A DNA stretch of 45,192 nt from Chitinophagaceae bacterium. Lineage in GTDB: Bacteria; Bacteroidota; Bacteroidia; Chitinophagales; Chitinophagaceae. The stretch is taken from NCBI GenBank assembly GCA_013140985.1, contig JABFRU010000010.1:1-45192 (forward strand), read 5' to 3'. Position numbers and translations under genes: made by a program. Every line of letters starts with the position of its first letter. The first letter of the stretch is position 1. The notes below the pieces were generated by a model. It was not told where the DNA came from and did not search any database. It was given only the letters and a program-made list of their open reading frames with translations. Of this stretch, positions 1-45,192 are shown one piece after another.

Positions 1-1
1 C

Positions 2-82
2 GGCATATTGATGAATAGAATTAATGCAGCACAAGAGTGCGACGCAACAAAGCTGATCAGGGAATTGAAGCTGGTAACATAA
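2..82 (+). CDS. C-terminal end of an unidentified protein (cut by window edge)
   Basis: An open frame enters from the left edge and stops at 80-82, giving 26 visible residues ending in LIRELKLVT. It is followed three bases later by a good hairpin terminator, which supports a real gene end rather than a chance open frame. Too little is present to name a family. Confidence 0.45.
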   Translation, partial: GILMNRINAAQECDATKLIRELKLVT

Positions 83-84
83 AA

Positions 85-118
85 AAGTCCCGCATTTCTG
101 CAGGACTTGAAATTTTTT
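85..118. terminator. Hairpin terminator between convergent genes
   Basis: AAGTCC at 85-90 pairs with GGACTT at 103-108, extended by an inner GCA/TGC pair, and is followed by a T-rich tract near 112-118. An A-run precedes it, so it could act in both directions, ending the plus-strand gene that stops at 82 and the minus-strand gene that stops at 137. Confidence 0.6.
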
Positions 119-136
119 GAAGAACAGTTTTAACTA

Positions 137-361
137 CTACACTGTTTCTTTTTCCTTCGCATAGTTCAAAACATTCAGCACTACTTCGGTGCGGGGAGAA
201 ACTGTGATCTTGTCGAGCCGCTGCATGGATGCTTTGAGAACATTTAATTTTTCACGAAGCGTCCAGTCAGTTTGTAATGCTTTTTCAATAGCTTCTGTCT
301 GTTCAGCAGAGGTTTCTTTGTACAGGTACAATAAGAGATCCTCGGGAGTAAAGTTGGTCAT
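137..361 (-). CDS. Small protein resembling an anti-sigma factor N-terminal domain
   Basis: A 74-residue soluble protein with no signal peptide or membrane segment. The ATG at 361 is preferred; the frame extends two codons further only through a TTG. The pattern EDLLLYLYKE followed by a short acidic helix and a leucine-rich helix resembles the N-terminal units of Bacteroidota anti-sigma factors, such as the doubled unit in the protein at 25658-26806 (YEEYFILYMDNEL). It lacks the transmembrane and periplasmic parts of a full anti-sigma factor. It is the last gene of the minus-strand group membrane protein - eno - ftsB-like, and I see no sigma factor beside it. The link to sigma control is inference from pattern similarity; otherwise it is a hypothetical protein. 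Confidence 0.7.
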   Translation of the reverse strand: MTNFTPEDLLLYLYKETSAEQTEAIEKALQTDWTLREKLNVLKASMQRLDKITVSPRTEVVLNVLNYAKEKETV

Positions 362-465
362 TGGCAAACCATTAATTTGTCCGGTTAATAAGATGTAATT
401 GTGTCCAAAAAGTGAATCGTCCGTGGTATAAACGGGAGTGACAAGGCCTTATTGTGCGGGAATCC

Positions 466-780
466 TTAATTCTTGGCGTTATCGGGTTTTTCCGATATGA
501 TAAAGAGGTCTTCGTTATCTTTTTTCATCAATAATTTTTCCCGGGCCAGTTTTTCCAAAGCAGCGGGACTTGTTCTAAGTGCTTCAGCCTGTTTGCGAAG
601 CGATGCCAATTCGTTAGTATAGTATTTCTTACTTTGTTGGTTTTGATGTAACTCCCGGCGGCGGCTTAATTGAGTTAACAGGTCATTCTTATCAAGGAAA
701 AGCATGATAACGCAAAAAGCCGCAAAGGAAATAAAATATTTATTTTTTAGCCAGGCGGGTAAGTGGGTTAGTAGTTTCAT
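466..780 (-). CDS. DivIC/FtsB-like septum formation initiator protein
   Basis: A 104-residue bitopic protein: a short basic cytoplasmic N-terminus, one transmembrane helix at about residues 14-30, then a charged heptad-like coiled coil to about residue 70 and a conserved-looking tail (LEKLAREKLLMKKDNEDLFII). This is the layout and size of the FtsB/DivIC family, a partner of FtsL and FtsQ in the divisome that links the Z-ring to septal peptidoglycan synthesis. Placement just downstream of eno is also typical of ftsB in many Gram-negatives. The gap to eno (781-982) contains a decayed enolase fragment. I leave the symbol empty because Bacteroidota members are usually annotated only as septum formation initiator. 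Confidence 0.85.
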   Translation of the reverse strand: MKLLTHLPAWLKNKYFISFAAFCVIMLFLDKNDLLTQLSRRRELHQNQQSKKYYTNELASLRKQAEALRTSPAALEKLAREKLLMKKDNEDLFIISEKPDNAKN

Positions 781-805
781 GGTTGGAATTTGTTATGAAG
801 TCTTC

Positions 806-871
806 TTACTTCTGAGATCCAAATTTAATCCTTCCTTTCGGATAAACAGCCGAGTCGCCTAATAATTCTTC
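806..871 (-). pseudogene. Vestigial duplicate of the enolase C-terminus
   Basis: Read on the minus strand, this stretch encodes EELLGDSAVYPKGRIKFG followed by SQK and a TAA stop. The intact enolase next door ends [19 protein letters not shown], so 15 of 18 aligned residues are identical, while I count about 40 of 54 identical bases. Just upstream of the matching part the frame hits a TGA, where a GC-rich hairpin segment (about 873-920) begins, so only the last 18 or so codons survive. It cannot make enolase. It may be a relic of tandem duplication or the scar of replacement of one eno copy by another. Confidence 0.75.
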
Positions 872-982
872 GCCTCACCCTCGGTCCCTCTCCTTCAGAG
901 AAGGAGGCCGGGCTTCAGAATACAACTCAACTTCAGTAACTAAGCATTTCATCTTTAGTATCTCTAATCATCTGCATAACAT

Positions 983-2580
<1,598 letters not shown>

Positions 2581-2603
2581 CGGTCTTTTGGAATGAAAAA
2601 GTA

Positions 2604-2620
2604 AACGGTATTTTACCGTT
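2604..2620. promoter_or_regulatory. Perfect palindrome upstream of the eno operon
   Basis: AACGGTA-TTT-TACCGTT is a perfect seven-base inverted repeat with a three-base centre. It lies 24 bases upstream of the first ATG of the minus-strand operon. A near-consensus -7 element (TTTCTTTG on the minus strand, 2626-2633, one mismatch to TAnnTTTG) adjoins it, so the repeat would overlap the likely transcription start. It could be an operator or a 5' leader hairpin. No T-run follows in either direction that would make it a good terminator. Confidence 0.4.
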
Positions 2621-2769
2621 CTGTGCAAAGAAACAATGTTTTGATGAATGACCCTGTACCTGGTGGGGAAAACCCTATTTCTCCTCTTTATAAATGTTTC
2701 AGCCTGAACAGGGGGGAAAATCCCTGGTTTTCTTTACAAGAAACCAATGTTATTCTGGTTTTTTTTAAA

Positions 2770-2777
2770 TAAGTTTG
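2770..2777 (+). promoter_or_regulatory. Bacteroidota -7 promoter element
   Basis: TAAGTTTG matches the TAnnTTTG consensus of the Bacteroidota primary sigma factor exactly. It lies 19 bases upstream of the TTG start of the large secreted protein. I see no clear TTG -33 element at the expected distance, so the promoter may be weak or need an activator. The predicted leader would be about a dozen bases. Confidence 0.5.
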
Positions 2778-2796
2778 GCTTCAATTTCGGGACTGC

Positions 2797-5700
2797 TTGA
2801 AAATCTTTTCTATTAAATACTGGGGCCTTGCTTTACTGCTGCTTTGTTTTAATAATTCTACTATTAAAGCACAAGTGGGTTTGTGTCCTTCCAATCTTGA
2901 TTTTGAACTCGGAGATTTTACAGGATGGGAAGCCAGGTGGGGTTCCGGAACCAATGCTCTTCCATTACCTAACATTGGGATAGTGGCAGGAAGACATACC
3001 ATTATTTCTGCTGCAACAGCCGGACTTGATCCTTACGGAGGGTTCCCAACGATTTGTCCTAATGGAAGTAATTATAGTGTAAAGCTTGGTAATAATCAAA
3101 CGGGTAACCAGGCGGAAAGCATATCTTATACCTATACGATACCGGCAGGTCTTACCAGTTTTTCAATGTTGTTTCATTATGCTGTTGTATTTCAGGATCC
3201 CAATCATACACCGGCCGCACAGCCCCGTTTCAGGGCAAGAATAATTGATGTGGCAACAGGCTTACCGCTCAATTGTGTTAATTTTGATTTTATCGCTTCA
3301 GCAAACCTTCCCGGGTTTCAACCATCACCCATCGGTGGAGGAGTATGGTATAAAGACTGGACACCGGTTAGTATTAATCTTTCTGCTTATATCGGAAGTA
3401 CCATACGCCTTGAATTTGTCACCAATGATTGTACGCAAGGCGGTCATTTCGGTTATGCTTATTTAGATGTAAATACAAATTGCAGCGGTGTTATATCGGG
3501 CAATTTTATTTGCCCAGGAGATACTGCGATCACACTTACGGCGCCATTCGGTTTCCAGGGGTATGAGTGGTACTCTGATGCAACGTTCACAAGCACATTA
3601 TCTACTACGCAAACATTGTATGTTAATCCTTTGCCGGCTGTGGGAACTATTTATCCCATTGTTGTTACTCCCTATGTTGGTTTTGGTTGCAGAGACACTT
3701 TATATGCTGTAATTGATGTTGGGGCAACACCGGCTGCTGATGCAGGACCCGACCAGATCATTTGTAATAACCAGGCGGTACAAATAGGAACTCTTCCCAA
3801 CCCGGCTTATAGTTATGCATGGACACCGGCAGGGCAGGTAAGCCCCAGTGCTACTATTGCGAATCCGTTTGCTTCTGTAGTAACACCAACCCCGGTAGAG
3901 TTTATTGTAGATGTAACCGATATTGTTACCGGCTGCAAGGCCCAGGATACAACCTATATCAGCGCTGTATTTGTAGATACAGCTATGGCTGTCAATGGGC
4001 AAACAACTTATTGTACCGGCAGTGCTTCTCCGGGAATATTATCTGTGAACAATACCCTGGTTGCAGTACAATGGTATGATGGCTTAACTCCAATACCAGG
4101 CGCTACCGGGTTTGCTTACCAGCCAACTGCAAGCGGTAATTATTGGGCACAGGTGCAACAAGGCGGTTGCACAGATTCTACAAGAACCGTTTCTTTCAAT
4201 ATTGGTATTACTCCCACATCTGTTGCAGGTCCTGATGCAAATATTTGTGCCAATCAATCTATACAGATCGGCGGGCCACCTAATGCTGCACATAGTTATG
4301 CATGGGCGCCGGCATCACAGGTAAGTAATGCTACTATTTCCGATCCGCAGGCATGGGTCAATGACGGAACACCTGTGCAATTCATAGTTCGCACTACTGA
4401 TATTGCTTCAGGTTGTTATTCACAGGATACCATGTATATCACCGGCCGTTTGGTTGACACATCTTTATCAGTAACAGGCAAAACACTTTATTGTACCGGT
4501 GACGCCAACCCGGGTGTATTGTCAGTAAGCAATGCATTGGTGGGTGTGCAATGGTATAATGGCGCTATCCCGATACCGGGAGCTACCGGATTTATTTATC
4601 AGCCTATAGTAAGTGGTAACTATTGGGCGGAAGTACAACAAAATGGTTGTACTGATTCTTCAAGAACTGTTTCGTTTACTATTAATACAACACCTGTTTC
4701 CAATGCAGGACCTGATGGAAATATTTGTGCTAATGCGACTATACAAATCGGGGCACCGTCTGCACCCGGGCTCAATTATTCATGGACGCCGGCTGCACAG
4801 GTAAGCAATCCTGCAATAGCTGATCCACAGGCATGGGTGAATGATGGAACGCCTTTACAGTTTATTGTCCGCACTACTGACCCGGCAACAGGATGTTATT
4901 CCCAGGATACCACTTATGTTACAGGACGTGTAGTTGACACTGCTCTTTTTGTAAGTGGTAAAACCGGGTATTGTGTTGGTGATCCTGCTGCGGGTTCATT
5001 ATCAGTGAACCCCGGTCATACAGCCGTACAATGGTACAATGGCGCTGCACCGCTGCCCGGGGCTACAGCTAATACGTTTACGCCAACCGTCACCGGAAAT
5101 TATTGGGCACTGCTGCAGCAATTTGGATGTTCGGATTCAACGATCACCACCGCATTTGCCATACATGCAATGCCGGTCGTAGGATTTACCCCGAGCAGTG
5201 ACACGGGTTGTGTTACAAGAAATTCATTTTTGTTCACCAATAATTCTTCTAACCCTGAAGGCGCAGCGATGACGTATCTATGGCGATTCAGTGATGGCAG
5301 CACTCAAACGTTGACGGATGCTGTAAGAACATTTATGACGGTTGGAAACTATGCTGTTAAATTGATAACGACTACTGAATTTGGTTGTGCCGACAGCACA
5401 GGCCTCACTACAGTGCATGTATTGCCGAATGGCGTGGCTGATTTCAGGTGGGATTCTATTTGCGTTAATCGCCCCTCGCTGTTCCATAATCTAAGTGACG
5501 AAAAAGGATCAACGCAGGTGAACTATAGCTGGAACTTAAATAATGGAGGACCGATACTCAATGTAAAAGATCCCGGCATGGTAACTTATAATACTCCAGG
5601 TGTAGTTGATGTAACACTTACATTAACAGCATTAGGTTGTGAAAATGATCCGAATATTATAGTAAAGAAAGTACAGTGCAATGTTTCCAAATCAGGAACT

Positions 5701-6198
5701 CGTTATACAACGATCACTGTGCCGGAAGGAGCTAAAAGATTCATTCATGCAAGAGACAGTATCGGGCAAAATTTCCAATGGCAGCCGATGGTACAATTGA
5801 GTAATTATCATGCAAGATATTCTGAGTTTACAGCCGTGAATGATGTGTTATACCAGATATTTATCAGCGATAAACATACCTGCGTTACTGTTGATACATT
5901 ACAGATGCTGGTATTGAAAAAGCCGGGGTATTATTTGCCAACTGCATTTACACCCAATGGCGATGGATTGAATGATATAGCAAGGCCTTATCTCGTAGGC
6001 ATGAAATCACTGGTAAGCTTCTCTGTCTTCAATCGCTGGGGCAACCGGATCTTTTATAGTCAGCAGGAAGGTAAAGGATGGGATGGCCGCTTCAATGGAA
6101 ACCCACAGGCTTCAGGTGTATATGTATGGATACTTGAATTCTTAGATAACAGTAATAAGAAAGTAACAGAGAAAGGCACCATCACCTTAATACGATGA
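2797..6198 (+). CDS. Large secreted repeat protein with gliding-motility-type C-terminal domain
   Basis: A 1133-residue exported protein. It begins with a signal peptide (about residues 1-26, ending TIKAQ), then a region that looks like a carbohydrate- or ligand-binding jelly roll (to about 230). Three near-copies of a roughly 160-residue module follow (about 313-790), each pairing an AGPD-x-xIC Ig-like unit with a YCTG...VQWY(D/N)G...GNYWA unit. A PKD-like domain (about 795-872) and a C-terminal CHU_C / type B T9SS domain (about 1045-1133, with LPTAFTPNGDGLND) complete it. The start codon is TTG; an in-frame stop at 2770-2772 rules out a longer form. Likely a cell-surface adhesin or polymer-binding protein; the ligand cannot be told. 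Confidence 0.9.
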   Translation: MKIFSIKYWGLALLLLCFNNSTIKAQVGLCPSNLDFELGDFTGWEARWGSGTNALPLPNIGIVAGRHTIISAATAGLDPYGGFPTICPNGSNYSVKLGNNQTGNQAESISYTYTIPAGLTSFSMLFHYAVVFQDPNHTPAAQPRFRARIIDVATGLPLNCVNFDFIASANLPGFQPSPIGGGVWYKDWTPVSINLSAYIGSTIRLEFVTNDCTQGGHFGYAYLDVNTNCSGVISGNFICPGDTAITLTAPFGFQGYEWYSDATFTSTLSTTQTLYVNPLPAVGTIYPIVVTPYVGFGCRDTLYAVIDVGATPAADAGPDQIICNNQAVQIGTLPNPAYSYAWTPAGQVSPSATIANPFASVVTPTPVEFIVDVTDIVTGCKAQDTTYISAVFVDTAMAVNGQTTYCTGSASPGILSVNNTLVAVQWYDGLTPIPGATGFAYQPTASGNYWAQVQQGGCTDSTRTVSFNIGITPTSVAGPDANICANQSIQIGGPPNAAHSYAWAPASQVSNATISDPQAWVNDGTPVQFIVRTTDIASGCYSQDTMYITGRLVDTSLSVTGKTLYCTGDANPGVLSVSNALVGVQWYNGAIPIPGATGFIYQPIVSGNYWAEVQQNGCTDSSRTVSFTINTTPVSNAGPDGNICANATIQIGAPSAPGLNYSWTPAAQVSNPAIADPQAWVNDGTPLQFIVRTTDPATGCYSQDTTYVTGRVVDTALFVSGKTGYCVGDPAAGSLSVNPGHTAVQWYNGAAPLPGATANTFTPTVTGNYWALLQQFGCSDSTITTAFAIHAMPVVGFTPSSDTGCVTRNSFLFTNNSSNPEGAAMTYLWRFSDGSTQTLTDAVRTFMTVGNYAVKLITTTEFGCADSTGLTTVHVLPNGVADFRWDSICVNRPSLFHNLSDEKGSTQVNYSWNLNNGGPILNVKDPGMVTYNTPGVVDVTLTLTALGCENDPNIIVKKVQCNVSKSGTRYTTITVPEGAKRFIHARDSIGQNFQWQPMVQLSNYHARYSEFTAVNDVLYQIFISDKHTCVTVDTLQMLVLKKPGYYLPTAFTPNGDGLNDIARPYLVGMKSLVSFSVFNRWGNRIFYSQQEGKGWDGRFNGNPQASGVYVWILEFLDNSNKKVTEKGTITLIR
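3736..5181 (+). repeat. Three tandem modules of about 480 bp inside the secreted protein
   Basis: Module starts near 3736, 4222 and 4702 are spaced by about 480 bases (160 codons). The second and third modules share the phrase DPQAWVNDGTP and GCYSQDT; the first is more diverged. Boundaries are approximate, and a self-alignment would set them. Confidence 0.75.
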
Positions 6199-6205
6199 TA
6201 CGCCG

Positions 6206-7117
6206 TTACCGGCCGGCCGTCAGGTTTCTGAACACATCTTCCAGGCTTTGCTCCCGGCTTTGCAGTGAAACAATATTCCAGTTTTTATCAATGGCCAATT
6301 GAAGAATTTGTTTCTTGACAGTTTCTGCATTTGAACATTGGATAGTAAATACAGAGGGAGAAATACTTTTTACGGAAGACACGCCAACAAAATTTTTCAA
6401 CAGGTCAGCCGGTATTGTTTCTTTAAACGCTACCGTTACAGATTGTTGCTTGTCTCCTGTTTTTTGAAGATTGCTCAATTTATCGTCAGCAACGATCTCT
6501 CCTTTATTGATAATAATAACCCTGTCACACATAGCTTCTACTTCCTGCAGTATATGAGAAGAAAATAAAACTGTTTTATCTTTTCCCTGTTGTTTGATCA
6601 CCTCTCTAATCTCAACGATCTGGTTAGGATCAAGACCACTGGTAGGTTCATCCAGTATCAGCACTTCCGGATCATGGATCAATGCAGCAGCCAAGCCCAC
6701 TCGTTGTTTATATCCCTTGGATAATTGCCCGATCTTTTTCCTGGCCTCAACTTGTAAGCCAACGGTGTCAATTACATTTTTGATTTTTGATTTTTGATTT
6801 TGGATTGCATGTATTTCCGCAACGAATGATAAATATTCTTTTACATACATGTCGTAGTATAGAGCATTGGATTCAGCTAAGTAACCAATTTTCTTTTTTG
6901 TTTCCATTGGATCATCCTGCACATTTTTACCGCATACAAAAACTTCGCCGTCGCCGGGTTGAAGATAGCCTGTGATGATCTTCATTGAAGTGGATTTGCC
7001 GGCGCCATTGGGACCGAGAAAGCCAACGATCTCGCCTTTGTCAACTTTAAATGAAATATTGTTGACAGCTTTTTGCTCCCCGTATTCTTTCAATAAATTC
7101 TTTACTTCGATGGACAT
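6206..7117 (-). CDS. gldA: GldA-like ABC transporter ATP-binding protein
   Basis: A 303-residue ABC ATPase. Visible motifs: Walker A GPNGAGKST (35-43), signature LSKGYKQRV (132-140), Walker B LILDEPTSGLD (153-163) and H-loop His188. The C-terminal 85 residues form the accessory domain seen in GldA/NodI-type proteins. The phrase GQLSKGYKQRVGLAAALIHDP and the ending EQSLEDVF(R) match the GldA family, which works with GldF and GldG in gliding-motility bacteria. gldF and gldG are not next to it, so a general exporter role is possible. It is convergent with the large secreted protein (7 bases between stops). A seven-base tandem repeat lies in its coding sequence (6776-6803). Confidence 0.8.
   Translation of the reverse strand: MSIEVKNLLKEYGEQKAVNNISFKVDKGEIVGFLGPNGAGKSTSMKIITGYLQPGDGEVFVCGKNVQDDPMETKKKIGYLAESNALYYDMYVKEYLSFVAEIHAIQNQKSKIKNVIDTVGLQVEARKKIGQLSKGYKQRVGLAAALIHDPEVLILDEPTSGLDPNQIVEIREVIKQQGKDKTVLFSSHILQEVEAMCDRVIIINKGEIVADDKLSNLQKTGDKQQSVTVAFKETIPADLLKNFVGVSSVKSISPSVFTIQCSNAETVKKQILQLAIDKNWNIVSLQSREQSLEDVFRNLTAGR
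6776..6803. repeat. Seven-base tandem repeat inside the gldA-like gene
   Basis: On the plus strand ATTTTTG occurs three times in a row (6776-6796), followed by a fourth unit with one change (6797-6803). It encodes residues around QNQKSKIKN between the Walker A and signature motifs. Because seven is not a multiple of three, gain or loss of one unit would shift the reading frame. Confidence 0.8.
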
Positions 7118-7170
7118 GAATGCAAATTAGCAAATTTGCCGATGCGTTGATGTGCAAATGAATTTTACTC

Positions 7171-7202
7171 TTGTTTTATCATAGTTTTAATAGCTACTTT
7201 TG
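7171..7202 (+). promoter_or_regulatory. Promoter of nhaD
   Basis: TTG at 7171-7173 and TACTTTTG at 7195-7202 match the Bacteroidota -33 and -7 elements (TTG and TAnnTTTG) with a 21-base spacer. The start codon of nhaD (GTG at 7207) is only five bases beyond the -7 element, so transcription probably begins at or within a few bases of the start codon. Confidence 0.6.
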
Positions 7203-7206
7203 AAAA

Positions 7207-8481
7207 GTGGTAATACTGATTTCGATCATATTCATACTGGGCTATCTTGCTATCGCTTTTGAGCATCCAATACGGATCAATAAAGCAGCAACAGCTTTGC
7301 TGACCGGCGTTCTTTGCTGGTCGGTATTTGCTTTGATGCAAAATGATAAACATCTTGTTTCCGAAGGCCTGGCTCATCATCTTTCAGAAATTGCCGGTAT
7401 CCTTTTCTTCCTGCTTGGTGCCATGGTAATTGTTGAATTAATAGATGCCCATGACGGTTTTGAGATCATTACCGAAAGAATAAAAAATACCAGCAAGAAG
7501 AAGCTGGTATGGATCATCGGGTTTCTTGCCTTTTTTCTTTCAGCGATACTCGACAACCTTACTACTGCCATTGTAATGGTCTCGCTGTTGCGGAAATTGA
7601 TACCCTCGCACAAAGACAGGCTGTTATTTGCGGGACTTGTCATCATTTCTGCTAATGCAGGAGGAGCATGGAGCCCCATTGGTGATGTAACCACTACTAT
7701 GCTCTGGATAGGAGGGCAGGTAACGGCAGGAAATATTATTGTCAAGACTTTTTTACCATCGTTGATTTGTTTTTTAGTTCCTGCAATAATTATAAGCATG
7801 CAGGTGAAAGGCAGGCTGGAAGAAGAAAGATCCGGGAAACAAAAACTTTTTTCAACCCCTAAGGAAAGAAAAGCTGTTTTTATCGTAGGGGTTGGCTGCT
7901 TATTGTTTGTTCCTGTTTTTAAAACAATAACAGAATTGCCACCTTATATGGGAATATTATTCGGTCTTGGCTTGATGTGGCTGATCACAGAGCTGATCCA
8001 TAGCGGGAAGGATGAAAGCGAAAAAGGATTAGTATCTGTTAATCATGCCCTGCGAAAGATTGATACACCGAGCATTTTATTTTTTCTCGGCATTTTATTA
8101 AGCGTAGCTGCGTTACAGGCAACCGGCATCCTTACATCCGTTGCTTCTTCGCTGGACAACTCGATCGGGAATATCAGGATCATTACTGTTATTATAGGCT
8201 TACTTTCTGCCGTAGTGGATAATGTGCCGCTGGTAGCTGCTGCACAGGGTATGTATGGTATGGATCAATATCCGGCCGATCATTATTTCTGGGAATTTCT
8301 TGCTTATTGCGCCGGTACTGGCGGAAGCATTTTAATTATCGGCTCTGCGGCCGGTGTTGCTGCAATGGGAATGGAAAGGATCCAATTTTTCTGGTACCTG
8401 AAAAAAATTGCCTGGCTGGCATTGACCGGTTATCTCGCCGGGGCTGCTGTGTTTTTGCTTCAACATTATATTACGGGGTGA
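7207..8481 (+). CDS. nhaD: NhaD-type Na+/H+ antiporter
   Basis: A 424-residue integral membrane protein of the ion-transporter superfamily. The first helix ILGYLAIAFEHPIRINKAA, the half-site SAILDNLTTAIVM and the matching second-half site LSAVVDNVPLVAA are hallmarks of NhaD, which exchanges Na+ or Li+ for protons across the inner membrane. The start is GTG at 7207. A stop at 7201-7203 blocks any extension and the first internal ATG is past residue 40, within the conserved fold. Its stop codon touches the stop of the convergent carbonic anhydrase (8482) with no base between. Its position beside the DAB island suggests a role in Na+ or pH homeostasis linked to bicarbonate uptake; that is inference. 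Confidence 0.88.
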   Translation: MVILISIIFILGYLAIAFEHPIRINKAATALLTGVLCWSVFALMQNDKHLVSEGLAHHLSEIAGILFFLLGAMVIVELIDAHDGFEIITERIKNTSKKKLVWIIGFLAFFLSAILDNLTTAIVMVSLLRKLIPSHKDRLLFAGLVIISANAGGAWSPIGDVTTTMLWIGGQVTAGNIIVKTFLPSLICFLVPAIIISMQVKGRLEEERSGKQKLFSTPKERKAVFIVGVGCLLFVPVFKTITELPPYMGILFGLGLMWLITELIHSGKDESEKGLVSVNHALRKIDTPSILFFLGILLSVAALQATGILTSVASSLDNSIGNIRIITVIIGLLSAVVDNVPLVAAAQGMYGMDQYPADHYFWEFLAYCAGTGGSILIIGSAAGVAAMGMERIQFFWYLKKIAWLALTGYLAGAAVFLLQHYITG

Positions 8482-9117
8482 TCAGAGATCATCGTATTCA
8501 TAGAGGTCATCAATATTAGACCCGGCTTTCATTTCATACACGGGTTTTATCAAACCATCTTTTAAACCATACACCCAGCCATGCAGGTCGGGCCGTTGTT
8601 CATGCTTCCATGCCCGTTGTATAATTGAAGTTTTAGCAAGGTTAAAAACCTGCTCCATCACATTCAGTTCTGTAAGGCGGTCAACTTTTTTATTGTCATC
8701 CATGATGAGGTCCAACTCTGAACGGTGTATTCTATAAACGTCTTTGATACCCCGGAGCCACATATTCAATACCGGTTTGAAATCATGATTGGTAACAGCC
8801 GCTTTGATACCACCGCAACCATAATGCCCGCAAACGATGATATGTTTTACTTTAAGATGATTGACAGCATAGTCGAGCACACTCAGCACATTTACATCTG
8901 TATTGATAACAAGGTTGGCCACATTGCGGTGTACAAATATTTCACCGGGGTCGGTGCCGGTGATCTCATTAGCCGGTACCCGGCTGTCACTACAGCCTAT
9001 CCAAAGAAATTCCGGTGACTGTAATTGTGAAAGCCGTTTAAAATACTCCGGATCATTTGAAACCTTTCCTTCAGCCCAATCCTTATTATTCTTAAGCAAT
9101 ACTTCGTATGGTTTCAT
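8482..9117 (-). CDS. Beta-class carbonic anhydrase (first copy)
   Basis: Interconverts CO2 and bicarbonate using zinc. The 211-residue sequence carries the beta-class ligands Cys42 and Asp44 (GCSDSR), His98 and Cys101 (CGHYGCGG), and the sequence FVHRNVANLV. It has no signal peptide, so it is cytosolic. It is closely related to the second copy at 11409-12131 (shared LWIGCSDSRVPANEIT, VKHIIVCGHY, DLHGW/HLHGWxYGLxDGLIK) but ends shortly after the catalytic domain in YEYDDL. It is divergent from the SulP-CA-Dab series, sharing the 180-base region 9118-9297, and convergent with nhaD. Confidence 0.95.
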   Translation of the reverse strand: MKPYEVLLKNNKDWAEGKVSNDPEYFKRLSQLQSPEFLWIGCSDSRVPANEITGTDPGEIFVHRNVANLVINTDVNVLSVLDYAVNHLKVKHIIVCGHYGCGGIKAAVTNHDFKPVLNMWLRGIKDVYRIHRSELDLIMDDNKKVDRLTELNVMEQVFNLAKTSIIQRAWKHEQRPDLHGWVYGLKDGLIKPVYEMKAGSNIDDLYEYDDL

Positions 9118-9297
9118 ACTTTTTTATTGATGATAAAAGTAGTTTATATATACCAGATCGTTACAATTGCAGAAAAATGACAAATTCACCGAACAACTAT
9201 GACGGCAGCTTGTTGATTATCTTTTTGTGACGATTGACCGTTCATTTAAATATAGTTTGGAAAAAAAAACTGGATGCATTATTTTGCGGCACTTTCG
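9118..9297. promoter_or_regulatory. Divergent control region between the two carbonic-anhydrase transcripts
   Basis: This AT-rich stretch must hold promoters for the minus-strand carbonic anhydrase and for the plus-strand Dab series. I find only near-matches to TAnnTTTG: TTATTTTG just before the plus-strand start and TACTTTTA (minus strand) near 9135. No clear operator palindrome is visible, so shared regulation is only suggested by the arrangement. Confidence 0.35.
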
Positions 9298-9660
9298 ATG
9301 AATAGAAAAAGGAAAATATACAGTCTTTTCAATAAAGTATCAGCCATTTGCATGATAATGGCGCTGCTATGGCTTACTGTAAGTTTGCCTTTTATTTTTT
9401 CTGCTGAACAGGAACTGGCATCAACAGAAAAGACCACTTCAGGTGTTCCGGGCAATGATGATGAATCGGCTGATCCTTTTGGTAGCAGCACGGAAGAAAA
9501 AGCCCCGTCAAGTACTTCTTTCTCTGAAGAATATTTACATGATCATTCTGCGCATGAGTATCTTTCTTTGAATACTCTTATACATCATGTTTGCGGTAAT
9601 GCAGGCACTTATATTGCCTTTCATGGCGAATTGCTTGTTCCTCCGCCCAACGCTGCATAA
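9298..9660 (+). CDS. Small exported or membrane-anchored His-rich protein heading the Dab series
   Basis: A 120-residue protein from the ATG at 9298 (an ATG at 9274 would add eight unsupported residues). A basic N-terminus (NRKRK) is followed by one hydrophobic helix at about residues 16-34. An acidic Ser/Thr-rich linker (about 38-75) leads to a C-terminal part with clustered histidines (HDHSAHEY, LIHHVCGNAG, AFHGELLVPPP) and one Cys. It probably faces the periplasm. The histidines could bind zinc or another metal, but I recognise no family. It precedes the SulP gene on the same strand by 106 bases and may be co-transcribed with it. Confidence 0.65.
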   Translation: MNRKRKIYSLFNKVSAICMIMALLWLTVSLPFIFSAEQELASTEKTTSGVPGNDDESADPFGSSTEEKAPSSTSFSEEYLHDHSAHEYLSLNTLIHHVCGNAGTYIAFHGELLVPPPNAA

Positions 9661-9766
9661 TTAATATCATCATTTATTCCTGATGGCTTGCGGGCCATTT
9701 AGTCCATTGTGTTGCCATTTTTCTATGGCGACCAGTTTACATACAGTATTAAAGAATTTTTACATC

Positions 9767-11395
9767 ATGAAGCCTAAAAAAGATCTATTAGCAAATCTTA
9801 AAAATGATTTGCCTTCCGGATTGGTTGTTTTCTTAGTAGCCTTGCCACTTTGTTTAGGTATTGCCATTGCCAGTGGAGCTACTCCTTTCAGCGGGTTGAT
9901 CGCTGGTATTATTGGTGGTATTGTCGTTGGAACGCTCAGTAATTCACCTTTAAGTGTAAGCGGCCCGGCCGCCGGGTTGGCCACACTTGTTAGCGGTGCT
10001 ATTCTTGCAATAGGAGGCGTAGAGAATTTCAATATTTTTTTATGCGCTGTTATTATAGCCGGTGGTATCCAAATTCTATTAGGAGCACTGAAGCTTGGAG
10101 GTATTGCCAATTATATTCCAGGCAGTGTTATCAAGGGAATGCTGACAAGTATCGGTATCCTGATCATCGCCAAACAAATACCGCATGCATTTGGCAGAGA
10201 CAGGGATGAGCAGGGCCATGTTACAGAATTGTTTCCTTTTGGAAATGAGGACTGGCATGAGTTGCTGATACCGCTCCAGAAAATTGAAGTAGGAGTGGCT
10301 ATTATCACCATTGTTTCTATACTTACTATGCTACTATGGGATAAATCGCCATTGAAAAAGAGATTGCCATATATTCCAGGTGTACTGGTGGCGGTATTAG
10401 TGGCGGTTGTTGTAAATGAGATATGGATAAGGACTGGTAGCAAAATGCAGATCGTTGAATCTTCCCACCTGGTAAGTTTGCCGGTTGCAAAGAATCCGCA
10501 GGAGTTCTTTGGATTTTTTACATTTCCTGATTTCAACGGCTTTGCCAATGGTACGGTGATCATGTATGGTTTTATTATTGCCCTCATCGCATCACTGGAA
10601 ACATTACTGAGTATAGAGGCTATTGATAATCTCGACCCGGAAAGAAGGGTTACTAACACCAATAAAGAATTGTTTGCACAAGGTGTAGGGAATACGATAT
10701 CCGGATTTATCGGCGGATTGCCTATTACCAGTGTTATTGTTCGCAGCAGTGCCAACGTTAACGCCGGTGCAAAAACAAAGTTCTCTACTATTTTTCATGC
10801 TTCTTTATTACTGGTAGCTGTTATATTGATACCTGGTCTGTTGAATAAGATCCCACTGGCAGTATTGGCGGCAATATTGATCCTTACAGGATGGAAGCTT
10901 GCCAAACCTGCCGTGTTCAAAGGATTCTGGAAAGCCGGTAAATATCAATTCATCCCTTTTATCGTAACGGTTATTGTTATTATCGCAATTGATCTTTTCA
11001 AAGCTGTTCCGGTTTTAAGCGGTTATGGGTTGATGATAGGTGTATTGGCAGGTATTATAGCGGCAATGGGTGCTATTTTACATGGCAACCTTAAGAATTC
11101 ATATTATTTTCATGAAGAAAGGCATTCAGTAGGTGATACGATCAACATCAGGCTTTCTGAAGAAGTTTCTTTTTTGAACAAAGCCGCTATCCGCCAAACA
11201 CTGGATCATATGCCGGTCAATTCATCAGTGGTGATCGATGCCAGCAATACAAAATATATTGATTACGATGTGCTGGAGCTGATCAAAGAATTCAGGGATA
11301 TTAAAGTTCCATTGAAAAACATTAACCTCCAGCTTGTAGGTTTCAAAGAAGCCTATAAAATGGAAAATTTATCACATGTACAATCTGTACGTTAA
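9767..11395 (+). CDS. SulP family anion transporter with STAS domain, probable bicarbonate importer
   Basis: A 542-residue transporter from the ATG at 9767; upstream in-frame codons (from 9683) are not family-like. The opening NLKNDLPSGLVVFLVALPLCLGIAIASG and the following helices are typical of SulP proteins. A C-terminal STAS domain begins at about residue 455 (VSFLNKAAIRQTLDHMP, VVIDASNTKYIDYDVLELI). SulP members carry sulfate, bicarbonate, chloride or dicarboxylates. Placement 13 bases before a beta-carbonic anhydrase and upstream of DabA/DabB points to bicarbonate, as in BicA-like and carbonic-anhydrase-linked SulP proteins. Substrate assignment is inference from context. Confidence 0.88.
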   Translation: MKPKKDLLANLKNDLPSGLVVFLVALPLCLGIAIASGATPFSGLIAGIIGGIVVGTLSNSPLSVSGPAAGLATLVSGAILAIGGVENFNIFLCAVIIAGGIQILLGALKLGGIANYIPGSVIKGMLTSIGILIIAKQIPHAFGRDRDEQGHVTELFPFGNEDWHELLIPLQKIEVGVAIITIVSILTMLLWDKSPLKKRLPYIPGVLVAVLVAVVVNEIWIRTGSKMQIVESSHLVSLPVAKNPQEFFGFFTFPDFNGFANGTVIMYGFIIALIASLETLLSIEAIDNLDPERRVTNTNKELFAQGVGNTISGFIGGLPITSVIVRSSANVNAGAKTKFSTIFHASLLLVAVILIPGLLNKIPLAVLAAILILTGWKLAKPAVFKGFWKAGKYQFIPFIVTVIVIIAIDLFKAVPVLSGYGLMIGVLAGIIAAMGAILHGNLKNSYYFHEERHSVGDTINIRLSEEVSFLNKAAIRQTLDHMPVNSSVVIDASNTKYIDYDVLELIKEFRDIKVPLKNINLQLVGFKEAYKMENLSHVQSVR

Positions 11396-11408
11396 AACAT
11401 TTATTATT

Positions 11409-12131
11409 ATGAACAAATCATATCAAAAACTAATACACGGAAATAAATTATTTTCTGAGGCAAAAAAATTCAGGGACCCTCACTACTTTGAACGTCTTGC
11501 ACAAGGACAAACGCCGGATTATCTGTGGATCGGCTGCAGCGACAGCCGGGTGCCCGCCAATGAGATCACCAATACGGAAAGCGGGGAGATATTTGTGCAC
11601 CGCAACATCGCTAACCTGGTAGTGCATACTGATACCAACCTCTTAAGTGTGCTGGAGTATGCAGTGAAGTATTTAAAAGTAAAACACATTATTGTTTGCG
11701 GCCATTATAACTGCGGGGGTGTGAAGGCATCAATGACTAATAACTTTCATGGTTTTGTTGATAACTGGTTGCGCAATATCAAAGATGTTTATTACAACTA
11801 TAAAAAAGAACTTGATGCTATAAAGGATATCGGTAAAAGAGCAGACAGGCTTTCCGAATTAAATGTGGTAGAGCAGGTGCGCAACCTGGCCAAGACCGCA
11901 ATAGTGCAATCTGCATGGGCAGAAAGGGAATTGCACCTGCATGGCTGGATATATGGACTAAATGATGGACTGATCAAAGACCTCAGTGTGATACATAACA
12001 GTAAAGAAGATATTGATGAGATATATCGCTTCGATATTGCCAATATCATTAAGCCGGTAAAAAGGAAAGTAAAACCAGCCAAGCCGGGGCTTATCAGAAA
12101 AACAAAATCGAAAAACAAAAATGCAGCATAA
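11409..12131 (+). CDS. Beta-class carbonic anhydrase (second copy, basic C-terminal tail)
   Basis: A 240-residue zinc enzyme with ligands Cys43, Asp45, His99 and Cys102 in GCSDSR and CGHYNCGG. The ATG at 11409 aligns with the start of the first copy; the upstream extension overlaps the SulP end. It has about 30 extra C-terminal residues, very rich in Lys, Arg and Pro (KPVKRKVKPAKPG, then a Lys-rich end), absent from the copy at 8482-9117. The gene begins 13 bases after SulP and overlaps the dabA start by 11 bases, so its product is likely made together with both transporters. The tail could bind membrane lipid, DabA or SulP; that is a guess. Confidence 0.95.
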   Translation: MNKSYQKLIHGNKLFSEAKKFRDPHYFERLAQGQTPDYLWIGCSDSRVPANEITNTESGEIFVHRNIANLVVHTDTNLLSVLEYAVKYLKVKHIIVCGHYNCGGVKASMTNNFHGFVDNWLRNIKDVYYNYKKELDAIKDIGKRADRLSELNVVEQVRNLAKTAIVQSAWAERELHLHGWIYGLNDGLIKDLSVIHNSKEDIDEIYRFDIANIIKPVKRKVKPAKPGLIRKTKSKNKNAA

Positions 12132-14652
12132 TATAAAAGAACATTTCAATGAAGACAATGCTATTCATAAACTGAAGCATTTTCTTCCTTCCCAGCAGGC
12201 ATTGAAGGATTTTATTCATCATAATTCCCTTCATGCTTTTCAGCACATGAAATTCTATGATGCAATTTTCAAAGCATCGAAGATCTTCGGTTTCCAGGTG
12301 CATTTGGAATTGTCCGAATACAGGGCCATGTATAAAACAGGTCGCATCCGGGAAGATATTTTGGGAAAGGTCATTGGCAAAAAGAAGAAAGACGTTACTG
12401 AATGGAAGAATAAACTCCTGAACAAAAAATACGATACGATCAATCATCCGCGGATCGGGCAGCTGCGCAGGCTTTGGAAAGATGTTTATCATTTCGATCT
12501 TGATAATAGGGTGCATCCATTATTGTATCGTATCCTTTGTGCTTTTCTTGACCAGGGTATTGCTGTAAAAGGATTCCCGGTGGCAAATAAGAGTTTTATT
12601 GAAAGTATCAAAGAGCTGGAAAGGAACAACTGGGTAAGTTTTTTTAAAACAAAAAGGGTTAAACAGCAATTTTTGTCGGGAGATTATTCCATCACAGCAT
12701 TGCTTAAAAGAATAGCAGGCAAAGAAGAATATTTTGAACAGTATTTATTTGACCAGCAGTTTGCCCATCATGGCTGGAGCGGCTTTACCAGTGCAGTAGA
12801 AGATAATCCACAGACATTGCTTGACAAAAAACTCATCACACTGAAAGAGCTGGCTGAGTTTGAATTGCTGATGGAGCTGGATGCGCTAACTCATCAGTTT
12901 GGTAATAACTGGCAGCCAATAACGAACCATGTTACTGTTCCGCCGCTTGATTTATTGGCCGATGAACCCCGCACTGAATTTTCCGAGGTAATAGAACTCT
13001 GGCAGGATGCATTTGAGTGGAGCTATTATGATTCAGTATTGAAAGGAATACTGATAGCCAAACCAAAACCACTTTCAAAAGAAGAAAGCTTTGCAGCTAT
13101 TTTTTGTATTGACGAAAGAGAAGATTCCATCCGCCGGCACATAGAAGCTGTAGATAAAAATTGCGAAACATTCGGTGCACCCGGTTTCTTTGGTGTGGAG
13201 TTTTATTTTCAGCAGGAAGGAAGTAAATTTTATGATAAACTATGTCCTGCGCCTGTTACACCAAAATATCTTATCAAAGAATATAATGCCGGAGAAATAA
13301 GAAAGGGTGAACCGCTTTATACAAAACACACACATGGAATACTCACCGGTTTCTTTTTATCGCTTACTTATGGCTTCTGGGCTTTGGGCAAAAAAATGCA
13401 GATGATGTTCAGCCCGAAGATGAGCCCGGCTATCTCAAATGCTTATGGACACATGGACCGCCAATCTGCTTTAACGATAGAGAATAAAAGCACGGCTGAT
13501 GTTGAAAATGGTTTGCAGATAGGATATACCATTGATGAGATGACTGCAAGGGCTGAAGGTTTTCTGCGGGGCATCGGCATGATTAATAATTTTGCTCCTA
13601 TTGTATATATCGTAGCACATGGCAGTAGCAGCGCTAATAATCCGCATCACGGCGCACATGACTGCGGCGCCTGCAGCGGAAGACCCGGTGCAACGAATGC
13701 AAGGGTGCAGGCCTTTATTCTCAATCATAAAAAAGTAAGAGCAGCCCTCGGTTCAAAAGGAATTGTGATTCCTGATTCGACACAGTTTGTCGGCAGCATG
13801 CACGATACAGCCGCTGATGTGATTGGTTATTACGATGAAGAAATATTGAATAAGGAAAATGCGGAACGTCATTTGCAAAACAAACAGAATTTTGAAACGG
13901 CGCTGAATTTAAATGCCAAAGAACGCAGCCGCCGCTTCGCTTCTATCAATACCAAACAAAGATTAGAGCATGTTCGGCAGGCCATTCATGAACGTTCGGT
14001 TTCCCTGTTTGAACCAAGACCTGAACTGGGTCATGGTACCAATACATTGGCCATCATCGGCAGAAGACAAACCACAAAAGGTTTGTTCCTTGACCGCCGT
14101 GCATTTCTCAACAGCTATGATTATTCCACCGACCCGGAAGGAAATATTCTTACAGCAGTAATGCGACCGATTGGTTTGGTTTGCGGGGGTATCAATCTGG
14201 AATATTATTTCTCAAGGGTGGACAATATTAAAATGGGTGCAGGCACCAAGCTGCCGCATAATGTGATGGGTCTTTTCGGTGTGGCCAACAGCAGCGATGG
14301 TGATTTGCGCCCCGGCCTTCCCTGGCAAATGATTGAAGTGCATGACCCGGTTAGATTATTAGTAATTGTTGAACACAGACCGGAGATTGTATTAAAAGCC
14401 ATTCAATCTTCTGAAGAAGTGTTTGAATGGTATAAAAATGAGTGGGTACATATCGTGGCACTGCATCCCGGGGAAAAGCAGTTTTATTATTTCTGTAATG
14501 GGGCATTTGAAAGATATGACCCTATTACTGATGCGAAAGAAATCGGCACCATTCACAATATGGAGGAATTTATTGAAGGGGCTGAAGAAATGGAGACCAA
14601 TCATATTGTGCATGCGACGGAGGAAAACTTGCCTGTTTACCTTTTAGATTAA
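12121..14652 (+). CDS. dabA: DabA, carbonic-anhydrase-like subunit of the inorganic-carbon pump (DUF2309)
   Basis: An 843-residue cytoplasmic-side subunit of the DAB complex, which with DabB accumulates dissolved inorganic carbon by turning CO2 to bicarbonate in one direction. The family active site is visible: Cys329 and Asp331 in FCIDERE, His500 in IVAHGSSS, and Cys515 in HDCGACSG. The spacing (2, 169 and 15 residues) closely follows the zinc site I recall for the Halothiobacillus protein (C351, D353, H524, C539). The N-terminal HNSLHAFQHM segment is also typical of DUF2309. Its start overlaps the end of the carbonic anhydrase gene by 11 bases. Also known as MpsB in staphylococci. Confidence 0.95.
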   Translation: MQHNIKEHFNEDNAIHKLKHFLPSQQALKDFIHHNSLHAFQHMKFYDAIFKASKIFGFQVHLELSEYRAMYKTGRIREDILGKVIGKKKKDVTEWKNKLLNKKYDTINHPRIGQLRRLWKDVYHFDLDNRVHPLLYRILCAFLDQGIAVKGFPVANKSFIESIKELERNNWVSFFKTKRVKQQFLSGDYSITALLKRIAGKEEYFEQYLFDQQFAHHGWSGFTSAVEDNPQTLLDKKLITLKELAEFELLMELDALTHQFGNNWQPITNHVTVPPLDLLADEPRTEFSEVIELWQDAFEWSYYDSVLKGILIAKPKPLSKEESFAAIFCIDEREDSIRRHIEAVDKNCETFGAPGFFGVEFYFQQEGSKFYDKLCPAPVTPKYLIKEYNAGEIRKGEPLYTKHTHGILTGFFLSLTYGFWALGKKMQMMFSPKMSPAISNAYGHMDRQSALTIENKSTADVENGLQIGYTIDEMTARAEGFLRGIGMINNFAPIVYIVAHGSSSANNPHHGAHDCGACSGRPGATNARVQAFILNHKKVRAALGSKGIVIPDSTQFVGSMHDTAADVIGYYDEEILNKENAERHLQNKQNFETALNLNAKERSRRFASINTKQRLEHVRQAIHERSVSLFEPRPELGHGTNTLAIIGRRQTTKGLFLDRRAFLNSYDYSTDPEGNILTAVMRPIGLVCGGINLEYYFSRVDNIKMGAGTKLPHNVMGLFGVANSSDGDLRPGLPWQMIEVHDPVRLLVIVEHRPEIVLKAIQSSEEVFEWYKNEWVHIVALHPGEKQFYYFCNGAFERYDPITDAKEIGTIHNMEEFIEGAEEMETNHIVHATEENLPVYLLD

Positions 14653-14658
14653 ATGATG

Positions 14659-14718
14659 CTCACAAATTTTCACTGATTATTTCCTATCCTTTCTGTGTAA
14701 ATCCGTGAAATCTGTGAG
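14659..14718 (+). repeat. Inverted repeat between dabA and dabB
   Basis: CTCACAAATTTTCAC (14659-14673) is nearly complementary to GTGAAATCTGTGAG (14705-14718), leaving a 31-base loop. The words TCTGTGTAAATCCGTG and ATCTGTG resemble those in the element at 18397-18551, so it may belong to the same intergenic repeat type. An A-run rather than a T-run follows, so it is not a good terminator; in RNA it could affect mRNA stability or the DabA:DabB ratio. Confidence 0.55.
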
Positions 14719-14731
14719 AAAAAAATAAACA

Positions 14732-16609
14732 ATGAACCAACTTGAAAAAATACTGAGCCAGTCCATCACATTATTTTTTATCGTGCCGCTGGCAGCTTTT
14801 TTGTTAACCCAGTTTTTTGATAACAAAAAAGAAAAAATTACCGGAACAATCGTCCGAATTGCCAAAGTGTTTTATATGCTTGCGGCCATATCCTTTGCCA
14901 TAGGTTGGGGCGTCAATGGATTTAGCCCCATCAGTTTTAAACTGGTGACGCTGTACCAGACAGAACATTTTGTATTTGCTATCAATTTTCATTACGATAA
15001 AATTACAGCTGTGTTCAGTATCGTGGGCTCGCTGATATTTTTCCTGGTGGCCACCTTCAGCAAATACTATATGCACCGGGATGAGGGGTACAAAAGATAT
15101 TTCAGTATTATCTTATTGTTTGCAGCAGGCTACAACTTTATCATCTTCTCCGGCAATTTTGAAACATTATTCATCGGGTGGGAAACAAAAGGACTCTGTT
15201 CGTTTTTACTGATTGCATTTTACCGCAACCGTTACCTGCCGGTGAAGAATGCATTTAAGACAATTTCCTATTACAGAATAAGTGATGTGGCTATGATGCT
15301 GGTGATGTGGATGATGCACCATCTCACTCATCAGAACATCAGCTTTACTCAATTAGGCGAAGCAAAAGAAATAGCAGAGCAAACAAATCATACCGGGATG
15401 GCTGTATTTATTATGAGCATGTTGTTATTAGCTGCCTTTATTAAATCTGCACAAGTGCCATTTACAAGTTGGTTGCCACGGGCAATGGAAGGCCCTACCT
15501 CATCTTCTGCCATTTTCTATGGTTCATTAAGTGTACATGTCGGTGTATTTGTTTTACTGAGAACCTATCCTTTCTGGCAAGATATGCTTTGGGTAAAAAT
15601 CCTGGTTATATCAATCGGAGCTTTAACCGCCATCATTGCTACGCTGATTGCAAGAGTGCAGCCTACAGTGAAAACACAGATTGCTTACTCGTCAGCAGCA
15701 CAGATTGGAATCATCTTTATTGAAGTTGCGCTGGGCCTTCACTGGCTGGCGTTGATACATTTTGCAGGTAATGCTTTTTTAAGAACCTATCAATTACTGG
15801 TATCGCCTTCGTTCCTTAATTACCTGGTGCATCACCAGTATTTCCATTATCATACCCAGCAGGAAAAACCGGTAGGACGCCTGCGAACCGGGTTGTACAT
15901 GCTCGGCATTAAGGAGTGGAATATGGACGCCTTGATGTATAAATATGTATGGAGCCCGTTTAAATGGATAGGAAGAAAATTAAACCCGCTTCAAAACCAG
16001 GCCGCTGTTATTTTATTTGCCATACTTGCTTTAGCATCCTTGTATTTTTCACACAGCAAAGCGGGATTCATTACAGAAAATAAAACTATCCTTTCGGTAA
16101 TCATGCTGTCGCTGGCATTGCTATCTGTACTTTTTGCTTTCACATACAGGGGTTCGGCATTAAAGGCGTGGATTTATATTTTCATTTCACACCTGTTCAT
16201 CTTCTCAGGTTTATTGCGAAACAGCACGGATGTGCATGCTGCAGAAGGGATGTTTTACAATATTGGTATCACCGCTGCATTCCTTCTTGGATTATTTTGC
16301 CTGATCACAACAAAAAAAGCAGACAATCATATCAGCCTGAACCAGTTTCATGGTTATGTGTATGAACAAAAGCCAACAGCGCTTTTGTTCCTGGTGTCGG
16401 CTATAGCCATGCTGGGTTTTCCTATCACTACTGCTTTTATCGGTATAGATGTTTTCTTTACTTATGTAAACAGCGATCAGTGGTTACTGATAACATTGCT
16501 GGCACTCTGTTTTATTTTTATTGAGTTGTCGGCTATCCGCATTTATCTGCGCATCTATTGCGGGCCGCATAAAAAGTTAAATCACCCGGTTGCATTCCGG
16601 TCGTCCTGA
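14732..16609 (+). CDS. dabB: DabB, membrane proton/sodium-coupling subunit (NuoL/MrpA-like)
   Basis: A 625-residue polytopic membrane protein of the proton-conducting antiporter family that includes complex I subunits NuoL/M/N. It shows Glu151 in FIGWETKGLC, Lys238 in AAFIKSAQVPF and the WLPRAMEGPT segment at 247-256, all characteristic of the family. No other complex I gene is nearby and it directly follows dabA, which identifies it as DabB (MpsA in staphylococci), the subunit thought to supply ion-motive energy to DabA. It is somewhat longer than many DabB proteins. A 79-base gap with an inverted repeat separates it from dabA. Confidence 0.93.
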   Translation: MNQLEKILSQSITLFFIVPLAAFLLTQFFDNKKEKITGTIVRIAKVFYMLAAISFAIGWGVNGFSPISFKLVTLYQTEHFVFAINFHYDKITAVFSIVGSLIFFLVATFSKYYMHRDEGYKRYFSIILLFAAGYNFIIFSGNFETLFIGWETKGLCSFLLIAFYRNRYLPVKNAFKTISYYRISDVAMMLVMWMMHHLTHQNISFTQLGEAKEIAEQTNHTGMAVFIMSMLLLAAFIKSAQVPFTSWLPRAMEGPTSSSAIFYGSLSVHVGVFVLLRTYPFWQDMLWVKILVISIGALTAIIATLIARVQPTVKTQIAYSSAAQIGIIFIEVALGLHWLALIHFAGNAFLRTYQLLVSPSFLNYLVHHQYFHYHTQQEKPVGRLRTGLYMLGIKEWNMDALMYKYVWSPFKWIGRKLNPLQNQAAVILFAILALASLYFSHSKAGFITENKTILSVIMLSLALLSVLFAFTYRGSALKAWIYIFISHLFIFSGLLRNSTDVHAAEGMFYNIGITAAFLLGLFCLITTKKADNHISLNQFHGYVYEQKPTALLFLVSAIAMLGFPITTAFIGIDVFFTYVNSDQWLLITLLALCFIFIELSAIRIYLRIYCGPHKKLNHPVAFRSS

Positions 16610-16610
16610 T

Positions 16611-17354
16611 ATGAAGAAATTGATTTTGATTCCTGTTTTTTTTATTACTGCAAACTTGTTAGCCCAACATGACAGGGTGAACGATTTTAATAATATCAAC
16701 TGGATTCAATCAATAAATACAATAGGGCTAAATAAACAATGGAGCCTGCATTTGGAATACCAGTGGCGGCGCACCGAAGGATTTAAAAACTGGCAGCAAA
16801 GTTTGCTGCGCATCGGGACCAATTATAAAGTGAATGATAATGTCAATGCCCACCTTGGTTATAGCCGGATCGAAACCTTTTCTTACGGCGACTACCCGAT
16901 TGCCAACAACGGCACCTTTTCAGAGCACCGCATCTATGAGCAACTGAATTTGCGGCAGCCAGTAAGCAAGTTTCTGTTTACTCATCGCTTTCGTATTGAA
17001 CAGCGATGGTTGGAGCGGATAGTACCCGGTGTAAGCGGGCCCGTCAAAGATTGGTTTTTCTTGCACCGCTTCCGCTACCAGTTCAGAACGCAGTATGCTT
17101 TTTATACAAAGGGCGAAAAACAATTCTATGGAGCAGCGGTGGATGAAATTTTTATTGGTGCAGGGAAAAATTTAGGGGTGAATATTTTTGACCAGAACCG
17201 GTTGTTCTTATTGCTCGGGGTTAAGCTGAACAAAAAAGTTTCAATTGAAACCGGGTATATGAATCAAACGCTGCAACAGGGAAGAAGAATAAATAACAGC
17301 ACCATCCTGCAACGGAATAATGGTGTTGTGCTGAGTACTTTTTTACATTTATAA
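16611..17354 (+). CDS. DUF2490-type outer-membrane beta-barrel protein
   Basis: A 247-residue protein from the ATG at 16611, one base after the dabB stop. It has a signal peptide (MKKLILIPVFFITANLLAQ) and then alternating amphipathic strands with aromatic girdles (WSLHLEYQWRR, FLFTHRFRIEQRWLER, WFFLHRFRYQFRTQYAF), ending in an aromatic/leucine strand. The pattern fits the DUF2490 family, predicted small beta-barrels of the outer membrane. The close spacing makes co-expression with DabA/DabB very likely. It could be a channel for bicarbonate or another anion, but that is not established for the family. Confidence 0.8.
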   Translation: MKKLILIPVFFITANLLAQHDRVNDFNNINWIQSINTIGLNKQWSLHLEYQWRRTEGFKNWQQSLLRIGTNYKVNDNVNAHLGYSRIETFSYGDYPIANNGTFSEHRIYEQLNLRQPVSKFLFTHRFRIEQRWLERIVPGVSGPVKDWFFLHRFRYQFRTQYAFYTKGEKQFYGAAVDEIFIGAGKNLGVNIFDQNRLFLLLGVKLNKKVSIETGYMNQTLQQGRRINNSTILQRNNGVVLSTFLHL

Positions 17355-17364
17355 ACTGATATGA

Positions 17365-18126
17365 ATGAATGCTGAAATCATTATTGCATTGTTTACCCTG
17401 ATTGCGCTTGAAGTAGTGCTGGGAATTGATAATATTATTTTCATTTCCATACTGGCATCAAGACTTCCGGAAAGCCAGCAAAAGAAGGCAAGACGAATGG
17501 GGTTACTGCTTGCTGCCATTATGCGGCTGGGTTTGCTGGCAGGTATTTCAATAATCCTGAAACTTGATAAAGGGTTATTTACACTTTTTGGTTTGAGTTT
17601 TTCAGGTAAGGATTTGATATTGATCGGAGGAGGTTTATTCCTGCTGTATAAAAGTGCTAAAGAGATTTATCACAAGACAGAAGGGGTTGAAGGGGATAAG
17701 TCGGCTAAGATGTCTGCCGTTACTTTTCCTGCTGTGATCGGACAGATTTTGCTGATGGATTTGGTATTTTCAATTGATTCCATCATTACGGCGGTAGGGA
17801 TGGTACAGCAGGTATGGGTAATGTATGCGGCAGTTATCATAACAGTTGTTATCATGTTTTTTGCAGCTGAAACGATCAGTGGTTTTGTGCACAAACACCC
17901 GGCCTTTAAAATGCTGGCCTTAAGTTTCCTGCTGTTGATTGGCTTTGCTTTGCTGGTGGAAGGGTTTGGTATAATAATTCCCAAGGGATATATTTATTTT
18001 TCTATGGCTTTTGCCTTGTTTGTGGATGTAATCCAAATGAGGATGCAGAAGAAAAAAACACCGCCGGTGCATTTGAAAGAGCATTATACAGAACAGGAAA
18101 GCAAAATAGAAAAGAAAAATTTATAA
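17365..18126 (+). CDS. TerC family integral membrane protein
   Basis: A 253-residue membrane protein. ALEVVLGIDNIIFISILASRLP near the N-terminus and DLVFSIDSIITAVGM in the middle are the two paired TerC signatures, with acidic residues inside helices. TerC-family proteins (including Alx and MeeF-type members) are linked to manganese or other cation export and to metal insertion at the membrane. It begins 10 bases after the DUF2490 gene and is probably the last gene of the transcript. The C-terminus is a charged cytoplasmic tail. Its stop is two bases from the convergent small membrane protein. Role in inorganic-carbon uptake, if any, is unknown. Confidence 0.9.
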   Translation: MNAEIIIALFTLIALEVVLGIDNIIFISILASRLPESQQKKARRMGLLLAAIMRLGLLAGISIILKLDKGLFTLFGLSFSGKDLILIGGGLFLLYKSAKEIYHKTEGVEGDKSAKMSAVTFPAVIGQILLMDLVFSIDSIITAVGMVQQVWVMYAAVIITVVIMFFAAETISGFVHKHPAFKMLALSFLLLIGFALLVEGFGIIIPKGYIYFSMAFALFVDVIQMRMQKKKTPPVHLKEHYTEQESKIEKKNL

Positions 18127-18128
18127 GC

Positions 18129-18389
18129 TCATACATCCAGTTCTTTCGACTTTTGTGGCAAATGGTCATATTCCCCCCTGAATGCATACCAGCCAAAAAT
18201 AACAAGCCCGATAGCAATAGGAGTAAAGATGGCGATGATAACGATCCAGTTGACAGGACTGTTGATCAGCTCTGTTTTTTTTGTATCAATATGTTTTAAT
18301 GCCCCGCTGATGAGTTCATAAATAACAAAAGGAGCTATGAATAAGAATAGCAGGCCGAAATATCTTTTAAAGGCGTTGAATTTTCTCAT
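18129..18389 (-). CDS. Small two-helix membrane protein beside an MFS carrier
   Basis: An 86-residue protein with helices at about residues 10-30 and 46-68 and a short acidic C-terminus. Small proteins of this size and layout sit next to MFS genes in other Bacteroidota; DUF6814 is a possible family, but I cannot confirm it by eye. It lies downstream of the MFS gene on the same strand, separated by a repeat element (18397-18551). It could be an accessory subunit or stabiliser of that carrier. Convergent with TerC. Confidence 0.7.
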   Translation of the reverse strand: MRKFNAFKRYFGLLFLFIAPFVIYELISGALKHIDTKKTELINSPVNWIVIIAIFTPIAIGLVIFGWYAFRGEYDHLPQKSKELDV

Positions 18390-18396
18390 GGTTTAT

Positions 18397-18551
18397 TTTT
18401 TTGCCACAGATGAACACAAATGAACACAGATAGGTTCGCCACGAAAACACACTAAATCACACAAAAGGGTTACTCTCTTTCGTGTTTGTTCGTGTGATTT
18501 CGTGGCTCTTACTTTTTCATTTTAAAATAATCTGTGTCCATCTGTGGGCAC
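18397..18551. repeat. Nested inverted repeat element
   Basis: The inner arms GCCACGAAAACACAC... (18438-18462) and ...GTGTGATTTCGTGGC (18482-18506) pair at about 20 of 25 positions. The outer arms CCACAGATGAACACA... (18404-18431) and ATCTGTGTCCATCTGTGG (18530-18547) pair with one internal gap. The words resemble non-coding repeats widespread between genes in Bacteroidota. There is no coding sequence within it and no transposase nearby. Confidence 0.7.
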
Positions 18552-18552
18552 A

Positions 18553-20100
18553 TTAATCATTTATATTTCTGTCAATTTTATTTCGCAAATATAAAACACC
18601 GATCACCAAACACAAAGCCGCAACGCCAATAGGATACCAAAGTCCAACCAATGGATCGGCCGGATAAGTTGTTGTCAGCAACAAACCAATAAAAGGAACA
18701 AGGCCACCGAATACACCATTGCCGATATGGTAAGGTAAACTCATAGAGGTATAACGGATTTTTGTCGGGAACATTTCAACTAAAAATGCGGCGATAGGGC
18801 CGTAAACCATGGTAACATACAGTATTAATATAAACACTAAGCCGACAAATTGCCAATAAGTGCTAGTGTTGACATGAACATTCTTTTGTGCTCTTAATCC
18901 AACTGCGGTTCCTTGATTTATTTTGTGAATGGTATCTGTAACTACTTCGGTGTAATACATGCCATTGCTTAAAGTAACAAGAGTGTTTCGAGTCATTAAT
19001 GAATCTTCCGAATTACTGATTGCCTCTATTTTAGTGCCAATCGCTTTTTCATTTGATCTTGTGATTCCTTTTCCTGAAAAAGCTTCCTGGTAATGGCCAT
19101 TAGAATCCTTTAGAAAAGTATTGAAGATCGGCCTGTATGTAAATATCGCCAATGCCATTCCAGCCATCATGATCCATTTCCTGCCGATCTTATCACTCAG
19201 CCATCCCCAAAAAATAAAAAAAGGAGTAGCAAACGCAATGGCCCATAACATGATCGTTCTGCTTTGCTCAAAATCGAGTTTGCATTTTGTCTCTAAAAAA
19301 TTCTGCGCATAGAACTGTCCCGTGTACCAAACCACTCCTTGCCCCATTACCGCACCAAACAATGCCAGCAATACCATTTTAAAATTCGCTTTGTGACGGA
19401 AACTTTCTTTCAAAGGATTGGCCGATGTTTTTCCTTCTGCTTTTAACTTAGAAAACAGCGGCGATTCTTTCATCCGCAAACGGATATAAATAGAAACACC
19501 AACTAATACTATCGAGATCCAGAATGGATAACGCCAGCCGCCCCACTCAGCATTGAAAGCAGCATCACTCATATTTGATTTTACTAAAAGAATAATACCG
19601 AGTGCAAGGAATAAACCCAATGTAGCCGTTGTTTGTATCCAGCTTGTGTAATAACCTCTTTTACCAACAGGGGCATGTTCGGCAACATAAGTAGCAGCGC
19701 CGCCATATTCTCCACCCAAAGCAAGGCCTTGTAAAATTCTTAATAATAAAACAAGTATGGGAGCCCAAATATCTATTTTTTCATAGCTGGGGATGCAGCC
19801 AATTAGAAAAGTAGAGCCGCCCATTAGTATCAGCGTCAGCAGGAAAGTATATTTTCTTCCGATAATATCTCCAAGTCGGCCGAAGACCAATGCACCAAAA
19901 GGACGAACGATAAAACCCATAGCAAAAATGGCCAGGGTACTTAGCAGTGCAGCCGTCGGATTGTCTTTGGGAAAAAATTGAAGGGAGATAGTTGTCGAAA
20001 GCATTCCGAAAATATAGAAGTCATACCACTCGATCATGGTGCCTACTGAAGAGGCGGCGATAACACTGCGTATCTTAGAAACATTGTTGGTTCCGTTCAT
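18553..20100 (-). CDS. MFS transporter of the metabolite:H+ symporter type with an inserted extracytoplasmic loop
   Basis: A 515-residue carrier. VGTMIEWYDFYIFGML at the first helix, GRLGDIIGRK (74-83) after helix 2 and RILQGLALGGEYGGA (121-135) are signatures of the metabolite:H+ symporter group (ProP, KgtP, ShiA relatives). Between helices in the C-terminal half an extra hydrophilic stretch of about 85-90 residues (about 328-415) is inserted; by topology it should face the periplasm. It is divergent from acs, suggesting uptake of acetate, propionate or another organic acid, but the substrate cannot be read from sequence. Confidence 0.88.
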   Translation of the reverse strand: MNGTNNVSKIRSVIAASSVGTMIEWYDFYIFGMLSTTISLQFFPKDNPTAALLSTLAIFAMGFIVRPFGALVFGRLGDIIGRKYTFLLTLILMGGSTFLIGCIPSYEKIDIWAPILVLLLRILQGLALGGEYGGAATYVAEHAPVGKRGYYTSWIQTTATLGLFLALGIILLVKSNMSDAAFNAEWGGWRYPFWISIVLVGVSIYIRLRMKESPLFSKLKAEGKTSANPLKESFRHKANFKMVLLALFGAVMGQGVVWYTGQFYAQNFLETKCKLDFEQSRTIMLWAIAFATPFFIFWGWLSDKIGRKWIMMAGMALAIFTYRPIFNTFLKDSNGHYQEAFSGKGITRSNEKAIGTKIEAISNSEDSLMTRNTLVTLSNGMYYTEVVTDTIHKINQGTAVGLRAQKNVHVNTSTYWQFVGLVFILILYVTMVYGPIAAFLVEMFPTKIRYTSMSLPYHIGNGVFGGLVPFIGLLLTTTYPADPLVGLWYPIGVAALCLVIGVLYLRNKIDRNIND

Positions 20101-20204
20101 GCAATTAAGATAGGAAGAAAAGTTTAAAAGGTTCCGGGGTTTAAGAGGTTTGGTGGCTGGTCAACTTCCTTATTTCTCATTCTTTATTTCTTATTCCTTA
20201 TTCT

Positions 20205-20212
20205 TAAATTTA
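20205..20212 (+). promoter_or_regulatory. Possible -7 element of acs
   Basis: TAAATTTA differs from TAnnTTTG only at the last base and lies 23 bases before the acs ATG. A T-rich tract with repeated TTATTC and TTATTTC words precedes it. The evidence is weak without a clear -33 element. Confidence 0.3.
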
Positions 20213-20235
20213 GGGTTCACATAATTTCCGAAGCC

Positions 20236-22173
20236 ATGTCATACCCCTTTCAGATCACATCGCTGGAGCAATATCATAAGGATTATAAAAGAAGTGTGGA
20301 TGAACCGGAAGCTTTTTGGGCTTCGGTGGCGGAGAATTTTCAGTGGAGAAAGAAATGGGATAAAGTGCTTGAATGGAATTTTTCAGAACCTAAAGTAGAA
20401 TGGTTCAAAGGCGGCAAATTAAATATCACAGAGAATTGTATTGACCGTCATTTAAAAACAATGGGAGAGAAGCCGGCCATTATTTGGGAGCCCAATAACC
20501 CGGAAGAGAGAGTGAGAACGGTTACGTATAATCGTCTTCACAAAAGAGTTTGCCAGGTAGCACAAATGCTGAAGAACAACGGAGTAAAAAAAGGCGACCG
20601 GGTTTGTATTTATATGGGAATGGTTCCGGAATTGGCCTATGCTGTGCTGGGCTGTGCAAGAATAGGTGCCATTCATTCAGTGATCTTTGGTGGTTTTTCT
20701 GCGCAAAGTATTGCCGATAGGCTGGATGATGCAAAAGCAGAATATATTATTACCTGTGATGGGGCATACCGTGGCGGAAAAGATATTCCATTGAAAAGCG
20801 TAATTGATGATGCATTGATCGGAAATAAAACAGTAAAGAAAGTTATTGTTTATACAAGAACAAGAACTCCTGTTTCGATGATCAAAGGAAGAGATGTATG
20901 GTGGGAAGACGAAATGGATATTGCAGAGGAACAAATAGAAAAAAATGGAGTCGTTAGTTTCCCTGCTGAAGAAATGGATGCAGAAGATCCTTTGTTCATT
21001 CTATATACATCGGGCAGCACCGGCAAACCAAAAGGCGTTGTTCATTCCAGTGGTGGTTATATGGTATGGACCACCTACACTTTTGTAAACGTATTTCAAT
21101 ACAAGCCGGGACAGATTCATTTTTGTACAGCTGATGTTGGATGGATAACAGGACATAGTTATATCGTTTACGGCCCGTTGAGTGCAGGCGCTACTTCATT
21201 GATGTTTGAAGGCATACCAACATGGCCCGATGCAGGAAGATTCTGGGATATCGTTGATAAACATAAAGTGGATATTCTTTATACAGCGCCGACAGCTATC
21301 CGCAGTTTAATGGGTTTTGGTTTAGAGCCATTGAAAGGAAAAGATCTTTCATCCTTAAAAATATTGGGAACCGTTGGCGAACCCATCAATGAAGAAGCAT
21401 GGCACTGGTATGATGAGAATGTTGGAAAGAAAAAATGTCCCATCGTAGATACATGGTGGCAAACAGAAACAGGTGGCGCATTGATCACTAATTTGGCAGG
21501 AGTAACAGCAGCCAAACCATCCTGGGCCACTTTACCCATGCCGGGAGTTCAGCCCATTTTGGTTGATGAAAAAGGAAATGAGATCACAGAAAAAGATGAG
21601 AACGGTTTGTTGAAAGGAAATCTTTGTATCAAAGCGCCATGGCCTTCTATTCTGAGAACTACCTATGGCGATCATGAACGTTGCCGGACAAATTATTTTG
21701 CTACTTACGAGAACTTATATTTTACCGGCGATGGCGCATTGAAAGATGAAAATGGAAATTACCGCATCACCGGAAGAGTAGATGATGTATTAAATGTAAG
21801 CGGTCATCGTATTGGTACTGCCGAAGTGGAGAATGCCATCAATATGCATGCAGGAGTGGTTGAGAGTGCTGTAGTAGGCTACCCGCATGATATAAAAGGA
21901 CAGGGCATTTATGCTTATGTAATTTACAATGGCCATCATGGTGATGAGGAATTGCGAAGGAAAGATATTCTGCAAACGGTGACAAGAATAATCGGTCCGA
22001 TCGCCAGGCCTGATAAAATTCAATTTGTAAATGGCTTGCCAAAAACAAGAAGCGGGAAGATCATGCGGCGTATTTTGAGAAAGATAGCGGAAGGAGAGGT
22101 TTCTAATTTGGGCGATACAACCACACTGCTCGACCCTGGCGTCGTAGAAGAGATAAAGAATGGAAAATTGTAA
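20236..22173 (+). CDS. acs: Acetyl-CoA synthetase
   Basis: Activates acetate with ATP and CoA to acetyl-CoA through an acetyl-AMP intermediate; cytosolic. The 645-residue length equals that of well-known Acs enzymes. Visible motifs: the AMP-binding loop YTSGSTGKPKG (257-267), GWITGHSYIVYGPL, WWQTETGG, the adenylation hinge region YRITGRVDDV and the C-terminal PKTRSGK with Lys608, equivalent to the lysine whose acetylation switches the enzyme off in other bacteria. No acetyltransferase or deacetylase is adjacent. It is divergent from an MFS carrier, which may bring in its substrate. Confidence 0.97.
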   Translation: MSYPFQITSLEQYHKDYKRSVDEPEAFWASVAENFQWRKKWDKVLEWNFSEPKVEWFKGGKLNITENCIDRHLKTMGEKPAIIWEPNNPEERVRTVTYNRLHKRVCQVAQMLKNNGVKKGDRVCIYMGMVPELAYAVLGCARIGAIHSVIFGGFSAQSIADRLDDAKAEYIITCDGAYRGGKDIPLKSVIDDALIGNKTVKKVIVYTRTRTPVSMIKGRDVWWEDEMDIAEEQIEKNGVVSFPAEEMDAEDPLFILYTSGSTGKPKGVVHSSGGYMVWTTYTFVNVFQYKPGQIHFCTADVGWITGHSYIVYGPLSAGATSLMFEGIPTWPDAGRFWDIVDKHKVDILYTAPTAIRSLMGFGLEPLKGKDLSSLKILGTVGEPINEEAWHWYDENVGKKKCPIVDTWWQTETGGALITNLAGVTAAKPSWATLPMPGVQPILVDEKGNEITEKDENGLLKGNLCIKAPWPSILRTTYGDHERCRTNYFATYENLYFTGDGALKDENGNYRITGRVDDVLNVSGHRIGTAEVENAINMHAGVVESAVVGYPHDIKGQGIYAYVIYNGHHGDEELRRKDILQTVTRIIGPIARPDKIQFVNGLPKTRSGKIMRRILRKIAEGEVSNLGDTTTLLDPGVVEEIKNGKL

Positions 22174-22184
22174 TTAATCATCAT

Positions 22185-23273
22185 ATGCTAAGAGTTTTGC
22201 TGTTTTGGATTTTGATTCTGTTTAATTATCTCTATTGTTCTGCCCAAAAACTTACGCTGTCTGATCTGAAACTAGTTTCTCCAATAACAAAAAACTGCAC
22301 CCCGGTAAAGGATCAGTACATGTCTTCCACCTGCTGGAGTTTTTCCAGTATGTCTTTACTGGAAAGTGAATTGATGAAAAAGGGAAAGGGTGTAAATGAC
22401 CTCAGTGAAATGTTCATTGCCCGTTATTCGATGGTAAGAAAGATCGAACGTCATTTGAAATTAAAAGGGGAGAACTTTTTTACTCCCGGCGGCCAGTTTC
22501 ATGATGCTGTGTGGGTAATGAAAAATTATGGATTGGTGCCCGAAGAAGTTTTTTCGGGAAAAGGAAGAGGGGAGTCCGATCACAATCATGCTGAAATGGA
22601 TACATTGCTCAATTATCTTGTTAAAGAGTGTATTACCAATGAAGTGACTTCCCTTAGTCCCCGTCAGCAGCTTTTTGTGGATAGTGTTTTGGACTCTTAT
22701 TATGGGAAAGCTCCGGCTTCATTTATGTATAAAGGCAAAAGTTATACCCCTAAAACTTATTTAAGCGACTATCTCGGCATCAACCCCGATGATTATGTCG
22801 AGATCACTTCTTACACACATCATCCTTTTTATACAAAATTTGTTTTGGAAGATAAATATAACTGGACAAGTGATGAATACTGGAATGTGCCGCTTGATGA
22901 TTTTTCAGCGATCACTGATCATGCATTAAAGAATGGTTACTCGGTTGGCTGGGATGGCGATGCACAGGATAATTATTTTGACTACTATGAAGCAGTGGCT
23001 TATATGCCAGATGCAATAAAGGATCTTACAGCAGCAAGACAAAAAGCATTTGAAGATAAAACCACCGAGCTGGATCACATGATGCATATTGTGGGCAGCG
23101 CTAAAGAGAATAATAAGACCTGGTATTTTATAAAGAACTCCTGGGGCAGTACTACAAATGCACTGGGCGGCTTTCTGTGGATGCGGGAAGATTATTTCAA
23201 GATGCGGACACTGGCCATCATCATTAACAAAGCCGCCATACCTGCTGAGATAAAAAAGAAGATGAACTTATAA
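22185..23273 (+). CDS. Exported papain-like (C1) cysteine peptidase
   Basis: A 362-residue protein with a signal peptide (about 1-20, ending YCSAQ). The papain-fold catalytic set is present: Gln44 (VKDQ), Cys50 in SSTCWSFSS, His298 in LDHMMHIVG and Asn318 in IKNSWG. The wide spacing between Cys and His, with a long insertion (about 90-290), resembles the C1B bleomycin-hydrolase / aminopeptidase C group. Unlike the usual cytosolic bleomycin hydrolase this one is exported. It follows acs by 11 bases and could share its transcript, although no functional link is obvious. A strong terminator follows. Confidence 0.87.
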   Translation: MLRVLLFWILILFNYLYCSAQKLTLSDLKLVSPITKNCTPVKDQYMSSTCWSFSSMSLLESELMKKGKGVNDLSEMFIARYSMVRKIERHLKLKGENFFTPGGQFHDAVWVMKNYGLVPEEVFSGKGRGESDHNHAEMDTLLNYLVKECITNEVTSLSPRQQLFVDSVLDSYYGKAPASFMYKGKSYTPKTYLSDYLGINPDDYVEITSYTHHPFYTKFVLEDKYNWTSDEYWNVPLDDFSAITDHALKNGYSVGWDGDAQDNYFDYYEAVAYMPDAIKDLTAARQKAFEDKTTELDHMMHIVGSAKENNKTWYFIKNSWGSTTNALGGFLWMREDYFKMRTLAIIINKAAIPAEIKKKMNL

Positions 23274-23278
23274 CAAGT

Positions 23279-23332
23279 AAAGCAGTACCGCCGTCCCGCA
23301 AAACGGGAGATGGACTGCTTTAAATGGTTTTT
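23279..23332. terminator. Two-stage hairpin terminator between convergent genes
   Basis: AAAGCAGT (23279-23286) pairs with ACTGCTTT (23314-23321), enclosing a second perfect hairpin TCCCG-CAAAA-CGGGA at 23294-23308. A T-rich stretch follows. It separates the plus-strand protease from the minus-strand L,D-transpeptidase. Confidence 0.75.
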
Positions 23333-23362
23333 CTAATTCTGTTATTACTTTAACAAGGGAGA

Positions 23363-23926
23363 CTAATACCGTATGGTAACTTTTGTACCGGCGTTGGTAA
23401 AACCGTACAAATCTTTTACGTCATCATTTTTCATAGAGATGCATCCCAATGTCCAGTTCTTATAACGATCGATCATAATATCATCATTGGGCCATGTGCC
23501 ATGTATGCCAATACCGCCGCCGATGCTTGCATTAGCGGGTATCTCACCCCGCTGTTTTCTTTCATTAAATTTTCTGCGACTTTCCTCATTAGGATAATCT
23601 ATCGATAAGAACCGGCACCATTTTTCATGCACTCTTTTGGCAGTAATGCTGAAACTGCCTTCCGGAGTATTTTTATCGCCCTGCATTTTTTTATCAGCCA
23701 AACTATTATTACCGAATACTACCGGGTAAGTGGCATACCAGCCCTTGTCGTCATATACATTCAATTCATAATCCGATTTGTCTATTATAATTGAAATAGT
23801 GCCAACAGGCCCCGACGCATTCCAGCGGAAATGCTTGGAAGTTTTGTTGCGGGAAACGGTATGAACATCAGAAGCAATAAGACCACCACCCAGAAAAAGG
23901 CAGGAGAGCATAACCAGGTTCTTCAT
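23363..23926 (-). CDS. L,D-transpeptidase (YkuD family)
   Basis: A 187-residue exported protein from the ATG at 23926; the frame is open further upstream but those residues are not signal-like. The signal peptide is MKNLVMLSCLFLGGGLIAS. The YkuD catalytic core is present as IGIHGTW (His142) and LGCISM (Cys162), preceded by NTPEGSFSIT. Such enzymes make 3-3 peptidoglycan cross-links or attach proteins to peptidoglycan; many short Bacteroidota members are of unknown specificity. Confidence 0.88.
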   Translation of the reverse strand: MKNLVMLSCLFLGGGLIASDVHTVSRNKTSKHFRWNASGPVGTISIIIDKSDYELNVYDDKGWYATYPVVFGNNSLADKKMQGDKNTPEGSFSITAKRVHEKWCRFLSIDYPNEESRRKFNERKQRGEIPANASIGGGIGIHGTWPNDDIMIDRYKNWTLGCISMKNDDVKDLYGFTNAGTKVTIRY

Positions 23927-24250
23927 GTTGTTTAGTGTTTTCGGTAAGGCCAGACGTAACCCGGAGGTGGCAGGATCTATTTCATGGCAAAAAATCAAAA
24001 CCTCATTTGTCAAACGAAATGCCACGAATTTTTATTTTGGGGTGTGGAAAGGTTTTAACGGTATGTTTAGAAAAGAAAATAATTCAGATCAATGTCTGGG
24101 AGATCATCGTGGTAATAAAACAAAAACCGGCAGCATAACTACCGGCTCAAATACTATCTGGTAAAGATATTTCGAAAAAAGCTTACGGTTTTAAAATCAT
24201 TAAACCTTTTTTTTAAAACGAGTCTATTAGCTCTATAAACTGACCTTATT
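23927..24250. other. Gene-poor stretch of 324 bases with a terminator-like repeat
   Basis: It holds the 5' flanks of the two divergent genes. Short overlapping open frames occur but have no signal peptide, domain or plausible start context. The only clear structure is a hairpin near 24126-24145 (ACCGG...CCGG) that belongs to a direct repeat, 24116-24172, also found at 24709-24766. Confidence 0.6.
24116..24172 (+). repeat. Upstream copy of a terminator-like direct repeat
   Basis: It shares TAAAACAAAAACCGGCAGCA, then TACCGG, TACTATCTG and TAAA with the stretch at 24709-24766 at about 80 percent identity by eye. The two copies bracket the small membrane-protein gene at 24251-24733. Confidence 0.6.
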
Positions 24251-24733
24251 ATGAGAAAGAGAAGCATCGTATTGTCTTTATCCATGATGTGGATGATGAG
24301 TACAGCATCTGCCAATTTCATTCCTGCCGATACAACTACCAGGCCATGGCGGATGAACGAAAAAGGCTTTCTTAAAAAGTTTGAAGGTAATGATACGGTC
24401 TCTTTCCTGGTAAAAAGATGGTTTTCAAACAGGAGGACTTTTTCGACACTGACGGTTATAGGCGCTGCAGGCACAACACTCAGTGCTGTAATTGTCGCAG
24501 CCGGAAGCCAGGGTACAAATAGCGGATACGCCGGGTTGATCATTGCGGCAGCGGCTTTTTTGGGTTTCTGCAGCCTCGTCTTTGCTATCGGATTTTTTAT
24601 TCCACTTCTTTTTCATTCCAAAAAAAGATTGTACCATGTGATCGTTGATTATCAAAAGGGAAAACCACTTCCTAAGCGATACAGGAAAATGCATAACACC
24701 TATAATCGTAAAACAAAAAACCGGCAGCAATAG
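24251..24733 (+). CDS. Small exported-start membrane protein of unknown function
   Basis: A 160-residue protein. The N-terminal 22 residues look like a signal peptide (SLSMMWMMSTASA). Two hydrophobic, Ala/Gly-rich helices at about 66-86 and 91-121 follow, and then a basic tail (RYRKMHNTYNRKTKNRQQ). The stop codon at 24731-24733 lies inside the terminator hairpin that follows. No recognisable domain. Confidence 0.7.
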   Translation: MRKRSIVLSLSMMWMMSTASANFIPADTTTRPWRMNEKGFLKKFEGNDTVSFLVKRWFSNRRTFSTLTVIGAAGTTLSAVIVAAGSQGTNSGYAGLIIAAAAFLGFCSLVFAIGFFIPLLFHSKKRLYHVIVDYQKGKPLPKRYRKMHNTYNRKTKNRQQ

Positions 24734-24766
24734 CTACCGGTTCATCTACTATCTGTAAAAAATATT
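24709..24766 (+). terminator. Terminator hairpin overlapping a stop codon (downstream repeat copy)
   Basis: AACCGGCAGC (24719-24728) pairs with GCTACCGGTT (24733-24742) around an AATA loop, with one mismatch, and a T-run appears by 24763. The hairpin contains the stop of the plus-strand gene. The minus-strand beta-barrel gene ends at 24768, so it may serve both. Confidence 0.65.
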
Positions 24767-24767
24767 T

Positions 24768-25631
24768 TTACCAATTGCTAAAACGGAAACCAAAAGTATA
24801 AGGTGTTATATCCAACCCTCGTTCATACATAGTTTTAAAAGCATATGAACCAAAAAAGCGAACAGGGCCGAGTGATAATTCGCCTACGTAAGCTAATTTC
24901 CATTTCTCCAGTTCAAAGTCATCCTTGGTTTTTTGTTTTCCTTCATCAGAAGTTCTTGTTTTATTGCGGGCACTGTATAAGTAACCAACACTGATGCCGG
25001 CGCTGAAACCAAAACCGTCATTCTTTTTGGGAGTAAAATTCAGGTTCACCATCATAGGTACAGTAAGATAATCGGCAGCCAGTTTGTTCTTTTTGTAAGA
25101 ACGGCCTACCGTGCCATCGAGTATCACCCGTGGCGGATCAACAATGGCAATTGTATTTTCCTGGTAGCGGATAGGTTGTTTGAAATGGTAATTGTTAAGT
25201 TCAAGTCCCAATCCATATTTCAGGTTCAATACATGTTTGGCCACATTTAGTTTTTGCATAAAGATCCAGATATTCATACTTCTCGATTTGCCGTCTTTCA
25301 GATCGAACCAGGTGCGGTTGCTGCCCGGTGCATAAGCTTGTGCTGCGGCGCTTGCATAATCTGTCTTGTCATTATAGTTGGCAAAGCCCATATCAAAAAT
25401 GAACCAGTTGGTGCTGAGATTGGAAGGTTTGTCGCTGTTCCTGCGATTTCTCATCTTGTACTCTTTTTCTCTTTTCACTTCGTCTTTAGCACCGGCCCTG
25501 CGGATAATGGTCATGCCGCCGATACGGATGGTGTCATCTTGTGCTTGTTTGCCGGTAGTGTCTGTTTGGGCAAACCCGGTAATGATTGTGCATACAGCTA
25601 TGCACAGGGTAAAGATCCTTTTCATCTTCAT
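24768..25631 (-). CDS. Outer-membrane beta-barrel protein of the ECF sigma operon
   Basis: A 287-residue protein with a signal peptide (about 1-21, ending TGFAQ). A periplasmic-like basic linker (about 45-70, AGAKDEVKREKEYKMRNRRN) is followed by a beta-barrel with alternating strands, ending in TPYTFGFRFSNW with the terminal aromatic typical of outer-membrane proteins. It resembles the PorT/OmpA-like outer-membrane beta-barrel group of Bacteroidota. It is the third gene of the sigma - anti-sigma - barrel unit, 26 bases after the anti-sigma factor, and may be a target or sensor of that system. Confidence 0.8.
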   Translation of the reverse strand: MKMKRIFTLCIAVCTIITGFAQTDTTGKQAQDDTIRIGGMTIIRRAGAKDEVKREKEYKMRNRRNSDKPSNLSTNWFIFDMGFANYNDKTDYASAAAQAYAPGSNRTWFDLKDGKSRSMNIWIFMQKLNVAKHVLNLKYGLGLELNNYHFKQPIRYQENTIAIVDPPRVILDGTVGRSYKKNKLAADYLTVPMMVNLNFTPKKNDGFGFSAGISVGYLYSARNKTRTSDEGKQKTKDDFELEKWKLAYVGELSLGPVRFFGSYAFKTMYERGLDITPYTFGFRFSNW

Positions 25632-25657
25632 TCTCTTTTTTTAAAATGTAATAATAA

Positions 25658-26806
25658 TTATTTCAGTTTAAAGGACAGACCGGCTACCAGCAAACGGTTA
25701 TCATCAGTGGCGGGCAGGTTCGTTCTTTTTTCAAATGTCCGGGCAATTTTCCTGAATAAGCCCCGGCTCTTTTTGTTATTGCTGCCTTCTTCAAGATCAT
25801 TAGTTTCTTTTAAGCCGGCAGCTATAACATCAGGGTTGCCAGTATTGGACGGTGGCGTAGGTGCAATTGTTACTCCGTTATTTGTTAGTTCTTTTGAAAT
25901 ATTTTTTTGACTGCTATTACCAGCTAATGCATCAACCGGTACTGCTTTCCGGATAGTAGGATTGTTGAGCGGTTCTGGTAAATTGTTAGTCGGTTTATTA
26001 TTATCAACGGTTGCAATATCTTCCTTTTTATTGGGCTGAGAATTATTGACAGGTGTATTATTAATAACAGGTTTGTCATTCTTAACAGCAATATTATTCT
26101 TGTCCTGTTGTTTTATTGCAGGGGAAGGGATTTGTTTCACTGAATTGGCAGAAGCTGTTTGATTAACCGGCTTGTCAGAAATTTTTTCAGCAGCAATTGG
26201 ATCCACTGTATTTGTTGGCTGATCATTAACAGCAGGAATGTTTTGCTTTTCAATAGCCGGGTTGGTATTAGCTACATCGCCTTTATTAATTTGAGCTGGT
26301 TTTTTATTCAATACAAGTACAGATGTAACGCCCAGTGCTATGATAATTACTGCGGCCGCCACTCTCCACCAGCGGAAAGGAACAACTCTTCTTTCTTCTT
26401 TGCGGTATAATGACTCTTTATAAGGAAAAACAATTTTGTCCGGCTGCAACTTTGCCCTCATCATCAAAGCCAACTCTTCCTTCACCAAAGGATTAGCGGC
26501 AGTGAACTGTTCAACAGTTATTTTTTGAGCAGGCGTTAATTCATTATCTGCATACAGCACCAGCCACTCTTCATAGTTTGATAATGAGATAGGAGTTTCT
26601 CCATTCACTTTCATCAATTCTTCTTTGTCATTAAAAACAACAGAAGTATCAGGCTCAAGTTTATAATGCAATAAAAGGTCGAGTTCTTCTTTCAGGTCGG
26701 GGTGTTGCTGAACAAATGTCTCCACCATGCGTCGGTCATCGCTGCCGAGTTCATTATCCATATACAGGATAAAATACTCTTCGTAATTATGGCGGTTGAT
26801 GTTCAT
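25658..26806 (-). CDS. Membrane anti-sigma factor with a duplicated N-terminal unit
   Basis: A 382-residue protein. Two copies of a roughly 60-residue unit (7-66 and 77-136), both beginning NYEE(Y/W)xxLYxDNEL and containing KEEL(D/A)L, form the cytoplasmic part. One transmembrane helix follows at about 147-166. The periplasmic part is long, Asn/Pro/Lys-rich and low in complexity to about 330, with a short terminal segment RLLVAGLSFKLK. The start overlaps the sigma factor stop by one base (TAATG), so it is the likely partner that holds the sigma factor at the membrane. The doubled N-terminal unit is unusual. Confidence 0.82.
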   Translation of the reverse strand: MNINRHNYEEYFILYMDNELGSDDRRMVETFVQQHPDLKEELDLLLHYKLEPDTSVVFNDKEELMKVNGETPISLSNYEEWLVLYADNELTPAQKITVEQFTAANPLVKEELALMMRAKLQPDKIVFPYKESLYRKEERRVVPFRWWRVAAAVIIIALGVTSVLVLNKKPAQINKGDVANTNPAIEKQNIPAVNDQPTNTVDPIAAEKISDKPVNQTASANSVKQIPSPAIKQQDKNNIAVKNDKPVINNTPVNNSQPNKKEDIATVDNNKPTNNLPEPLNNPTIRKAVPVDALAGNSSQKNISKELTNNGVTIAPTPPSNTGNPDVIAAGLKETNDLEEGSNNKKSRGLFRKIARTFEKRTNLPATDDNRLLVAGLSFKLK

Positions 26807-27291
26807 TAAATTACATTTTCCATTTTCACCAAATACTCTTTCAATTGTACTCTTGCCCGGTGCAGATAGACTTTTACCTGGCTCGGGTTCAGGTTCATGA
26901 TCTGGCCTATTTCTTCATAACTGTATCCTTCATAATCTTTCAGCAATACTAATGATTTCTGTGTTTCACTCAACCTGTTCAATGCTTCATCCAGGATCTT
27001 CTTCAAATTGTTGACCGGCCTGTTCTCTACTCTTGCTTCTTCATTGAATTCTTCCCGCAATTGTATCCTTTTTACTTTTCTTATGTGATCGATCATCTGG
27101 TGATAAGCTACTGTAAAAAGATAAGACTTGCATTTCTGCGCATCTACTTCTTCCCGGTTGCGCCACATTTTTTCAAAAGCCGTCTGCACCACATCCCTGG
27201 CATCTTCCTCGTGGCGGAGGTTTTTCAGGATGAAGCGATACACATTATCTGCGTAGGTCGTCACACATTCATTGTATTCCCGTTCAGTCAT
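26806..27291 (-). CDS. ECF-type RNA polymerase sigma factor
   Basis: A 161-residue sigma-70 family factor with only regions 2 and 4. Region 2 includes HEEDARDVVQTAFEKMW and KSYLFTVAYHQMIDHIR. Region 4 includes LSETQKSLVLLKDYEGYSYE and IGQIMNLNPSQVKVYLHRAR, the helix-turn-helix that reads the -35 box. Downstream genes encode its likely anti-sigma factor and a beta-barrel. Autoregulation is usual for such units; I see no obvious repeated -35/-10 pair upstream to prove it. Confidence 0.93.
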   Translation of the reverse strand: MTEREYNECVTTYADNVYRFILKNLRHEEDARDVVQTAFEKMWRNREEVDAQKCKSYLFTVAYHQMIDHIRKVKRIQLREEFNEEARVENRPVNNLKKILDEALNRLSETQKSLVLLKDYEGYSYEEIGQIMNLNPSQVKVYLHRARVQLKEYLVKMENVI

Positions 27292-27422
27292 AAACAGCCG
27301 ATAAGATCCCGTTTTTACGGGAGTAAAAATAGTTTATAAAACCCTGTTCAGCTAAGTAGTACGCTTAAAAGGCGTTAATGTTACAGGAAAGCCGGGTTTT
27401 TTTGGGCGGGATGGCTTGAAAA

Positions 27423-27659
27423 TCAATATCCGGCAGGAAAAATGGTCATGAACTGGCGGGAAAGATTGTCGAGCATCATTTCGCCGGAACCGCCGCCATC
27501 TTTATTCTCACATTCCTTCATTTTTTGACAACAGGTGGAGTTATTTTTATTCTCTTGCTTTTGCACAGAAGATGATTTGGAAGAAAAACCAACGGTAACA
27601 GAGCCTGCCACTACAAGGAAGGCAACAAGGCCGGGGAGTATCCATTTTTTTTTCTTCAT
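27423..27659 (-). CDS. Short membrane-anchored protein with a Cys cluster
   Basis: A 78-residue protein: basic N-terminus MKKKKW, one hydrophobic helix (about 7-24), a Ser/Lys/Asn-rich linker, then STCCQKMKECENK with three cysteines (43, 44, 50) and an acidic-glycine stretch. It could bind metal or form disulfides outside the inner membrane. No known family. It lies upstream of the sigma operon on the same strand, with 131 bases between, so co-transcription is uncertain. A near-consensus -7 element (TACTTTCG on the minus strand, about 27680-27687) precedes it. Confidence 0.6.
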   Translation of the reverse strand: MKKKKWILPGLVAFLVVAGSVTVGFSSKSSSVQKQENKNNSTCCQKMKECENKDGGGSGEMMLDNLSRQFMTIFPAGY

Positions 27660-27720
27660 GTCAGCCGGTTTTTGGATGGGACGAAAGTAGAAAGGGAAAT
27701 GTTACAGATTTGGTAAAAAA

Positions 27721-27795
27721 GTTGAGATGTTGAGAGGTTTGCAGTTGAGAAGACAGATATTTCATCTAAGCTGCCCAACCCCTCAACCTCCCAAC
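27721..27795. repeat. Imperfect inverted repeat upstream of kbl
   Basis: GTTGAGATGTTGAGAGGTTT (from 27721) and the segment 27771-27795 (CTGCCCAACCCCTCAACCTC and on) are complementary at about 20 of 24 positions. It is built of the same A/G-rich word style as the larger repeat before ispG (33167-33293). It ends six bases before the kbl -7 element. Confidence 0.6.
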
Positions 27796-27800
27796 TTCTT

Positions 27801-27808
27801 TATATTTG
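27801..27808 (+). promoter_or_regulatory. -7 promoter element of kbl
   Basis: TATATTTG matches TAnnTTTG exactly, 17 bases before the kbl ATG. No TTG is found at the usual -33 distance, where the inverted repeat lies instead. Confidence 0.5.
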
Positions 27809-27825
27809 CCCCAAAGCAGGGTAAT

Positions 27826-29013
27826 ATGAATGAAAATCTTGTACAGCGCATTGACAAAGAAGTAGAAGAGATCAAAACTTCCGGTCTTTATAAAACAGAA
27901 AGGATCATTGCCAGTCCGCAGGGAGCTGAAATAACAGTAAATGGCAAAACCGTATTGAATTTCTGCGCCAATAATTATCTCGGTCTTTCCTCTCATCCCA
28001 AAGTAATTGAAGCCGCCCATAAAGCCATTGATAAAAGAGGCTATGGCATGAGCAGTGTTCGTTTTATCTGTGGCACACAGGATATTCATAAAGAACTCGA
28101 AGAAAAACTGTCAACTTTTCTCGGAACAGAGGATACAATTTTATATGCAGCAGCTTTTGACGCCAATGGCGGTGTGTTTGAGCCTTTGTTCAATGAACAG
28201 GATGCGATCATTTCTGATACGCTGAACCATGCCTCTATAATTGATGGTGTTCGTTTGTGCAAGGCACAGCGTTTCCGTTATGAGCATAACAATATGGCTG
28301 ATTTAGAAGCAAAGCTGAAAGAAACAGCCAGCCTCCGCAGCCGGATCATTGTAACCGATGGTTCTTTCAGCATGGATGGAACCATTGCACAACTGGATAA
28401 GATCTGCGATCTCGCCGATAAATATGATGCGATAGTGATGATAGACGAATGTCATTCCTCCGGCTTTTTAGGAAAGACAGGAAGGGGCACTCATGAATAC
28501 CGTGGAGTGATGGGAAGGATCGATATCATCACCGGTACATTGGGTAAGGCATTGGGCGGCGCATCCGGTGGTTTTACATCGGGCAGGAAAGAGATCATTG
28601 AAATGCTTCGCCAAAAATCAAGACCCTATTTGTTCAGCAATACTTTGGCGCCTTCTATTGTCGGCGGTTCGATTGCAGTATTGGATATGTTAACAGAAAC
28701 AACTGAATTGAGAGATAAATTAGAGGTCAATACAAAATATTTCCGCAGCAAGATGACCGAAGCGGGATTTGATATCAAGCCCGGCGATCATCCTATCGTT
28801 CCGATAATGTTATATGATGCAGTGCTGGCGCAAACCATGGCGGCCAAATTATTGGAGGAAGGGATTTATGTGATCGGCTTTTTCTTCCCTGTTGTAGCCA
28901 AGGGACAAGCAAGAATAAGGGTGCAGTTAAGTGCAGCGCATGAGCAAAAACATCTGGATAAAGCTATTGCTGCATTTACCAGGGTTGGCAAAGAGCTGGG
29001 AGTGCTAAAGTAA
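27826..29013 (+). CDS. kbl: Glycine C-acetyltransferase (2-amino-3-ketobutyrate CoA ligase)
   Basis: A 395-residue PLP enzyme of the alpha-oxoamine synthase family. It cleaves 2-amino-3-ketobutyrate with CoA to glycine and acetyl-CoA in threonine breakdown. The ATG at 27826 gives the length of known Kbl proteins (E. coli 398); an upstream extension to 27727 would run through the promoter and repeat. Visible: [27 protein letters not shown] with Asp207, and the PLP lysine 241 in [15 protein letters not shown]. The usual partner threonine dehydrogenase (tdh) is not adjacent. Related enzymes such as serine palmitoyltransferase are possible but the match to Kbl is closer. Confidence 0.92.
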
Positions 29014-29017
29014 AGAA

Positions 29018-29605
29018 TCACTTAACTTTCAACTCTCTTCCAATTTTTTTCAAGTCATCAGCACCGATATTTTTTCCCTCCAGCAGCACCAGGTATCTGC
29101 CGCCGGAAAAGTAGGTGAAAGAACATTCAACAATTGTCTTCCTGCAATATTCGATCGCTTTGCTTCCATTGAAGTCAATTACTTTGGTGTATTCAATATC
29201 GTTTTCATTATTATATTCCAGTTGCCCGGCATATTGCAAATTATAAAGTCCTGCCCCGCCGGAGCCGGCACAATCAGAAATGGTAAGTATGACGGATGAA
29301 CTATCTGTCATTTTATATTCGCCGCTTGCTACCGGTGCACCCATTGCAGCACTGAAAGAATAATCAGAAAGAGGAACATCTCCCAACATTTCCGGCATCA
29401 GCGCTTTTATCTGTTCTTCTGTCAATGGAGCCAGCTTTTCCAGGTCTGTAGCTACTTTGTCTTTGGCTTCCTGTACTTTATTTTTCCGTTCAGTCTCTTT
29501 AGCGATACTATCAGCTTTGGCTTTATCTTCTTTGCTTTCTGAATTATTATCACAGGCAGCCAGGACTATTATTGAACATAAAAGAATCGAAAAAATACGT
29601 TTCAT
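29018..29605 (-). CDS. Lipoprotein of unknown function
   Basis: A 195-residue protein with a lipoprotein signal (lipobox VLAAC, Cys18). A Lys/Glu/Asp-rich helical linker (about 22-58) leads to a mixed alpha/beta domain (about 60-195) with a Cys in SDCAGSGGAG and two more in EYCRKTIVECSF. It is convergent with kbl, four bases between stops. No recognised family; the fold suggests a small surface- or periplasm-facing domain. Confidence 0.72.
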   Translation of the reverse strand: MKRIFSILLCSIIVLAACDNNSESKEDKAKADSIAKETERKNKVQEAKDKVATDLEKLAPLTEEQIKALMPEMLGDVPLSDYSFSAAMGAPVASGEYKMTDSSSVILTISDCAGSGGAGLYNLQYAGQLEYNNENDIEYTKVIDFNGSKAIEYCRKTIVECSFTYFSGGRYLVLLEGKNIGADDLKKIGRELKVK

Positions 29606-29833
29606 ATGATTTTATTAAGGGTATAAATGTAGTTCAATTAGTGTTTTTACGAATAAATGCATTTAGTATGCAGCAATCACAAAAAAAGATAAAAATATTT
29701 TCTCAAAAGCTATGTAAAATAATATACCGGCACTATTTTCGTTATCTACTACACGATGGTTTAAAACTCTACCCACCAATTTCCCTGGAATTCCCTTAAC
29801 TAATTTGTTGACCCTAACTTTTAATTAAAAAGT

Positions 29834-29962
29834 ATGAAAAAGTTTTTGCTTTACATGGCCATTATGGCCGTAACGGCTTTTGTGTTCAGCTCCTGCGCTG
29901 CCACCAAAAGGGATTGCCAGGGTAATAAACATTACCGTCTTAAGAATGGCATTTACCTGTAA
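29834..29962 (+). CDS. Tiny lipoprotein (42 residues)
   Basis: The ATG at 29834 opens a 42-codon frame ending at 29962. It has a classic lipoprotein signal with the lipobox FSSCAA (Cys21), then a very short mature part, CAATKRDCQGNKHYRLKNGI followed by YL. A strong terminator follows at 29989-30023, and the gene lies alone in about 430 bases of otherwise empty sequence. These facts support a real expressed small gene. Function unknown; similar minute lipoproteins ending in a short basic tail occur in related bacteria as far as I recall. Confidence 0.7.
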   Translation: MKKFLLYMAIMAVTAFVFSSCAATKRDCQGNKHYRLKNGIYL

Positions 29963-29988
29963 ATAATCTAATTATTGATTTGGACACC

Positions 29989-30023
29989 ATCCTGCGGCCG
30001 GACCCGCAGGATTTTTTATTTTT
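29989..30023 (+). terminator. Intrinsic terminator after the tiny lipoprotein gene
   Basis: ATCCTGCGG (29989-29997) pairs perfectly with CCGCAGGAT (30004-30012) around a six-base loop and is followed by a long T-rich run, the textbook form of a rho-independent terminator. Confidence 0.88.
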
Positions 30024-30037
30024 AGTAAAAGATGTGT

Positions 30038-30571
30038 ATGAAATATATTCTTTTGGTTACTGTTCTTTTTTCTTTTTCTGCCAATGCTCAACAAGCACTG
30101 AGATTTCCCGGAACATGGAAAGGCAACTGGAAGGGTGAATTGGAGTGGTTCAAAACGGGAACAGCAGAGCCAGAGAAAATAAATATGGAATTGCGCATCC
30201 GGGCAGTTTCAACTCCCGATAGTGCGGATACATGGACATGGCAGATCATTTATGGATCAGAAGCAGAAGATAACAGGCCGTATAAATTAATTCAGAAAGA
30301 CACAGCGGGTATTCATTGGGCGATAGACGAGAACAATGGCATTGTACTCGATCAGTATTTGGTGGCAGGTAAATTTTCCGGGGCATTTACCGTGATGAAC
30401 TCAACGATCATCAATAGCTACTGGATGGAAGGCAATAAACTGCATGTTGAATTCTATAGTATTTCAGCAAAACCGGTTAATACAACAGGAAAAGGAACAG
30501 AAGAAAGTCCTTCGGTCAATAGTTATAAAGTAGGAAGTTACCAGAAAGCGGTTTTATTGCGTAGCAAATGA
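30038..30571 (+). CDS. Exported protein of unknown function, lipocalin-like pattern
   Basis: A 177-residue protein from the ATG at 30038 (an ATG two codons upstream is also possible). The signal peptide is MKYILLVTVLFSFSANAQQ. The mature part has repeated Trp/aromatic beta-strand signatures (FPGTWKGNWKGELEWF, DTWTWQIIYG, INSYWMEGNKLHVEFYS), consistent with a small beta-barrel or beta-sandwich that could bind a hydrophobic ligand. No named family is recognised. It lies 29 bases before the beta-lactamase gene and may be co-transcribed with it. Confidence 0.7.
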   Translation: MKYILLVTVLFSFSANAQQALRFPGTWKGNWKGELEWFKTGTAEPEKINMELRIRAVSTPDSADTWTWQIIYGSEAEDNRPYKLIQKDTAGIHWAIDENNGIVLDQYLVAGKFSGAFTVMNSTIINSYWMEGNKLHVEFYSISAKPVNTTGKGTEESPSVNSYKVGSYQKAVLLRSK

Positions 30572-30600
30572 TAACTACCTTCGCTGAAATTTTTTAAAGG

Positions 30601-31428
30601 ATGAGACCTATTGTTCATTGCCTCCTGCTGTTTACTTTTTTTTACTCCTGTTCGCCGAATAATGTCAAAAAGAATGACAGCCTCAAAAAATATTTTGATG
30701 AAAATAAAGTGCAAGGTTGTTTTGGCCTGATGGATAATGGCACGGGGAAATTTACTGTGTATAATCTTAAACGTTACCGTGACAGCAGCTTTCTTCCTGC
30801 TTCTACATTTAAAATTGTCAACTCACTCATTGGTTTGCAAACAGGTAAGATCGTTAATGACAGCATGATCATCAAATGGGATGGGGTAAAAAGATGGAAA
30901 GAGGATTGGAACAAGGACCTGACCATGTATGAAGCTTTCAGGGTCTCTTCTCTTCCATATTACCAGGAAGTGGCAAGAAGGATCGGAAAAGACACCATGC
31001 AGATTTGGCTGGATAGTTTGGGTTATGGAAAAAAAGATCAAAAAGATAAAGTGATCATTCGTTCTGCCATTGATTCATTCTGGATCGATAATTCTTTAAA
31101 AATTACCCCCGATCAGCAATTGGGGTTAGTGAAACAATTATATTTTGACCAGTTGCCATTTTTCAAGAGTTACCAGGAAGTGGTGAAAAGAGCCATGCTT
31201 TTCGAGGATAATGCTACTTATAGCCTGTCTTATAAAACAGGGTGGGGTACCAATGAAAAAGATAATTATATAGGCTGGATCGTTGGCTGGATAGAAGAAA
31301 ATAAGCATCCCTATTTCTTTGTGCTCAACATTGAATCAGCTGATAAAAATATTGATATAGTAGCTGTGCGTATGAAAATACTAAAGGATATTTTAAAAGA
31401 ACTCGGCTTTTTTGAGGGAAAGATGTAG
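30601..31428 (+). CDS. Class D (OXA-like) beta-lactamase family lipoprotein
   Basis: A 275-residue serine hydrolase of the penicillin-binding/class D fold, exported with a lipobox-like FFYSCS (Cys17). The catalytic Ser68 and Lys71 lie in PASTFK. The second motif reads S116-S-L118 (class D usually S-x-V) in VSSLPYYQEVARRIG, the third Y142-G-K144 (usually YGN), and KTG is intact at 212-214. Trp161 (FWIDNSLKIT), needed to stabilise the carbamylated lysine in OXA enzymes, is present. The whole gene is one domain, so it is not a BlaR1-type sensor. The changed motif residues leave substrate range open. Confidence 0.88.
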   Translation: MRPIVHCLLLFTFFYSCSPNNVKKNDSLKKYFDENKVQGCFGLMDNGTGKFTVYNLKRYRDSSFLPASTFKIVNSLIGLQTGKIVNDSMIIKWDGVKRWKEDWNKDLTMYEAFRVSSLPYYQEVARRIGKDTMQIWLDSLGYGKKDQKDKVIIRSAIDSFWIDNSLKITPDQQLGLVKQLYFDQLPFFKSYQEVVKRAMLFEDNATYSLSYKTGWGTNEKDNYIGWIVGWIEENKHPYFFVLNIESADKNIDIVAVRMKILKDILKELGFFEGKM

Positions 31429-31547
31429 GGATAATCAGCCAAATAGCCTATGGCTGATTGGTTGATGCAGAAAGAATATCTGGCGCAAAAATTGCATCCG
31501 GGATCGGGGATTTTGATTGGCACATCTTCAAATCATCAAATTGCATA

Positions 31548-32549
31548 TTGAATTTCCAATTTCAACATAAAGAACTGATCTTGCTTTTTGCTGCTGTTGG
31601 CCTGCTCATTCTTTTATTTATCTGGATATTGTTCTGGAAAATGAAAGTAAAGCAGCGGATGGGGGATAAAAAACTCATCGATCTTCTAACCGGCACTTAC
31701 TCTTCAAAATTTTTTACTTCAAAATTCATTGTAGTTTCTGTGGCGTTTGCGATCGGTGTGATAGCAGCTATGAATCCACGGCAAGCAGGCGCAGCGGACG
31801 ATAGCAAAAGAAAAGGAATTGATATCGCTATTGCATTAGATGTAAGCAAAAGTATGTTAGCTACCGACTTGCCACCGAACCGGCTGGAGAGAGCCAAGCA
31901 ATTCATCAATAAACTGATAAATGAAATGCCTGACGACAGGATCGCTTTAGTATGGTTTGCAGGTAAAGCTTATTTGCAAATGCCATTATCGGTAGATCAT
32001 GGGGCTGCACAATTATATATATCATCTGCAGGACCGGCTGCTGTGCCACAGCAGGGAACAGTGATCAGCGGGGCATTGAAAATGAGTGCTGCTGTTTTTA
32101 ATGCTGCGGATAAAAGATTTAAATCTGTTATAGTTATTTCCGATGGAGAGGATCATGATGAAGCAGCTTTGAGTACAGCAAAAAGATTGGCAGAGAATGG
32201 CGTGATGATAAGTACGATCGGTATAGGCTCGCCGGAAGGTTCAACGATCATTGACCCTTCTACAGGGCAAATAAAAAAAGATGATGCCGGCAATACGATC
32301 ATCTCCAGGCTGAATGAAGAAGGATTAAAAGAAATAGCTGAAGCCACCAATGGTATTTATGTTCGTTTGCAAAACAGCGATGAAGCTGTAGCTGCGGTTA
32401 AGGCACAGTTGTCCCAGATTGAAAAAAAAGCTTTCAATGATGTTTCGGTGACGAGTTTCAAAAACTATTTTATTTGGTTTGCTGCCGCCATGTTTGTTTT
32501 ATTGCTGGCAGAGAATTTTATTCCCGAACGAAAAAAAGCCAAAGCATGA
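31548..32549 (+). CDS. batB: BatB-like von Willebrand factor A protein
   Basis: A membrane-anchored VWA protein of about 333 residues if it starts at the TTG at 31548; an ATG at 31458 would add 30 residues that do not look family-like and run through a hairpin. Two N-terminal helices (about 10-30 and 58-74) precede a VWA domain with the metal-ion site D98-x-S100-x-S102 (ALDVSKSM) and SDGEDHDE, and one helix ends the protein. BatB belongs to the Bacteroides aerotolerance set, linked to oxidative stress and envelope integrity. batC overlaps its stop by four bases. moxR, batA and batD are not here. Confidence 0.85.
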   Translation: MNFQFQHKELILLFAAVGLLILLFIWILFWKMKVKQRMGDKKLIDLLTGTYSSKFFTSKFIVVSVAFAIGVIAAMNPRQAGAADDSKRKGIDIAIALDVSKSMLATDLPPNRLERAKQFINKLINEMPDDRIALVWFAGKAYLQMPLSVDHGAAQLYISSAGPAAVPQQGTVISGALKMSAAVFNAADKRFKSVIVISDGEDHDEAALSTAKRLAENGVMISTIGIGSPEGSTIIDPSTGQIKKDDAGNTIISRLNEEGLKEIAEATNGIYVRLQNSDEAVAAVKAQLSQIEKKAFNDVSVTSFKNYFIWFAAAMFVLLLAENFIPERKKAKA

Positions 32550-33166
32550 AAAAAATAATAATATTATGCCTGGTGCTTTTTTCACTTTCTGCTCAATCAC
32601 AGAAAGCGGTTGAAGCTATCAAAAAAGGAAATGATCATTATAAGGAGAAACTGTTTGTAAAAGCTGCGGAAGAATATAATAGAGCTATCCAGATAGATCC
32701 AAGTGATCAAATAGCCAAATTCAACCTGGCCAATGCTTTTTACAAACAGGATAACAAGGTGGATGCCGCCCAGATACTTACTGGTATCACAAATACGGCA
32801 AAAGAGAAAGGATTGTTGTCAAAAGCGTTTTATAATAAAGGAGTGATATTAAGCCGGCAAAAAAACCTGGAAGCCAGTATTGAAGCTTATAAAAATGCTT
32901 TACGCAATGATCCCAATGATAAACAGGCAAGGGAGAACCTTCAAAAAGCTTTGCTGGAATTAAAAAAGAAAACCCCGCCTCCTCCAAAGAAAAAAGAACA
33001 GGAAAAGAAAAAGCAACAGCAGCAACAAAAACAGCCCCAATCCAAGTTAGATCAGAAAGAGGCAGAGCAACGATTAAAATTGCTGGAACAAAAAGAAAAA
33101 CAGACCCAGCAAAAAATGCAAAGCGAACGATCAAAATCTGCCGCCAGTACCAGTAAAGATTGGTAG
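32546..33166 (+). CDS. batC: BatC-like TPR protein
   Basis: A 206-residue exported protein from the ATG at 32546, overlapping the batB stop as ATGA. It has a signal peptide (about 1-18). Three TPR-like helical pairs cover about 20-140 (FVKAAEEYNRAIQIDPSDQI, LEASIEAYKNALRNDPNDKQ). The tail is very rich in Lys, Gln and Pro (PPPPKKKEQEKKKQQQQQ) with a heptad-like coiled coil. This matches BatC, which pairs with BatB. The gene is followed at once by a long inverted repeat and then ispG. Confidence 0.82.
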   Translation: MKKIIILCLVLFSLSAQSQKAVEAIKKGNDHYKEKLFVKAAEEYNRAIQIDPSDQIAKFNLANAFYKQDNKVDAAQILTGITNTAKEKGLLSKAFYNKGVILSRQKNLEASIEAYKNALRNDPNDKQARENLQKALLELKKKTPPPPKKKEQEKKKQQQQQKQPQSKLDQKEAEQRLKLLEQKEKQTQQKMQSERSKSAASTSKDW

Positions 33167-33293
33167 TAGAGGTTCCAAAGGTTCAAGAAGTTTAAGAGGT
33201 TTAAAAGGTTTGGACTCTGCAAATTGAAGAGTTTTTGCATATAAACGACCCCAACTTCTTAAACTTCTTGAACCTCTTGAACTTTTTAAACTT
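33167..33293. repeat. Long inverted repeat between batC and ispG
   Basis: AGGTTCAAGAAGTTTAAGA (33179-33197) is the perfect 19-base reverse complement of 33257-33275, within imperfect arms of about 45 bases (33167-33212 and 33249-33293). The arms consist of nine-base words such as AAGAGGTTT, AAGAAGTTT and AAGAGGTTC. The left arm begins right after the batC stop; the right arm contains the ispG -33 element. Related words occur at 20123-20155 and 27721-27795. Confidence 0.8.
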
Positions 33294-33308
33294 ATCCCGT
33301 TAGTTTTG
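33277..33308 (+). promoter_or_regulatory. Promoter of the ispG operon
   Basis: TTG at 33277-33279 and TAGTTTTG at 33301-33308 fit the Bacteroidota -33 / -7 consensus with a 21-base spacer. The ispG ATG begins at 33314, five bases past the -7 element, so transcription should start at or just around the start codon. Confidence 0.65.
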
Positions 33309-33313
33309 CAGTC

Positions 33314-35302
33314 ATGCAATGGTATTGTGAATCTATCACAGAATATAAGCGTCTTAAAACAAGAGAAGTAAAGATCGGCGACCTCCTGCTCGGTAATTTT
33401 CATCCTATCCGTGTGCAGACAATGACCACTACTGATACGATGGATACAATTGCTACAGTGGAACAAAGTATCCGTTGCATCGAAGCCGGTTCGGAACTGA
33501 TCCGCATCACGGCTCCTTCTAAAAATGAAGCAGAGAATTTGCTGAACATAAAAAATGAGTTAAACAAAAGAGGCTATCATACGCCGCTGGTAGCGGATAT
33601 ACATTTTACTCCCAATGCAGCAGAGATCGCCGCAAGGATCGTTGAAAAAGTGAGAGTGAATCCCGGTAATTATGTTGACAAGAAAAAATTTGAGCAGATC
33701 GAATACACGGATGCAGAATATTCGGAAGAGATAGATCGGATAAGAGAACGGTTTACCCCATTGATAAGAATTTGTAAGGAGTATGGAACGGCAATGCGCA
33801 TTGGTACGAATCATGGTTCATTAAGTGATCGCATTATGAGCCGCTATGGCGATACACCGATGGGTATGGTAGAAAGTGCGATGGAATTTCTAAGAATTGC
33901 AAGAAATGAAACTTATCACAATATTGTTTTGAGCATGAAGAGCAGCAATCCGCAGGTAATGGTGCAGGCTTACCGGTTGCTGGTAAAAACAATGTTTGAT
34001 GAATTTGGTGAGATCTATCCATTGCATCTTGGTGTAACCGAAGCAGGCGATGGAGAAGATGGAAGGATAAAATCAGCAGTGGGTATTGGAACGCTGATGG
34101 AAGATGGGTTAGGAGATACGATCCGGGTTTCATTGACGGAAGACCCGGAGTTTGAGATACCGGTGTGTAAGGATCTGGTGAAGAGATATGGTCCGGAAGA
34201 CGGAAAGACGGAAAGACGGGAAGTAATGTCTTTCGGACCTCCGGCCTTGCAGACTTCCCGACTTTCTTATGATCCATTCAGCTACCAAAGAAGAGAAACA
34301 TTTGCAATAGATAATATTGGCGGAAAACACGTTCCTGTCGTTATAGCAGATCTCAGCAAGTATGAAAACATAGCTCCTGCTGACCTTCAGGCGATAGGCT
34401 ATAGTTATGATGTGCAAACGGATAAGTGGAATATAGGTGATGCGGCAGCAGATTATATTTTCTGCGATCAGCCTCTTGCATTTGATCTGCCGGGAACACT
34501 TAAGGTGCTCCTTTTTCATCAGCAGTGGCTGACAGCAACCGATAAAGAAAAATATTTCCCGCTGTTTGACAGTCCTCAATATTTGGATGAAGGCCTGGAA
34601 AAATCAGCCCGCCTTAATTTTGTGATGATCGATTATCATTGGGAAGAATATTCGTTGCAGCAGGGGGAAAGATTATTTGAAAGATTGAAGAAAGATAACA
34701 CGGCTGTGATATGTTTAAGCTCACCCAACAAAAATGCCATGCAAAATATACGCAGCATGTTTGCAGACCTGGGACATAAAAACATACAAAACCCTGCTAT
34801 CATTATTTGTGATAGTGCTCATGAAAGAACTGACGAAACCCTGATCCATTATTCAACAGAAGCAGGAGGTCTGTTACTGGATGGTTTTTGCGACGGAGTT
34901 TGCTTTGGTTATCATTATGGCAATAAGAATATCCCTCCTCAAACAAAATGGGTAAACTCTATTGCCTTTGGTATTTTACAAGCTACCCGGACAAGAATTT
35001 CCAAAACAGAATATATAAGTTGCCCCAGTTGCGGCAGAACATTGTTTGATCTTCAGGAAACAACGGCGAAGATCAGGGCGGTAACCAATCATTTAAAGGG
35101 AGTGAAGATCGCCATCATGGGATGTATTGTGAATGGTCCCGGTGAAATGGCGGATGCCGATTTTGGTTATGTAGGCAGCGGACCGGGCAAGATCACATTA
35201 TATAAAGGCAAAGAAGTAGTAAAGCGTAATGTGAATAGTGAAGTAGCAGTAGAAGAACTGATCAATCTTATTAAAGAAAATGATGCCTGGGTAGAAGTAT
35301 AA
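33314..35302 (+). CDS. ispG: 4-hydroxy-3-methylbut-2-enyl diphosphate synthase, long form
   Basis: Penultimate enzyme of the MEP isoprenoid pathway: converts methylerythritol cyclodiphosphate to HMBPP with a 4Fe-4S cluster. The 662 residues represent the long form found in Bacteroidota, Chlamydiae and plants, with an extra domain of roughly 250 residues (about 290-550) between the TIM barrel and the cluster domain. The cluster ligands Cys570, Cys573 (SCPSCGRT), Cys604 and Glu611 (GCIVNGPGE) are intact. The N-terminus (MQWYCESITEYKRLKTREV) fits the family start, supporting the ATG at 33314. First gene of the operon ispG - YhhN - nadB - acyltransferase. Confidence 0.96.
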   Translation: MQWYCESITEYKRLKTREVKIGDLLLGNFHPIRVQTMTTTDTMDTIATVEQSIRCIEAGSELIRITAPSKNEAENLLNIKNELNKRGYHTPLVADIHFTPNAAEIAARIVEKVRVNPGNYVDKKKFEQIEYTDAEYSEEIDRIRERFTPLIRICKEYGTAMRIGTNHGSLSDRIMSRYGDTPMGMVESAMEFLRIARNETYHNIVLSMKSSNPQVMVQAYRLLVKTMFDEFGEIYPLHLGVTEAGDGEDGRIKSAVGIGTLMEDGLGDTIRVSLTEDPEFEIPVCKDLVKRYGPEDGKTERREVMSFGPPALQTSRLSYDPFSYQRRETFAIDNIGGKHVPVVIADLSKYENIAPADLQAIGYSYDVQTDKWNIGDAAADYIFCDQPLAFDLPGTLKVLLFHQQWLTATDKEKYFPLFDSPQYLDEGLEKSARLNFVMIDYHWEEYSLQQGERLFERLKKDNTAVICLSSPNKNAMQNIRSMFADLGHKNIQNPAIIICDSAHERTDETLIHYSTEAGGLLLDGFCDGVCFGYHYGNKNIPPQTKWVNSIAFGILQATRTRISKTEYISCPSCGRTLFDLQETTAKIRAVTNHLKGVKIAIMGCIVNGPGEMADADFGYVGSGPGKITLYKGKEVVKRNVNSEVAVEELINLIKENDAWVEV

Positions 35303-35310
35303 ACTCATCA

Positions 35311-35988
35311 ATGAAAAAAAATCTTTGGATAATATTTTTCCTGTCAGCACTTGCTGTTTACATAGCAGGGATACAAATGCCTGATCAAACAATTCAATAC
35401 ATCTGCAAACCGCTGCTGATGCCATTGCTGATGGCGTGGTTCATTGTATCAGTAAAAGGTATTTCAACAGATCTAAAAACATGGATCATTGGCGCTTTAT
35501 TTTTTTCATGGGCGGGTGATGTACTGCTGATGTTTGAAGCAAAGGGTAAGGTATTCTTTATGTTAGGTCTCTCTTCTTTTTTAATAGCTCATATTTTCTA
35601 TATTCTTTTTTTCCATTATGTGAGGATAAGAGAAAATGTAAAAGGCAACCCCTGGCTGATGGTCATTGTTGTTATTTATTACGGGTCGTTGATAACCTTA
35701 TTATCTCCGTATCTCGGAGACATGAAATGGCCGGTAAGGGTATATGGAATAGTAATAAGTTTTATGTTCATGCTGGCGATGCATATGTTATTCATAAAAA
35801 ATAAGATCGCAGGAAAATGGATGATGGCAGGTGCTTTATTGTTTGTGGTATCAGATTCAGTTCTTGCTATCAATAAATTTTATCAGCCATTCGGGAAGGC
35901 CGGCATCGTTATTATACTGACCTACGGATTAGCTCAATTATTTATAGTAAACGGTGCGATAAAGTATATTCGCAACAGTAATAATTAA
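35311..35988 (+). CDS. Lysoplasmalogenase-like membrane protein (YhhN family)
   Basis: A 225-residue protein with about eight transmembrane helices. CKPLLMPLLMAW in helix 2, FSWAGDVLLMF, and FVVSDSVLAINKF carry the paired aspartates typical of the YhhN/TMEM86 family, whose characterised members hydrolyse the vinyl-ether bond of lysoplasmalogens. Whether this bacterium makes plasmalogens is unknown. It begins eight bases after ispG and ends eight bases before nadB, so it is within that operon. Confidence 0.85.
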   Translation: MKKNLWIIFFLSALAVYIAGIQMPDQTIQYICKPLLMPLLMAWFIVSVKGISTDLKTWIIGALFFSWAGDVLLMFEAKGKVFFMLGLSSFLIAHIFYILFFHYVRIRENVKGNPWLMVIVVIYYGSLITLLSPYLGDMKWPVRVYGIVISFMFMLAMHMLFIKNKIAGKWMMAGALLFVVSDSVLAINKFYQPFGKAGIVIILTYGLAQLFIVNGAIKYIRNSNN

Positions 35989-35996
35989 CCCCAAAA

Positions 35997-37598
35997 ATGC
36001 GGCAAACAGATTTTTTAGTGATCGGCTCTGGTATTGCAGGATTGACCTATGCGTTGAAAGTCGCACATCAATTTCCTGATAAAAGAGTATTGGTAATGAC
36101 CAAGGCTGCGGCTGATGAGACCAACACCAAATATGCCCAGGGCGGTATTGCTGTAGTAAATGACCTGGAGAATGATAGTTTTGAAAAACATATTGAGGAT
36201 ACTTTAATTGCCGGCGATGGATTATGTAGTGAGAAAGTGGTAGAGATCGTAGTAAAGGAAGGCCCGGAAAGAGTGAAAGAAATAATTGAATGGGGCGCCC
36301 GGTTTGATAAAGAAGAAGACGGTGATTATAAAAGAGGGAAAGAAGGCGGGCATTCAGAGTTTCGTATCCTGCATCACAAAGATGTAACAGGACGGGAAAT
36401 GGAAAGGGCTTTGCTGGATGCGGTGGCGAAACAAAAAAATATAGAATTCATCAAACATTATTTTGTCGTTGATATCATCACCCAGCATCATCTCGGATAT
36501 CTTGTCACCAAAGCCACACCTGATATTGAATGTTATGGTGTGTATGTACTGAACCTGCAGACAAATAAAATTGAGAAGATACTTTCAAAGATCACATTGC
36601 TGGCGACCGGCGGGAACGGACAGATATACAGAACAACAACTAATCCATCCATTGCTACGGGTGATGGTGTGGCAATGGTGTACAGGGCAAAAGGAAGAAT
36701 TGAGAACATGGAATTCATCCAGTTTCATCCAACTGCTCTGTATGAACCTGGTGTGAGAGGGCAGGCATTTTTAATTACCGAAGCTGTTCGTGGTGATGGT
36801 GGTATTCTTCGCAATAAGAATGGCGAAGCTTTCATGGAAAGATATGATGCAAGAAAAGACCTGGCGCCAAGGGATATTGTAGCAAGAGCAATAGACAGCG
36901 AGATGAAACGTACAGGTACCGAGCATGTTTGGTTAGACTGTCGTCATTTCAATAAAGAAAAATTCATTGAGCATTTTCCGAATATTTATGAAAAATGTTT
37001 ATCCATTGGTATTGATATAACCAAAAACATGATCCCTGTTTCGCCGGCGGCACATTATAGTTGTGGTGGTATTAAAACAGATGAATGGGGAAGAAGCTCT
37101 ATTCGTAATTTGTACTCCTGTGGTGAATGTGCATCTACTGGTTTGCATGGAGCCAATCGTCTTGCGTCAAACTCATTGTTGGAAGCAATGGTATTTGCTC
37201 ATCGCTGTTATTTAGATGTTATTGAAAGAGCAAATACGGTTTCATCGCAAAATGATATACCGGACTGGAATGCTCAAGGAACTTCAGAGCCAAAAGAAAT
37301 GATCCTTATTACACAAAGTTTAAAGGAGCTACAATTAGTGATGAGTGATTATGTTGGTATCGTTCGCAATGATATTCGTTTGCAAAGAGCGATGCGGCGT
37401 CTGGATCTTTTATGGGAAGAAACAGAACAATTGTATCAGTCAAGCAGCTTGTCTCCGCAGTTGCTTGAACTAAGAAATATGATCACTGTAGGTTATTTGG
37501 TTGTAAAAGGCGCCAGTTTCCGAAAGGAAAGCCGGGGCTTGCATTACAATACAGATTATCCGGGCAAGAGTGATCTTACCCAAAACATCGTTTTGTAA
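35997..37598 (+). CDS. nadB: L-aspartate oxidase
   Basis: Flavoenzyme that oxidises L-aspartate to iminoaspartate, the first step of de novo NAD synthesis; nadA and nadC are not in the window. The FAD-binding motif G10-x-G12-x-x-G15 (VIGSGIAGLTYA) opens the 533-residue protein. GGIAVVN, HSEFRILHHKDVTGREM, the catalytic-region EFIQFHPTALYEPG, TEAVRGDGGIL, and AAHYSCGGIKTDEWGRSS all fit NadB rather than succinate dehydrogenase. The C-terminal helical domain is complete. Third gene of the ispG operon. Confidence 0.96.
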   Translation: MRQTDFLVIGSGIAGLTYALKVAHQFPDKRVLVMTKAAADETNTKYAQGGIAVVNDLENDSFEKHIEDTLIAGDGLCSEKVVEIVVKEGPERVKEIIEWGARFDKEEDGDYKRGKEGGHSEFRILHHKDVTGREMERALLDAVAKQKNIEFIKHYFVVDIITQHHLGYLVTKATPDIECYGVYVLNLQTNKIEKILSKITLLATGGNGQIYRTTTNPSIATGDGVAMVYRAKGRIENMEFIQFHPTALYEPGVRGQAFLITEAVRGDGGILRNKNGEAFMERYDARKDLAPRDIVARAIDSEMKRTGTEHVWLDCRHFNKEKFIEHFPNIYEKCLSIGIDITKNMIPVSPAAHYSCGGIKTDEWGRSSIRNLYSCGECASTGLHGANRLASNSLLEAMVFAHRCYLDVIERANTVSSQNDIPDWNAQGTSEPKEMILITQSLKELQLVMSDYVGIVRNDIRLQRAMRRLDLLWEETEQLYQSSSLSPQLLELRNMITVGYLVVKGASFRKESRGLHYNTDYPGKSDLTQNIVL

Positions 37599-37614
37599 GT
37601 TTATCTTTATCCAA

Positions 37615-38490
37615 ATGTACTATGTAGTTTATGGCTTTTTGTGGCTTATCTCCCTGCTTCCTTTAAAAGTGTTATATGTTTTATCGGACTGTATTTATGG
37701 ATTGATGTTTTATGTCTTTAAATACAGGAAGGCTGTTGTAATGAGCAATCTTGCTATTGCATTTCCTGAAAAAACAGAAAAGGAGAGGAAGAAGATCGCT
37801 AAAAAATTCTATCACAACCTGGTGGATATGTTTATTGAAACCATCAAAATGATCTCCGCTTCACAGAAGTTCCTTAACAAAAGAGTCACGGTAAACTGGG
37901 AAGTGATCAATGCGCTAAAACCTTCGGGCAAAAGTGTACAGATGCACATGGGGCATAATTTTAACTGGGAATGGGGTTCTGTTGTAGCAGGCGTCAAAGT
38001 GGATCTTCCTATACTGGTTGTATATATGCCTATCGTCAATAAGATATTTGAAAGACTGTTTTGTTCTTTGCGAAAAAGGAGTGGTAATAAATTATTAAGG
38101 GCCACCAAAATGGCCGAAGATTTTTTACCATACCAGAAAAAACAATATCTTATGGGACTGGTGGCAGATCAAAACCCCGGACACCCCGCGAATGCATGGT
38201 GGTTTGATTTTTTTGGAAAAGCAACCCCCTTTGTAAAAGGACCGGCAAAAGCTGCTATTGGCAATAACACAGAAGTGGTTTTTACTTTTATTCATAAACC
38301 CCGCAGAGGACATTATGAAGCAACGATCAGTGTTGTTGAAAACGCTGCTGAAATGACCGAAATTGAATTGACAAGGAAATTTGTCCGTTACCTGGAAGAT
38401 GTGATCCGTCAATATCCTGAAATGTGGTTATGGAGCCACCGCCGCTGGAAATGGGAATGGAAAGAAGAATATGGTCCTGTATTGCAATAA
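37615..38490 (+). CDS. LpxL/HtrB-type lysophospholipid acyltransferase
   Basis: A 291-residue inner-membrane acyltransferase from the ATG at 37615; the upstream extension overlaps nadB. An N-terminal helix anchors it. The catalytic HX4(D/E) motif is H114-NFNW-E119 in MGHNFNWEWG. GLVADQNPG and the C-terminal PEMWLWSHRRWKWEW are typical of late lipid A acyltransferases. It begins 16 bases after nadB and ends at a terminator. It probably adds a secondary acyl chain to lipid A; use in another lipid, such as an aminolipid, cannot be excluded. Confidence 0.88.
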   Translation: MYYVVYGFLWLISLLPLKVLYVLSDCIYGLMFYVFKYRKAVVMSNLAIAFPEKTEKERKKIAKKFYHNLVDMFIETIKMISASQKFLNKRVTVNWEVINALKPSGKSVQMHMGHNFNWEWGSVVAGVKVDLPILVVYMPIVNKIFERLFCSLRKRSGNKLLRATKMAEDFLPYQKKQYLMGLVADQNPGHPANAWWFDFFGKATPFVKGPAKAAIGNNTEVVFTFIHKPRRGHYEATISVVENAAEMTEIELTRKFVRYLEDVIRQYPEMWLWSHRRWKWEWKEEYGPVLQ

Positions 38491-38520
38491 AAAATCCTCC
38501 CGCAATACAGGAGGATTTTT
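38491..38520. terminator. Bidirectional hairpin terminator
   Basis: AATCCTCC (38493-38500) pairs with GGAGGATT (38510-38517), with an A-run before and a T-run after, so it can end both the plus-strand ispG operon and the minus-strand DUF5916 gene. Confidence 0.85.
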
Positions 38521-38536
38521 ATATGTACCGATTACT

Positions 38537-40996
38537 TTATTTTGGGTCTTTCTTCTTTTTCAATTGCAGGTAATCCAGAAAATAAATCACTTTAAGTGAT
38601 AGATTATTGTTATCATCTGCTTTCATGGTATTGTCAAAATTTTTGAAATAGCCATCGCTAACGACCCTGTTAAAATCCTGTGCAGCATTTTTCCATACAA
38701 GATTAATGAAGCTTCCCGGAGCATACTGCCATGTGAAAACTGCGTCAACATTAAATGCATTATAGTTCTGATCCACATTTTGGTTAAAAGTAGTATTCTC
38801 GACAAGCTGCTTATCCATCTTTAATGTATAGAATTTGTCATAGTCCACTTTGATCCAGTAATGACGGACCCGGATATTGATATTCATCATGGCATTGAAG
38901 CTATATTTCAGGTTCAGGACGTTCTCAACATTCTTGATATCTCTTTTACCCATTACCGGTTCATCTGTAACAGGGTCAAAGCCGGCAAAGCCTGTATTAT
39001 TATTTTGAGGCTGCAGGTTGATCCGGTGGCTCATTGAAAACTTATCGCTGAAACGGTAGCGGTTACTCAGGTTGAAATTATAACGTTCACTGTTGAACAA
39101 GGACCTCTTTACATAAAAAGCTTCGCCATACAATCCATATTTCTTGGCATTATTTGTTTCAAACCATGCATCAAGGAAATAATTCGACCAACCCCGGAAA
39201 ATATAGCCTTCTTTTCTTGCTTCAAAAAAATCATTATACCTCGGCTCATAACCTATCATTGCACCCACATACCAAAGATTTTTCAACTGGCCGTTCACAT
39301 TCGCATTGAAATTAGCAGAACGGTATATGGAAGGTTTGAGCTGTCTTGAATAGAATGTATTAAAGTTGAGATAGATATTGTTATACCATTTGGTTGGCTT
39401 AATCCACCTGTAGCCAACCCATGCATAGTGATCAAGTGTATTACCGAAGGTAAAATAACCGAGGTCATTACTGTTGAATTTATCGTTGGTAAGGTCCTGC
39501 CCGATATTGAAATTAAAGCGTCCGCTTGTTTTTCCAAAACCAAAGCTATGGCTATAACCGCTTAATGTTTTTCCGTCAGCCATATAACCCACAAGGTTAC
39601 TGCTGGCGATCTTGCCATTTACATTCCACATATTCTTCTTGTCATTAAGGCTAAAAAGTCCGGCAGTAACATTTGCATCATAGTCATTACCACTCCTCCA
39701 TACATTCGTATTCACTAATGAAACACTGGAATTGTTTTTTAATGTCTGGTCAAGAACAATCACACTATAATTGGTTAATGGATCTATCTCCACTTTTCTT
39801 TCTCCTTTAGTAGTGGGATCTTGCAGGATGGCAAAGCGGGTATTGGTAACAGCATTCAAAATGCCGATACCCAAACCTTTTTGTGTTCTCCCGGAGATCT
39901 TTGTGGCATTTATCAGTTTGGATTCAGCAGGGTTTTTTAATACGATCTCATTACCGCCATTAATATATTCTTCAGGATAATGCAGTAATAAGGGATCAAT
40001 GCCGATCCTTCTTGCATAAAACAAATTGCCTTTGTTGAACAGTTCGGTTCCTTCATTGAAGAAAGGCCTGTTCTCAGTATATCTTACTTCAAACGGGGTA
40101 AGGTTCAATACGACATTATCACTTTGTACCTGGCCAAAATCAGGAATCAGCGTTCCATCAAGGGTAAATGCCTGGTTAATTCCATACTTCACATCCATTC
40201 CGCCATTTACAGAAGATGTCCAGTTCTTTTCACCAGGCTGATTTACCGGGAAATGATTTACATAAGTGGAGAAATACGGAGAGAATTGTAAGCGCAATGG
40301 CGGTTTGATATTGGAAATACCGGCCCAGATACCTTCCTGGGTAAGAAAACCGTTCACATTCGGGTCAATAGGATTCCAGGTATATTGCTGTTCTGTCTTT
40401 CTTCTTCTTCTCGTAATATTCATACCCCAGTTCTGCACATCTTTTTTTCCAAACCGGATAGCTGAATAGGGAATAAACATTTCAAAACTCCATCCGTCAG
40501 CATGTATCACAGCACCGCTTTTCCAAACAGCATTCCAGGAAAAATCTTCACCGTTGGTCGTCATTTTGGCATCCCATTGCTCACCTAATGGTGTAATAAA
40601 ATATTCAAAGCCATTTTGTTTATCGTAATAAGTATCGAAGATCAGTCCTATATAATCGTTGGTGCCGAATCCATCACGGCCAGCCAGTTCTGTTGCAATG
40701 CTGTCTTTGGTCCGTTCATAGCAATAGCCGCCAAAATAAATGCCTTCATCATCGTATAATAAATAGCTTACTGTTTTGGTTTCTGGTTTTTCTACAGCAC
40801 CAACTGTTGGCCTGAATTCAACCAGGTCGGTCATTACCGGCGCATCTTTCCATGCTTCATCATTGATCAAACCATCAATCTTGATTGGCTTGGTAGTTCG
40901 GGTGGCAGCTAATTGTTTAGGAGCGGGGCTTTGTGCAAAGGCAAAACTGCCAATCAGCAATGACAAACCCGAGGTTACAATGGTTTTGATTTTCAT
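38537..40996 (-). CDS. DUF5916 / CBM9-like outer-membrane protein
   Basis: An 819-residue exported protein with a signal peptide (about 1-21, ending FAFAQ). A carbohydrate-binding family 9-like domain (about 30-220; IDGLINDEAWKDAPVMTDLV, GFEYFITPLGEQWDAKM) is followed by a long beta-rich DUF5916 region (about 240-819) with many aromatic outer-membrane-like strands and a conserved-looking ENRPFFNEGTELF. Such proteins are common in Bacteroidota, often near peptidases or surface systems; their activity is not established. It stands alone between a terminator and the LamG protein. Confidence 0.85.
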   Translation of the reverse strand: MKIKTIVTSGLSLLIGSFAFAQSPAPKQLAATRTTKPIKIDGLINDEAWKDAPVMTDLVEFRPTVGAVEKPETKTVSYLLYDDEGIYFGGYCYERTKDSIATELAGRDGFGTNDYIGLIFDTYYDKQNGFEYFITPLGEQWDAKMTTNGEDFSWNAVWKSGAVIHADGWSFEMFIPYSAIRFGKKDVQNWGMNITRRRRKTEQQYTWNPIDPNVNGFLTQEGIWAGISNIKPPLRLQFSPYFSTYVNHFPVNQPGEKNWTSSVNGGMDVKYGINQAFTLDGTLIPDFGQVQSDNVVLNLTPFEVRYTENRPFFNEGTELFNKGNLFYARRIGIDPLLLHYPEEYINGGNEIVLKNPAESKLINATKISGRTQKGLGIGILNAVTNTRFAILQDPTTKGERKVEIDPLTNYSVIVLDQTLKNNSSVSLVNTNVWRSGNDYDANVTAGLFSLNDKKNMWNVNGKIASSNLVGYMADGKTLSGYSHSFGFGKTSGRFNFNIGQDLTNDKFNSNDLGYFTFGNTLDHYAWVGYRWIKPTKWYNNIYLNFNTFYSRQLKPSIYRSANFNANVNGQLKNLWYVGAMIGYEPRYNDFFEARKEGYIFRGWSNYFLDAWFETNNAKKYGLYGEAFYVKRSLFNSERYNFNLSNRYRFSDKFSMSHRINLQPQNNNTGFAGFDPVTDEPVMGKRDIKNVENVLNLKYSFNAMMNINIRVRHYWIKVDYDKFYTLKMDKQLVENTTFNQNVDQNYNAFNVDAVFTWQYAPGSFINLVWKNAAQDFNRVVSDGYFKNFDNTMKADDNNNLSLKVIYFLDYLQLKKKKDPK

Positions 40997-41180
40997 GGCT
41001 ATACTTTAAACAGCGGTTATGACGTAAGAAAATAGCTTTGTGTTACTTAAACAGGCACAACTACCAAATTCTTCGTATCCAAAAATAATAGCCTGAAAGA
41101 GGGTAAATTTTTTATTTATCTGACCGGTGACAATTTCCTGACGAGTGGCGAAAATGGGGGGTCGTTAACGTTTTATTTGG

Positions 41181-41211
41181 AAAAAAGGGCCGATAATTTT
41201 TTTACCGGCCC
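41181..41211 (-). terminator. Terminator of the LamG protein gene
   Basis: Read on the minus strand, GGGCCGGTA (41211-41203) pairs with TATCGGCCC (41195-41187) with one mismatch, and a run of six T follows (41186-41181), 33 bases past the gene's stop codon. Confidence 0.78.
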
Positions 41212-41243
41212 GGTGGATCACAGGAGTATGAAAAACTATGCCA

Positions 41244-42512
41244 TTACATCTTGATGAATGATCTTGATTGACGTCCGTCCTCGCTTTCAACAACTAAATA
41301 ATAGGTACCCTTCAGTAAATGGTTAACAGGAATACTTATAGCATTTGTTCCTTCGTTTAGTTGTATTGATTGGACATGAATTTGTTTACCTGTAGCATCT
41401 ATGATATTGATCTTTGTTGCCTCTTTTCGTTCAGATGGTATCTGAACCTGTAGTACGTCGCTTGCAGGATTTGGGAATAGATCAAGTGTAAGCAGAGAGC
41501 TATTATTTTTTACTGCTATAACAGGACTGTAGGTAAACTTTCTGTCAAGGTCAACCATTTTTAACCTGTAAAAAACAGTTTTGGCCGGCGCTTGCATATC
41601 TGTGTATATATAGTATTGATCGGAGCTGGAATTGCCGGCGGCGGTCACACTGCCAATAGTTGTATAGTTGGAACCATCCAGGCTTCTTTCTACTTCAAAA
41701 TGCGAAGTGTTTTGTTCAGAAATTGTTTTCCAGTTCAGTTGAATGCCTGTTGGTTTTTTCAGCGCAGTAAAGTCACCAAGCTGTAAGGGTAATGACCACG
41801 GTGCCAATATTGCGATCTCGGCGCCAGATAAAGCCCTGTTATAAACTCTCAGTTCTTCTATTTTTCCGCCAAAAGGATTATAACGGGGGGGTGTAAAACT
41901 GCCATAGCACATGGCGCCTGCCTGCATATTGATGGGATATGTGGGCGTCGTTGTTCCTTCAGCAGCAGATAACCTGAATGCTCCGTTTACATATAACGAG
42001 ATCGTTCCGTTATTCCTCACAGCGGTCACATGATTCCATCTGTTTGGGATAAAATTAGTAGCAGCAGCACTGCCTACCGAGTTATTCTTGTAGTTGAATT
42101 GAAGGTTCCATGTTCCGGCAACGGTTGACCAAAGCCAGACGCCCCATCCTCCATAATTCAGGCAATTATCGACAAGGCCGCTTGTGCTGCTACCATTAAA
42201 AAAGAAGGAGAAAGCAACAGTGAAATTGTTGGTTCCTGTAAAATCAAGATTGCCATTATCAACAAAGTCCACATATGAATTGAGGTTACCTGCGAACTGC
42301 ACGGCGGAATTGGCATTTCCCTGCGGATCGGTGGTATAACTGGTACTGACAGTGGTGGCGCTAACAGTTGCTGTACCGCTGTTGGTGGTATTACCATTGA
42401 ATCTAAAATGTGCCAGCATGCCTGCAGTGGTCGGCTGGGCAAAGATGGAAAAGCTTAAAAAGCAGCTTGCCAAAAGAATGACGATGAATAAGAGTAGTTG
42501 TTTGAGTTTCAT
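41244..42512 (-). CDS. Secreted LamG-domain protein with T9SS type A sorting signal
   Basis: A 422-residue protein. Signal peptide about 1-25 (ending IFAQ). A LamG/concanavalin-like domain follows at about 30-235 (FRFNGNTTNSG, NRWNHVTAVRNNGTISLYVN, IEELRVYNRALSGAEI), then a fibronectin-like stretch (LNWKTISEQNTSHFEVERS). It ends with a C-terminal sorting domain (about 345-422; LFPNPASDVLQV to RQSRSFIKM) that directs export by the type IX system. Likely surface-attached or released, binding a glycan. Together with the protein at 2797 it shows the host has T9SS. Confidence 0.87.
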   Translation of the reverse strand: MKLKQLLLFIVILLASCFLSFSIFAQPTTAGMLAHFRFNGNTTNSGTATVSATTVSTSYTTDPQGNANSAVQFAGNLNSYVDFVDNGNLDFTGTNNFTVAFSFFFNGSSTSGLVDNCLNYGGWGVWLWSTVAGTWNLQFNYKNNSVGSAAATNFIPNRWNHVTAVRNNGTISLYVNGAFRLSAAEGTTTPTYPINMQAGAMCYGSFTPPRYNPFGGKIEELRVYNRALSGAEIAILAPWSLPLQLGDFTALKKPTGIQLNWKTISEQNTSHFEVERSLDGSNYTTIGSVTAAGNSSSDQYYIYTDMQAPAKTVFYRLKMVDLDRKFTYSPVIAVKNNSSLLTLDLFPNPASDVLQVQIPSERKEATKINIIDATGKQIHVQSIQLNEGTNAISIPVNHLLKGTYYLVVESEDGRQSRSFIKM

Positions 42513-42756
42513 AACCTGTGATTTTTAAAAGATGAATATTATTATGATGGCTCACAGGATACGGCTAACTACTTCCAGGGGATAAAAATTTATGCTGTAA
42601 AAATGAGGAGGGTAATTGTGTAAAGAAAGAAGAGAATAACGGTAATGAAGGGGTGAAAACACGGGGAGTTATTAGTTAATTAACTCTTGAAACTGATGTT
42701 TGGAAGTTTGATGTTTGAGTGGTACTTTAAATTATTCTTTCACCTAAAAACTAATT

Positions 42757-43659
42757 ATGAAAAAGTATATAGTCAGACTATTGCTTATTACGGCGATGTT
42801 CACAGTCGCATGTAACAATAAAAAGGGAAAAGCGACTGAAGAAAAAAAGGATACTGCAACTAAGGCTACTACCATCGGAAAACAGGATTTTTGCAAATTG
42901 ACTCCGCTGCCATACGAGGTCAGGTGTTCCAATGCTGGTGGGGTGATTATTGATCCCGATGTTGCACAACAGTATATTGCGGATTTTAGGACTAGGTATC
43001 CGGCTCTCGAATCTTCTTACTGGATTAGCGGATGTGTAATTGATGCGTTGTACATTTTTTTTAACGATAATGCAAATGCTTCATACGACGGGCTTTGGTT
43101 GACATTTGGGGCAAGGGAATTAGAGCCCCATCAATCAACTTTGTCATTAGTTCCATCCATATATGATAATGGAAAACACGTTTCGCAATGGGAGGCTGTT
43201 AGTAAAATCCGTCTTCCTGGCAGCTGTAATGGATCTGAATTTTTAACTACTAATTCTGAGGGGGCACAAAGATTTAGGGATATTCACAGGCGTGAAAATA
43301 CGACAGGTGTTATTCGTGGTTTGACGAGAAAGGTTTGGATAGATGAATGTGTTATTAATATGCTCAAAGCACTCATTGATATGTATTCCCGTAGCGATAC
43401 ACCTTTAAACGGCTTGTATATTTACTCTTCAGCGTATTACAAAACATTGCCGGCTGAAGAACAACCGAAAGGATATGATCCGACTACAGTTCAAAGTAGC
43501 GTTGTATTGGTGCTTAGTTATACTTGTAAAAATGATAATAAAACCTATCCTGCATGGGAGATCAATCGGTTTTTGTATGAACTAAATAAAGAGAAGAACA
43601 AGGATGTTTTCAATCATGGAGAGTTGTGCCCCACTTCTTGTCTCAATTCGGATGACTAA
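42757..43659 (+). CDS. Lipoprotein with two similar halves, function unknown
   Basis: A 300-residue lipoprotein (lipobox TVAC, Cys19; charged linker to about 40). Two stretches, about 67-135 and 167-255, share a pattern: a helix, then WI(S/D)xCVI followed by a hydrophobic helix, then a loop and a strand such as YDGLWLTFGAR or LNGLYIYSSAY. This suggests an internal duplication. Several cysteines (46, 57, 93, 157, 198 and later ones) may form disulfides. Lies three bases before the next gene and in the same direction as a sensor kinase, so it might be co-transcribed with it. Confidence 0.75.
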   Translation: MKKYIVRLLLITAMFTVACNNKKGKATEEKKDTATKATTIGKQDFCKLTPLPYEVRCSNAGGVIIDPDVAQQYIADFRTRYPALESSYWISGCVIDALYIFFNDNANASYDGLWLTFGARELEPHQSTLSLVPSIYDNGKHVSQWEAVSKIRLPGSCNGSEFLTTNSEGAQRFRDIHRRENTTGVIRGLTRKVWIDECVINMLKALIDMYSRSDTPLNGLYIYSSAYYKTLPAEEQPKGYDPTTVQSSVVLVLSYTCKNDNKTYPAWEINRFLYELNKEKNKDVFNHGELCPTSCLNSDD

Positions 43660-43662
43660 TTA

Positions 43663-44313
43663 ATGAAGATCACACAGAACCATATTGTTGAAGGACTGGC
43701 ATTGATAACAAGCATTATTTGCTGGAATGATATTAAAAAGGGCAAGCTTCGCTGGCTGCCCTTTTTCTTCTTCTTTATCTTGTGTGTTGAGTTAACAGGA
43801 ACCTATTTTAAAAAAGTTCCCTATGCTAATGCCAAGCTATACAACTTTAGTATTCCTATTGAATACCTGTTCTATCTGTTCCTATTCAAACTGCATGGAA
43901 AAAAGATATTAAAAAAGTTCGCCGTGCTTGCAATGCTCGTATTGGCCACGGCTACAATCTTTTATTTTATTAATCAACCTTTGCGTGATTTTCATGCAAA
44001 GGTCTTACTGACAGGACAAGCAACCGTCATCCTTTGTTGCTGTGTTTATTTTTTTGAGAAATTCGGAAACGTTGAGGATGAGTCATTGTTAAGAGATCAT
44101 TTTTTTTGGATAACATCCGGACTGCTGCTTTTTAACCTTGAAGATTTTGTTTACTTCTTATTATACGATATTTTAAAAGCTAATAACTGGGATCCGGGTG
44201 ATAAATGGTTTAAGCTTATCAACAATAGTTTGTTGCTCTTACTGTATTTGTCGTACATTATCGCGATATTGATCTATCGCAATAACAAGCAACGCAATGC
44301 CACCCGACCTTAA
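43663..44313 (+). CDS. Polytopic membrane protein upstream of a histidine kinase
   Basis: A 216-residue protein with about six hydrophobic helices and short loops. No catalytic motif is recognised. It overlaps the histidine kinase start by 17 bases, so the two are translationally linked, and it may be the membrane sensor part for the kinase, whose own membrane region is just one helix. Its family is unknown to me. Confidence 0.72.
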   Translation: MKITQNHIVEGLALITSIICWNDIKKGKLRWLPFFFFFILCVELTGTYFKKVPYANAKLYNFSIPIEYLFYLFLFKLHGKKILKKFAVLAMLVLATATIFYFINQPLRDFHAKVLLTGQATVILCCCVYFFEKFGNVEDESLLRDHFFWITSGLLLFNLEDFVYFLLYDILKANNWDPGDKWFKLINNSLLLLLYLSYIIAILIYRNNKQRNATRP

Positions 44314-45091
44314 ATCTTATTTATTAGTATTCTTAGGTACCTTTTTGTTTTTAGGCGCTTTTATCATCTTATTGGCAACGCTATATACCAAAAAGCAACA
44401 ACGAAATAAGAACGAAAAAAAGGAAATGCAACTACAGTACCATCAGACCTTATTACAATCTCAGCTTGAGATACAAGAACAAACCTTCAAAAATATTTCC
44501 CAGGAAATTCATGATAATATCGGACAGGCTCTGACATTGGCAAAGCTGAATCTGAATACAATGCCATCAGTAACGGACCAGCAGAAAGAAAAAATTTTCA
44601 CAACAAAAGAGATCATTAGTAAAACTATCTCCGACCTGCGGGACCTTAGCCGGAGCCTTAATACAGATTACATTGCTGATATGGGATTGCAAAAAGCAAT
44701 TGAATATGAAATGAACCTGATCTCAAAATCTTCATCTATTAAAACAGAAACTATTACAGAGGGCAAACCTTTTGTAATAGACAAGCAAAAAGAGTTGATC
44801 CTGTTCAGGATCGTACAGGAAGTACTTAATAATGCGATCAAACATTCCGAAGCGAAATCTATAATCGCAAAAATGATCTACGGAAGCGACTCTTTTGAGT
44901 TACTCATCACAGACAATGGAAAAGGATTTAAAATAGATGACCCGAAAAGGGAAAAGCAACCAGGCTCTGGACTGGGACTTCGAAACATGGATAACAGGGC
45001 CAAACTTATTGGTGCCAGTTTTTCTATGAACAGCGGGCCTGGGGCAGGCACTGAAGTGAGGATTATTTTACCTTTTTCCCATAGCGTATAA
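44297..45091 (+). CDS. Sensor histidine kinase (HisKA_3 / NarL-partner type)
   Basis: A 264-residue kinase: one N-terminal transmembrane helix (about 8-29), a coiled coil (about 32-64), a HisKA_3 dimerisation domain with the phospho-acceptor His72 in SQEIHDNIGQAL, and an ATPase domain with N178/N179 (EVLNNAIKHSE), the DNGKG box (206-210) and the GSGLGL box (223-228). There is no extracytoplasmic sensor domain. The kinase type normally pairs with a LuxR/NarL response regulator, which is not in the window and could lie just beyond 45192. Confidence 0.92.
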   Translation: MPPDLKSYLLVFLGTFLFLGAFIILLATLYTKKQQRNKNEKKEMQLQYHQTLLQSQLEIQEQTFKNISQEIHDNIGQALTLAKLNLNTMPSVTDQQKEKIFTTKEIISKTISDLRDLSRSLNTDYIADMGLQKAIEYEMNLISKSSSIKTETITEGKPFVIDKQKELILFRIVQEVLNNAIKHSEAKSIIAKMIYGSDSFELLITDNGKGFKIDDPKREKQPGSGLGLRNMDNRAKLIGASFSMNSGPGAGTEVRIILPFSHSV

Positions 45092-45192
45092 CAAGAAAGA
45101 TAGTAAAACCGTTTTTTAACCCTTTCCATATAATTGCTCTCTTTTTAATATTGCAGTGATATGTTCCTGACCTGTGATATAAAAAAAGAAAA

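Follow-up and report, generated by a model that had tools for sequence, protein, structure and literature searches.

Gene content and conservation of the locus

The window (the whole 45,192-nt stretch of Chitinophagaceae bacterium DNA analysed here) contains a close plus-strand series of genes, preceded by a small open reading frame (ORF) and by a divergent carbonic anhydrase (CA) gene. Pfam and NCBIfam searches upheld the gene calls of an earlier note (NhaD, CA1, small ORF, SulP, CA2, DabA, DabB, DUF2490 and TerC), and the spacings measured here agree with the gaps and overlaps of 1–106 nt that it gave for the plus-strand series. The window is without an Rfam match at gathering scores. Its features are as follows.

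7207–8481: NhaD (Pfam CitMHS, 128.2 bits)
8482–9117, minus strand: CA1, a beta-carbonic anhydrase divergent from the operon (Pro_CA, 179.9 bits)
9298–9660, plus strand: small upstream ORF of 120 aa, the proposed leader (longest ORF from 9274; no Pfam or NCBIfam family)
9640–9651, plus strand: PPPN codons, the proposed stall site, read from the sequence (stop codon at 9658–9660)
9682–9699, plus strand: hairpin 1, 3′ of the small ORF, GATGGCT/GGCCATT (stem search with shuffles)
9712–9731, plus strand: hairpin 2, 5′ of the SulP start, TTGCCAT/ATGGCGA (stem search with shuffles)
9767–11395, plus strand: SulP transporter (Sulfate_transp, 212.7 bits; longest ORF from 9683)
11409–12131, plus strand: CA2, a beta-carbonic anhydrase (Pro_CA, 191.5 bits; longest ORF from 11376)
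12121–14652, plus strand: DabA (MpsB; PF10070, 687.7 bits against a curated cut-off of 25 bits)
14732–16609, plus strand: DabB (MpsA), a Complex I/Mrp-like membrane subunit (Proton_antipo_M, 136 bits; Proton_antipo_N, 36.4 bits)
16611–17354, plus strand: DUF2490 beta-barrel, an occasional companion (Pfam, 160.3 bits; ATG at 16611)
Directly 3′ of DUF2490, plus strand: TerC (Pfam, 157.3 bits)

With start codons that we picked from the translations (SulP at 9767, CA2 at 11409), 106 nt separate the small ORF from SulP and 13 nt separate SulP from CA2, while CA2 and DabA overlap by 11 nt. The gaps from DabA to DabB, from DabB to DUF2490 and from DUF2490 to TerC are 79, 1 and 10 nt. CA1 scores 257.8 bits against NCBIfam NF007756, above its cut-off of 251, and is 60% identical to CA2. 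In NCBIfam, NhaD scores 420.7 bits against TIGR00775 (NhaD), under its cut-off of 577.1, and 168.6 bits against NF038006 (NhaD_1), above its cut-off of 80.

The window DabA retains the zinc-site residues C329, D331, R333, H500 and C515, and these positions are kept in 77–79 of 81 aligned DabA proteins, with one substitution and gaps in the remainder. PMC13144422 gives the DabA zinc ligands as C351, H524 and C539, together with a D353–R355 dyad. The zinc site and the Complex I-like DabB are shared with Halothiobacillus neapolitanus DAB2 and Staphylococcus aureus MpsAB (PMC13144422), and use in a non-autotroph is shared with MpsAB as described in PMC6689103; the window differs in that its pump genes share an operon with SulP and CA, at the head of which stands a small ORF with a proline tail. 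Judged by sequence, DabA–DabB looks like an energy-coupled, CO2-hydrating pump and the locus like a dissolved-inorganic-carbon (DIC) uptake operon.

The best solved relative of SulP is 6ki1_A (E = 3.5e-23), titled 'Low affinity sulfate transporter', which we take to be BicA. The window protein has a glutamate aligned to an aspartate of 6ki1 that is presumably part of the BicA sodium site, and it resembles BicA-type SulP proteins in its nearest structure and its pairing with CA. However, it scores only 130.1 bits against the NCBIfam BicA equivalog, far under the cut-off of 880, and was assigned to SulP only; its likely substrate is bicarbonate. The AlphaFold2 model of DUF2490 (mean pLDDT 82.8) has 11 strands, with the NanC porin as nearest PDB match (E = 1.2e-3), and predicts a beta-barrel, for which a part in carbon transport is hypothetical.

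The core arrangement of CA1, small ORF, SulP, CA, DabA and DabB recurs in Chitinophagaceae, which indicates more than a chance arrangement. For 62 DabA genes, the available sequence extends 6 kb or more upstream. SulP lies on that side in the same orientation in 45 of them; 24 have a divergent CA and 9 have NhaD nearby. For 57 DabA genes, 6 kb or more is available downstream: seven of these are followed by a co-oriented DUF2490 and one, in the window itself, by a co-oriented TerC, which is convergent in six. These counts exclude the short loci from whole-genome searches (L001–L017 and L095–L115), so they leave the DabA neighbourhoods of some sampled genomes uncovered. DabB follows DabA in the neighbourhood loci, except at contig ends, and a SulP–CA module also exists without DAB. 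Because genomes carry 0–4 copies of DUF2490, its frequency beside DabA exceeds chance. The earlier note had read the whole series as one composite carbon island and proposed a comparison of gene order around dabA. The joint recurrence of DAB, SulP and CA survives that comparison, but TerC is not part of the inorganic-carbon operon and DUF2490 is an optional DAB companion.

The genome has no match to RuBisCO, extending the same observation made on the window, and none to phosphoenolpyruvate (PEP) carboxylase or pyruvate carboxylase. The suggestion that the locus feeds anaplerotic carboxylases is weakened by the latter two results, although an ATP-PEPCK and three carboxyltransferase matches are present. 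Since all three enzymes are unmatched, the imported carbon most likely serves ordinary carboxylations.

The small ORF and its proline tail

The small ORF, the distinctive and widespread feature of the locus, was overlooked in the earlier note and had been called His-rich, a poor label for it. What stays constant in it is a hydrophobic N-terminus, followed by TEEK, SEEYLH and an HGEL..PPPN tail; in the window, a hydrophobic N-terminal helix is followed by the acidic/His site SEEYLHDH and the tail HGELLVPPPNAA-stop. It matches no Pfam or NCBIfam family, its only weak hit being DUF6219 (E = 0.12). We rejected a DUF2946/RAPP reading because DUF2946 was not among the matches listed for 34 members (25 of 36 families, E ≤ 10). 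Hydropathy reveals a strongly hydrophobic stretch, and the structural model has a confident helix at residues 10–47; the leader may thus be exported by a putative N-terminal signal. Past this helix, the model has no confident fold.

The leader is tied to SulP and CA rather than to DAB. In 48 of the 49 distinct members, the next marker gene is SulP or CA, at 95–404 bp; in the remaining one it is DabA. It precedes SulP or CA in all seven strong-match genomes without a DabA match and in all four further genomes, where no DabA lies within the stretch around the leader. It was never found inside the SulP–CA–DAB series at the loci examined. A same-strand gene ends 84–284 bp upstream in 4 of 49 members (the second copy at L025, L120, L121 and L125), so a position first on the transcript is not proven everywhere. 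The window family is narrow, occurring in 5 of 395 genomes of the class sample, host genome included. Two weak matches (G032 and G037; E = 7.6e-4 and 9.8e-4) are without marker genes around them and were treated as chance, and L129, a repeat of L028, was excluded from later counts.

Conservation of the tail is shown here to act at the peptide level. The C-terminus is the most conserved region, with a relative entropy of 2.94 in the last 18 columns and 1.95 elsewhere. Synonymous sites at the tail are no more alike than those of the remaining ORF, and an RNA element within the ORF was rejected on this result; the third proline codon is CCC in 31 of 49 leaders, indicating some RNA-level bias. PPP is present in all 49 members, and 46 end in PPP-N/D plus 1–4 residues. 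The hydrophobic stretch ends about 78–86 residues before PPP (34 members). The pattern [ED]E.{0,3}H, a candidate counterpart of the Cys/His metal-binding motif of CutF-like proteins, is carried by 33 of 34 members of the window family, where 8.1 would be expected, by 12 of 21 ORFs from the new sample (3.5 expected) and by none of 11 in the unlike set (2.1 expected). The distance from the acidic/His site to the last PP is 39 residues in 27 of 33 members.

N, D or E follows the last PP in 47 of 49 family members. The same holds for 13 of 16 dissimilar small ORFs (P = 1.4e-7) and for 20 of the 21 ORFs in the new sample (P = 7e-14; 10 of 11 genera); the background, from ORFs of at least 250 aa, is 83 of 434. 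According to Table 1 of PMC4140641, PPD, PPN, PPE and PPP are among the EF-P-dependent pauses; PPX with X = G, S, Q, K or T also pauses (PMC4140641), so pausing is not exclusive to N/D/E. The genome has an EFP_N match.

In other lineages, the small ORFs preceding SulP follow the same plan but have little sequence in common. In a separate sample, an ORF that opens with a hydrophobic stretch and has PP close to its C-terminus was found at 24 of 30 SulP loci (14 of 19 genera) and was absent from the other six (5 of 19 genera). These 30 loci all come from the most similar end of the SulP matches, which span 175 of 198 genomes; nine come from one genus and three lie outside the window's class, one of the three having the ORF. 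Of the 30 SulP genes, 27 are new, and 21 of these have the ORF (this count and the 20 of 21 above exclude the repeat loci L131, L132 and L151). Of the 27 PP-tailed, hydrophobic-start ORFs in 136 kb, 26 lie upstream of SulP and on its strand. At operon heads, such an ORF was found for SulP in 37 of 50 cases and for none of the controls (acs, 0/15; nhaD, 0/12; MFS, 0/10; terC, 0/9). It is absent at 18 of 20 DabA-headed operons and at the host genome's second SulP. An ORF resembling it is found at the head of an unrelated ABC/HlyD/OEP operon, seen among six loci selected from eleven.

Hairpins between the proposed leader and the next gene

We applied a stem test to 42 of the 49 members, with gaps of 75–200 nt; its two zones overlap in gaps shorter than 120 nt. 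Against shuffles, and treating relatives as independent, the combined P-values are 3e-9 and 1e-8 where CA comes next (n = 21), and 2e-4 and 9e-4 where SulP comes next (n = 21). In the window alone, hairpin 1 has P = 0.09 and is absent from the minimum-energy fold; it covaries on alignment A5, whose 15 rows were all picked for having a stem. Hairpin 2 has P = 0.01 and is present in the centroid fold, while the MAFFT alignment A4 gave no consensus fold for it; the evidence for this hairpin is therefore the per-sequence shuffle test.

The 60 nt after the leader's stop codon have the lowest mean z (−0.89, n = 49), but this is not unique, as CA is nearly as structured (−0.79). The corresponding values are −0.61 for Acs, −0.56 for DabB, −0.47 for TerC, −0.40 for SulP, −0.05 for NhaD, +0.14 for DUF6814, +0.27 for DabA, +0.31 for DUF2490 and +0.45 for MFS. 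Within 200 nt upstream of the leader, TAnnTTTG, presumably the Bacteroidota −7 box, occurs in 14 of 49 members, compared to 6.2 by shuffling, and is absent from that region in the window; the reading below does not draw on it.

Candidate mechanism and rival explanations

On balance, we judge it modestly probable that the small ORF is an exported translation-stalling leader controlling the SulP–CA–DabA–DabB operon. The N-terminal signal would thread the 120-aa leader into the Sec channel, and PPP-Asn, among the last residues before the stop codon, would slow or stall the ribosome. The length of the stall could be set by the pull on the exported part or by a ligand bound to it at the acidic/His site. 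The stalled or released ribosome would then alter hairpin folding in the 106-nt gap, and this folding would set the amount of SulP, CA, DabA and DabB made. We infer the export, the stalling, the signal sensed and the control of the operon; the leader is probably an operon-leading regulatory ORF and not part of the pump.

Nascent-chain leaders are known for protein export and copper (PMC9973294, PMC10987492), and none for inorganic carbon is described among the matches listed from open-licence papers. CutF of Rhodobacter capsulatus is likewise a small exported upstream ORF with a proline-rich C-terminus and a hairpin before the next gene (PMC9973294), export being putative here. CutF-like ORFs are defined there as having fewer than 150 aa, PP within the 15 C-terminal residues, a same-strand gene within 1000 nt and an N-terminal signal peptide; the window leader agrees in length (120 aa), PP (a PPPNAA end) and neighbour (SulP 106 nt on). 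Unlike CutF, it has no DUF2946 among the matches listed and no CxxxC copper site, and its downstream genes are SulP, CA and DAB rather than metal genes; the main text of PMC9973294 contains no SulP, sulfate or carbonic. According to PMC9973294, LepB fusions carrying only the proline tail of CutF showed no detectable stalling, and CruR is functional without its signal. CruR (Bordetella pertussis, DUF2946) differs in having RAPP where the leader has PPP-N/D, CXXC where it has EEYLH, and 45 intervening residues compared to 39 (from the start of EE to the last PP). With its conserved C-terminal end, a spacer of more than 30 aa and a signal judged by hydropathy, the leader fits the search criteria of PMC10987492 for arrest peptides (SecM, MifM, VemP, the Bacteroidota NSP-stop and NAP-stop uORFs, and uA_LPPP), except in its downstream gene, which is SulP, CA or DAB and not secA, secDF or yidC.

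The strongest competing explanation, which we consider rather unlikely, casts the product of the small ORF as an accessory subunit of SulP, in the periplasm or anchored in the membrane, or else as a chaperone supplying zinc to the CAs and DabA, with PPPN as a docking motif. The tight linkage of the ORF to SulP and CA is consistent with this, as are the mostly fixed spacing of the acidic/His site, the zinc enzymes CA and DabA, and the conserved middle blocks, which would suit a binding partner. Against it stand a plan shared across lineages with little common sequence, the absence of the ORF from within the SulP–CA–DAB series, the similar ORF at the head of an ABC/HlyD/OEP operon, the restriction of the residue after PP to N/D/E and the lack of a confident fold.

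Two further explanations receive little weight. All of SulP, DAB, CA, the DUF2490 barrel, TerC and NhaD could act together as one island across both membranes, as the close spacing in the window, the excess of DUF2490 after DabB and the nearby NhaD genes suggest; the rarity of same-strand TerC and DUF2490 beside DabA, and the SulP–CA modules without DAB, make this improbable. It is also improbable that the operon is an ordinary DIC operon whose small ORF is lineage-specific and without a special role, its tail likeness reflecting common descent. Descent does explain the tail within the narrow window family, but the tail residues are kept while most synonymous sites vary, and unlike small ORFs share both PP-[N/D/E] near the stop codon and the position before SulP.

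Beyond the window, the stalling-leader reading leads to a broader proposal that we hold tentatively, at somewhat less than even confidence. Bicarbonate uptake in Bacteroidota may be set by widespread, repeatedly re-made exported leaders ending in PP(P)-[N/D/E] shortly before the stop codon; their nascent chains would sense the envelope, through proton-motive pull on the acidic stretch or through zinc or pH at the acid/His site, and adjust the translation of SulP–CA and DAB. Relatives with the same plan would head ABC/HlyD/OEP operons, and a second tail class (~PLYIxxRxLRI-stop) would head DabA-first operons.

For annotation, the label 'hypothetical' on the small ORF would give way to that of a likely regulator, and TerC leaves the carbon operon. 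A hydrophobic start, PP-[N/D/E] before the stop codon and a position directly before a transporter gene form a search rule for more leaders, and what the envelope tells the ribosome becomes testable by single-codon changes. If the proposal is true, many Bacteroidota would hold a translational switch for acquiring CO2 and bicarbonate.

The inorganic-carbon locus and its conserved core

The window is one whole contig of a 3.86 Mb genome in 83 contigs. ORFs and family profiles gave the order NhaD, a divergent beta-carbonic anhydrase (CA1), a small ORF (the proposed leader), SulP, a second beta-carbonic anhydrase (CA2), DabA, DabB, DUF2490 and TerC, in agreement with the gene calls of the earlier note. 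DabA is the only such match in its genome (PF10070, 687.7 bits), and by sequence comparison it retains the residues for zinc binding and for the Asp-Arg dyad, both needed in DAB2 according to the structure paper (PMC13144422). The DUF2490 protein was modeled by AlphaFold2 as an 11-strand barrel (mean pLDDT 82.8; best PDB match the NanC porin, E 1.2e-3). The dissolved-inorganic-carbon locus is genuine and belongs to a known type.

8482..9117, minus strand: CA1
9298..9660, plus strand: leader, 120 aa
11409..12131, plus strand: CA2

We compared gene order in 77 loci fetched around DabA relatives and in stretches from further genomes, counting upstream neighbors for the 62 DabA genes whose upstream sequence extended 6 kb or more and downstream neighbors for the 57 whose downstream sequence did so. 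Upstream of DabA lay a same-strand SulP (45/62), the small-ORF family (31/62), a divergent carbonic anhydrase (24/62) and NhaD (9/62). Downstream, DUF2490 followed on the same strand in 7/57, while TerC was convergent in 6/57 and same-strand in the window alone. Because genomes hold just 0–4 copies of DUF2490 (58 genomes), its frequency beside DabA exceeds chance. These counts show that the core is CA1, divergent from small ORF-SulP/CA-DabA-DabB with SulP and carbonic anhydrase in either order, that DUF2490 is an optional companion of the dab locus, and that TerC is a mere neighbor. Of the composite island proposed earlier, SulP and carbonic anhydrase are supported as partners of DabA-DabB, and TerC is not.

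A block of DUF6814 (86 aa), MFS transporter and acs genes (18129-20100, minus strand; 20236-22173, plus strand) recurs near the dab loci of several relatives. In the window's genus, all 10 DabA-positive genomes are at least 3.4 Mb, and the sampled genomes below 3.4 Mb, several of them incomplete, had no DabA match.

CA1 and CA2 are 60% identical, whereas the in-operon carbonic anhydrase of most relatives is only 23–34% identical to CA2 (tblastn); perhaps a CA1-type copy replaced a more distant enzyme in the window's operon slot.

The absence of RuBisCO, noted earlier from the window, extended to the genome, which gave no match to its large subunit. The accompanying proposal that the locus feeds anaplerotic carboxylases was weakened, because neither PEP carboxylase nor the PYC_OADA domain of pyruvate carboxylase was matched in the genome; matches to ATP-PEPCK and three to carboxyltransferases were present. 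It is more likely that the operon's carbon meets ordinary bicarbonate demand. S. aureus MpsAB (PMC6689103) offers a precedent in a heterotroph.

A proposed proline-tailed leader ahead of SulP and carbonic anhydrase

A profile search found 37 leader-family members in the DabA loci and the window, and 50 (49 distinct) in all loci. When aligned, they have in common a run of hydrophobic residues at the N-terminus, the blocks TEEK and SEEYLH, and the tail YxAFHGELLVPPPN; the window's leader could be assigned to none of the Pfam or NCBIfam families. The next marker gene on the leader's strand, 95–404 bp away, was SulP or carbonic anhydrase in 48/49 and DabA in 1/49. In 4/49 (loci L025, second copy, L120, L121 and L125), a same-strand DUF6814 or NhaD gene ends 84–284 bp upstream, and the transcript may therefore sometimes begin ahead of the leader.

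The profile matched 17 of 58 genomes of relatives (own included; two weakly) and 5 of 395 genomes of the class (own included), and the window's family is thus narrow. In all seven strong-match genomes without a DabA match, the leader directly preceded SulP or carbonic anhydrase, as it did in 4/4 further genomes with no DabA in the stretch fetched. Consequently, the leader belongs to the SulP-CA module and not to DAB. Loci L018, L019 and L025 carry a second member (minus strand, 14.5–16.7 kb) before a second, divergent SulP (23–26% identical), convergent with DabB.

In loci unmatched by the profile, SulP is often preceded by a small acidic ORF of dissimilar sequence that starts hydrophobic and ends in PP(P). 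Across the loci, 1.61 Mb in total, a hydrophobic start and a PP end came together in 79 small ORFs: 60 lay at most 500 bp before SulP, CA or DabA, 11 formed another family and 8 were chance-like. With the window's own family counted in, such ORFs stood at 37/50 SulP heads and 2/20 DabA heads, and at none of the control heads (acs 0/15, nhaD 0/12, MFS 0/10, terC 0/9). Six of the other family's eleven loci were inspected; in five the ORF precedes an ORF trio, identified by Pfam in L030 as ABC exporter, HlyD and OEP, and in L043 the trio is missing. In L018, L023, L030, L034 and L052 the ORF ahead of the trio is of the PPPNFC type and lies downstream of DabB on the minus strand.

A second tail class opens DabA-first operons of other Bacteroidota (before DabA in L076, L078, L079, L081, L086, L087, L089 and L093; also L072 and L082). 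These ORFs are small and acidic, start hydrophobic and end approximately in P-[LI]-[YF]-[IL]-xxxx-L-R-I-stop. The two tested, from L081 and L093, had no family match.

For a separate sample, the window's SulP was compared with 198 Bacteroidota genomes, of which 175 matched, and the best 30 loci were examined (9 from one genus, 27 in the window's class). A PP-tailed ORF with a hydrophobic start lay upstream of SulP in 24/30 loci and 14/19 genera, in 21/27 after removing loci already in the earlier set, and in 1/3 outside the class. Within the sample's 136 kb, 26 of 27 PP-tailed ORFs were upstream on the SulP strand; a carbonic anhydrase lay within 1.5 kb of SulP in 25/30. Within 700 bp of the own genome's second SulP (G000:C24:117960-119462; 44% identical) there is no ORF with a proline tail, and a 460-aa ORF ends just ahead of this gene.

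Tail chemistry and hairpins

N, D or E follows PP in 47/49 window-family members, 13/16 unlike small ORFs (p 1.4e-7) and 20/21 newly sampled ORFs (10/11 genera; p 7e-14), against 83/434 PPx in ORFs of at least 250 aa; the sequences are partly related, so these p-values overstate. In a ribosome-profiling study (PMC4140641), EF-P-dependent pauses include PPD, PPN, PPE and PPP, with PPD and PPN in the pausing set only, and the same list also contains PPG, PPS, PPQ, PPK and PPT. The genome has an EFP_N match.

The tail is conserved mainly at the peptide level. Relative entropy in the family alignment is 2.94 over the last 18 columns versus 1.95 over the remainder, while tail synonymous identity (0.03–0.04 over expectation; average 0.05) is not raised. 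First-proline codons are mixed (CCC 16, CCT 15, CCG 9, CCA 9); the third proline prefers CCC (31/49). The distance from the start of an acidic/His pattern to the last PP is 39 residues in 27/33 members (range 32–40), and the AlphaFold2 model is confident for the N-terminal helix only.

Stems were sought in the gap after the leader, which is 106 nt in the window, using the 42 of 49 gaps that span 75–200 nt.

9682-9699: hairpin 1 (p 0.09; absent from the minimum-energy fold)
9712-9731: hairpin 2 (p 0.01)

Where carbonic anhydrase comes next, the first 65 nt held a stem at p ≤ 0.1 in 18/21 gaps and ≤ 0.05 in 8 (combined 3e-9), and the last 55 nt at ≤ 0.05 in 12/21 (combined 1e-8); where SulP comes next, stems at ≤ 0.05 occurred in 6/21 (first 65 nt, 2e-4) and 5/21 (last 55 nt, 9e-4), with relatives counted as independent and the zones overlapping in gaps below 120 nt. 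On a 15-row gap alignment whose rows were each picked for showing a stem, which favors pairing, 82.5% of hairpin 1 cells pair, compared to 68.9% in shuffles (0/500) and no more than 60.8% after sliding. Both sides vary in six of eight pairs, a number reached by 15/500 shuffles. Structure after other genes was weaker on average than after the leader, and carbonic anhydrase came near.

Relation to known leaders

According to PMC9973294, the upstream ORF CutF of R. capsulatus encodes an exported protein that ends in a proline-rich sequence, a hairpin shields the next gene, and the tail on its own gave no detectable stall. CruR of B. pertussis, a DUF2946 protein with a RAPP motif, is a further known relative. 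Part of a 30,000-genome survey of ORFs upstream of secA, secDF and yidC reports some proline-ended clusters exclusive to Bacteroidota (PMC10987492). By term search, the main text of the CutF paper lacks SulP, sulfate and carbonic, and that of a 2025 RAPP/RGPP uORF survey (PMC12992588) lacks PPP, SulP and carbonic. No leader of this kind before bicarbonate transport was among the literature matches listed, whose coverage mostly excludes subscription journals.

By its plan, position and tail, the leader fits the arrest-leader class; it would be exported, stall the ribosome and respond to a sensed signal. Judged from sequence, the leader is a new element of the locus, a putative arrest leader with a new target and a wide spread in Bacteroidota.
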